This document shows, piece after piece, positions 1 to 39,340 of a stretch of 39,340 nucleotides of DNA. The translations under genes and the position numbers were made by a program. The notes under the pieces are model-generated. The model had not been told where the DNA came from. It saw nothing but the letters and a program-made list of their open reading frames with translations, and did no database searches. Every line of letters begins with the position of its first letter. The stretch's first letter is position 1. The stretch covers positions 1 to 39,340 of the IMG/VR virus record IMGVR_UViG_3300010883_000106; one strand, given 5' to 3'. This stretch comes from a virus.

Positions 1-816
1 AAACTCCATGTTTAAAAGATTAGCTAAAAGAACTCCGTTATTTTGAAAGCCTTGAGTAAATAAATACTCATCTTGTATAATAGTAGAATCTTTAACTACA
101 ATATCTTCATATGCAAAATTACCACTGCTTGTAAAACCACCACTTTTATAAGATATACCATTCCAAAGAATCGGCTCATCCTTTCTCCAACTAACATTTA
201 GTGGAACTTCTGGAAATTCTTCTTGGTTCCTGTAGTTCCGAATGTAAGATCCTAAAGCAGAACCTTCACTTAAATCAAATGTTTTAATTGCAGTACAGTT
301 TTCTAGCACTTGCTTTGAAAAGTTAGCAGAAGTTTGTGCATTAGTACCATTTTCATTTTCAAAAGTTGCGTTTACATTATTGACAGCCGCTGGGTCATCT
401 AACCTAAAAATTACAAATGAATTAGGTATTTGTTTATTTAGCCATAGCGGCGCAAGAGTTGCTAAACTTTGTGAATATGACTCTGATGCAACAGACCTGG
501 TGCCTGCACAGTAGAGCATCTCATATTGGTTTCTATAATTTGCAAGAATGGCAGTATCTTCATACTCTTGCCCTATCTCATATGCTGAAGCTATTGGAAC
601 TTTGCCATTGTTAAAGAATCGGAATACGTCCTGATCATAGGTACTAGTTTCATCTACCTTGAATGCTTTAAATCTCTGTGATGATAGTTCAGTATTTGCA
701 GAAAATGATTCTAAGTAAATGTCAATACCATCTGAAACCACCTTAACATTACCTGTAAGTTTAGGGTTAGTCCTTATTATTCCATAAGATGCGTTGTCGA
801 GTAGTTGATCAGGCAT
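1..816 (-). CDS. Virion structural protein, 3' end outside window
   Basis: The reading frame is open from an ATG at 816 to the left edge (272 codons, no stop), so the C-terminus is missing. The N-terminus begins MPDQLLDNASYGIIRTNP, followed by KLTGNVKVVSDG. I recognise this as a style of N-terminus found in large structural proteins of marine T4-like phages, but I cannot give it a T4 gene number. It is the last gene of the minus-strand virion run inside the window, 85 nt downstream of the 1285-aa gene. It has its own late-promoter-like element 19 nt before the start. A tail or baseplate role is inferred from context only. Confidence 0.75.
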   Translation of the reverse strand, partial: MPDQLLDNASYGIIRTNPKLTGNVKVVSDGIDIYLESFSANTELSSQRFKAFKVDETSTYDQDVFRFFNNGKVPIASAYEIGQEYEDTAILANYRNQYEMLYCAGTRSVASESYSQSLATLAPLWLNKQIPNSFVIFRLDDPAAVNNVNATFENENGTNAQTSANFSKQVLENCTAIKTFDLSEGSALGSYIRNYRNQEEFPEVPLNVSWRKDEPILWNGISYKSGGFTSSGNFAYEDIVVKDSTIIQDEYLFTQGFQNNGVLLANLLNMEF

Positions 817-835
817 GTTTATCTTTTACTTTTTT

Positions 836-845
836 TTATATATTC
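836..845 (-). promoter_or_regulatory. Late-promoter-like element GAATATATAA
   Basis: Exact match to the recurring NAATATATAA motif, 19 nt upstream of the start codon at 816 and followed by an A-run on the coding strand. It lies in the 85-bp gap between two structural genes. Confidence 0.55.
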
Positions 846-901
846 ACCAAAAGATAAAGATAAAAATAAGGATGATTATGTAAACTGCAAATTTTCTATC
901 A

Positions 902-3900
902 TTAGCCTTGACTAAAGAAGTTATTAGTTTCTGATCCGCTGGTTGTAATTTGTGCTTGTGCCAATGAAGGGGAAAGCGAGCTTACTACTTTTTCTAAATC
1001 ATTTAAACTATTTGTTACTGTCGCTTTAGGGAAATTATCAATACTCAAACGGTCAGATCTATATTTCGCAGAAATTTCTATGTCAAATTGGACTACATCG
1101 CTGTTATTAGGATATATGTCAATTCCTATAGTTTTTGCAAATGTTAAGTTTACAGTATTACCTGAAGAGTCTCCGGCAATATTGCCTAAACCAGATCCTG
1201 ATGTTACTCCAAAATAATCAGTCATTCTGTATTGAAATACTAATGGTATAGTTATAGCATTCTGTTGCCCAAACGCAATAGTCTCGTATGATTGAATTGA
1301 ATCACCGTCAACTTGAATATTTAAATGATTATCTGAACTTACAAATAAATATGAACCACATGATTGTTGTCCTAACATATATTGGTCAAACCCGTCAAAT
1401 GATGTTTTTGCATTCCTAGAATAATTTACATAACTCCCAGCAGTTACATCAGATAAGTTTTGTACATTAACTAATGATGGGCTAGCCTCTAACGTTTGAG
1501 CAGGTGTGCTATCAAATACAATTGTATTAGCTGCTGCATATTCCATTAAATCACTTACATTTTCATTTAAATATATTGCTTGTTGTTTTCCAAAAGTATC
1601 ATCTACTCTTAGCGGAGCAAATTTAGACTGTCTAAACATAACTGCTGCTGTGCCATTTCCTGCTACTGCCGATGTACAATCAACTGCTCCTGCTTGAGTT
1701 ACAGGTAAAGTTGCTATATCTTTAGTTAATGCTACGTAGGCGTTTCTATAAGTAGTATAGCTAGTCAACCATGGGTGAGCAACTGAAACTTGTACTACAT
1801 CATCATTTGCATTAGGATATGTAGGTTGTGTTGTTGGTGCGCCTGTTGCTGTAAAACCGCCACCCCAAATAAATTCAGTACCTGGTGTTGCTACAGTTGA
1901 TGCGCTATTTGCACTATAAATATTTTCAATAGTATCTAAATTAAAAGTATAATTTCCAGCAAGGACCCCACCTACTGAGTCTGGATTAATATAAGAATAA
2001 AAATTACCTTCAGCAGAAACATCGCTATACCTGCTATAAATAAACTGATTTTTGTTCTGTGTTGACTGAAACGGTGGTAATGAAACCATTTGCCCATATT
2101 GTGTTGCAGCAGTTACATCAGGATTAGTTAAAAGAATTGGTGTAAGGTCATACTTTCTAATCGTGTTATAATCTACATCATCTGATCTATATGTTGCTCT
2201 ATTGTTTGATTGGTTAATTGCAGAATTATCTAGCCATGAATATGTTGCTGGCAAGATAGCTGAACCATTAGCAAACTCCGATGTAACAGAACCAGGGTTT
2301 TCTGATTGCTTAACCATTCTTCCTCGGTTACCAGTAATCCTAGCAATTAATTGCAATACAGTTTGTGAAGTATTAGCAACATTAATAAAATATGTTTTTG
2401 AAATTATAGCTCCTCTTGGATCATCTAAATCTTTTACTTCCTGAGCATAAAATCCACCGAACACTTTTGTTACAGCATTTTGTCTTAAATTAAATGTATT
2501 ACCAGAATCATCAACCAAAGTAGTTTTTAGCTCTCCTTTAGCATTACTTAATATCTCTGCAAATAAATCTAACTGATTCTGCATTGATGTTAATTTAGAA
2601 AATAAATCTATAGGTGTTTGATTCTCTGACAAAAACCCTGATGCTATTACAGGTGTTGAGTGAGCATAATAAGTTTCGTTTGCAGTAAATGAACTACTCA
2701 AATGCGTAGGAAGACCTATCGATTCTAAATTTTCATTTAATGCAACTGATGCAAGATCTTCTTGATTTTGTTCTAAAATTGATTCAATTGCATTATCCGA
2801 ACTTAAATCTGCTGGAAAGTCAACTCTTACTGCTGGACTCCAATCACTCATTAGTGGATTAGAAGGCCATCCTGCTTCAGAAACTGATTTTGCTTGTATT
2901 TCTACTTGCTCACCTTTTCTAATTGGTATGTCTAATTGGTTGATGTTTACTGAATCTGCATTATCATCATCTATAGCAACCCATTCATATAATCCTGTTA
3001 TAGTATTTTTAACTCTTGGTCTTAATATGCTATTAACAACAATGTAGTTAGAAAAAGCACCTTGGCTTGTCCCAGACCCATCAGTAAATGTAAATTGATC
3101 TACAGGATTAGCTGCGCCGTCAGGAGACAAATATCTATATCTATATTCAAATTTTATTATATCTTGAACTCCAGTTTCAGGTGCAGATTTTTCAATCGGC
3201 ATTGACCAAAACCCTCTTACTCTATATTTAGGTGATACGCTACTTACTGAATTATCGCTAGCCGATGCATCAATTTCTGTTACTACTGAAGAGAACAATT
3301 TTGCTTGCGATGCTCTTTCTGTAATTAAACCTTGTAAAGCATTCCTGTCAGCATCCCTTTCAACTTCAGTAGAATAATTTGTTGTTTGTATTTTAGTTCT
3401 ACTTTGAGCTATAGAAGTATCTAATTCAGTTAGTGAAGACTGGACAGTATTTTTTTGATTATTTAAATCTTTAAGCTGTACAATTGTATCTGAGTTGCTA
3501 ACTTGACCATTTACTAAAGTTACAGTAAAGTCATCAGACGATAGGACCGGTGCATTAGGAACTAAACCTTCTCTACTTGTTGGCATTTTATCTGATGCAA
3601 AGGATAAAAGGTATCTTCCGAAGTCAACTGCATTATTTTGATAATAGTTTGCTAATGTTTGTTGATTACCACTAGGGTCAATTGTATTTAAATCATTTGT
3701 ATAAAACCCGCTACCTGGAGACCAGTTAACAGCAGGAATTTTAGAGTTTGGATCTATAGGCTTAATAAAGGTTACACACCTTTCATTAAATCCAACAGTT
3801 ACATCAACCTCAACAAGATCGTTTAAACTAGAACCTATTTTTAATATATCAGCTCCAATAGAGATTGTTCTTGATCCTTCTTGCAATCTCACGGTTACAG

Positions 3901-4759
3901 AGTTAGTGCTTGCATCAATTTGAGTTGCAGTATATCGAGTATCAATAGGTGTAGAAATGACTTCTAAACTATCTCCAACTTTAAGTTGTACTGTATCAGG
4001 AAAGTCTGTTTGTGTATCTGAATAGAATATTTTATTTAATTTGTATAGAGATTGAATTACCGTTTGCTCTATTCCATTTACTGTTTCAGTAACTGATTCT
4101 TCACCAATCCTTAATACACTAAAATTACCAGAGAACCTCTTGTCTCTTGGCGGAAGATCAACAACAGCCTCATCTAAAACATATGATATATTTTTTTCAA
4201 CTATTTGCTGTAGAAAAGTATCATAAGCAATATCAGCACTACCGTTATACTGATTCTGAAAAAAGTTAATTTTACTTTGTGAGTTAGTGTCTAAAATATA
4301 TCTTTGAACAATTGCTCTCTCTGTATCAATTGGTGCTTGTCCTGTAATATTAAAAGAAATGTAAAGTAATGGATTGATCAGCTCCTCAAAAAACCAGTTA
4401 GGTTTAACATTAAATTCATTTACAGAATTCATTGCAGTTAAATCAGGTGCTTCTGTTGGTAGCTTTGCTAAAACTAATTTTCTGAATGTTCCGTCAGGTA
4501 ATCTTATTGAACTGTTGGCATCATTAAAATTAGTAAGAGTATTAATATTTGTATCTAATCTATCAACTGAATTTTTAAGGTACCCAAAACTAGGAACAGT
4601 AATTCTTGCATTTGTTCCATCATTATTTTGAATGTTAACAGTTACAGAATCTCTGCTTGAAGTAATCGCTTGATTAACTTTCTCAAAGCTCTCTAGTGAA
4701 TTGTTAAAGAGTCTTAACAACTCTGGGAGCATTGTCTGTATTGAATTATTTTCAGCCAT
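902..4759 (-). CDS. Very large baseplate/tail-fibre structural protein (1285 aa)
   Basis: A 1285-residue protein without a signal peptide or membrane segments, rich in Asn, Ser and Thr as is typical of phage fibres. The N-terminal ~70 residues look helical. Residues around 430-495 are Gln/Leu/Thr-rich and likely coiled coil. Roughly 510-650 contains Trp/Tyr-rich beta segments (RVRGFWSMPIEK, FEYRYRYLSPDG, DWSPAVRVDFP) that look like a fibronectin- or Ig-type module. The remainder is beta-rich with no motif I recognise. It sits downstream of other large baseplate-type genes, where T4-like phages place wedge and fibre-connector proteins. The structural role is inferred; the exact counterpart is unknown. 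Confidence 0.75.
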   Translation of the reverse strand: MAENNSIQTMLPELLRLFNNSLESFEKVNQAITSSRDSVTVNIQNNDGTNARITVPSFGYLKNSVDRLDTNINTLTNFNDANSSIRLPDGTFRKLVLAKLPTEAPDLTAMNSVNEFNVKPNWFFEELINPLLYISFNITGQAPIDTERAIVQRYILDTNSQSKINFFQNQYNGSADIAYDTFLQQIVEKNISYVLDEAVVDLPPRDKRFSGNFSVLRIGEESVTETVNGIEQTVIQSLYKLNKIFYSDTQTDFPDTVQLKVGDSLEVISTPIDTRYTATQIDASTNSVTVRLQEGSRTISIGADILKIGSSLNDLVEVDVTVGFNERCVTFIKPIDPNSKIPAVNWSPGSGFYTNDLNTIDPSGNQQTLANYYQNNAVDFGRYLLSFASDKMPTSREGLVPNAPVLSSDDFTVTLVNGQVSNSDTIVQLKDLNNQKNTVQSSLTELDTSIAQSRTKIQTTNYSTEVERDADRNALQGLITERASQAKLFSSVVTEIDASASDNSVSSVSPKYRVRGFWSMPIEKSAPETGVQDIIKFEYRYRYLSPDGAANPVDQFTFTDGSGTSQGAFSNYIVVNSILRPRVKNTITGLYEWVAIDDDNADSVNINQLDIPIRKGEQVEIQAKSVSEAGWPSNPLMSDWSPAVRVDFPADLSSDNAIESILEQNQEDLASVALNENLESIGLPTHLSSSFTANETYYAHSTPVIASGFLSENQTPIDLFSKLTSMQNQLDLFAEILSNAKGELKTTLVDDSGNTFNLRQNAVTKVFGGFYAQEVKDLDDPRGAIISKTYFINVANTSQTVLQLIARITGNRGRMVKQSENPGSVTSEFANGSAILPATYSWLDNSAINQSNNRATYRSDDVDYNTIRKYDLTPILLTNPDVTAATQYGQMVSLPPFQSTQNKNQFIYSRYSDVSAEGNFYSYINPDSVGGVLAGNYTFNLDTIENIYSANSASTVATPGTEFIWGGGFTATGAPTTQPTYPNANDDVVQVSVAHPWLTSYTTYRNAYVALTKDIATLPVTQAGAVDCTSAVAGNGTAAVMFRQSKFAPLRVDDTFGKQQAIYLNENVSDLMEYAAANTIVFDSTPAQTLEASPSLVNVQNLSDVTAGSYVNYSRNAKTSFDGFDQYMLGQQSCGSYLFVSSDNHLNIQVDGDSIQSYETIAFGQQNAITIPLVFQYRMTDYFGVTSGSGLGNIAGDSSGNTVNLTFAKTIGIDIYPNNSDVVQFDIEISAKYRSDRLSIDNFPKATVTNSLNDLEKVVSSLSPSLAQAQITTSGSETNNFFSQG

Positions 4760-4778
4760 TATTTAAGTTTCAATTTTA

Positions 4779-4788
4779 TTATTTATTT
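4779..4788 (-). promoter_or_regulatory. Variant late-promoter-like element AAATAAATAA
   Basis: One mismatch to the NAATATATAA motif, 19 nt before the ATG at 4759, the same spacing as the exact copies. It overlaps the 3' end of the upstream 704-aa gene. Confidence 0.35.
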
Positions 4789-6897
4789 GACCACATCATA
4801 GACGAAAGTTAACACACCTTGTTCAGTGCATATTAAATCAATTATTGGAAGGGTACTTAAATCTGCATTTGGTATAGTTGCAGCCAAAACACCATATAAA
4901 CCAGTATTTAATCTGTTTGATGCATCTGTGTATATCCTTATATTTCTTGAACCTACCAAAGGAACATTGTTAAAAGTTAACCTCATTGTCTGCCCAGTTC
5001 TCCACTGTACACTCGTGTCATCAATAAAAATATCAAGATTCCCAGCAGCTTCATTTATAGTGTCTAGGCGTAACATATTAGTATAAGTTCCTAAATCAGT
5101 AAATACTCGTGGAGATACAACATTTAAGTTTAATGGATTAGCAACAGTAATCTGTGCATCATTAATGTCTTGCGGCACCATTAAGTTATATGCTTGTACA
5201 TTATTTATAACTTGTATTTGATTAGGAGTGTTAGTATTAATTGTAATGCCAGGACCTTGTCTTACTACTGCTGTATTATATTGTAATGTAGTTGTAACCT
5301 CCCCATTAGCTAATGCTTGAATTTCATCAGAGTTTTTAGCAATAAGATCCAATAAGGTGGTACTACTTGCAAAAGCTAATGACGCATTATTAACTTGTAT
5401 CTGTAAACCGTCAATTTGTGATTGTAAGAATGCCGATGTGCTAACAGAACTTAAAGTATTTTCTACTGCTGCCAATCTAATTTCCATATCAGCAATCTCT
5501 AGTTGCTGTCTCTGAAATATTTGAGCAGACGCCTGTAGCTGAGCAGATGCATCGGAGAAAAGACCCATTGAAAAAGTATTGTAATCATTTACAATAGTAT
5601 CAATACCTGCAGAACCAGGAGAAGCATCAAATCTTAAATTAATTTTAAATCCATAACTATTACCATTCTGCCCAGTGGTTGGATTAGGTTTAAATTTTGG
5701 GTACCTTTGAATATAACCACCATCTGTTGTTGGTGTGATATTGTCTAATAATAAAATACCGTATAAGTTTGTTGTTGTCTTAGATGAATCGGAAAGATCA
5801 ACCATGTCATAATAAACTAGTACCGCATTAAATTCAAATGACTGTGCTAAATCACTACCATTAAATTGAGGTATAGTACTTACAGCAGGATTTGTAACAA
5901 TTTGCTGATAGTCATTAGGATTAAAGTCTACACTAATTCCATCAAGTTCACTTCTTACATAAGCAGATCCATTATAACCTGTAGGATTACTGTAATCTCC
6001 AGGATATTTTCTAATGTTAGCGTTAAGAACACTTGTAAAAGAAGTTGGTTCTGTAAAGTAAGCATCTACTGTATTAGGTGGTGTTGCTTCATCCATCCAG
6101 TTTGCATTAGGATCAGTATAACCTGCAGGACCACCGCCTTGAAGTGGTTGGTCATAATCATACCAAGCTAAAATGTCTAATCCTTGCGGATGAACTGTTG
6201 CTGCGTTCCGCCCAAGGATATACTCACTTGTTCCTTGTATTTTTAGAGATGGACTATAATTCGTATCAGAGATTGAATCAAAGAGTATTGTAGGAGTTCT
6301 ACCTACTTCAGTTGGTACATTTATATAGAGTTCTGTGTAAGCTTCACCTGCTACATCTACATTATTCACAATATCAATTGCACCTATATACCTTACAACT
6401 CTTCTATACTGTCGTGTTCCAGTTAAAATTTCATCCTCTTCGCAAAACCTTGGTGTTACTACACTCCCAGCTTTTTCTAAAACAGTAGCTTCACGAAACC
6501 GCATTGCTCCAGTTTCCTTCAACCATTTAAAGAATACTCTCTCAGTTACAGTTAAATTAGTTGTGTTATCGTATCCTGCATCACTAATGATTAGTTCTTC
6601 TAAGTTTAGCGCGTAATTTTGAAGACTCTCTGTAAAGTTAACATTAGGATCACCCTTTAGACCTCCACTCCATATTGCACCGTCAATAGTATCAAACTGC
6701 ATATAGTTTTGATATTGGCTAAATGTAGTTGGATCTAACCTATCCATATCTGGTAAGTTAAGAAGCACAAAATTAGAAAAGACTAGCTTAAGATTATCAT
6801 TATTAAGAGTCCTAGACAAGTCTTTTGCCGATGATGAGAACGTGTAAAACGTCCCACCGTCTGCTTGTGGTGTTTTGATTAAGGGCGTTGTTGCCAT
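4783..6897 (-). CDS. Structural protein with central coiled coil (704 aa)
   Basis: A 704-aa protein with no signal peptide. The first ~440 residues are beta-rich, with many aromatic and Asn/Pro turns. Roughly 455-545 is a heptad-like stretch (RQQLEIADMEIRLAAVE is its core), predicted to form a trimeric or dimeric coiled coil. The C-terminal ~150 residues are beta-rich (PGITINTNTPNQIQVINN, then RNIRIYTDASNR). This globule-coil-globule layout is common in phage fibre and baseplate-attachment proteins. It lies 23 nt before the 1285-aa gene and 20 nt after the 215-aa gene in one transcription direction. No T4 counterpart can be named with confidence. Confidence 0.72.
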   Translation of the reverse strand: MATTPLIKTPQADGGTFYTFSSSAKDLSRTLNNDNLKLVFSNFVLLNLPDMDRLDPTTFSQYQNYMQFDTIDGAIWSGGLKGDPNVNFTESLQNYALNLEELIISDAGYDNTTNLTVTERVFFKWLKETGAMRFREATVLEKAGSVVTPRFCEEDEILTGTRQYRRVVRYIGAIDIVNNVDVAGEAYTELYINVPTEVGRTPTILFDSISDTNYSPSLKIQGTSEYILGRNAATVHPQGLDILAWYDYDQPLQGGGPAGYTDPNANWMDEATPPNTVDAYFTEPTSFTSVLNANIRKYPGDYSNPTGYNGSAYVRSELDGISVDFNPNDYQQIVTNPAVSTIPQFNGSDLAQSFEFNAVLVYYDMVDLSDSSKTTTNLYGILLLDNITPTTDGGYIQRYPKFKPNPTTGQNGNSYGFKINLRFDASPGSAGIDTIVNDYNTFSMGLFSDASAQLQASAQIFQRQQLEIADMEIRLAAVENTLSSVSTSAFLQSQIDGLQIQVNNASLAFASSTTLLDLIAKNSDEIQALANGEVTTTLQYNTAVVRQGPGITINTNTPNQIQVINNVQAYNLMVPQDINDAQITVANPLNLNVVSPRVFTDLGTYTNMLRLDTINEAAGNLDIFIDDTSVQWRTGQTMRLTFNNVPLVGSRNIRIYTDASNRLNTGLYGVLAATIPNADLSTLPIIDLICTEQGVLTFVYDVVK

Positions 6898-6917
6898 TTT
6901 TAGCTTTTAATTATTTT

Positions 6918-7565
6918 TTATGAAATTACATATCCTTGACCACCAACAATATACCAAACTGCAGCGCCAGCTCCATTGTCAATTGCTAAAAGATGTACGC
7001 TCTGTCCAAGCCCAGTTAAATCTATATTAAATGAAGTAGGAGGATCTAATACCAAGTTGTTTGCTACACCATTAATAGTAACCTTATCTGTACCTTCAGT
7101 ATAAACAAAGAATATTTCTTGTCCAATACTACCATTATTTAAAGATAATGTTAATGTAACACCAGTATTTGAATTTCCAACTCTCCACATAGTATATGGT
7201 GGAATAGCAGTACCTGTCCCAATGTTCAACGTCATTCCTGCACCAGCAAGAGTATCGTTTTGTGTGACTGGGCTAGTATCATTTCTGAATATACCTCCAC
7301 CATTCATGCTAAGATTACCAGTCATATTAACATTTGTTAAAATATCAAATGTACTAGCACTTATATCTAGCAATATTGTATTTAAACCAACTCTCAATGC
7401 TTCAGTAGAAACATTAGTTAAGTTAGTGATAGTACCTGCACTTGGAGTAAAATATACTTCCATTGCATTAATTTCACTAGCAAGAACGTTAAAATTATCG
7501 TTTATTACTAGTCTTGAACCGGATAAAGAATCAGTGCCCAATATGGTTGTTACGCTTATGGCCAT
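6918..7565 (-). CDS. Short fibre-like structural protein (215 aa)
   Basis: A 215-aa protein with an N-terminal segment reading LSGSRLVINDNFNVLASEIN, a type of start I associate with small phage fibre and whisker-like proteins. It is followed by repetitive beta-forming sequence (NVNMTGNLSMNGGGIFRN) and a compact C-terminus with alternating hydrophobics ending GGQGYVIS. No enzymatic motif is visible. Position between a 1113-aa baseplate protein and a coiled-coil structural protein supports a short fibre or attachment protein. Function is inferred from composition and location. Confidence 0.7.
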   Translation of the reverse strand: MAISVTTILGTDSLSGSRLVINDNFNVLASEINAMEVYFTPSAGTITNLTNVSTEALRVGLNTILLDISASTFDILTNVNMTGNLSMNGGGIFRNDTSPVTQNDTLAGAGMTLNIGTGTAIPPYTMWRVGNSNTGVTLTLSLNNGSIGQEIFFVYTEGTDKVTINGVANNLVLDPPTSFNIDLTGLGQSVHLLAIDNGAGAAVWYIVGGQGYVIS

Positions 7566-7570
7566 TTTGT

Positions 7571-10500
7571 TTAATTTATTTTATTTTTAATTTGTTTTAT
7601 ATTTAAGATATTTCTACTCTTTTTATATTTATTCCCATTAGTATCAGTAAGTTCTAGCGTTATTGCGTACTTTCCTGGTTCTTTAAAAAGGTATGTCAAA
7701 TATTTACTTTCAAAATATATATCTGCCACTGATGAGTCAGTAGTATTAGAGATAGTCCATTTAGGTTCTGCCTTACCAACTATCCTACATTTATTGTATA
7801 CAAACATTGCCCATGTCATTGGTGGCAACACCTTTCCATCATTAATAAATTTAGCAGTATTCCATGTTGGGTTATTTGATATGCTTTGCCCAGATTTGTA
7901 AATTCTGCTATCACAAGCACCCGCGCCAGTTGCATCACTGCATATTCTATTACCATTTTCATCTACTATGTCAACGGATGTAAAATCTCCATACACTCCA
8001 TAATATCTAGATACTGCCTGCACAAATATTTCATCACTAGCAGCATTCATTACTAAATTATATACATACTTGTTAATAATAGGATTGCTGCTTAGGTTAA
8101 GTATAGCTACTGCTTCACTTAATGTATCGACAGTAGGACCAAAATATTCTGTACCTGCTATGCCATTTTTATCAACTATTTTTAAATAGCTAACAGGTTG
8201 CATTTCATCAAATTGGAAAAAAGCCGGAGAGTCACCAGTTGTTAATGTCATGTCCCACCATAAATGATAAGCATTATCCCAATTGCTAGATTTAGAATTT
8301 AAATTCTTCCATTGGTATGGGCCGCTAAAACTAGCATTTCCGTTGTTCTGATAATTCATTAATTGAAAATCAGTGTTAGTTCCTATTCCAAAAGTATTTA
8401 AGATTGCGTTAACTCTATCTAATGATTCATATAAACTTGGACTCTCATCATCCCAAGTAACAGACGGTTCGATAGGTAAATCCCATAGAGCTCCATAATC
8501 ATTCCAAATATAACTTCCTTCATTGTTCCAGGTGTAAGTTAACTTTCTTGACTGGTACCACCCAGAATATTCTACTTCTCTTTCATCAACGCAAATGGCC
8601 GATGTTTTAACTGAAGATGATATACTATTATATACATCAAATAATTTCATTTCAACATTATAATCTCCAATGTATGGTAGAGTTATAGGATAAGTTCCGT
8701 ATGTACCAATTGCACCTCTTACTTTAAAATAATATGCAGGAGAAATGCCTGGTGTTGCATCTTTATAAACAGTCCACTCAATTTCTGTAAAATTACCAGA
8801 CCCTATGCCATCCCATGTAAATAAAGTTTCACCAGCTAGTTGATTTGTTGTAAACTGACCTCCTGTACTTCTAGGATAATTTCCAGCACTTGCTAAAGTC
8901 ACAGTAGCTTTAAATCTAAAACCGTCATTACCATAAGATCGAATACATGGCCCAATATCATTCGTTACTTGTGACCAATCAAACCACAACCAAGGATCTG
9001 TTTGATTTGTTTTTAATAATGCTATTTGATTATACAGTGAAGTGGTTACTGATTGAACAGTGTCACCAATTGCTACTGTGTGAGTAGCTCCAGTATTTGT
9101 TGCAGTATCTGTTAATGCGTAAATGTCTCCTACTTCTATACCTTGTATATTAAAGTCAAAAGTAAAGAAATCATTAGCATTATTTAAATCATCCCACGTG
9201 CTATCCACGGCATCCCATGTTATATTATTAAAGCTATCATTAGTTAAAGTTATTAAAGCGCCAGACTTAACACCTGGTTGGTCTGGTAAACTTTTTGAAG
9301 ATTCTCCTTCTACAAAACCTGCTTGAGTTCTATTTAAGTTAGGTGCATACCTTGAAAAGTAAGCAGCATATACTCCAGCAACATCAGCAATAGTTATGTC
9401 TGCACCATCTTGTAAAGTACCTAATACTGAATTAGTATCTGGCCCTATTGGTGGAGCAGGCAAAGCTTGACCTGGTGTGTAAGGTCCCATTATCATATTT
9501 TGGCCAACAGCGGTAGTTCCGGCTGCAAGTGGAGCAACGTAAGCATTACAGAAATTTATGATAGCACCTGAATGAGCAGGGGTAACTCCTACGTATGCAG
9601 CTTCTTTTAAACAGAAAGTATCAAAATCTCTAAGATCTTCTAAATATGCACAACCTGTTGGTGATACTTTAAAATCTGTATTTATACCAACCTGGAGTGT
9701 ATTTGTATCATTCCTACTAATTGTGTTGGTTACTTCTAATAAACCAAAGTAATCACCCTCTGCTGTAATATCTTTAATATGAGCGTTAAGTGGAAGGTAT
9801 TCTTTTTCTAATTTTCTTTTTAAACCAAACAGTTTAATTAAGACTTCTTCTATAGTAAAATCCTGGACTTCTTCTGTCTTTGGTAAATCCTCATCAGTAA
9901 AACTATTCGGAGTAATTTTATTAATCCTATAAATAAGACTAAACATGCTAGTCTTTCTAAAGTTTTTATTTGGTAAAGTTATACTCTTATCATCAAACTC
10001 AACAAGAGGAGAAAACAAATCTACTGTATTACTTTGGATATACTTTCCAAACTGTGGAGAATTTGCATTTACATTTTTCCAAAACTCTTTAACCTTTAAA
10101 GTATTATAACCAAAAAACTTAATAGCATTTATCAAACCTCTATAAGAACCAATGAAAGGGTAAATATTACTACCTTCCATCATAATTTCCTTACGCTTAA
10201 GATTTATCTCTACAAAATCAGGTAATGCTTCTTTTAGATTAGTATCTCTAAATATTGTACTGTCTGATGCTATAACATTATAACCCATGTTCTGAGTCAT
10301 AGTTCTTAATCTTTCATCTTCCTCAATACTCTCAGCCCATACTGTAAATTCTGCAATCACAGTGTTGGTACACTTATCAGTAATTTCTAAAGTTCTCTTA
10401 TATGTATTTTCGTCAGCAGAAGAAAACGCTATATTAATTTGTAAAGCAACCGACCGCACTCTACTTGTAATAATATATCCATCACTATCAACAGTTTGCC

Positions 10501-10912
10501 CGTCTGTATAGTCAACAGGAATACTAAGTTTTGTATACTTTACTAAAGGCGGCCCATCAGGTTCTTGTACCAATGCAGATTGAGTACCTGTGTTAAAGTC
10601 TTTATCAAATTGAAAAAGAAATAACTCAGTAGGTGTTTCTGTTTTCCATTCTGCTTCCCAATCGCAACTGCTTTCGCCAGTAGGATCTCCTGTAGCTCCA
10701 TCTGAATACCCATGAGGATAACCATACTGAAAGGAACCATTTGAAGAATCAATTAGTTTTTGTAGAATAAATAATTGTCCTACTTCAAATAAATCAATAG
10801 AAACTTGGGGTAGGAAAATGTCACCAGTCCACTTATCTGCAGTGGTGTCATAATTCATATTGTAGTTCTTACCTTCTTTATCAAAAAAGTATAGATGTTG
10901 CCAACGATTCAC
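7571..10912 (-). CDS. Large baseplate protein, gp7-like position (1113 aa)
   Basis: A 1113-aa protein, close in length to T4 gp7 (about 1030 aa), two genes downstream of the gp6-like wedge gene as gp7 follows gp6 in T4. The N-terminus (MNRWQHLYFFDKEGKNYN) and a Lys/Phe-rich region near 240-400 precede many Trp-rich beta segments. Around 690-770 there is an Ig-like stretch (TLPYIGDYNVEMKLFDVYN), and the last ~60 residues (FKEPGKYAITLELTDTNG) look like a PKD-type fold. The wedge role is inferred from size and synteny; the beta-sandwich modules are seen in the sequence and could serve in assembly or host contact. The gene ends 6 nt before the 215-aa gene. Confidence 0.72.
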   Translation of the reverse strand: MNRWQHLYFFDKEGKNYNMNYDTTADKWTGDIFLPQVSIDLFEVGQLFILQKLIDSSNGSFQYGYPHGYSDGATGDPTGESSCDWEAEWKTETPTELFLFQFDKDFNTGTQSALVQEPDGPPLVKYTKLSIPVDYTDGQTVDSDGYIITSRVRSVALQINIAFSSADENTYKRTLEITDKCTNTVIAEFTVWAESIEEDERLRTMTQNMGYNVIASDSTIFRDTNLKEALPDFVEINLKRKEIMMEGSNIYPFIGSYRGLINAIKFFGYNTLKVKEFWKNVNANSPQFGKYIQSNTVDLFSPLVEFDDKSITLPNKNFRKTSMFSLIYRINKITPNSFTDEDLPKTEEVQDFTIEEVLIKLFGLKRKLEKEYLPLNAHIKDITAEGDYFGLLEVTNTISRNDTNTLQVGINTDFKVSPTGCAYLEDLRDFDTFCLKEAAYVGVTPAHSGAIINFCNAYVAPLAAGTTAVGQNMIMGPYTPGQALPAPPIGPDTNSVLGTLQDGADITIADVAGVYAAYFSRYAPNLNRTQAGFVEGESSKSLPDQPGVKSGALITLTNDSFNNITWDAVDSTWDDLNNANDFFTFDFNIQGIEVGDIYALTDTATNTGATHTVAIGDTVQSVTTSLYNQIALLKTNQTDPWLWFDWSQVTNDIGPCIRSYGNDGFRFKATVTLASAGNYPRSTGGQFTTNQLAGETLFTWDGIGSGNFTEIEWTVYKDATPGISPAYYFKVRGAIGTYGTYPITLPYIGDYNVEMKLFDVYNSISSSVKTSAICVDEREVEYSGWYQSRKLTYTWNNEGSYIWNDYGALWDLPIEPSVTWDDESPSLYESLDRVNAILNTFGIGTNTDFQLMNYQNNGNASFSGPYQWKNLNSKSSNWDNAYHLWWDMTLTTGDSPAFFQFDEMQPVSYLKIVDKNGIAGTEYFGPTVDTLSEAVAILNLSSNPIINKYVYNLVMNAASDEIFVQAVSRYYGVYGDFTSVDIVDENGNRICSDATGAGACDSRIYKSGQSISNNPTWNTAKFINDGKVLPPMTWAMFVYNKCRIVGKAEPKWTISNTTDSSVADIYFESKYLTYLFKEPGKYAITLELTDTNGNKYKKSRNILNIKQIKNKIN

Positions 10913-10919
10913 TATCTTA

Positions 10920-11189
10920 TTAGTTTATTTTTTGATACCACTTAGGTACTGCAAAGTTATAAAAAATTCTTACGTACTTAACCTTATTTATATAAAACAC
11001 CATGATAGGCGTTAGATAATCTTCCAAGAATTTTTTAATATGTGTATTACCAAACATATATGTAGACATCGTGTTATTCAATAAATTCTTAGAATAATCA
11101 TATCCTGTATTCTTTAGCTCCCAGCCCTCTTCATATGTAGCTCTATATAAACTTGGATAGCCAGTATTAGTGTCTTTAACTGTTGCCAT
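10920..11189 (-). CDS. Small conserved virion-module protein (89 aa)
   Basis: An 89-residue protein rich in Tyr, Lys and Asn, lying 7 nt upstream of the 1113-aa gene and 10 nt downstream of the gp6-like gene. The tight spacing suggests co-translation and a small baseplate component or assembly factor. No signal peptide; the hydrophobic patch near residue 62 (PIMVFYINKVKYVRIFYNFA) is too polar for a confident membrane helix. I do not recognise the family. Confidence 0.65.
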   Translation of the reverse strand: MATVKDTNTGYPSLYRATYEEGWELKNTGYDYSKNLLNNTMSTYMFGNTHIKKFLEDYLTPIMVFYINKVKYVRIFYNFAVPKWYQKIN

Positions 11190-11199
11190 AATTATTTTC

Positions 11200-13053
11200 C
11201 TAATTGTTCAATTGCTCAATAGCAGGTGTACCTTGTAATCTCCCGGTATTTAAACCAGCAGAATTTGCACCAGTTGCTATTGTTGTGCCTCTACTTCGTT
11301 GTGTAGCGTTATAACGTTCTTGTTGTATTTTATTATAAAGATTATTTTGAATAGCTTCTTTATAAAATATATTAAGTGAACTAATTTTATTACCTTCTGG
11401 TATTGGCTCAAAGTAAGTTCCATTCCTATCTTTCCAACCACCTCTAATAATAGCCAATTCATTATTTTCAATTATTACATCTCCAAAACTGTCTAATCCT
11501 AATTGTGGATCTTCATCAGTCTTTAAAACAATTTTTTTGTTTTCTATTAATACTCTTTGATCAGTTATAGGATCTGTTCCATAAACAGGAATAAAATAAA
11601 AACCATCTCTGATAGCTTGTTCATTTTGTTCTGATATAAAAAATATGTTTACAGAATCAATGCCTTCAACATTCTCAACTATTGAAATAAGATCTGAGCG
11701 TGGTATTCTATCTCTTCTATTTATATTTAAGAAATACTCATTTAAATTTTTTCTTATCGCAACTCTTATTTCATCTTTATCAAAATCTTCAAAATATCTA
11801 ATTACAACATTTAATGCATACTTGCGAATAACAGGTTCTACAATCCTAGTTTCTGCTGTGACAACTTGTCTTCCACTTTTATTTAATATTTCATAAGTCA
11901 TTGCTTTCTCGTCAGCTGTCATTGAAAATTCTACTTGAGGTATGCTGAAATAATCTAAGTCACTAGTTAACTTCTTTTTTACATTAGGAATTAAAAATAA
12001 GTAAATAATATTGTCATCATCTAAGTATTCATCATTCTTTGTATTATAAGCATCTATAAACGACCAAAAATCATACTTACTTAAATAGTAAATATAATTG
12101 TTAGGATTTGCTAATACAAATGAATTACTTTGGTATGGTGCAATTAATCTAGTAAAATTAGGATCTTCTGAATCTGAACCAAACATTGGGTTTCTTGTAA
12201 TGTTAATTGCAAGTATTTCGTTTAAGTCTGCTTCCTGGCCAGTTGAGTCGGTACCTGGTGTAGAAAACTTTATGTCTAATTGTTTACCTCCAATATTTCC
12301 AGCGTTACCTCTAGTCTTTATGTAAGTAACTCTAATACGTGAACCTAATGCAGGTGGCAGTCCAAATTGATTATTCCCAAAGAATATACTTAATCCACCA
12401 TTTACACTAGTTTTGAGCATCACAGTTCTTTCATCATTATTCATATCATACAATGAATCTACTTTTTTCCATAATTCACCATCAACATAAACTTCTGCTA
12501 AGTATTGGTCAGTAGGATCCTTTGTTGCTAAGTTATAACTTTGTAATGGAGTTCCTGAACCTGTAAAAATTTGTTCGTCTCTTTCACCTTGTACTATTTC
12601 AACATTAACAAACGCCTTTGTTGTTTTGTCTAATCTGATAAAGTCACTATCAAACTTTAAAAAGTATGTCAAACCATTTTGTCCTATTTCAAGACTAGCT
12701 CCGTTTACAATTTGTACATAGTCACCATTAAGAAGGGTAGACGCACTCGTGTTAAGTCTTAATCCAATAATACCTCTTGCTGATATACCCCGTGTAGGGT
12801 CATGCCCAGTCAGTCTGGATAAACCGTAGATAGACTCAATGTTTCTGGCTCTAGAAATATTTAGTTCTGTTAATGCTGCTTCAATATAAAAGAATATCAT
12901 TTCACCTAAGTTAACAACCACTGTTAGTATTTGTCCAAATGGCGAGGCAGGTGTAAATGTCTCAATTGCTTGGTCATAGGTACGCTGCAGATATTCGAAT
13001 GAATCTTCAAATAACTCCGATGCTTTTAATCTTGTTTTACTAAAAAATGACAT
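11200..13053 (-). CDS. Baseplate wedge protein gp6-like (baseplate J family)
   Basis: A 617-aa protein of the size of T4 gp6 (660 aa). The N-terminus (KTRLKASELFEDSFEYLQRTY) is followed by a helical segment and the SIYGLSRLTGHDPTRG region. This precedes a beta-rich part (ISARGIIGLRLN, then SRIRVTYIKTRGNAGNIGG) typical of baseplate J/gp6 proteins. A later section (VIRYFEDFDKDEIRVAIRKN, then RIPRSDLISIVENVEGIDSV) matches the conserved C-terminal module in which repeated alpha/beta domains contact neighbouring wedges. It follows gp25 directly, as in many contractile-tailed phages and injection systems. In the virion it would form the ring of the baseplate wedges. The last residues (Gly/Thr/Asn-rich) look disordered. 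Confidence 0.88.
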   Translation of the reverse strand: MSFFSKTRLKASELFEDSFEYLQRTYDQAIETFTPASPFGQILTVVVNLGEMIFFYIEAALTELNISRARNIESIYGLSRLTGHDPTRGISARGIIGLRLNTSASTLLNGDYVQIVNGASLEIGQNGLTYFLKFDSDFIRLDKTTKAFVNVEIVQGERDEQIFTGSGTPLQSYNLATKDPTDQYLAEVYVDGELWKKVDSLYDMNNDERTVMLKTSVNGGLSIFFGNNQFGLPPALGSRIRVTYIKTRGNAGNIGGKQLDIKFSTPGTDSTGQEADLNEILAINITRNPMFGSDSEDPNFTRLIAPYQSNSFVLANPNNYIYYLSKYDFWSFIDAYNTKNDEYLDDDNIIYLFLIPNVKKKLTSDLDYFSIPQVEFSMTADEKAMTYEILNKSGRQVVTAETRIVEPVIRKYALNVVIRYFEDFDKDEIRVAIRKNLNEYFLNINRRDRIPRSDLISIVENVEGIDSVNIFFISEQNEQAIRDGFYFIPVYGTDPITDQRVLIENKKIVLKTDEDPQLGLDSFGDVIIENNELAIIRGGWKDRNGTYFEPIPEGNKISSLNIFYKEAIQNNLYNKIQQERYNATQRSRGTTIATGANSAGLNTGRLQGTPAIEQLNN

Positions 13054-13066
13054 TCAATTTATTTTT

Positions 13067-13429
13067 TTAAAAAAGAGCTCCTAGCACTCTTTGTTCATCT
13101 ACAAAGATGTCCACAAAAGCACCATTGCGTTCTTCTGTTGAAAAGAACCTTACATTAGTCTTAATAGCAAAACCACCAATCTGCGGTAAACAATACGCTG
13201 TGATCTGGCTATTAATAGTATTTTGTATAACTGACTCACTTAACACCAATGAAAAGATTAAATTATCTAAATTAGCACCCATACCAGGTGCGCCTAATAC
13301 ATCTCCCCTGGTTGTAAATAAACAGTTTTCTATCTTTAAAATTAGTTGAGATAAAGTATCACTTACTTCTAATGTATCACTGCTGTAGTTATTATCTTCT
13401 ATACTCCGGCTATACATATCTCTTATCAT
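13067..13429 (-). CDS. Baseplate wedge protein gp25-like (GPW/gp25 family)
   Basis: A 120-aa protein of the usual gp25/gpW length. The segment LILKIENCLFTTRGDVLGAP followed by GMGANLDNLIF is the family hallmark, in which a short helix leads to a turn and then the sheath-contacting region. The C-terminal NVRFFSTEERNGAFVDIFVD forms the conserved last strands. In contractile tails gp25 joins the first sheath ring to the baseplate and pairs with gp6, which is the next gene 13 nt downstream. The T4 protein was once called lysozyme-like, but the family is structural. A late-promoter-like motif lies 18 nt before the ATG. Confidence 0.9.
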   Translation of the reverse strand: MIRDMYSRSIEDNNYSSDTLEVSDTLSQLILKIENCLFTTRGDVLGAPGMGANLDNLIFSLVLSESVIQNTINSQITAYCLPQIGGFAIKTNVRFFSTEERNGAFVDIFVDEQRVLGALF

Positions 13430-13447
13430 GCTAAACTATTATTTTTA

Positions 13448-13457
13448 TTATATATTC
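13448..13457 (-). promoter_or_regulatory. Late-promoter-like element GAATATATAA
   Basis: Exact motif copy 18 nt upstream of the gp25-like start codon, followed by an AT-rich leader without a Shine-Dalgarno sequence. It probably drives gp25, gp6 and downstream wedge genes. Confidence 0.6.
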
Positions 13458-13488
13458 TCTTTAACTTTAATAGCTTTTATAATATAAG

Positions 13489-14352
13489 TTAGCCTGTGAA
13501 AAAGTAATCCGTACCTTCGTCTGCTTTTATTTCTTCAACTACCCTATCTACTTCTTCTCTACCTTCCGACGATATCATGTCATAATTAATAGTAATGTTA
13601 CCTGGAAGATTAAATGAAAAGGTTCCTAAGATTCGAGCTAATTGAATTTTAGCTTGTCCTATACAATATCTAACAAATGCTTCATCTTGAAATAGGGCGC
13701 AATCTGGAATAGTAGAAAAGATTTCAAATATACATGCTTGTGTTGGTAACTCTCCTTGGAATCTAAACTTTCTAGTTAATCTATTATATGTATATGATAT
13801 TTGTGGCAATAGTGCTTGTCTGGCATTATCCATAAATAATGAGTTAACTACATAGTACATTAAATTTTCACTACCAAGACCTGCTCCATAAACATCATCA
13901 TAGATAAACTTGTCAATTGAAAAGTCAACATCCCCTGCATTAAAACTGTTACTGCCGAATCCACCGTCTTCTCCAGAAAAACCACCAATCTCAAACACAG
14001 CATTTACTGAATATACTCTTGTAGGCATTTGTACAATTCCTCTAGGATTTGATATTTGATTTTTGTTAGTTATAACTTCATTAGCTTGCCCTGTGCCCTT
14101 TGGTACACCTTGTAAAAAGTCTTGTTTTAGTACAGCCCCAGCAGGTAAAGCAATATACATCTGCTCAACACTATCTTCGTATATTTTATAGAAGTAACCC
14201 TTTGCTCTTTGAATGATATGAGCTAATTCCTTTTTAGGAACCGTAAAGGGTATTTGACAAGCAATAGTTAGATCATCATTAATTTCTTTTATTAACGCGT
14301 CTAAGCATGCTGCTTCTTCTGGATCATTACAATAACTATTAGTGTTAGCCAT
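13489..14352 (-). CDS. Virion structural protein, family not identified (287 aa)
   Basis: A soluble 287-aa protein. The N-terminal ~75 residues are helical (DALIKEINDDLTIACQIPFT, then KELAHIIQRAKGYFYKIYED). A Gly/Asn/Phe-rich middle (IGGFSGEDGGFGSNSF) and a C-terminal helical part (RYCIGQAKIQLARILGTFSF) follow. The start 'helix, proline, helix with aromatic residues' resembles neck or tail-completion proteins of marine myoviruses, but that is only an impression. It lies 9 nt downstream of the amidoligase gene and 59 nt upstream of gp25, which makes a tail, neck or baseplate role likely. An internal acidic C-terminus (VVEEIKADEGTDYFFTG) ends the protein. Confidence 0.68.
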   Translation of the reverse strand: MANTNSYCNDPEEAACLDALIKEINDDLTIACQIPFTVPKKELAHIIQRAKGYFYKIYEDSVEQMYIALPAGAVLKQDFLQGVPKGTGQANEVITNKNQISNPRGIVQMPTRVYSVNAVFEIGGFSGEDGGFGSNSFNAGDVDFSIDKFIYDDVYGAGLGSENLMYYVVNSLFMDNARQALLPQISYTYNRLTRKFRFQGELPTQACIFEIFSTIPDCALFQDEAFVRYCIGQAKIQLARILGTFSFNLPGNITINYDMISSEGREEVDRVVEEIKADEGTDYFFTG

Positions 14353-14361
14353 AATATTATT

Positions 14362-15654
14362 TTATATTTTTTCTATTTCAATAATTTCAGTATTTTCAAA
14401 TTGTGCAAGCTCAGTAGCTCTACCCTTTCTAAATATACCTCCGTCCATTGTCCCACTGAAAACACCTCTTTGTCCAAACACATAGGAATCTTTGCAATTT
14501 ACATTTCTACTTACGTATGAATCTTCTATTTTAGAATCGGCAACATCAGTAGAACCAAATAAGTTACTTTCAAAAACAGAAGAGTTAATTAGTTCAGAAC
14601 TGAATACATCGCATTCTATAATGTTACCTTGAATTTTAGAATCAACAACATCAATTCCTTTTATTTCAAAACATTTCATTAACTCTGCATTTTTTAATTG
14701 CATCTTGCCAGTATCAGAATCATAATTAATCAAACCTTCCTTAAGTCCTGCTTTGGTTAATAGTTCAAATATCTTTTCCCTCATCTTAGGATAATAGGTC
14801 TCTACTATTTGATCATAAGTCTTAAGATCTACCATTAACTTAACCTTAGGAAATTTTCTTTTGAATATACTGTAGGATTTGTAAGATTCTACAATACCTT
14901 TATGCTTTTCTAGTATGACGTCTAATTTCTTAATATCTTCTTCATTATAAATTGGGTCAACTAAACTTTCATATAGAGATACAACAAAATGTTCTGTCAT
15001 ATTCATTATAGTGTTATATTTCTTTTCATAATCTTTACCACCTAAGTATCTAAACTCAATGTAGTTTTTTGGTATTTTAGAAAAGTTTACACCATAATAT
15101 TTTTCAGACACAAACATATAGTTCTTCCATGAAATTCTTTCAGGAGAAGGCTGTGTCATACCACTCAATGGCACGATAAATTTTATAGATTTAGCATAAA
15201 CAGAATCTCTCCTATTAGGGAAAGCTTCATATACTGCATTCTCATTAAAGTTAAGAACAAACTTACCAATATCTAGAGTTGATACATTTGTAGGCGTTCC
15301 TAGTTTCTTTCCATCAAATGCCACATTTACATGGATAGAACACCTCTCATTAGTGGACCCGTTTTCACGGATCCACTTCAAGGTTTTTGCAATAATAAGT
15401 TTTGATTCAACAAACGGCATTGGCCCAGTCACTAGCTCAATCATTCCAGATCCACCAGAATTGTCAGGCTCTAGTTTAAATATTTCATCGGTAGGCGCAA
15501 AATCACTATGTGCTTTTTCTTCGACTCTTATTTGCTTATTTAGCGTCTGTGATATGCCGCGCTTAACTTCGTCAATTCCTTCATTGGCAAAGAATTCAAA
15601 CTCTAATCCAATCTTTGAAGAATATATGGCATTTAGCTGTTCGTTAGTGTACAT
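14362..15654 (-). CDS. Amidoligase-family enzyme with C-terminal repeat domain
   Basis: A 430-aa protein whose first ~240 residues carry the amidoligase (COOH-NH2 ligase, glutamine-synthetase-like fold) signature in order: G-L-E-F-E (16-20), I-E-L-V-T-G-P (72-78), C-S-I-H-V-N-V (105-111), N-R-R-D-S (147-151) and Y-I-E-F-R-Y-L (198-204). These Glu, His and Arg residues correspond to the metal/ATP-binding set of the family, which makes amide or peptide bonds using ATP. Residues ~255-325 are helical. Residues ~330-412 form short D/S/V-rich repeats (DVVDSKIQGNIIECDVFSSE is one part) like a pentapeptide or beta-helix fold. It lies between an S1-like gene and structural genes. The substrate is unknown: a virion protein, wall peptide or host protein are all possible. 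A late-promoter-like motif lies 16 nt upstream. Confidence 0.8.
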   Translation of the reverse strand: MYTNEQLNAIYSSKIGLEFEFFANEGIDEVKRGISQTLNKQIRVEEKAHSDFAPTDEIFKLEPDNSGGSGMIELVTGPMPFVESKLIIAKTLKWIRENGSTNERCSIHVNVAFDGKKLGTPTNVSTLDIGKFVLNFNENAVYEAFPNRRDSVYAKSIKFIVPLSGMTQPSPERISWKNYMFVSEKYYGVNFSKIPKNYIEFRYLGGKDYEKKYNTIMNMTEHFVVSLYESLVDPIYNEEDIKKLDVILEKHKGIVESYKSYSIFKRKFPKVKLMVDLKTYDQIVETYYPKMREKIFELLTKAGLKEGLINYDSDTGKMQLKNAELMKCFEIKGIDVVDSKIQGNIIECDVFSSELINSSVFESNLFGSTDVADSKIEDSYVSRNVNCKDSYVFGQRGVFSGTMDGGIFRKGRATELAQFENTEIIEIEKI

Positions 15655-15670
15655 GTATTTCCTGATTTGT

Positions 15671-15680
15671 TTATATATTC
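15671..15680 (-). promoter_or_regulatory. Late-promoter-like element GAATATATAA
   Basis: Exact motif copy 16 nt before the amidoligase start, in the 42-bp gap after the S1-like gene. A short AGGAAA stretch closer to the ATG could act as a weak Shine-Dalgarno site, unusual in this window. Confidence 0.55.
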
Positions 15681-15696
15681 CAAACCAGAAACATGG

Positions 15697-16836
15697 CTAT
15701 GCTAGGTTCATTGTAATCTTTCGATCACTAACATTAACACTACCAATTTTAACATTGATAATATCGCCTCTGGTCAAAACTGTTTCTTTTAATTTAGATT
15801 TATGAATTAAACCACTTATACCTTTTTCTAATTCAACAAAGGCGCCATAAGAAGTTAGTTTTGTTACAGTTCCTTCAACAGTCATCATAGGAGTATATTT
15901 TTCTGTAATGCCATCCCATAAGTCAATCTTAGGACCTAGCTGACTTAATATTATTTTCTTGTTAGATATAATTTCTTTAGCCCAGAATGTTATTTCATCA
16001 CCAGGTTTAATGCTTCCACTATCAAAAGCAGCTAAAGTACTTTCATCTAATTCTGCTTTAGGAATCAATCCTGTTAAGCATTCCTCAAATTGGGCAAAAA
16101 TACCAAACTTAGTTGTTCCTGTTACAAAACCAGCTCTTTGTTCTTTGATGTCTTCTGTTAACTCGTCAACTCTAGTAGGAATCATTGTTTTTAAATACTC
16201 TCTGTGTGATACGACGATAGTATCTTTTTCTGTTGAGTATGTGATTGGCATTACAATAATTTCCTTTCCTACTAATGAAGTAAAGTCATGAAGTTTATTT
16301 AACCCTCCTAATGAACCTGGCATAAAACATTTAATGCCTGCAACATCTACCCAATAGCCACCATGAATAAGTTCCTTAACAAGACCAGTATAACCAATGT
16401 TTGTATTACCGATAGCTTCTTTTATTTCCTTCATCTTAACATCTAAGATTGCCTCACCAATAGATGCGGTAATATCTCCATTCTTAGCCGTCTTAATTTT
16501 TACATCTATTTCCATCCCAACAGATAATTGATCAACTATATAATCAGGTTCTTTTATTAGAGAACAACATGGAGTAAATTTAGATTGAGTGTCTATTATT
16601 GCATTAGTCCTATCTTCTGAAATAAATGTAATTTTTCCGCTAGTTGTAAATGGTACTTGGCTTTCTGTTAACTGAGCTTTTTTTATTACTTCCTTTGAAA
16701 GATTATACATTGCCAAAACTTCAGGTGCATAAGGTTCATTGCACATTAACTTAGTTCCTTCTGGTACTTGAACTTGTACTACTTTTGTATCAAACGGATC
16801 ATCACTTAATTGGATGGTAATTTCTTGTGTTATCAT
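15697..16836 (-). CDS. Ribosomal protein S1-like protein with four S1 (OB-fold) domains
   Basis: A 379-aa protein that resolves into four S1-type RNA-binding domains at about 65-127, 146-210, 233-300 and 318-378. Domain 2 has the pattern of bS1 repeats (GLVKELIHGGYWVDVAGIKC, then FMPGSLGG, then IVVSHREYLK). Domains 3 and 4 show KFGIFAQFEECLTGLIPKAE and TSYGAFVELEKGISGLIHKS. Cellular bS1 has about six domains and over 550 residues, so this is a shorter, phage-type version; the first ~60 residues are not S1-like. The protein probably binds single-stranded RNA and may recruit phage messages to ribosomes; the alternative is an RNA-binding role in packaging or transcription. It lies within the tail operon, upstream of the amidoligase, behind a late-promoter-like motif. 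Confidence 0.85.
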   Translation of the reverse strand: MITQEITIQLSDDPFDTKVVQVQVPEGTKLMCNEPYAPEVLAMYNLSKEVIKKAQLTESQVPFTTSGKITFISEDRTNAIIDTQSKFTPCCSLIKEPDYIVDQLSVGMEIDVKIKTAKNGDITASIGEAILDVKMKEIKEAIGNTNIGYTGLVKELIHGGYWVDVAGIKCFMPGSLGGLNKLHDFTSLVGKEIIVMPITYSTEKDTIVVSHREYLKTMIPTRVDELTEDIKEQRAGFVTGTTKFGIFAQFEECLTGLIPKAELDESTLAAFDSGSIKPGDEITFWAKEIISNKKIILSQLGPKIDLWDGITEKYTPMMTVEGTVTKLTSYGAFVELEKGISGLIHKSKLKETVLTRGDIINVKIGSVNVSDRKITMNLA

Positions 16837-16866
16837 TATTTTTTTTTAAAAGGTTTGTTATATGTA

Positions 16867-16876
16867 TTATATATTT
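16867..16876 (-). promoter_or_regulatory. Late-promoter-like element AAATATATAA
   Basis: Exact motif copy, 30 nt before the S1-like start codon, so the leader here is longer than at the other copies. Confidence 0.5.
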
Positions 16877-16886
16877 ACTATGTATA

Positions 16887-17213
16887 TTATGTAATCCCAA
16901 CGCCAGGAGCTCCTGTGCCACTTCCTGATGATGTAGTAGGTCCTACACCAGTTCCTGGACCAACAGCACTTGCAGTAATAGTATTTGCTACTCCGGTAGT
17001 TGTGACAGTAGTTGTTATTGTTGCTGTTTTCAAATAATCATCAATTGCAGCTGCTGCTAATGGTGCAAAAACTCCGGCCGCCTCTTTAACTGCAGTCTCG
17101 AATACACTTTCTCCATCATTTGCTGTAGTTTGAGACTGAAGAATAAATTCTTTCATTGCATCTGTGAATGCTTTATTCATATCTGCCTCCAAAACACTCT
17201 TTACTAATGCCAT
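16887..17213 (-). CDS. Small virion-module protein with Thr/Gly-rich tail (108 aa)
   Basis: A 108-residue protein. The first ~62 residues are helical and Ala-rich (MNKAFTDAMKEFILQSQ, then FAPLAAAAIDDYLKTA). The remaining ~45 residues are low-complexity Thr/Gly/Ser/Pro (TTTVTTTGVANTITASAVG, then GPTTSSGSGTGAPGVGIT). It is encoded 35 nt downstream of the gp5-like spike gene and has its own late-promoter-like motif 18 nt before the ATG. It may be a spike- or hub-associated minor virion protein. I do not recognise a named family and see no PAAR motif. Confidence 0.65.
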   Translation of the reverse strand: MALVKSVLEADMNKAFTDAMKEFILQSQTTANDGESVFETAVKEAAGVFAPLAAAAIDDYLKTATITTTVTTTGVANTITASAVGPGTGVGPTTSSGSGTGAPGVGIT

Positions 17214-17231
17214 ATTAATCTAATTTATAGT

Positions 17232-17241
17232 TTATATATTA
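17232..17241 (-). promoter_or_regulatory. Late-promoter-like element TAATATATAA
   Basis: Exact motif copy 18 nt upstream of the 108-aa gene, in the 35-bp gap after the gp5-like gene. Confidence 0.55.
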
Positions 17242-17248
17242 AGGCTAA

Positions 17249-18085
17249 TTAATCAGTAGTATTCTTAGTACTCAATGAAGGCTTAACTATTGCCGAGGGT
17301 GGACCAGTTGGTGCTCCTAAATTTCCTACATGAACGTGTGCATCAAATATCCCTGCAAACGTGTCACCTTTTATTACTGCCTCAGTTGCTTGTTCACCAA
17401 GTTTTATTCTTGGGCTATTAATATGAGTTTCTCCTGTTGCATTAACATTAGCATTTGCACAATTTATGTTAACAGTTCCATCGTTTACCATTTCTATTGA
17501 ATCGCCATTTGCGTTTAAAACTTCAACAGAGTTATCAGGTTTAATATTAATTGTGGTTGGTCCAGTTGATGTAGTGTAATCAATCATCAAACCTTTTTCT
17601 TCTGTAAAGAAAACTTTAACATGTTCACCTTCCCTATCATTTGTTACCTCAGTTCCATTTTCTCCACCTGTTAATCCAAATGCAGTATCATAAATAAGTA
17701 CATGTGAATTTTGGTAAGATGATTCTATCTCAGCCTTAGTTTCATCAGAGGGATAAATGTTCTCATGATAAATCGGTTGGTACAAATTTCCATTGTCAAA
17801 AGTCATCCTAAGTACAGATCCTAATTTTGGAATTTCAAATTTGCCGCTACCTGTCGCAGAGCCACCATACATTAACTGATGAGGTCTTGACCAGGGTAAT
17901 GCAGGTGTTGGAATCTTGTATGCACTAGTAGGATCGTTAGGATCTACTCTTTCATCCATCTTTCCATATATTCTTATCTTACATCTTCCTTCAAAGATAT
18001 CATCGGCAGTATCTTCTACTATCCCAACCCATTGGGTAGTTCTTAAATCATCTGCGTTAAAATTTGTTGGATTTACCTTTCCCAT
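17249..18085 (-). CDS. Baseplate central spike protein, gp5/VgrG OB-fold type
   Basis: A 278-aa protein. Residues ~15-110 read as the gp5/VgrG OB-fold: WVGIVEDTADDIFEGRCKIR, then PWSRPHQLMYGG, and FEIPKLGSVLRMTFDNGNLY with YQPIYHENIY. Residues ~165-245 are short alternating beta repeats rich in Asn/Thr/Ile (TTINIKPDNSVEVLNANGDS), fitting a trimeric beta-helical spike. H250 and H252 (DAHVHVGN) lie near the tip, a position where related spikes carry a His-x-His. T4 gp5 also contains a lysozyme domain; none is present here. The start codon overlaps the stop of the upstream tube-like gene by one base (TAATG). It would sit under the gp27-like hub encoded nearby. Confidence 0.85.
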   Translation of the reverse strand: MGKVNPTNFNADDLRTTQWVGIVEDTADDIFEGRCKIRIYGKMDERVDPNDPTSAYKIPTPALPWSRPHQLMYGGSATGSGKFEIPKLGSVLRMTFDNGNLYQPIYHENIYPSDETKAEIESSYQNSHVLIYDTAFGLTGGENGTEVTNDREGEHVKVFFTEEKGLMIDYTTSTGPTTINIKPDNSVEVLNANGDSIEMVNDGTVNINCANANVNATGETHINSPRIKLGEQATEAVIKGDTFAGIFDAHVHVGNLGAPTGPPSAIVKPSLSTKNTTD

Positions 18086-19509
18086 TATTCAAAAATATTT
18101 GTTGATTCTAATCCACCGTTATCTTGAGCTGGTCCTGACGGTCCAAATGCATTAGTTGAATTTAATCCACCTAAAGAATTATTAGACGGATCAAATGCTT
18201 GGCTTGTAACAATACTTCTAGTGGCAGCAACTGCATCACCTAGCGGGTTATCTCCTAGACTTATGTTTCTAATGGCATTTCCAAATGTTTCTAATACTCC
18301 ACTTTGAACTGCTGCTCCTGCTGCTGCATTTATTAAGGTTTGTGGATTTGCCAATGTTCCTAGTAATTCATTTCTTAAACCAAAGACATTACCTAAAGTA
18401 ATATCCTGTATAGCAGCATTCACTTTTGATTTTATTTTATTAATTGCTCCTGCTGCCATGCTGCCTGCTTGATCTTTTGCAACTGATTTAAGCTTATCGC
18501 CTAAGTTACCTGATGTTGCAGCTCCTTGCCGTACACCATCGTCTAATCCAAAGTCAAGACCAGAAAAAGAAGATTTTAATTGCATATCTCCATAGCCAAA
18601 TTTAATTTCAGTTACAGCAACTTCTCCACCAACATTAGTTACAGTTTCAAATGCCTTTCCGCTCGCAGCAACATCCCAAACACAATCCGTAAATTTAAAT
18701 CTAACATTAGATGTATTTTCATTTACGTATGTAGACGTCTCTGCTTCTGTTACAGACGGATTGAGCGCTCTTAGCCAATTTCGTGTAGTTTTAAACTTTC
18801 TTATCTCATGAACATTTACATATACATCAAACCGCATTAAGTTTTTTGGCAGAACAAATCTTTTCATTCTAGTATCATACACTGCCATTCGGTATAAACT
18901 AAACAATGCAGTTATTTTTAAATCTATAGCTTCTAAACAACCAATGGAAATACCCTCAGCGCCAGTGGTTCCTGTATAAGGATCTTCTGCGAAATCTGTA
19001 GATTTATTCCATCCTTCTATTAAACCAGCAATAGTTTGAAAATAATAAGGTCTTGTCGCAACTATATCTTGTATACCTTGTATGAATGCTCTAAGAAATT
19101 TTGCACGGTCTCCTTCTCCAATTCTAAGTAAATAACCTATAGCAGATACACCAGAAGAATATCCAGGCTCAGGTGTTGGCTGTGACTCTAATGCCTGTGC
19201 GCCACCTAAATTTGAAATACCCACAGCATCTCCTAAGTCGCTAACTGACCCTGGTATAACTGACTGAGGATCAACAGCCTTTGCACCACTGTTACCCTTT
19301 GTAGCATCCATAAACAGTGGAGAGGTAATATCAAACATTAAATCAAAACCTAGATATGTAGGATCATCTAATGAGGTAACACCATTAGTACCAACTGTTA
19401 CTGGGCCTCCATTGTTTACAAACCTTTTTGCAAAGCCATAGCTTGATGGGAATGATTTACCACCTAGTGCAGAACTAAAGGGTCCGAGTATACTTGTTAA
19501 ATCTGCCAT
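18085..19509 (-). CDS. Baseplate tube-like structural protein (474 aa)
   Basis: A 474-aa protein. Residues ~125-320 hold a tail-tube-like section: a helical segment (KFLRAFIQGIQDIVATRPYY), then FVLPKNLMRFDVYVNVHEIR, then VRFKFTDCVWDVAASG and ITEIKFGYG-type strands. This pattern is found in baseplate proteins that start the inner tube (gp48/gp54 type). The C-terminal ~140 residues are Ala/Gly/Asn-rich and probably flexible. It sits between the gp27-like hub (24 nt upstream) and the gp5-like spike (1-nt overlap downstream), consistent with a hub or tube-initiation role. Assignment to gp48 or gp54 specifically is not possible by eye. Confidence 0.7.
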   Translation of the reverse strand: MADLTSILGPFSSALGGKSFPSSYGFAKRFVNNGGPVTVGTNGVTSLDDPTYLGFDLMFDITSPLFMDATKGNSGAKAVDPQSVIPGSVSDLGDAVGISNLGGAQALESQPTPEPGYSSGVSAIGYLLRIGEGDRAKFLRAFIQGIQDIVATRPYYFQTIAGLIEGWNKSTDFAEDPYTGTTGAEGISIGCLEAIDLKITALFSLYRMAVYDTRMKRFVLPKNLMRFDVYVNVHEIRKFKTTRNWLRALNPSVTEAETSTYVNENTSNVRFKFTDCVWDVAASGKAFETVTNVGGEVAVTEIKFGYGDMQLKSSFSGLDFGLDDGVRQGAATSGNLGDKLKSVAKDQAGSMAAGAINKIKSKVNAAIQDITLGNVFGLRNELLGTLANPQTLINAAAGAAVQSGVLETFGNAIRNISLGDNPLGDAVAATRSIVTSQAFDPSNNSLGGLNSTNAFGPSGPAQDNGGLESTNIFE

Positions 19510-19533
19510 CTTATATTCTTCTTTTTATATTTA

Positions 19534-21021
19534 TTAGGTAGTTGGTGTAAATTCTCTACGCTGTAATCTTAATCTCATTCTTATTGGACCTGGATTAGTA
19601 TACAACCATTCAACACCAGTTATAACATAAAATCCAGATAAGTATTCGTTAACTATACCATTTTCACTGTTTGTATCATCAGTATTATCTGGTCTTGTTT
19701 GTGGTTTTCCTTCTGCTCCACTTATATCAGCAACCGAGGGTGCAGCAAGTACATCCTTTATTGTAGGGGCAAACTCTAATATTTGACAGTATATTCTACT
19801 ATACCGAACAAGTGCAGGATTAAGTGTATCTAATTCTATAACCATGCCCATTTTATTTATCTCGGTTATATTTTGATAATTAAGAACTGTGCTATATTGA
19901 TATTGTGCATGAACGTTATCTCCTTGTGTACCTAAGTACTTATATTTAACTTGTTCATTTCTTGGTCCTTCAACTTGGCCGTCTATTAATCTACCCTTTG
20001 TTGCCGGTATCATACCAGGTGTGTTATTAGTTAATGGATCAACAAATTCACTTACCCATTCTCTTGTTTCTAAATCCCAGTACTGTGTATATCTTTTATA
20101 GCCGTTTGCTTTACTTATTTCACCGCTCTTATTGACCATTTGGTATTTTGAAATATATCTAGCGCCGCCTTGGAGTTGAACCATATTACTTAAATAGTTT
20201 GGAGTATTACCTTCTTGACCTATTGCACCATTAGCACCCATAGTATCTCCTGCGTTTTGGCTAAACCCTAAACTTGCTTCAACTGCTCCTTCTTGACTAA
20301 ATAACCTATTAACATCAACCAATGTTAAGTAATAGTAAGGATCTATATAACTAGTAAAAAATGTATCGTCATTAAGATAACTATTTGCAACTATATCTTG
20401 AATCCAAGTTTCAGTAGTGTCATTAGGATTTGTCCATGTCATAAGATCATTTGTCTCTTCAACATTTGATGCAAACCCTAATTCCATTTTTTCTGCAATA
20501 TTTAATAAAGCATCCCAACTTGTAACTTCTTCTTCATATTCAACTGATTCTGCAAATAGCTTCGGTACAAACATTCTACCTGTTATAAGATATTCATTTG
20601 CACTTTCTCCTCCACCACCACCTACAGGTTTGCAATCAACTATGGTAAAATCTATTCTTACTGGTTTAAACGTAGTCTCATCACCTTGTGACCTGATGTT
20701 TAATTGTATAAGGTCCCCATCCTTTGGATAAAATCTTGCAGTAAACAATGCATCAGTGTCTGCAAACTGTATTCTACATGTAGGGTAAAACGTGTTATTC
20801 TTTAGTGAGAAAAGATTTAAGACATCACTCGGTACATCAAATCCATTAATTTTAATTTCAGGTACCAATTGCGAAAACTCAGAAGGTTTCTCTTTCATAG
20901 TTAACCCATCAGAATTTCCAGATCCACTTTCACGATCCAATATTTCTAAAGGATCTAGTTTAATGGCAGGTTCTAATACTGTTAATATGTTTCTTTCGAC
21001 TATACTTGGGGTTCCTGGCAT
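19534..21021 (-). CDS. Baseplate hub protein, gp27/gpD-like
   Basis: A 495-aa protein. Residues ~50-165 look like the first beta-barrel of hub proteins (PEIKINGFDVPSDVLNLFSL, then FYPTCRIQFADTDALF, then YPKDGDLIQLNIRSQGD). It is followed by a helical and aromatic part (TSWDALLNIAEKMELGF, then FTSYIDPYYYLTLVDVNRLF) characteristic of gp27/gpD-type proteins, and a C-terminal barrel ending in YVITGVEWLYTNPGPIRMRL. Such hubs form a trimer that links the tube to the spike. The LysM/gp53-like gene ends 2 nt upstream and the spike gene is two genes downstream, which strengthens the call. T4 gp27 is about 390 aa; this one is longer. Confidence 0.78.
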   Translation of the reverse strand: MPGTPSIVERNILTVLEPAIKLDPLEILDRESGSGNSDGLTMKEKPSEFSQLVPEIKINGFDVPSDVLNLFSLKNNTFYPTCRIQFADTDALFTARFYPKDGDLIQLNIRSQGDETTFKPVRIDFTIVDCKPVGGGGGESANEYLITGRMFVPKLFAESVEYEEEVTSWDALLNIAEKMELGFASNVEETNDLMTWTNPNDTTETWIQDIVANSYLNDDTFFTSYIDPYYYLTLVDVNRLFSQEGAVEASLGFSQNAGDTMGANGAIGQEGNTPNYLSNMVQLQGGARYISKYQMVNKSGEISKANGYKRYTQYWDLETREWVSEFVDPLTNNTPGMIPATKGRLIDGQVEGPRNEQVKYKYLGTQGDNVHAQYQYSTVLNYQNITEINKMGMVIELDTLNPALVRYSRIYCQILEFAPTIKDVLAAPSVADISGAEGKPQTRPDNTDDTNSENGIVNEYLSGFYVITGVEWLYTNPGPIRMRLRLQRREFTPTT

Positions 21022-21023
21022 AA

Positions 21024-21569
21024 TTATGATTCAGTGTTAGTGTTTGTTCTGGTTGGTAGGTTTGCACCTAGCAAAATCTTACCTCCTTTAAAGATCTTAG
21101 CCTCTTGTCCTTGCTGTAGCATATTTGGAGGAATAGGTGTTTTGACCCCGTTCTTCTTAGTCTTTGCCTTTTGTGTTAATCTCTGTAATCTTGATTGATC
21201 TTGTTCTCGTTGTCTATCCATGTTAACATATTGTGCTAATGTTTCACTTGGTCTTGATGCAGCATCAGGTCTTGAATAAACTAGATTCTCATCTTTAAGT
21301 TGGGGTATTGCTAAAATATCCCCTTCAGAAACTGAAAAGGGATTAAAGATATTATTTACAATACATATAGCATCAACGTATGCACCTGTACCAAAATACT
21401 GTTGCGATATTTTATCAATCCTACCTGCTTGGTCTACTGTAACATAATGCAATGCCTTTACGCCAAGTTCTCTTTTATAAGTAAATGATGGTGCAGACAA
21501 ATCAAAATACTGTTCTCCAGTTTTTTCAATTGTTAATCTGTTTTTTAGCTCTAATGATCTAATATTCAT
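21024..21569 (-). CDS. LysM-containing baseplate protein, gp53-like
   Basis: A 181-aa protein. Residues ~42-92 match a LysM-type module: VTVDQAGRIDKISQQYFGTG, then AYVDAICIVNNIFNPFSV and EGDILAIPQ. T4 gp53, a wedge protein, also contains a LysM-like fold and is of similar length (196 aa). The C-terminal ~85 residues are Gln/Arg/Lys-rich and likely extended. The gene is directly upstream of the gp27-like hub gene (2-nt gap). The alternative is a P2 gpX-like tail protein, which has the same small LysM fold; either way the role is structural rather than a secreted wall-binding protein, since there is no signal peptide. Confidence 0.75.
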   Translation of the reverse strand: MNIRSLELKNRLTIEKTGEQYFDLSAPSFTYKRELGVKALHYVTVDQAGRIDKISQQYFGTGAYVDAICIVNNIFNPFSVSEGDILAIPQLKDENLVYSRPDAASRPSETLAQYVNMDRQREQDQSRLQRLTQKAKTKKNGVKTPIPPNMLQQGQEAKIFKGGKILLGANLPTRTNTNTES

Positions 21570-21584
21570 TTTCTTTATATTATT

Positions 21585-23369
21585 TTATGAGTCAATTAAC
21601 ATTTTTGTTAAATTGCTAACATACGCCCCTGAAACTGTTGAGTTTGCACTTGCTGTAGTTTTCTTAGAACCTTCATCCTTTTTAAGTGCAGCAGCCGAAG
21701 GCAGATTGGTACTTTGTTGGAGATCGCTATTACCTGCAGGTACACTCCCATACGTATTAGTTTCTTTACCAGCTAAATTAAGAACATCATCTACACCAGG
21801 TACTGATGCGTATATTCTACCTTGTCCTGCATTGAACATATTTTCTATGTCACCTTTATCTCGAGGCTTACCGTGCTTTAAGTCTATTTCAAATTTAACT
21901 TCCATTGGGAAATCGTCATAACCTAAACCAGCACCCAATGTCATTATTGAATTATCACAAATCATATTTCCCATCATAACAATAGGATTGAGTGGATTGC
22001 CAATAGTTATATGCCAATCACCAGTAGGTTCTCCACTAATGAAAGTTCTTGTTGCAGTAGTACCTGTTGGCCCACCAACCTGACCTCCTAAGAAATCACC
22101 TAGCGCATTACCCAGCATTGTTTTTCCAATCTTCTTTGCACCGTCAAGAATACTGTTTGCACTAAAATCTCCATTTGAATCTCCAAATAAAGTCTGTGAG
22201 GCATTTGAAATAGAGTCGACAAGACTTCCCATATAACCAGAGAAATCACCATTTCTCAGTTTATTAGGATCACCAAATTGACTAGCCACAAAACCAGCAC
22301 TTCCATAATATCGATGCCCACCACCAAAGAACTGTGCATTATTTGTTGTCATGGTTAGCATATTACTTATAATGTCAATCATTGCTATTTTAGGATTAAC
22401 ATAGCTTAATGATTTAAGTTCATATTCAAATTGTAGTTTAACATCATTTGAAAAGTTTAAGCCTCTATCTCTAATCTTTGTAGTGTCTACCACATTTATA
22501 GGTCCTAATACAAAGTTTGCATAAGTAGTACCTAATTGATCTGCAGTAGAAGATCCTGCACCATTTTGCGCTCTAAATTTTGCACCAGGAGTAACACCCT
22601 TTGCCGTATCTGCAACTGCCTTTCCTATTCCGCCTAATTTACTATAAAATGGTTGTTTGGTATAACCGCCGCCACCTGAAGAGGAAGTATCTATTTCTTC
22701 CATCTTAGATTCTAAATCTTTAAATTTTAAACCAAAAGAAAATTTAAGTATTTCCGATAATTTATTACCTGCAGTTTCTCCTAAGTAAGTAACAGCAGTA
22801 ACACCAGCTACTTGAGTAGCATCAGTAGCTTCAGTCTCACCCTTTGTTCTAACATTGTAAGAATATATGTTATCTGCAACTGGAGTTGGAAATCTTCTTA
22901 GCGTAATTAAATGATTTACAGGTATTTTCTTAAAGTATTTGCCATATAAGAAATCTGATTCTTGGTAACTTATCTTTGGATACTTTTCATCAAAGAATAA
23001 TTTAATCTTTCCAATTGAAACATTCTTTGCATCTTGCTCCCCACCCATAAGAGGGTTAGACGGGCTATCATGATAGTTGGCACCTTGTTCTGTCGAAAGG
23101 TTACCGTGTAATCCTTGAAAATTAAACAATGCATATCTGTTAGCAATTGATTGCCTAATATCTTGTTGATCCATACCCTTGGCCACAGTTAACGGGTTTG
23201 GCTTTGCTGACCGTGTATAAAACTGCGCAGCTGCTTTCTCTGTTACATCTCTAGACATTCCTGCGGATTCCCCTCCAAATGCAGCCAATAAATTACTGTT
23301 TGCAGTGTTTGGGCCAGGGAACATTGCATCATTTAAATTTTGTACTTTATCACTTAAATTAAACCCCAT
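21585..23369 (-). CDS. Baseplate/tube-associated structural protein (594 aa)
   Basis: A 594-aa protein, Gly/Asn-rich at the N-terminus. Near 125-175 it has a strand-rich part (SDFLYGKYFKKIPVNHLITL with RRFPTPVADNIYSYN). Around 445-545 it carries a tube-like section: GDWHITIGNPLNPIVMMGNM, then LGYDDFPMEVKFEIDLKHGK with PRDKGDIENMFNAGQGRIY. This last pattern recurs in baseplate-to-tube proteins of myoviruses. A late-promoter-like motif lies 18 nt upstream of the ATG, and the gene heads the tube-hub-spike set. The exact T4 counterpart is uncertain. Confidence 0.7.
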   Translation of the reverse strand: MGFNLSDKVQNLNDAMFPGPNTANSNLLAAFGGESAGMSRDVTEKAAAQFYTRSAKPNPLTVAKGMDQQDIRQSIANRYALFNFQGLHGNLSTEQGANYHDSPSNPLMGGEQDAKNVSIGKIKLFFDEKYPKISYQESDFLYGKYFKKIPVNHLITLRRFPTPVADNIYSYNVRTKGETEATDATQVAGVTAVTYLGETAGNKLSEILKFSFGLKFKDLESKMEEIDTSSSGGGGYTKQPFYSKLGGIGKAVADTAKGVTPGAKFRAQNGAGSSTADQLGTTYANFVLGPINVVDTTKIRDRGLNFSNDVKLQFEYELKSLSYVNPKIAMIDIISNMLTMTTNNAQFFGGGHRYYGSAGFVASQFGDPNKLRNGDFSGYMGSLVDSISNASQTLFGDSNGDFSANSILDGAKKIGKTMLGNALGDFLGGQVGGPTGTTATRTFISGEPTGDWHITIGNPLNPIVMMGNMICDNSIMTLGAGLGYDDFPMEVKFEIDLKHGKPRDKGDIENMFNAGQGRIYASVPGVDDVLNLAGKETNTYGSVPAGNSDLQQSTNLPSAAALKKDEGSKKTTASANSTVSGAYVSNLTKMLIDS

Positions 23370-23387
23370 AGAGAAAGATTATTTTTA

Positions 23388-23397
23388 TTATATATTT
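23388..23397 (-). promoter_or_regulatory. Late-promoter-like element AAATATATAA
   Basis: Exact motif copy 18 nt before the 594-aa gene. Its upstream two bases overlap the stop codon of the 187-aa gene, so promoter and coding sequence are packed together. Confidence 0.58.
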
Positions 23398-23959
23398 AGC
23401 CTAAGCTATTGAGATACTTATCTATGTCAAAGTTACTTAATTTAAATTTATCATACCAGCTTTTTTTGTACCTAACGTCAAATTCTTTTACACTGTCTAG
23501 AGATAGAGGTCCTTTAAAGAACGGTCTTGTTGAGATGTCTCTGATTTCTTTTAAGTTTTTAGAAATCATATAAAATTGAACTTTTTCAAATAATCCTGAT
23601 AAGCTAACTTTGGTTTTGGTACACATCACAGATTCAATCACAACATAAAATCGTGCTCGGTCTGTATCGTTAAGTCTTTCTTCTAAAGAGCTAACAGTTT
23701 TAAAGTCTTCTGATTTTAAAGTTAGCTTCCTTGCTTTGTTTTCAAACACATGTCTAAAATTCATATTAAAGAAATGTCTCTTTAAGAATTTCATATTATC
23801 ATAAAACTTAATAATACGAATTTGATATAGTGGGTTTACTGGGTCCCATTTAGAATCTAGGATGACACCTTTAACTGGTAAAAGTATGTTAGGATTTGTA
23901 TGGGATGCTAATAAGCAGTATACAGTTTGTCCTTTATTGAATATTCTATGGGCTTTCAT
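23396..23959 (-). CDS. Unknown virion-module protein (187 aa)
   Basis: A basic, aromatic-rich 187-aa soluble protein starting MKAHRIFNKGQTVYCLLASH. The first ~55 residues have a beta-barrel character (KGQTVYCLLASHTNPNILLP, VKGVILDSKW) reminiscent of small SH3-like folds, and the remainder is mixed helix/strand. It overlaps the upstream gene by 4 nt (ATGA), so the two are probably translationally coupled. I do not recognise the family; tail assembly is a guess from position. Confidence 0.65.
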   Translation of the reverse strand: MKAHRIFNKGQTVYCLLASHTNPNILLPVKGVILDSKWDPVNPLYQIRIIKFYDNMKFLKRHFFNMNFRHVFENKARKLTLKSEDFKTVSSLEERLNDTDRARFYVVIESVMCTKTKVSLSGLFEKVQFYMISKNLKEIRDISTRPFFKGPLSLDSVKEFDVRYKKSWYDKFKLSNFDIDKYLNSLG

Positions 23960-24348
23960 TCAAACTCTATTATGTCATCAAATAACTTAGCGCTACCGTT
24001 GACAATAATATCAGGTGAATGATAAATTTTATATGTAATAGGTTTATTGGATAATGATCCTACGTAATCTTGTATTTCCATAATAGTCTCTTTTTCTAAA
24101 TTTCCTAAAACGTAAAATATTGTAGTAGAGATATTACGACCTATCGCGTTTTGCAACTGTCTCATTAGATATGATGATACAACTGCGTCTGATGGTTCGT
24201 ATTGGTAATAATCGTTTTTTGTTAGCTTATTAAAAATATCCATATAATTTATACACTCTATGCTCCTAGGTACATTACCTAAGAATGATTTAACACACTG
24301 TGCATTTGTTGAGTATATGAAATTAAATTCTATATGTTCTTTTTCCAT
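23956..24348 (-). CDS. Unknown protein (130 aa)
   Basis: A 130-aa soluble protein with alternating beta and helical segments (IEFNFIYSTNAQCVKSFLGN, then TIFYVLGNLEKETIMEIQDY, then ITYKIYHSPDIIVNG). No catalytic motif can be seen. It overlaps the upstream 111-aa gene by 19 nt and the downstream gene by 4 nt, so it belongs to a tightly coupled set of small genes between the fibre and tube genes. A tail chaperone or assembly role would fit this position but is not shown. Confidence 0.62.
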   Translation of the reverse strand: MEKEHIEFNFIYSTNAQCVKSFLGNVPRSIECINYMDIFNKLTKNDYYQYEPSDAVVSSYLMRQLQNAIGRNISTTIFYVLGNLEKETIMEIQDYVGSLSNKPITYKIYHSPDIIVNGSAKLFDDIIEFE

Positions 24349-24665
24349 TCTTCTAACTCGTTAAGCTCGGTCTTGAGCTTTTTTATTCTAGCTGCAATGT
24401 CTTTGGCGGTAGGATCATAATGAGAACCCCATCTTGCATTAATATCTAATACATCTTTATCAAACTTACTACCTAGTGACAAACCTAGATCATCACATAA
24501 GTCAAAAAAGAATCTTTTTATGTAAGTGTTTCCACCATATTCATTTTCTTCAGTTAACTCATAGACATTAGTAGTAGTAAACGTTTCGTTCCCACCACCA
24601 TAGTTATCATCTACCACTTTTTTTATTACACCGTTTCTTGCTGCTTCTAAAATTATTTTAACCAT
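24330..24665 (-). CDS. Unknown protein with C-terminal coiled coil (111 aa)
   Basis: A 111-aa protein. Around residues 48-80 it is helical and charged (RFFFDLCDDLGLSLGSKFDK), and the last ~25 residues (DIAARIKKLKTELNELEEWK) form a clear amphipathic heptad pattern. It follows the 129-aa gene without a gap (stop at 24330, upstream stop next to its ATG at 24665) and overlaps the next gene by 19 nt. No family recognised. Confidence 0.62.
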   Translation of the reverse strand: MVKIILEAARNGVIKKVVDDNYGGGNETFTTTNVYELTEENEYGGNTYIKRFFFDLCDDLGLSLGSKFDKDVLDINARWGSHYDPTAKDIAARIKKLKTELNELEEWKKNI

Positions 24666-25055
24666 TTATGATCTTGCTTTCAATGATTCACTAACTTTTT
24701 TAATTATATCTTTAGCTGACTTCTTATCAGCCTGCCATGTAGCTTTGTTTTTTATCATGATTAAAGAATCTGCTTCTCTTAGCTGCGCAATCTCTTTATC
24801 ATTATAACCTTCTTCTCTCCACCTAGAAATCTTTTTTGACTCAATTTCTTCTAACTTCATAAATGCAGCTTTTTCATTTCTCTCAACATTTGCATTATGA
24901 ATTTCGCTACCGTTAACTCTAATTTCTTTTGATAGTTTGGCTTTGTCAGATAGTGATAGATTTTTCTTTTGCTTAAAGAATCCTTGAATTTTCATTGCCT
25001 TTCTGCGTGCAGATCGGTTAGGCATTCTAAATGTATTATTAGATTGTTCTTCCAT
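24666..25055 (-). CDS. Unknown basic, charged protein (129 aa)
   Basis: A 129-aa highly charged, Lys/Glu-rich protein with almost continuous helix propensity. The N-terminal ~35 residues are strongly basic (MPNRSARRKAMKIQGFFKQK), which could bind nucleic acid or a partner. It contains no membrane segment. A late-promoter-like motif lies 14 nt before the ATG, and the gene leads a tight set of four small genes. Composition resembles a scaffold or assembly chaperone, but nothing specific supports that. Confidence 0.63.
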   Translation of the reverse strand: MEEQSNNTFRMPNRSARRKAMKIQGFFKQKKNLSLSDKAKLSKEIRVNGSEIHNANVERNEKAAFMKLEEIESKKISRWREEGYNDKEIAQLREADSLIMIKNKATWQADKKSAKDIIKKVSESLKARS

Positions 25056-25069
25056 TGTTGTAGATTTTA

Positions 25070-25079
25070 TTATATATTA
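25070..25079 (-). promoter_or_regulatory. Late-promoter-like element TAATATATAA
   Basis: Exact motif copy 14 nt before the 129-aa gene and 11 nt after the stop of the 186-aa gene. Confidence 0.55.
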
Positions 25080-25090
25080 AAGCAGTATAA

Positions 25091-25651
25091 CTACCCTTTC
25101 TTTTTATAAGTATCTTTTATTAATTTGAGAATTGAGTCATTTAAAGAATCCATAATTTGATCAACATCAAGTTGTTCTAAGATAAAATCATTAAGTTCTT
25201 TATTTACCTCAGAAGGTTCAAATGAAGAAATCATTAAATCAAAAATGCTCTTATTAGGAGTATTTACTGGAAACTCTAATATAAGTTTTGTCTTATTATT
25301 TTTTTTCTGCTTATCAAACAAGATTCGTATTGGAGTCTTTTCAGGTGGTGATATTACAGACTGCTCAGTTTGCGTAGGTACTATCGCTGTTGGAGCAGCA
25401 GAAGTATTTAGTGGATCTATACTTGTTACGATAGAGCCCATTAGAGTTGAAGCTAATTCAGCATCTATAGTACCTAAGTACTCATTCTTTAGCGATACTG
25501 ATATTCGACCTCCTTCGTTAAAATATATCCATTCGTTATCAGCATGGCTTATTGTAACAACATCACCGATAGCATCACCCTTTATCCATTGTAGATATTC
25601 AATTTCAGGAGGATCTATTTGTTCGTTAGGTATATCGTTTTCTAATTCCAT
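25091..25651 (-). CDS. Unknown virion-module protein (186 aa)
   Basis: An acidic 186-aa protein. Residues ~15-75 look like a small beta domain (YLQWIKGDAIGDVVTISHAD, then NEWIYFNEGGRISVSLKNEY). A Thr/Pro/Ala-rich linker at ~80-105 follows, and a helical C-terminus (LNDFILEQLDVDQIMDSLND) ends in a Lys run. The layout of two folded parts with a linker fits an adaptor or scaffold. It lies downstream of the fibre-like 809-aa gene with a 54-bp gap. Not recognised as a named family. Confidence 0.62.
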   Translation of the reverse strand: MELENDIPNEQIDPPEIEYLQWIKGDAIGDVVTISHADNEWIYFNEGGRISVSLKNEYLGTIDAELASTLMGSIVTSIDPLNTSAAPTAIVPTQTEQSVISPPEKTPIRILFDKQKKNNKTKLILEFPVNTPNKSIFDLMISSFEPSEVNKELNDFILEQLDVDQIMDSLNDSILKLIKDTYKKKG

Positions 25652-25705
25652 GTTTTATTATTATACACATGAAACTAAATTTGTTTAAGAATGCTATTTT
25701 ATTGA

Positions 25706-28135
25706 TTAGCTAAGATCTAAAACAACTGTTCCATAAACGCTAGTTCCATCGCTTCTAAATGTAAATATATCTGTACCACCAGTCGTTGAAGTAGTTGGGG
25801 CTACTCCGCTTTCCCACTTAATGGTACCTCCATTTCCAGTCCACGCAGTAGTTGCAATTGAAGAATTAAGTCCACCAGTAAAAAACAGTGTAGCAGTTGC
25901 ACCGCCTGCCAAATTAGTTATTGTAAATGCACTTATAGCAAGAGTAATTGCAGATAAATCAAGAGGTACTGTAGTCCCTGCTGTCGTGTTCCATGTAATA
26001 GTTGTTCCGTTTGGAGTCAGTGCAGTCAGTTGAGAAATAATCTGTGCAGCACTTATTTGTTGCATAGCACTTATTGATGTAGTAGTGGTATCACCGGCAA
26101 TACTACCAGTCATTGTGCCACCTGCTAACGGTAAAAATGCACCGGCAGCCGCTCCTTCAATATCAGTAGTTCCTCTATATAAATGTCCGTTTGCAGAATT
26201 AATCCATAATGTTCTATTAGAAATAGCACTGTTGCCCGTATCATTACACAGCGGTCGGTTGCCTAATGTACTAGCAGGAAGAACTAATCCACCACTCTTA
26301 ATATTAACACAGCCTACAAAATAACCAGCCCAGTTTCCACCATCAGCCAATAACTCTGTTAGCGTGGTACTAACAGGAGTACCACCAGCAGCATTACCTA
26401 CAACATTTGAATATAAACCAACTCGCTGTGGGTTTGCTAAACCGGCAGCTCCTTCTGAAAATTCAATGTTTTGCCCTAGCGCTATCGATAAACCAGCACC
26501 AATTACACTTGGTCTGTTAGCTATACTAATAGAAGAACCTACTATTTGTTCAATTTCGGGAGTATCTGCAGAAGCAAAGGCAGCAACTCTCCCTATAAGT
26601 CGTTTGGTAGATGCAGTAGAATACTGAAATACGTCATACGTAAATACCTGAGTCACATTATTACATCGATATTCGTTTGCTATACATGACGCAATTAATG
26701 TGGTTGATGCTCCACCATATTTAGCGTTTGCTGTAGTTTCACTAGCTTGGAAAAAGACACTGTTTGCTGGATCAGATGCAACCTGTGTCCGCAGCCCATT
26801 AAGTTCAAGTTTAATCCGACCAGTTTCTCCATCTACATTAGTATAAGTTGTGGCCTTAAGATTATCGCTACTTCCAAATTTACCTTGTGAGCCGGCTGCG
26901 CCAGAAACAAGAGGAATCCTATGAGTCACTGCGGCAGTAGTAAGAGTATTATCGTTTTCTAATTGAGGTACATATATTGCGTTATTATCATCTATACTAA
27001 AAGCATCATTAACAATCCCACCTAAGTCTCCGCCAAGATTTATACCAAAAGACGATATGGTGCCTATCGGTGTATATCCGATTGATGCTCCTAACACACC
27101 GGCATTACTAAATCTTATTACAGAACTTAGAGTTGCATTGGTTTGTTTAAGCTCAAGCTGATGAACAGTTGATACATTAGAAATCTGAACACCAGTCCCA
27201 GTATCTCCTGCTCGGTTAAACTGAAGATTACCACTAGTACCGTTTAGCGTAATTAGTCTGTCGACAGCTCCGATGCTTCCATTATCTCCATAAATATTTA
27301 CTTGCCCTAATGCTCCTAATGCAACAGGTGTCCATAAACCAGTTCCTGCATTCCACTGTAAAACGTCATTTGTATTTGGAACAGCAGCTGATATGTCTGA
27401 GATCATATCTATGGTTGTTGCTCCGCTATTTAACGCAGCTAAATTTACATTACCTTCATCAAAGTTATATTCAATATTGTTCTGTGCAACATTTGTACTT
27501 ACAGTTAAAGCGTCACCTGCAACATTTGATGTGTTGGTTGATTGAAAGCCATTAAATTGTAATTTGACTCCATCTTGACCAGCATAAACATCTTGATGCC
27601 CTGTGCCTAAACCAACATTCTCCCCAATATTTATTTCACCTGGATTTGATGCTAATGTATTAATTATCTTAATAGACTTTGAAGCTAAATTATACTGAAG
27701 CTGCATCCCAGCACCTGCAATAATATTAAAAAGATCATTAGGGGAAGTTGATGTTACAACTGCATCATTACCATTCTGCAATGCCCCAGGTGCGGTTGTT
27801 GAATTTACATTTATTCTACCAAAGCCATTACTCCCTAGTACATTAATTGTGCTAGTCCCGATGCCACCAACCATATCCCATTGTGTAATATCAAAGACAC
27901 CTTGTGTAGTTGTTTTATTTGCTCGCCACCACCCAAGCAACTGATCCTCTCCTGTCGTGGCAGGATCATCTACAACCACTGGGTGATAAATAATGTTTCC
28001 TACCTGATATAATCTAGTAGTTTCCCATGGGTTTGCTACCATTTGAAAATTAGTGTCTACTTCAGCATTGGTTAGCTCTCTTTTTATTTCTGTTCTAAAA
28101 AGAATATATTCTTGTAAGTTAAATGACGTTGGCAT
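25706..28135 (-). CDS. Tail-fibre-like structural protein (809 aa)
   Basis: An 809-aa protein with a distinctive N-terminus: MPTSFNLQEYILFRTEIKRE, then LTNAEVDTNFQMVANPWETT and TRLYQVGNIIYH, which looks like a virion-attachment part. The bulk is Asn/Thr/Ala/Gly-rich, repetitive and beta-forming (INIGENVGLGTGHQDVYAGQ; NDVLQWNAGTGLWTPVALG), as in long or side tail fibres. The C-terminal section (GGTMTGSIAGDTTT onwards) contains a motif often seen in phage fibres. It probably forms a trimeric fibre that takes part in host recognition. There is no intramolecular chaperone motif I can identify. A variant late-promoter-like element precedes it. Confidence 0.78.
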   Translation of the reverse strand: MPTSFNLQEYILFRTEIKRELTNAEVDTNFQMVANPWETTRLYQVGNIIYHPVVVDDPATTGEDQLLGWWRANKTTTQGVFDITQWDMVGGIGTSTINVLGSNGFGRINVNSTTAPGALQNGNDAVVTSTSPNDLFNIIAGAGMQLQYNLASKSIKIINTLASNPGEINIGENVGLGTGHQDVYAGQDGVKLQFNGFQSTNTSNVAGDALTVSTNVAQNNIEYNFDEGNVNLAALNSGATTIDMISDISAAVPNTNDVLQWNAGTGLWTPVALGALGQVNIYGDNGSIGAVDRLITLNGTSGNLQFNRAGDTGTGVQISNVSTVHQLELKQTNATLSSVIRFSNAGVLGASIGYTPIGTISSFGINLGGDLGGIVNDAFSIDDNNAIYVPQLENDNTLTTAAVTHRIPLVSGAAGSQGKFGSSDNLKATTYTNVDGETGRIKLELNGLRTQVASDPANSVFFQASETTANAKYGGASTTLIASCIANEYRCNNVTQVFTYDVFQYSTASTKRLIGRVAAFASADTPEIEQIVGSSISIANRPSVIGAGLSIALGQNIEFSEGAAGLANPQRVGLYSNVVGNAAGGTPVSTTLTELLADGGNWAGYFVGCVNIKSGGLVLPASTLGNRPLCNDTGNSAISNRTLWINSANGHLYRGTTDIEGAAAGAFLPLAGGTMTGSIAGDTTTTSISAMQQISAAQIISQLTALTPNGTTITWNTTAGTTVPLDLSAITLAISAFTITNLAGGATATLFFTGGLNSSIATTAWTGNGGTIKWESGVAPTTSTTGGTDIFTFRSDGTSVYGTVVLDLS

Positions 28136-28151
28136 CGAGTTAAATGTTTTT

Positions 28152-28161
28152 TTATTTATTC
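28152..28161 (-). promoter_or_regulatory. Variant late-promoter-like element GAATAAATAA
   Basis: One mismatch to the motif, 16 nt upstream of the fibre gene start and followed by an A-run like the copy at 836-845. Confidence 0.4.
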
Positions 28162-28176
28162 TTGTTGTAAATACTT

Positions 28177-28752
28177 TTAGCTAGGTGGATCTTGTTCAAT
28201 CTTTTCATCAGTAAATGGAAATTCAGAAACAGACCTAGGAGAATTCAATGCTTCTCTAAATGAATTTAAATACCATGTACCTTGTGACCAACCAGGAACT
28301 GCATAAAGCGATGAATAAATCCCAGTTTTATAAATACTGTTTAATTCTTTGTAGTATTTAACGTAGTCAGCTACAGCATTTTTAATTAATAGAGATTGTC
28401 GGTTTATGTACACTTTTCTTCCACTATCCCTTTGTGAGTCAAATGAAGATCCACTTTTTAACTTTAAATTGCCAGTAACATCTGATGCTACAAAAGTTGT
28501 TATAAAATCATATAAGTCACTCGTGCTGCTAAATACTGATATGGAAACTAAATCTCCCGTACCGCTACCATTTAATGGGATGTAATTGCTGTCATAGTAA
28601 GTTTGCATTGCAGCAACATCTACAAAATCAATAAATTGATGTTTAGCATTGTTAAAAAAGTCAATCTTAATACCTGTAGAGGTTATTCGATTCTTTTTTA
28701 AAAATACAAAAAAGTCTAATGCAAGTTTGAATGTTATTCCTTCTATGACCAC
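28177..28752 (-). CDS. Unknown structural-module protein (191 aa)
   Basis: A 191-aa soluble protein with a helical N-terminus (TFKLALDFFVFLKKNRITST), a beta/Ser-rich middle (GDLVSISVFSSTSDLYDFIT) and aromatic helices (AVADYVKYYKELNSIYKTGI). It ends in an acidic, Pro-containing tail. It has a late-promoter-like element 17 nt before the ATG and precedes the fibre gene by 41 bp, so it could be the first gene of the virion run in this window. No family recognised. Confidence 0.65.
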   Translation of the reverse strand: MVIEGITFKLALDFFVFLKKNRITSTGIKIDFFNNAKHQFIDFVDVAAMQTYYDSNYIPLNGSGTGDLVSISVFSSTSDLYDFITTFVASDVTGNLKLKSGSSFDSQRDSGRKVYINRQSLLIKNAVADYVKYYKELNSIYKTGIYSSLYAVPGWSQGTWYLNSFREALNSPRSVSEFPFTDEKIEQDPPS

Positions 28753-28769
28753 TGAGATATACTTTTTTT

Positions 28770-28779
28770 GTATATATTC
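28770..28779 (-). promoter_or_regulatory. Late-promoter-like element GAATATATAC
   Basis: Nine of ten bases of the motif, 17 nt before the 191-aa gene. It overlaps the stop codon of the dCMP deaminase gene. Confidence 0.48.
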
Positions 28780-29251
28780 AGTCTTTAATTAGATGGTAGT
28801 CATTCACGAGATTTGTAATAGGACCATTTGTAATTTTACAGAGATTAAAGATAGCCAAATGTTCTAAGTTGCGATAATCATCAATCCAATATACATGCTT
28901 AAAACCAGCATTAATTAAAATCTTTGTACACATTTTACATGGTGATAGTGTTAAAAGAATAATGTAATTTTCTGGATCGTATTCTTTAAACTTTGCAATC
29001 ATATTTACCTCAGCATGAATAAATCCACTTTCGCCTGGTGTAAGGCTGTCTTCTTCAGTTCCAGTATCCTCATTATCAACAGCACCACTATATGAGCCGT
29101 TATAGCCAAAGCTTGCAATTTTACTAAAATCTTTTCTTAATGCAATACAACCAACCTTAGTAGTAGATGAATTAGAAAGATTTTTAATATTTTCTAAAAT
29201 ATCAGTAAAAGTTTCTATTTTTGATTGAAGTCGTCGAATTTTGGAATCCAT
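28778..29251 (-). CDS. Deoxycytidylate (dCMP) deaminase family protein
   Basis: A 157-aa zinc-dependent deaminase. The H-A-E triad lies at 79-81 (GFIHAEVNMI) and the Pro-Cys-x-x-Cys pair at 104-108 (SPCKMC); these supply the zinc ligands and the proton shuttle. The N-terminal TKVGCIALRKDFSKIASFGY matches the family's first strand. In T4-like phages the enzyme converts dCMP to dUMP to feed thymidylate synthesis. T4 Cd is about 190 aa and this one is slightly short, with an extra acidic loop (residues 59-70). It overlaps the upstream HAD gene by 37 nt, which suggests coupled expression. Specificity for dCMP over other cytidine substrates is inferred. Confidence 0.85.
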   Translation of the reverse strand: MDSKIRRLQSKIETFTDILENIKNLSNSSTTKVGCIALRKDFSKIASFGYNGSYSGAVDNEDTGTEEDSLTPGESGFIHAEVNMIAKFKEYDPENYIILLTLSPCKMCTKILINAGFKHVYWIDDYRNLEHLAIFNLCKITNGPITNLVNDYHLIKD

Positions 29252-29784
29252 TTGCTTTTAATTAATTTAGCTCTCATTTTAATATTAGGTTCCTTACTTA
29301 AAGATTTTGCAAGTTTAATGTTTTCTTCATCATCATCAAAAAACGTAAAGTCGTTAAAACCCATATCTATAAATTTCTTAAACGCATCCTTTTTCTTTTC
29401 TGATGTAGAACCTTTAAATCCTAATGAAGTATCATTAATTGCAAAAATATATTGTGGATTTATATTAATACCATTATGAGATAGAAATTGCTGAATAAGT
29501 TTTGAATCATCTCTTGCTGTAATAATACCAACAGCTTTGCCTTTTTGTATAGTTCTTTTTAAAATAGAAAACACCCATTCTATAATTTTACCAGCTTTAA
29601 GAATATCCAAACTTTGAAAATCTGAAAAGTCCATCTTATCATTAGGCCTAGTCTTAAAAGTATTAAATTCTTGTGGAGTAAGTTCAGTAGAAAAACCAGT
29701 CTTAGGGTTATGTACTTTTATTTTGCTCTTAGTCACTACAAGAGTATCATCAACGTCAAATATGGTTATTGCATTTCTTTTCAT
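29215..29784 (-). CDS. HAD-superfamily phosphatase-like protein
   Basis: A 189-aa HAD-fold protein. Motif I is D10-V-D12-D-T (IFDVDDTLVV), motif II T89 in GIITARDD, a lysine-rich motif III region near 129-137, and motif IV FFDDDEEN (148-155). D10 would be the nucleophile. Size and motifs fit small 5'/3'-nucleotidase or polynucleotide-phosphatase-like HADs; there is no kinase domain. It overlaps the dCMP deaminase gene by 37 nt, which hints at nucleotide metabolism. It is a different protein from the PseT-like one at 36808-37278: it lacks the D-D-R C-terminal signature. A late-promoter-like motif lies 18 nt upstream. Confidence 0.78.
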   Translation of the reverse strand: MKRNAITIFDVDDTLVVTKSKIKVHNPKTGFSTELTPQEFNTFKTRPNDKMDFSDFQSLDILKAGKIIEWVFSILKRTIQKGKAVGIITARDDSKLIQQFLSHNGININPQYIFAINDTSLGFKGSTSEKKKDAFKKFIDMGFNDFTFFDDDEENIKLAKSLSKEPNIKMRAKLIKSKWIPKFDDFNQK

Positions 29785-29802
29785 TACTGCATTAGTATAT
29801 TG

Positions 29803-29812
29803 TTATATATTA
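29803..29812 (-). promoter_or_regulatory. Late-promoter-like element TAATATATAA
   Basis: Exact motif copy 18 nt before the HAD gene; it overlaps the stop codon of the DNA ligase gene. Confidence 0.52.
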
Positions 29813-31126
29813 ACAATCTCTACCATTTTCATATACATGCTTTATTACTGGAAACCTTAAACTATACCCACCATTCTGATTCTCTGTTGATTCAAAGTAT
29901 TGGATCGTCACAGTCTTACCGATTATTAATTCTGGGTTATCATAATACAGTTGTCTCTGTTCTTTTGTAAATCCTGAGCCTACTGAAACAATACATCCTT
30001 TATGTTCAATTGTTATATTACTTAAACATTCTCGCTCGATTTGCTTACCATTCTCGGTCCATCTAATAATTGCATTAGTTGTAGACAATACGGTATATTC
30101 TGCATCATGGAATTTTTTAACTTTTAATAGATTATGACTTCTTTTACCTTCATACCCTACATTCTTTCTAACCATGATCCCTTCAAATCCTGCCTCTTCG
30201 GCTTCTTTAGCCATTTCAGTAAACTGTTCTTCAGTAGTTAATTGTTCCTGTGGTAAGAATTCCAACATATCAGAATTAATTTTTTCTGGTAAACTATTTT
30301 TACCTAAATCCAATCTAAATGTTAATGGTGTAGTTCCAACCTTATCATCAAATTGCTCTAAAGTTAAATAATCAAATACAAAGAATTTAGGATTTTCAAT
30401 TTGATGATCTTTTTTTCTGATCTGTTTCATGATTCCTTGAAAATCTTCATTGCCATCTTTATCAACCATACAGATTTCTCCATCTAGGATAAAGTCTCCA
30501 CCAATTTTTGAAATTTCTTTTTCTAAATTTTTTAGTGTTAAAAATTCTTTGCCACTTCTAGAAAAGAATGTTACTGTATTCATTTCTTTTCGACAAATAC
30601 AACGAACACCGTCTAATTTTCTAGAACCGTACCAGTCTCCACTTTTAAAATCTACTCTCTTAACATCATAAGGGTTTGCTAACGCTACTTTGAATGTTGG
30701 TATTAGATCTGCGTGGATTGCTTTATTAATAGAAGTAGTGTTTGCTCCCATTTTAAGATCACCGTCAATAATGTTATAAATAATATCTTCATATTGCCTG
30801 TTCTCTAGAATAAACCTATTGACATTTGCAATAGCATCATGCCCTGTACAAACTCTGTTAGCTAAATCATCTAATAGAGTGAAAATGCTCCCATAAGTAT
30901 TTGGGTAACCTACTATATTAAAATTCTTTTTGCAGTTCTTAGCTGTTACACCATACTTCTTGTAAGGGTTGTATGTGTAGTAGAAAATATTTTGCAAAAA
31001 TTCTCTATCATCATTCTCTTCAGAATTATCAGCATATTTTTTAATAGTTGCAATCTTATGATTTCCTGAGGATGAATCATTCATCTCTATTAAAAATTCT
31101 TGTAAGTATTTAAATCTGTCTCTCAT
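29810..31126 (-). CDS. ATP-dependent DNA ligase
   Basis: A 438-aa ligase. The nucleotidyl-transferase motif I is SRKLDGVR with the adenylated lysine at K170. Motif III (DFILDGEICMVD), motif IV (EGIMVRK) and motif V (NLLKVKKF) follow in order, and the C-terminal ~100 residues form the OB-fold (TIEHKGCIVSVGSGF, then GKTVTIQYFES). The N-terminal ~150 residues are a helical DNA-binding domain, so it is longer than T7 ligase (359 aa) and similar to T4 gp30 (487 aa). It seals nicks in phage DNA replication and repair. It precedes the HAD and dCMP deaminase genes in the same direction. Confidence 0.93.
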   Translation of the reverse strand: MRDRFKYLQEFLIEMNDSSSGNHKIATIKKYADNSEENDDREFLQNIFYYTYNPYKKYGVTAKNCKKNFNIVGYPNTYGSIFTLLDDLANRVCTGHDAIANVNRFILENRQYEDIIYNIIDGDLKMGANTTSINKAIHADLIPTFKVALANPYDVKRVDFKSGDWYGSRKLDGVRCICRKEMNTVTFFSRSGKEFLTLKNLEKEISKIGGDFILDGEICMVDKDGNEDFQGIMKQIRKKDHQIENPKFFVFDYLTLEQFDDKVGTTPLTFRLDLGKNSLPEKINSDMLEFLPQEQLTTEEQFTEMAKEAEEAGFEGIMVRKNVGYEGKRSHNLLKVKKFHDAEYTVLSTTNAIIRWTENGKQIERECLSNITIEHKGCIVSVGSGFTKEQRQLYYDNPELIIGKTVTIQYFESTENQNGGYSLRFPVIKHVYENGRDC

Positions 31127-31143
31127 AATGTTACTGTTTTTTA

Positions 31144-31317
31144 TTATGACGTTACTGTTTTAGTTGTGAATTTTCTTAATCTTCTTTTCTTAACCTCACA
31201 TACTGCTAATAAAGGAATGCCGCCTTTGTTAATATTAATATCAGTTAAATCTAACAATTCTTGATTAGTCAATTCTTTGAAATTTGATGTTTTCAGCTCT
31301 GCGATTGTTTTTTTCAT
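31144..31317 (-). CDS. Small protein behind promoter repeat R1 (57 aa)
   Basis: A 57-aa ORF with ATG at 31317 and stop at 31144. It starts MKKTIAELKTSNFKELTNQE and ends in a basic KKRRLRKFTTKT tail. It is directly preceded by the first 95-bp repeat, and the ligase gene follows after 17 bp. The leader (…ACATT before ATGAAA) is the same as at the other repeat-led genes. Function unknown; the basic tail could bind nucleic acid or a host protein. Confidence 0.6.
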   Translation of the reverse strand: MKKTIAELKTSNFKELTNQELLDLTDININKGGIPLLAVCEVKKRRLRKFTTKTVTS

Positions 31318-31412
31318 AATGTTTCCGTTTTAATTATTATAATATAAATATAACTATATTGTTGTGCAATTGAACTATAAAATCTTGTTTTGTTTAGAAA
31401 GTTATTAACAAT
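31318..31412 (-). repeat. Intergenic promoter-like repeat R1
   Basis: First of four near-identical ~95-bp blocks (others at 31916, 33062, 37572), each immediately upstream of a minus-strand gene. In coding orientation it begins ATTGTTAATAACTTTC, passes CTAAACAAAAC, and ends TATAGTTATATTTATATT followed by AATTAAAACGGAAACATT next to the ATG. R1 differs from the others in the middle (the stretch around 31360-31380). Position and conservation suggest a promoter plus leader cassette. Confidence 0.7.
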
Positions 31413-31416
31413 ATTA

Positions 31417-31522
31417 AAAGTAATGCTAGAATCGATGGGTAACCGGTTTATTCTTCATGTCCGGCATCTGCTCCGTGGGGTATCCATTCATTTCATGGGT
31501 CACGACAGCCTAGCATTACTTT
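31417..31522 (-). ncRNA. Candidate structured RNA closed by a 13-bp perfect stem
   Basis: The arms 31417-31429 and 31510-31522 are perfect inverted repeats (AAAGTAATGCTAG / CTAGCATTACTTT). They enclose 80 nt that are much more GC-rich than the surroundings and contain further short pairings, for example CCAT/ATGG around a 7-nt loop and CCGG/CCGG. No reading frame fits in the local strand direction. I compared it by eye with hammerhead, twister, pistol and tmRNA consensus features and found no match. The strand is assumed from neighbours. It could be a regulatory or stability element, or part of a larger RNA with the tRNA-like gene upstream. Confidence 0.5.
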
Positions 31523-31613
31523 ATTCTTTTTCTCCACTTAGACTCTACCTTTCGGTTTGTAGGCGTGAGATTTGACGCCTCGTTGTTCAGTTCATAAGAA
31601 CCTATCTAAGAGC
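31523..31613 (-). other. Non-coding spacer with two small hairpins
   Basis: Lies between the tRNA-like gene and the 13-bp-stem element. On the minus strand it contains AGGCGT-loop-ACGCCT (31561-31580) and ACC-GAAA-GGT, a GNRA-type tetraloop (31547-31556). No ORF of meaningful length is present. The hairpins could be part of one RNA with the neighbouring element or serve in processing of the tRNA-like transcript. Confidence 0.4.
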
Positions 31614-31728
31614 TGCGAGGTAAGGGATTCGAACCCTTAATCTAATACTACCGATTTACTTTACGCAACTAGTATTGCTTTTCAATCGTTGAGTAAGTAT
31701 TATGCCTTACCAATTAGGCTAACTCCGC
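31614..31728 (-). tRNA. tRNA-like gene with ~43-nt insert in the anticodon loop
   Basis: On the minus strand the acceptor GCGGAGT (31728-31722) pairs with ACCTCGC (31621-31615), with one A-C mismatch and one G-U. The D-arm is 31719-31704 (GCCT/GGC with TTGG loop), the T-arm 31638-31622 (AAGGG, TTCGAAT, CCCTT) and the anticodon stem TAATA/TATTA (31702-31698 with 31647-31643). The loop between the anticodon-stem strands is 50 nt instead of 7. If the insert were removed between CT and GGTAG the loop would read CTGGTAG, giving anticodon GGU (Thr); that is inference. The insert folds into a long hairpin (…TACTTAC…CAAC…ATTG / CAAT…GTTG…GTAAAGTA). No CCA is encoded. A broken tRNA is the alternative. 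Confidence 0.6.
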
Positions 31729-31738
31729 GTGTTTAATC

Positions 31739-31915
31739 TTAATGACAGATTGAATTAAAATAATCTATGTCATCTTCTAATTGTTCTTTACTTGCAACTT
31801 TATAAATTGCTTCTTCTTTTGTAAGTTTACCTAAACAGTATTGTTTTGCTACTATCCATGCTTCTTCACCTACTAATCCTGTTTCTATTTCAAATAACTC
31901 TAATTGCTTTTCCAT
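31739..31915 (-). CDS. Small acidic protein behind promoter repeat R2 (58 aa)
   Basis: A 58-aa ORF, ATG at 31915, stop at 31739. It begins MEKQLELFEIETGLVGEEAW, is acidic overall and helical, and ends DDIDYFNSICH. It lies immediately downstream of repeat R2 and 10 nt upstream of the tRNA-like gene, so the RNA may be cotranscribed with it. Function unknown. Confidence 0.6.
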   Translation of the reverse strand: MEKQLELFEIETGLVGEEAWIVAKQYCLGKLTKEEAIYKVASKEQLEDDIDYFNSICH

Positions 31916-32008
31916 AATGTTTCCGTTTTTTATTATAATATAAATATAACTATAACAATGCAGAAAAGTACTATAAAATCTTGTTTTGTTTAGAAAGTTA
32001 TTAACAAT
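31916..32008 (-). repeat. Intergenic promoter-like repeat R2
   Basis: Second copy of the ~95-bp block, nearly identical to R4. It fills the whole gap from the stop codon of the 65-aa gene (32009) to the ATG of the 58-aa gene (31915). Confidence 0.7.
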
Positions 32009-32206
32009 TTAAACTTTTTTACCTGCTTCCTTTCTGTCCTTGATTATTTTTTTAAGTTTATTACAAGTTTCAGTAAAAAGATCTATTCCTTCAATAGGTC
32101 TACACGTTTCAGCTTTCAATAGTTCACCTTTGTTATTTCTAATAAAAATTGCATCAGCGTTGTCAGCTAATTCTACTTTAAAATTTCCAATTTTTTCTAT
32201 TCTCAT
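32009..32206 (-). CDS. Unknown small protein (65 aa)
   Basis: A 65-aa protein: N-terminal beta-type stretch (MRIEKIGNFKVELADNADAI, then FIRNNKGELLKAE) and a basic helical C-terminus (CNKLKKIIKDRKEAGKKV). It begins 2 nt before the stop codon of the 59-aa gene upstream. Two Cys residues (34 and 48) are not in a zinc-finger spacing. Not recognised. Confidence 0.6.
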   Translation of the reverse strand: MRIEKIGNFKVELADNADAIFIRNNKGELLKAETCRPIEGIDLFTETCNKLKKIIKDRKEAGKKV

Positions 32207-32207
32207 G

Positions 32208-32387
32208 TTATGCAGGTATTAAGTTATTATTAATTTGTAATTCTTCTCTTTTATATTCTTTGACTATTCTTGCAGCAGAGGTTTCGCTAACCCTTAACTT
32301 ATCTGCTACAAACTCTATAAATTCCATGTTAAGGGTTTTATGATTTCTCTTGTATTGAGATACTATTTGTGCTGTTCTGTTTTTCAT
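32208..32387 (-). CDS. Small putative DNA-binding protein (59 aa)
   Basis: A 59-aa basic protein, ATG at 32387, stop at 32208. The stretch MEFIEFVADKLRVSETSAAR followed by IVKEYKRE has the helix-turn-helix look of small regulators (helix, turn at RVSE, recognition helix). It overlaps the upstream 83-aa gene by 4 nt (ATGA), so it is probably translated by coupling. A phage transcription factor is an inference; the HTH match was judged by eye. Confidence 0.6.
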   Translation of the reverse strand: MKNRTAQIVSQYKRNHKTLNMEFIEFVADKLRVSETSAARIVKEYKREELQINNNLIPA

Positions 32388-32635
32388 AATGAAAATTTAT
32401 TAAGTTGTGGATTATTTTTTAATAGCTCTGCGCATAATTCAAATTCCTCTCGTTTTGCAAATAGTGTTTCAAAGGATTCTAATAAAACACGTAACTGAGT
32501 TGGAGGTTGAAGATCATGAGTACCGCTAATTAGATTCCTAATCATTTCATCAGCTATAATATCTGTGGTAGAAATATTTTCCATTTTCAATAGAAACTCC
32601 TGGAGCTCTGATTGAGTAGTAGAGTTAGTCTCCAT
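32384..32635 (-). CDS. Unknown helical protein (83 aa)
   Basis: An 83-aa acidic, mostly helical protein (QSELQEFLLKMENISTTDII, then LRVLLESFETLFAKREEFEL). It begins 2 nt after the stop of the 131-aa gene and overlaps the following 59-aa gene by 4 nt, forming one small operon led by repeat R3. Not recognised. Confidence 0.6.
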   Translation of the reverse strand: METNSTTQSELQEFLLKMENISTTDIIADEMIRNLISGTHDLQPPTQLRVLLESFETLFAKREEFELCAELLKNNPQLNKFSL

Positions 32636-32637
32636 TA

Positions 32638-33033
32638 TTATTTAGAGTTTTCCATTTGTAGCATTCTTACAGAACATTTATATCCACTTCCTGAACTATT
32701 AGTAAACTTAATTGGGTTTTTTGATGCTCTGGTATTAAAACCGCTTAAGGTATAAGGAGAACCTTGAATAGTAATAGTATCACCAACATTCAGATGGCTT
32801 AGGTTATAAAATCCTTTATGTCGATCCCAGCTCTGAGATTCTTTAGTAATAACAGTACCATCAGATTCAACTGTGTTAGCATTAACTTTAAATGTTACTT
32901 CATTACTACTAAAAGAAGCATTTCCTACGTCGATAGTAATACCATATTTCTTAGCTACAGATTGTAACTCTTTATTCATCTCTACTCTAAGCATTTTTAG
33001 ATTAGCTTTGTCAAATTGTTTTACTTTTTTCAT
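32638..33033 (-). CDS. Conserved phage protein of unknown function (131 aa)
   Basis: A 131-aa protein beginning MKKVKQFDKANLKMLRVEMN, then SVAKKYGITIDVGNASFSSN, with a small beta-barrel-like C-terminus (LNVGDTITIQGSPYTLSGFN). I recognise this pattern (a helical start, then GNASFSS, then a barrel-type loop) from many tailed-phage genomes, where it has no known role. It is the first gene behind repeat R3, and the ATG was chosen because it fits the leader used at the other repeat-led genes. Confidence 0.72.
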   Translation of the reverse strand: MKKVKQFDKANLKMLRVEMNKELQSVAKKYGITIDVGNASFSSNEVTFKVNANTVESDGTVITKESQSWDRHKGFYNLSHLNVGDTITIQGSPYTLSGFNTRASKNPIKFTNSSGSGYKCSVRMLQMENSK

Positions 33034-33061
33034 AATAAATGTTTTTAATGTTTTGTGGAAC

Positions 33062-33157
33062 TGTTTCCGTTTTTTATTATAATATAAATATAACTATAAC
33101 AATGCAGAAACCAACTATAAAAAAGAGTTTTGTTTAGAAAGTTATTAACAATTTAAA
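33062..33157 (-). repeat. Intergenic promoter-like repeat R3
   Basis: Third copy of the ~95-bp block, between the 94-aa gene and the 131-aa gene. The leader next to the ATG is longer here (extra ~28 nt, 33034-33061). Core segments TTGTTAATAACTTTC and TATAGTTATATTTATATT are unchanged. Confidence 0.7.
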
Positions 33158-33166
33158 AATAGCTTT

Positions 33167-33451
33167 TTATAAGTCATCATCATCATATGAAGTATCTAAA
33201 AATAGCATACTCTTTAATTTTTGCAAATTATTACACTTCTCAAAACTTTCAGCTAATTCAAAATGTTTAATCAATGTATTAATAGATTTTAGCTTTTCGT
33301 CAATAGGGTCGCTCCGTCTAAAGACTGCACTGGGATTTTGCATAATAACATGATATGACAGTTCCATGTATTCATTAAAATCTGTCTCTTCTAAATTTAG
33401 TAATAAGCTACGAATAAAACTTTCACTAAAGCCACTCTTATCTCTTTTCAT
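33167..33451 (-). CDS. Unknown helical protein (94 aa)
   Basis: A 94-aa helical protein (SESFIRSLLLNLEETDFNEY, then KLKSINTLIKHFELAESFEK) ending in an acidic DDDDL. It overlaps the upstream J-domain gene by 14 nt and ends 9 nt before repeat R3. It could be a partner of the J-domain protein, but that is only a positional hint. Confidence 0.6.
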   Translation of the reverse strand: MKRDKSGFSESFIRSLLLNLEETDFNEYMELSYHVIMQNPSAVFRRSDPIDEKLKSINTLIKHFELAESFEKCNNLQKLKSMLFLDTSYDDDDL

Positions 33452-34265
33452 TATGTTTATCTTTTATTTTTTGTAACATTGCTTTATCTTCATCATCAAA
33501 ATCGTTAGGAATAGTAACAGTGATTGATATAAGTAAGTCAGAAAACTTGCCTTCTTGTTGATACACTGGAAATCCTTTATCTTTAACTCTTAATACTTTA
33601 CCATGATCAGTCCCAGGTGGTATTGTAAAAGTTATAATTTTATTAAAACATTCAATAGATTCTTTGCCACCAAGTATTGCGTCAAATAGAGTAATGTTTT
33701 TAATTGTATGCAACCCTTGATTGTCTAAGAAAAAGTTGTTATTAGAAACTACTTCAACACTCATAATAAGGTCTCCGTTTAAGTCTTCAGTCTGGCCACG
33801 TTGACCTAAACCCTTTAACTTTAACTTTTGTCCATTTCTTACACCAGCTGGAATAGTTACTTTAATTGTCTTCATCCCAATCCTAACATCACGGCTTGTG
33901 CCATAATATGCATCAGTTAAATCTACTCTTAAAACACCGGTGGTATTTCTACCCTTTGAGTTAAAACCATACCTCTGATTAAACGCACCAGCAAAATGTT
34001 GATTATTTAATAAATCTTCAAATGCGCTATTTGTAAAGTCTCCACCAAAGCCCTGACCAAATGGGTTATTTCTTGCCTGATCAAACCTTGCTTTTTTGTT
34101 TGGGTCACTTAAAGTTTCGTATGCGTCTGCTATCTCTTTAAATTTTTCTTCATTACCTTTAGATTTATCTGGGTGATATTCTTTAGCTAAATTTCTATAT
34201 GCTTTTTTGATTACATCAGGTTGTGCAGTTTTATCTACACCTAATATTTGATATGGGTCTTTCAT
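33438..34265 (-). CDS. J-domain co-chaperone (DnaJ/CbpA type)
   Basis: A 275-aa DnaJ-family protein. The J-domain is at 1-70 with the invariant H31-P32-D33. A Gly/Phe-rich segment (NNPFGQGFGGDFTN) follows, then two C-terminal substrate-binding sub-domains at ~105-185 and ~190-265 (IKVTIPAGVRNGQKLKLKGL; GTDHGKVLRVKDKGFPVYQQ). There is no zinc-finger region, so it is of the CbpA (type II) class and slightly short. It would stimulate host or phage DnaK during replication or virion assembly. It overlaps the 94-aa gene (14 nt) and the membrane-protein gene upstream (4 nt). Confidence 0.9.
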   Translation of the reverse strand: MKDPYQILGVDKTAQPDVIKKAYRNLAKEYHPDKSKGNEEKFKEIADAYETLSDPNKKARFDQARNNPFGQGFGGDFTNSAFEDLLNNQHFAGAFNQRYGFNSKGRNTTGVLRVDLTDAYYGTSRDVRIGMKTIKVTIPAGVRNGQKLKLKGLGQRGQTEDLNGDLIMSVEVVSNNNFFLDNQGLHTIKNITLFDAILGGKESIECFNKIITFTIPPGTDHGKVLRVKDKGFPVYQQEGKFSDLLISITVTIPNDFDDEDKAMLQKIKDKHNEKR

Positions 34266-34606
34266 TTCCAGAGAATTTGTATAGCGATTAAAATAATTGA
34301 AATAAGTAGTGATATTATGGTCTTTGTATTAATACCTTCATCTAGAAAATACCAAGTCAAAAAAGTAAACGAAATCATGCCTAAACCAAACCCGATAAAT
34401 CTTCCAGGCCATAAGAGCCCATTATAATACTCTACCATATGCTTAGAACCATAAATTAGTATGTAACTGATTGTAGTACCAAATATAATTGAAACTGCAA
34501 TAGGATTCCTTTTAAAAATCGGCCATACAAATTGACCATTAGTTTGAAACCATATAGCAGACTGTCCAGCAAAAAAAAGTAAGCATGCTATTATTAATTT
34601 ATTCAT
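34262..34606 (-). CDS. Four-helix membrane protein of unknown function
   Basis: A 114-aa protein with about four transmembrane segments: ~2-20, ~34-52, ~68-86 and ~94-112. A conserved-looking loop reads GLLWPGRFIGFGLGMISFTF. I recall similar short four-helix proteins (with GQSAIWFQTNGQF and LLWPGR) from environmental phage and bacterial sequences, with unknown function. A holin would be compatible with size and topology, but no lysis gene is adjacent; the lysin lies 2 kb away. It overlaps the J-domain gene by 4 nt. Confidence 0.72.
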   Translation of the reverse strand: MNKLIIACLLFFAGQSAIWFQTNGQFVWPIFKRNPIAVSIIFGTTISYILIYGSKHMVEYYNGLLWPGRFIGFGLGMISFTFLTWYFLDEGINTKTIISLLISIILIAIQILWK

Positions 34607-34886
34607 TATCTTTATTTATGTAATATGAATAGCCATGTCTTTCCATAAAATTTAAATGAGACTCTAATTGTGTAGCTATTAACCAACCTGATTTTTCTAT
34701 AACTAATCGACCATCTTCCCGTTTTTCAGGAGCTCTGTTTAAAAACCACTTCTCACTTTTTGACTCCCACCAAAACCAAATCTTTTGCCAAGACTTCGGT
34801 TTTTTCATATAAACTTTATTGCCTTTGTCCATGTGAGCAACAAATTGTTTGTATGTAATAGCGTTTGGTTTTGCTTTAGTTCCCAT
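34599..34886 (-). CDS. Unknown Trp/Lys-rich protein (95 aa)
   Basis: A 95-aa basic protein rich in Trp and Lys (KVYMKKPKSWQKIWFWWESK, then KWFLNRAPEKREDGRLVIEK). Many tryptophans in a soluble basic protein suggest a nucleic-acid or protein-binding surface. Overlaps the membrane-protein gene by 8 nt and the 62-aa gene by 1 nt. Not recognised. Confidence 0.62.
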   Translation of the reverse strand: MGTKAKPNAITYKQFVAHMDKGNKVYMKKPKSWQKIWFWWESKSEKWFLNRAPEKREDGRLVIEKSGWLIATQLESHLNFMERHGYSYYINKDNE

Positions 34887-35074
34887 TATGATTTAGGTAC
34901 CCTAGATTCTTTGATAGAAAGTTTTTGGAGTTTCTCTTCTAAGACAAATCTCTTTTCTTCTAATTTATTTTTTCTTTCCATTTGATTAGAAATTTTCTCT
35001 AATACTTTTACTAATGAAGGGACGTCATCTGTATAAAATTTACGGCCCATTGATGTTCTACTAAACTCTGACAT
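34886..35074 (-). CDS. Small coiled-coil protein (62 aa)
   Basis: A 62-aa protein whose residues ~18-55 are a continuous charged helix (VKVLEKISNQMERKNKLEEK, then RFVLEEKLQKLSI). It starts MSEFSRTSMGRKFYTDDVPS. It is the first gene of a minus-strand set of five overlapping genes and diverges from the plus-strand island. A late-promoter-like element lies 14 nt upstream. Function unknown. Confidence 0.62.
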   Translation of the reverse strand: MSEFSRTSMGRKFYTDDVPSLVKVLEKISNQMERKNKLEEKRFVLEEKLQKLSIKESRVPKS

Positions 35075-35088
35075 AGTTATGTTTATTT

Positions 35089-35098
35089 TTATATAGAG
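35089..35098 (-). promoter_or_regulatory. Variant late-promoter-like element CTCTATATAA
   Basis: Shares the TATATAA core and the A-rich downstream stretch, 14 nt before the ATG at 35074. It faces the plus-strand copy at 35142, so the 95-bp region carries divergent promoters. Confidence 0.35.
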
Positions 35099-35141
35099 TT
35101 ACTAGGTATTTGTTTCATAACCAAATAAATTATCATTACCT

Positions 35142-35151
35142 TAATATATAA
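35142..35151 (+). promoter_or_regulatory. Late-promoter-like element TAATATATAA, plus strand
   Basis: Exact motif copy on the opposite strand, 18 nt before the start of the plus-strand gene at 35170. Finding it oriented with a plus-strand gene argues that the motif is directional and functional and not a chance AT run. Confidence 0.58.
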
Positions 35152-35169
35152 ACAAATAATATTACAATT

Positions 35170-35637
35170 ATGAAAAAGATACCAGATTTTAAAAGTTTTG
35201 AAGTCAATGAAACTATAGTTGCTGCAGGCTTTGGTATGGGTGGCATACAAAATTTTGGCTTAGGTGGTGGGACACCACAGACAGGATATTCAATGGGACC
35301 TGTTGTTGGTGTTGTTGAATCATGCTCAAACCATTTAGCTGAACAGGCAAATATGTATGAAACAAATGATAATGATGATCATACAGCAGAATCGTATCTT
35401 AAAGAAGCGAAGAAGCATGTAAATGAATCAATTGATAAGGCATATGAAAACTACGGTGCTATGGATGAAGCTATGGTTCAAGTAGCAGGAAGTAAAAAAC
35501 CGTCAGGTGCTAAAGTTTTAGCAACAGTTTTAATTGATTATTTAGAAGATCAAAAATATTTTAAACCTGGTCCGCCTGCCATAAAGAAAATTATCATTGA
35601 TGATGTTAGTGAACTAATACAAAAAAGTACATTTTAA
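35170..35637 (+). CDS. Unknown protein with N-terminal IPDFKSFEVNE motif (155 aa)
   Basis: A 155-aa protein, first of three plus-strand genes. It opens MKKIPDFKSFEVNETIVAAG, followed by a Gly-rich section (FGMGGIQNFGLGGGTPQTGY), then helical acidic sequence (TAESYLKEAKKHVNESIDKA) and a C-terminal VLIDYLEDQKYFKPGPPA. The N-terminal F-x-S-F-x-x-N-E motif is shared with the next gene. No signal peptide or TM. A prohead or head-internal protein is possible, because T4-like head proteins carry removable N-terminal leader peptides, but this is inference. Confidence 0.68.
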   Translation: MKKIPDFKSFEVNETIVAAGFGMGGIQNFGLGGGTPQTGYSMGPVVGVVESCSNHLAEQANMYETNDNDDHTAESYLKEAKKHVNESIDKAYENYGAMDEAMVQVAGSKKPSGAKVLATVLIDYLEDQKYFKPGPPAIKKIIIDDVSELIQKSTF

Positions 35638-35638
35638 T

Positions 35639-35890
35639 ATGGCAATTTCAAACTTTGAATCATTTGGTTTAAATGAACAAGACAAGCATGAATTTAATCC
35701 TAATGAAACTGCGGAACGTTTAAAGAGAAGAGAACAGCAAAACATCGAAAGATTTAGAGCTGCCCAAGAAAGAGAAGATGTTTATGGTATAGAATACTAT
35801 AAGTATAGAATTGCAATGGATAAAATTGACTTACAGAAATTAAAGTTGCAAACACAAATACACCAGCTTAAGCAAAAGAACAAAAAGTAA
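35639..35890 (+). CDS. Small charged protein with N-terminal FESFGLNE motif (83 aa)
   Basis: An 83-aa highly charged helical protein starting MAISNFESFGLNEQDKHEFN, then long basic/acidic helix (AERLKRREQQNIERFRAAQE) and a Lys-rich end. The opening resembles that of the preceding gene (FxSFxxNE) and includes L-N-E, a form of the I/L-x-E sites cut by T4-type prohead protease. It starts 1 nt after the preceding stop codon and shares its last base with the next start (TAATG), so the three genes form an operon. Function unknown. Confidence 0.62.
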   Translation: MAISNFESFGLNEQDKHEFNPNETAERLKRREQQNIERFRAAQEREDVYGIEYYKYRIAMDKIDLQKLKLQTQIHQLKQKNKK

Positions 35891-36150
35891 TGGAAACTCC
35901 ACAAGAAGATAAAGATGAAAATGCAATAAGACATTACAAAGGAACTGTAAAACAATTCAAAGATATGTTTGATGATTTAGCAGGCGGTGAAGATACTAAT
36001 GCTTATGGTAGCCCAGTTAGGCAAGGGTTTGGTGTTCATCCTACTCGAGATAAAGATAACAAAAGTCCACATTGGGAAGATAGTTATGAAGATGAAAAGA
36101 CTCAGAATGAAAATCACATACCTTCATTCAAAAAGTTTACTAAGATTTAA
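35890..36150 (+). CDS. Small protein with C-terminal IPSFKKFTKI motif (86 aa)
   Basis: An 86-aa hydrophilic protein (METPQEDKDENAIRHYKGTV) ending NHIPSFKKFTKI. The last ten residues are similar to the N-terminal IPDFKSFEVN of the first gene in this island, so the same short peptide appears at the opposite end. The middle part contains a Gly/Asn/Pro-rich loop (AYGSPVRQGFGVHPTRDKD). Its stop codon overlaps by ~11 nt the end of a small convergent minus-strand ORF. Function unknown. Confidence 0.6.
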   Translation: METPQEDKDENAIRHYKGTVKQFKDMFDDLAGGEDTNAYGSPVRQGFGVHPTRDKDNKSPHWEDSYEDEKTQNENHIPSFKKFTKI

Positions 36151-36262
36151 TTACATAAGAGTAAGTAATTGAAACAACCTTATAAGAATTATTCGTTGTA
36201 GAAGTTTTCCAGTTAGTTGTGTTTAGTGTGTAAGTTTCTGTTTGAGTATAATTTGGTTTCAT
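36140..36262 (-). CDS. Possible small Thr/Tyr-rich protein downstream of lysin (40 aa)
   Basis: An ATG at 36262 lies 2 nt after the stop codon of the lysin gene and opens a 40-codon frame: MKPNYTQTETYTLNTTNWKT, then STTNNSYKVVSITYSYVIKS. Composition (Thr, Tyr, Asn) is unlike a random frame in this AT-rich DNA and is compatible with a small beta protein. It overlaps the end of the convergent plus-strand gene by 11 nt. The same frame is open further upstream inside the lysin gene, but that part is a shadow. Tentative. Confidence 0.35.
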   Translation of the reverse strand: MKPNYTQTETYTLNTTNWKTSTTNNSYKVVSITYSYVIKS

Positions 36263-36264
36263 TT

Positions 36265-36792
36265 CTATAAATTTTGTTTTGCGTAATTTGATACTTTTTT
36301 CCAATATTGAATAGTTGCAGTTTTTTTGTAACCTGCAGGTCCACCGTTCCAATTTCTTGCCATTTTTTCAAAAGAACTATTTAAGTGATAGGCGTCTGCC
36401 CATATGTTAAATATCTCTATTGACTCAGCTGCTTTTTTTCTATCTCTATTTTTAAACTTTTTTTCTAGGCCTTTATTTTTTAGAATACGATTTACTTCTC
36501 TAACCATAACCGGCCTAATTTGTAAAAGACCAACTGATGGTAAATTTAAATGTGTATCACCCACGGCATTTGGGTTTCCACCACTCTCCACAAAACTTAA
36601 AGCTTTTATTAATTCTACTCTGCTATCTATCTTCCCATTATTAGAAGTTAGCTCTGTGAGTTTGGGTTTGTGTGTTTTGTCTTCTAGTGGAAGTTGAACC
36701 TTTTTATTTTTAAGTCTCTTAATGATAATTCGCTGTGAGCCAGTAAAGGACAGTGTTAATACTATGATTGGTAAAAAAAATAACTTCTTCAT
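36265..36792 (-). CDS. Secreted SLT-type lytic transglycosylase/lysozyme (candidate lysin)
   Basis: A 175-aa protein with a signal-peptide-like N-terminus (MKKLFFLPIIVLTLSFTGSQ), a charged linker to ~56, and an SLT/lysozyme-fold domain. The catalytic Glu is E69 (ALSFVESGGNPNAVGD), the substrate-cleft motif SVGLLQIRP lies at 86-94, and the late motif ARNWNGGPAGY at 145-155. It would cut peptidoglycan glycan strands at lysis, or locally during infection if it were a virion enzyme. It lacks a wall-binding domain. The gp5-like spike in this phage has no lysozyme domain, so this is the only muralytic protein visible in the window. No holin is adjacent. Confidence 0.82.
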   Translation of the reverse strand: MKKLFFLPIIVLTLSFTGSQRIIIKRLKNKKVQLPLEDKTHKPKLTELTSNNGKIDSRVELIKALSFVESGGNPNAVGDTHLNLPSVGLLQIRPVMVREVNRILKNKGLEKKFKNRDRKKAAESIEIFNIWADAYHLNSSFEKMARNWNGGPAGYKKTATIQYWKKVSNYAKQNL

Positions 36793-36807
36793 AATTTTAG
36801 TTTTAAT

Positions 36808-37278
36808 TTAAAAATCACCCGGAGCAACTTGCATACAAGTTAGCCCTTCTTCTCTCCACATGTTTACTACTTTAGTTCTATCGTCAAACACACAAAGTAT
36901 GCGGTCCTTTTTATCACCAGGAAATATATCATCTAACCAACCTTTCTTTAACTTGTCATCTGGCATAAAAGCCCAGGGATGTCCTGTAGGTCGCATTTTC
37001 ATGATATGAAATGGAACATTAAACTTTTCTAACCAAGCGGCAGTAGCCTCTTTAGTAGCTTTACTGCGGCCGGAGAATATCACAATCCTAAATCCTTGTG
37101 CATCTAACATTCTTGCCATTTCAATAACTGGCTCGTTAGGCAAATCTAATTCAATATTCTCTGGGTCAAAAAATACATCCCAGTCCATTTTACCATTTTC
37201 CTTTGTTGCCAATGCTCGTCTTGCATCAATATCAGCAAGAGTTCCATCTAAGTCAAAAATTACAATATCTTTTTTCAT
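36808..37278 (-). CDS. PseT-like polynucleotide 3'-phosphatase (HAD family), no kinase domain
   Basis: A 156-aa HAD protein. D9 and D11 of FDLDGTLAD (motif I), S69-G-R71 (motif II), the K-rich motif III (DDKLKKGW, 107-114) and motif IV with the typical FDDRTKVVNMWREEGLTCMQ-VAPGDF ending (131-156). The D-D-R to V-A-x-G-D-F ending is the signature of the 3'-phosphatase half of T4 polynucleotide kinase/phosphatase. T4 Pnkp has an N-terminal kinase domain; this protein has only the phosphatase. It would heal 3'-phosphate ends of RNA or DNA. The lysin gene lies 15 nt downstream and a 94-aa gene 8 nt upstream. Confidence 0.88.
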   Translation of the reverse strand: MKKDIVIFDLDGTLADIDARRALATKENGKMDWDVFFDPENIELDLPNEPVIEMARMLDAQGFRIVIFSGRSKATKEATAAWLEKFNVPFHIMKMRPTGHPWAFMPDDKLKKGWLDDIFPGDKKDRILCVFDDRTKVVNMWREEGLTCMQVAPGDF

Positions 37279-37286
37279 AGCTTTTA

Positions 37287-37571
37287 TTAAATTTGGATTA
37301 ATTCATTTGTTTTAATGTAGTCCTCCTGTGTACCTAAGACTGTTGGTACTTGCCATTGAATCTCATATTCTAAATATGTGAACCTTTCCATGTCATTAGA
37401 CTGAGACTCTAGCATTTTACCAAAAATCTCAGCAGTATCACTATACATTAAAAGGTCTGCGTCCATCTCAATCTGAAATGTATGACCACCTTTCTTCTTC
37501 CAGTAGAAGTTACCTTCATAATGACCGTAGTTCTCTTCTAATTGCGTGTGGACTAAAATTGTGTTTTTCAT
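37287..37571 (-). CDS. Conserved phage protein behind promoter repeat R4 (94 aa)
   Basis: A 94-aa protein: MKNTILVHTQLEENYGHYEG, then FYWKKKGGHTFQIEMDADLL, then ERFTYLEYEIQWQVPTVLGT. The start 'ILV-T-Q-LEENYG' followed by W-K-x-K-G-G-x-T-F is a pattern I have seen in small proteins of many tailed phages, with unknown function. It is directly downstream of repeat R4 and upstream of the PseT-like phosphatase (8-nt gap), so the phosphatase and lysin genes are probably driven by this repeat. Confidence 0.7.
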   Translation of the reverse strand: MKNTILVHTQLEENYGHYEGNFYWKKKGGHTFQIEMDADLLMYSDTAEIFGKMLESQSNDMERFTYLEYEIQWQVPTVLGTQEDYIKTNELIQI

Positions 37572-37668
37572 AATGTTTCCGTTTTAATTATTATAATATA
37601 AATATAACTATAACAATGCAGAAAAGTACTATAAAAAAGAGTTTTGTTTAGAAAGTTATTAACAATTT
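37572..37668 (-). repeat. Intergenic promoter-like repeat R4
   Basis: Fourth copy of the ~95-bp block, filling the gap between the bS21 stop codon and the ATG at 37571 and overlapping the stop codon by about two bases. It differs from R2 only in a few positions (AATTATTATAA versus TTTATTATAA; AAAAAGAG versus AAATCTTG). Confidence 0.72.
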
Positions 37669-37858
37669 AAATTTTATTGCCAAACTTCTTTTGTATGTAA
37701 ATAGCTTTAAGTTTTTGTTTGCGCTTTACTACTGACGGCTTTAAAAATTGCTTTTTAGATTTAAGCTTTATAATTTGCTTCGTGTCACGAACCTTTTTCT
37801 TATATGCCTTTAGCATTCTGTCAATTGAAACGCGCTCACCACCTTTGATTATAATCAT
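37667..37858 (-). CDS. rpsU: Ribosomal protein bS21 homologue
   Basis: A 63-aa strongly basic protein (MIIIKGGERVSIDRMLKAYK, then KKVRDTKQIIKLKSKKQFLK). The pattern IxxKxGExxxIDRxLKxYKxK, then FxKPSVxxRxxxxKAxYIQ is that of bS21 of Bacteroidota. bS21 binds the 30S platform next to the anti-Shine-Dalgarno end of 16S rRNA. In flavobacteria cellular bS21 is reported to help hide the anti-SD sequence, so a phage version could shift initiation preference toward phage messages. It is followed by the R4 repeat, so the promoter for the next gene abuts its stop codon. Start chosen at the only ATG preceding the conserved core. Confidence 0.88.
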   Translation of the reverse strand: MIIIKGGERVSIDRMLKAYKKKVRDTKQIIKLKSKKQFLKPSVVKRKQKLKAIYIQKKFGNKI

Positions 37859-37870
37859 ATGATTTTCTAT

Positions 37871-38023
37871 TTAGTTATTTATCAAGAAATTTGCAAGACT
37901 ATAGAACACCGTTAGTAATATTAATAAACCTATACCACACATTCCTATATAAATAAATTTAATAGAGTCTTCTACACTTTTATTAGATCTGCCTTGTCTA
38001 AGCTTCATATCTTCTGTTGTCAT
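37871..38023 (-). CDS. Small single-pass membrane protein (50 aa)
   Basis: A 50-aa ORF (ATG 38023, stop 37871) with an N-terminal polar part (MTTEDMKLRQGRSNKSVEDS) and one strong hydrophobic helix (IYIGMCGIGLLILLTVFYSL). It lies 12 bp upstream of bS21 and 12 bp downstream of the gene ending at 38036. A small membrane protein of unknown function; an N-in topology with a basic N-terminus would be expected. Confidence 0.58.
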   Translation of the reverse strand: MTTEDMKLRQGRSNKSVEDSIKFIYIGMCGIGLLILLTVFYSLANFLINN

Positions 38024-38035
38024 CTTATCTGTAAG

Positions 38036-38263
38036 TTAGGAGGGGTTAATTGTACACTCAAAAATAAACCTTAATATTTCGTTGGTTTCACTGTCATCAC
38101 AGTCCTTATAACTCATTCCTAATTTAGCTTTGAGTTGTTGAAAGACATGAGCATGAGAGTTCCTACCATTCGGATGCATACGATGAGGTGGCAATTTACC
38201 TTTCAGTAGATCACCTGCCTTTATCGCTGCTTTCCAAACTAATTTTGAATTTTCTGGAGACAT
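38036..38263 (-). CDS. Unknown small protein (75 aa from the chosen start)
   Basis: The frame is open from 38305, but an ATG at 38263 begins 1 nt after the stop codon of the upstream gene and gives MSPENSKLVWKAAIKAGDLL, which makes more sense than a 41-nt overlap. The protein is helical, with a His-rich middle (KLPPHRMHPNGRNSHAHVFQ) and an acidic end (DCDDSETNEILRFIFECTIN). No recognised family. The alternative start gives 89 aa. Confidence 0.55.
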   Translation of the reverse strand: MSPENSKLVWKAAIKAGDLLKGKLPPHRMHPNGRNSHAHVFQQLKAKLGMSYKDCDDSETNEILRFIFECTINPS

Positions 38264-38264
38264 G

Positions 38265-38495
38265 CTAATATTCAAAATCAAGTTCTCCTGCGCACCATGC
38301 TTCATAAACTATTGACATAAGACCGCTGTCAGTATCACTTAACTCCCAGCCGCCATTAGTCCACTCCGACCATTCAAAGAAGTTTTCATTATTTTCTTTT
38401 TCCAAAAGTCTACAGATTATAGTTTCTCCATCGATCTCCAGTGTCCATTCACTAGAAATAAATTTTTCGCTTGTTACTAGATATATGTCTGGCAT
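38265..38495 (-). CDS. Unknown acidic protein (76 aa)
   Basis: A 76-aa acidic, Trp-rich protein (FISSEWTLEIDGETIICRLL, then NENFFEWSEWTNGGWELSDT). Looks like a small beta domain. It lies 2 nt downstream of the 86-aa gene and directly upstream of the 75-aa gene. Not recognised. Confidence 0.6.
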   Translation of the reverse strand: MPDIYLVTSEKFISSEWTLEIDGETIICRLLEKENNENFFEWSEWTNGGWELSDTDSGLMSIVYEAWCAGELDFEY

Positions 38496-38497
38496 AT

Positions 38498-38758
38498 TTA
38501 TATTTTTTCTAATAAATCCCTTTCTATGTTAAGGTCATAATACGATCCCATTCCAGCAGGTCCTTTGTTAAGTGTACTGTCTGGTCTTACTTGGCATGTG
38601 TTTATAGTATTTACTGATCTGATAATCGTGCCTTCACGTTCTGTATCTCTAAATACTGGAAGTACAACTCCGTTTCTATCAGTTTTGCCTTCAGGATGTG
38701 GCACTGCTTTCATCTTGTGAATCCACTTAACTTTATCGCCTTCTTTAAAATTTTCCAT
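38498..38758 (-). CDS. Small beta-barrel-like protein (86 aa)
   Basis: An 86-aa protein beginning MENFKEGDKVKWIHKMKAVP. The GDKVKWIH start followed by TEREGTIIRSVNTINTCQVR resembles small SH3/KOW-like barrels found in many phage hypothetical proteins. A nucleic-acid-binding role is possible but not shown. The next upstream gene is 61 bp away. Confidence 0.6.
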   Translation of the reverse strand: MENFKEGDKVKWIHKMKAVPHPEGKTDRNGVVLPVFRDTEREGTIIRSVNTINTCQVRPDSTLNKGPAGMGSYYDLNIERDLLEKI

Positions 38759-38819
38759 GTTTTATTTTTAGATTACTATTACTATAATTATAACTAATTT
38801 TATTTGTTTCTGAAAGACT

Positions 38820-39002
38820 CTATTTAAAAAATCCCATTAAAAATTTTACTATACACCACGGCCAGAGTGTAACCCAAAATAACCTATACCAATTAGTTGT
38901 ATTACTTTCATCATATTTACTAAGATAAATCATATACTCAAAAAGAGCTGACCATGCTACACCTATAAAAAAATAAATTAGTACTATATTAAAATATTCC
39001 AT
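38820..39002 (-). CDS. Small membrane protein (60 aa)
   Basis: A 60-aa protein with two likely membrane helices: ~5-24 (NIVLIYFFIGVAWSALFEYM) and ~40-58 (LFWVTLWPWCIVKFLMGFF), separated by a polar loop. Trp/Phe-rich. It lies 6 nt downstream of the gene with the gliding-motility domain. Function unknown; size and topology would suit a holin or an exclusion protein, without further support. Confidence 0.58.
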   Translation of the reverse strand: MEYFNIVLIYFFIGVAWSALFEYMIYLSKYDESNTTNWYRLFWVTLWPWCIVKFLMGFFK

Positions 39003-39008
39003 ATTGTT

Positions 39009-39340
39009 TTATTTAATTAAACTAATTGTTCCTGTAATATTGTGAAGTACTTTATCTAATGTCCACACGTGGAGAAAATAAACATATATACCAACCGGAA
39101 CAACATTACCATTATGAGTACCATCCCACGCTGAGTTAATATCATCCGCTTCAAATAACAGAGTACCCCACCTATCATAAACCACAACATTATACTCATT
39201 AGTATCCGCGTTATGGATTATAGGTTTCCAAACATCATTTTTATAGTCACGATTTGGTGTAAATGCGTTTGGTATCCATACACCTGATGTAGGTGGAATT
39301 TTAATAATGGCAATCGTATCATCAATACAGCCGAATTCAC
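39009..39340 (-). CDS. Protein with gliding-motility-associated (type IX secretion) C-terminal domain, 5' part outside window
   Basis: The last 110 codons of a gene whose start is beyond the right edge. The translation contains VWIPNAFTPNRDYKNDVWKP, then EYNVVVYDRWGTLLFEADDI, then NSAWDGTHNGNVVPVGIYVY, with the ending HNITGTISLIK. This is the CHU_C/gliding-motility-associated C-terminal domain: IPNAFTPN..., YDRWG, WDGT..G..VP.G.Y. In Bacteroidota it marks surface and secreted proteins for the type IX secretion system. The usual NGDGxND loop reads NRDYKND here, a deviation. The stop codon is 6 nt before a small membrane-protein gene in the phage orientation, so it belongs to a phage operon. 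Confidence 0.9.
   Translation of the reverse strand, partial: EFGCIDDTIAIIKIPPTSGVWIPNAFTPNRDYKNDVWKPIIHNADTNEYNVVVYDRWGTLLFEADDINSAWDGTHNGNVVPVGIYVYFLHVWTLDKVLHNITGTISLIK

Follow-up and report, generated by a model that had tools for sequence, protein, structure and literature searches.

The right end of the contig

The stretch of DNA analysed here, the window, is an entire IMG/VR record of 39,340 bases. At its right end lies the 3' end of an incomplete gene on the minus strand (39009..39340), visible as an open frame of 109 amino acids (39009-39338) that has no start codon and runs off the contig end, the 5' part of this terminal gene being located beyond it. The encoded fragment ends in a type B sorting domain of the type IX secretion system (T9SS), also called CHU_C. 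Its stop codon (39009-39011) is followed after six nucleotides by the start of the next gene (TAA AACAAT ATG), and the 6-nt gap to a small phage gene reported in an earlier note on this DNA is correct. This neighbour (38820..39002, minus strand) encodes a small membrane-like protein of 60 residues and anchors the locus together with a second gene (38498..38758, minus strand) for a conserved phage protein of 86 residues (..VPHPEGKTDR..VLPVFRD..). Further inside the contig, another small membrane-like protein, of 114 residues (34262..34606, minus strand), has homologues located 3-7 kb from CHU_C genes in three other loci (L032, L034 and L023). Two further minus-strand genes may be mentioned. The first (36265-36792) combines a signal-peptide-like start with a lysozyme-like SLT domain and likely encodes an exported cell-wall enzyme. 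The second (33438-34265) encodes a DnaJ-like chaperone, a gene likewise present in several other huge phages.

The contig is indeed a piece of phage DNA. A contractile-tail and baseplate module covers positions 1..21569 (minus strand), and 13 of its proteins, from tail and baseplate, are encoded in the same order as in LR756500 (462 kb), at 27–49% identity. This colinearity bears out the initial view that the gene with the domain belongs to the genome of a tailed phage. In IMG/VR, the baseplate-J-like protein (11200-13053) has 168 relatives, of which the top 80 share 55–87% identity with it. The closest long relative is a contig of 182 kb, against 39 kb for the window record. More distant matches were found in other huge-phage genomes, in Lak phages, and in Tenacibaculum phage pT24 and Flavobacterium phage MaF61, which points to a host among the Bacteroidota. 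In the study of Al-Shayeb et al., the genomes exceeding 634 kb (the Mahaphage clade) were predicted to infect Bacteroidetes (PMC7162821). From these similarities, the window appears to be a 39-kb fragment of a huge tailed Bacteroidota phage related to LR756500.

A type B sorting domain at the C-terminus

In Bacteroidota, a C-terminal address label routes proteins through the T9SS onto the cell surface. The label of type B (TIGR04131/PF13585) occupies residues 22-108 of the 109-residue fragment (39015..39275, minus strand), that is, the very C-terminus, as established from profile scores and an AlphaFold model. TIGR04131 scored 63.3 bits for a cut-off of 35 (E 1.8e-17, residues 22-108, profile positions 3-84 of 85) and PF13585 scored 62.2 bits for a cut-off of 27 (E 5e-17, residues 22-91), so that both profile searches uphold the proposed C-terminal CHU_C domain. 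PF13585 gave zero matches across 14 control genomes. In the alignment, the conserved PNxFTP, NxDxxND, RWG and WDG motifs, the Y and the final G are all present, and the window domain belongs to TIGR04131 by every membership test made. The AlphaFold model, obtained with 49 related sequences as input, has a mean pLDDT of 91 and shows four main strands forming a sheet (residues 44-54, 60-64, 83-93 and 98-107), in agreement with the prediction of a four-strand sheet for type B CTDs, five motifs of which are each needed for secretion (PMC12618676). The closest viral structure matches are phage proteins, several of which are named 'gliding motility-associated C-terminal domain'. The same fold, with TM-scores of 0.68–0.81, is found in proteins of uncultured Caudovirales (A0A6J5NJX2 and A0A6J5L8Z9) and of Virus NIOZ-UU157 (A0A7S9STS8); these carry the domain as a database annotation, and we found no study of them. 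Fold matches in the PDB were generic beta-sandwiches and were set aside. PHROGs holds no family for the 109-residue fragment.

The short segment ahead of the domain (39276..39338, minus strand; EFGCIDDTIAIIKIPPTSGVW) is too short to score, and its resemblance to relatives points to a putative last strand of a PKD/Ig-like repeat followed by a linker. The same segment is similar in L003, L004, L015, L022 and L034, and in three of these (L003, L004 and L034) a PKD_4 domain precedes CHU_C. Judged from its 21 residues, we infer that the pre-domain part (EFGCIDDTIAIIKI) looks like the end of such a repeat. The entire protein, with its N-terminus beyond the contig end, is likely a T9SS cargo.

The conserved loop of the domain, NRDYKND in the window, had been described as altered. 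Loop statistics drawn from 68 bacterial and 65 phage domains show conservation of N/D at position +1, D/N at +3, N at +6 and mostly D/E/Q/N at +7. The window keeps all of these, and NRDYKND retains the pattern N-x-D-x-x-N-D. Glycines are replaced at +2 (Gly in 40 of the 68 bacterial copies) and at +4 (33 of 68), two positions at which they are often absent in bacteria too. The NRD triplet is shared with L084, L089 and the bacterial L225, TRD is found in L059, and L050 also has Y at +4. This is ordinary variation across both sets of domains, and we therefore dropped any special meaning of the loop change. In locus L002, the string PNRDYKND is a chance match within a helicase.

The domain gene fills an exchangeable slot

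The 60-residue gene was first seen in the same position in four relatives. A targeted scan of IMG/VR was then made with the 86-residue anchor: the single sequence (38498-38758) gave no matches, and an alignment of five gave 43 loci (36–61% identity), 42 of which have the 60-residue gene in the same position. Just upstream of it, these relatives carry a thioredoxin gene (32 loci), a gene of 56 residues (7 loci) or neither (3 loci), and CHU_C is directly upstream in none of the 42. In the four relatives examined in detail, the 60-residue gene is overlapped by its upstream neighbour or lies within a few bases of the end of the latter. The CHU_C gene is thus shown to be an exchangeable accessory in an operon of small genes, filling a slot that holds a thioredoxin or a small gene in relatives, never CHU_C. 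It would also be inessential, since TIGR04131 is absent from all 80 closest phage relatives, most of which are fragments ending short of the locus. In loci L293-L326, thioredoxin occupies the slot taken by CHU_C in the window, upstream of the homologue of 38820-39002. In G077 and its relatives, a sugar-phosphate isomerase-like SIS gene is found in this slot.

A more distant contig, L034, contains homologues of two window genes, one with 42% identity and the other, the 60-residue gene, with 28% (E 0.005). Both are located within 6 kb of a gene for a CHU_C protein of 1006 residues, and a CHU_C protein of 133 residues is encoded 2 kb further.

The gene order at this point bears on the possibility of an assembly artefact, in which the last ~338 bases would be host DNA misjoined to the phage contig. 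A 29-mer spanning the junction is present in no other IMG/VR contig, so that a second, independent copy of these 338 bases is lacking; the domain occupies this slot in no relative; and the bacterial domain L202 lies nearest to the window domain in a poorly resolved tree, a weakly supported pairing taken as a hint only. However, such a join would have fallen exactly between a stop codon and the next start codon, with the spacing of an operon (6 nt) and on the same strand, which is also exactly the point where natural gene swapping has occurred in relatives. GC content is within the local range, such genes are present in other huge phages, and L034, which has two neighbours of the window locus, encodes the domain twice. 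Synteny is conserved up to 39002. The chimeric join named earlier as a refuting condition is made improbable by this synteny and by the operon-like spacing, even with the last 338 bases lacking a second copy, and we regard an artefact as quite unlikely. The patchy presence of the gene and its bacterial-looking domain could also be those of a passenger, a recently gained piece of a host surface protein that is functionless now. Yet the frame is open to the stop codon, all conserved positions are kept, and intact genes of this type are kept in many phage lineages, which makes a mere passenger rather improbable.

Related proteins in other phages carry export signals

Seven phage CHU_C domains, used as queries against IMG/VR, gave 367 loci with a related domain. 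Full-length versions in phages of ~640 kb have 1670 residues (13 SprB repeats, PKD and CHU_C) and 1205 residues, and large phage CHU_C proteins bear SprB, PKD and Ig-like repeats. Other proteins are minimal, having 116–133 residues with a signal peptide and little beyond the domain (LR756502, LR745206 and L034). By a crude rule, a signal peptide is present in 63 of the 74 complete CHU_C proteins from phages, as against 91 of the 1141 proteins encoded nearby, and 9 of the 11 proteins failing the rule still show one on inspection. One record, MT839536 (L005), was left out of the phage count, its phage label being wrong: MltD and UvrA genes mark it as likely bacterial contamination.

Two families, of ~740 and ~190 residues, recur among the best 80 of the 367 loci. 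The ~740-residue family has a signal peptide, the motif ..YCPxLGPDQxLPCG.. and a type B domain, and was observed in about 47 of the 80 loci L013-L092; the member in the 635-kb phage LR745206 (25813-27963) is 55% identical over 98%. The ~190-residue gene is usually the last in a run of two to four genes for secreted proteins. In G014, G018 and G020, the run opens with a gene that ends in a type A domain (PF18962), above the cut-off only in G014.

Some ~740-residue genes adjoin genes for tail tube, tail sheath and baseplate-hub-like proteins, and a few members of the family have weak Hoc-like and tail-protein matches in PHROGs. These data could mean that the window gene encodes a virion protein, namely a tail fibre or decoration showing a host-like module, for instance to mimic a receptor or to be carried on the gliding surface. 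Nearly all complete relatives, however, have a Sec signal peptide, which is needless for virion parts assembled in the cytoplasm, and the window gene is located in a region of small genes, apart from the tail module. The receptor-mimicking virion domain put forward in the earlier note as one option loses ground in view of the export signals of the relatives, and we consider a virion protein unlikely. Its other option, type IX export through the machinery of the host, here of type B, is the best reading, in line with the signal peptides and the SprB, PKD and Ig-like repeats of the phage relatives.

Probable export through the host machinery

On this evidence, the product of the gene at the contig end is most probably a surface protein that a huge Bacteroidota phage exports by way of the T9SS and the shuttles of its host, although other readings keep a fair share of the probability. 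The protein would first undergo Sec export by means of an N-terminal signal peptide, expected in the part located beyond the contig end. As inferred from work on Flavobacterium johnsoniae, the type B domain would then be recognised by the SprA translocon and a PorP/SprF-type shuttle, both from the host, and the protein would end up anchored on the outer face of the infected cell. The phage thus probably displays a protein of its own on the cell that it infects. Reduced adsorption of competing phages or changed adhesion would be the most natural uses of such a protein, on a speculative basis; superinfection exclusion as its surface function is a guess.

Type B CTDs of F. johnsoniae depend on a PorP/SprF-like shuttle in addition to the T9SS translocon, and orphan type B substrates can be served by the same shuttle (PMC12618676). 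PorP-like proteins anchor type B cargo (PMC9143113). No PorP/SprF gene (PF11751) is encoded by the 46 phage records or the window (0/47), and 6/6 bacterial genomes have 5–17 copies each. No shuttle gene is located directly downstream of the window CHU_C gene, the neighbour being the 60-residue protein. We do not regard the lack of an sprF next to the gene as peculiar to phages: among 75 bacterial loci whose CTDs are close to this one, only 4 carry an sprF directly downstream. As orphans exist (PMC12618676) and so few bacterial loci have an adjacent shuttle, the latter is a common companion of type B cargo rather than a defining requirement. In the absence of a phage-encoded shuttle, the phage cargo would have to borrow that of the host.

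The main effect of the protein could also be that of a decoy, occupying the SprF-type shuttles or the SprA translocon of the host and lowering the display of adhesins that phages need. The minimal proteins of some huge phages, nearly just signal peptide and domain, and the lack of a phage-encoded shuttle would suit this idea, as would the resistance of F. columnare to phage V156 through mutations in gld/spr (T9SS/gliding) genes (PMC9233685), which implies that the surface built by the T9SS matters for phage entry and is also a hint as to the role of a displayed phage protein. The window fragment, on the other hand, seems to follow a repeat domain and is probably not a minimal protein, and we find a decoy very unlikely for this gene. 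Minimal type B proteins, possible shuttle decoys in their own right, are encoded in L011 (1486-1836, minus strand), L012 and L034 (11028-11429). Coming back to a displayed surface protein, we would extend it only tentatively to huge phages at large. Interchangeable type B (and type A) cargo, some of it nearly an export signal alone, might borrow or saturate host PorP/SprF, displace host adhesins and block competing phages, giving a huge-phage surface coat built via the host T9SS; we hold this wider scheme to be doubtful.

Comparison with known T9SS cargo

The window domain is the same as that of bacterial type B cargo such as SprB of F. johnsoniae and has the same terminal position, with repeats upstream in the phage relatives. 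In contrast to the cargo of Bacteroidota, it is phage-encoded and is not accompanied by a phage PorP/SprF shuttle. The profile of the phage domain also recognises the C-terminus of GhpA (E 1.4e-14), the Aureispira grappling hook protein (PDB 9flp), but GhpA is a bacterial surface protein of 5898 residues. Phage-encoded T9SS cargo is already known from Cryophage, from sorting-domain proteins of crAss-like phages and from the annotated phage proteins in UniProt. Cryophage, a 76-kb phage, has three type A cargo genes in variable genome islands, with the domains on enzymes or a PA14 protein and export presumed to use the host system (Bellas et al. 2020, PMC7468147). The window differs in being of type B, with a different shuttle class, and in being a fragment related to huge phages. 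Contigs of crAss-like phage cluster 2 also encode proteins with T9SS sorting domains, linked to BACON domains near head genes, the domain type and mechanism not being resolved in that study (PMC6949934).

The window gene is thus real and phage-encoded, and represents a type B form of a phenomenon already known. The type B label appears previously undescribed in huge phages: we found no description of such cargo in the full-text literature, a coverage from which subscription journals and preprints are largely missing. A single fragment is modest, and attention is due to the broader picture of huge phages that carry exchangeable genes for secreted cargo and no shuttle. If the proteins are exported, phages would commandeer a dedicated bacterial secretion machine and remodel the host surface with a label for which they have no shuttle. 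Shuttle specificity can be narrow, and export would provide a testable prediction of the host shuttle used by each phage. It would also relate gene swapping in phages to competition at the cell surface in a major phylum of bacteria from aquatic and gut habitats, and would give a handle on many unannotated secreted proteins of huge phages.

Type A domains also occur in huge phages. PF18962 matched 12 of 35 phage records, with scores exceeding the cut-off in 9; these matches include LR756501, LR756502, LR756504 and LR745206, and LR756500 has a weak one. In L044 (2875-10276), L041 (5608-10276) and L036 (5615-10276), the run of secreted-protein genes opens with a weak type A domain and ends with the ~190-residue type B protein, with signal-peptide proteins encoded in between.
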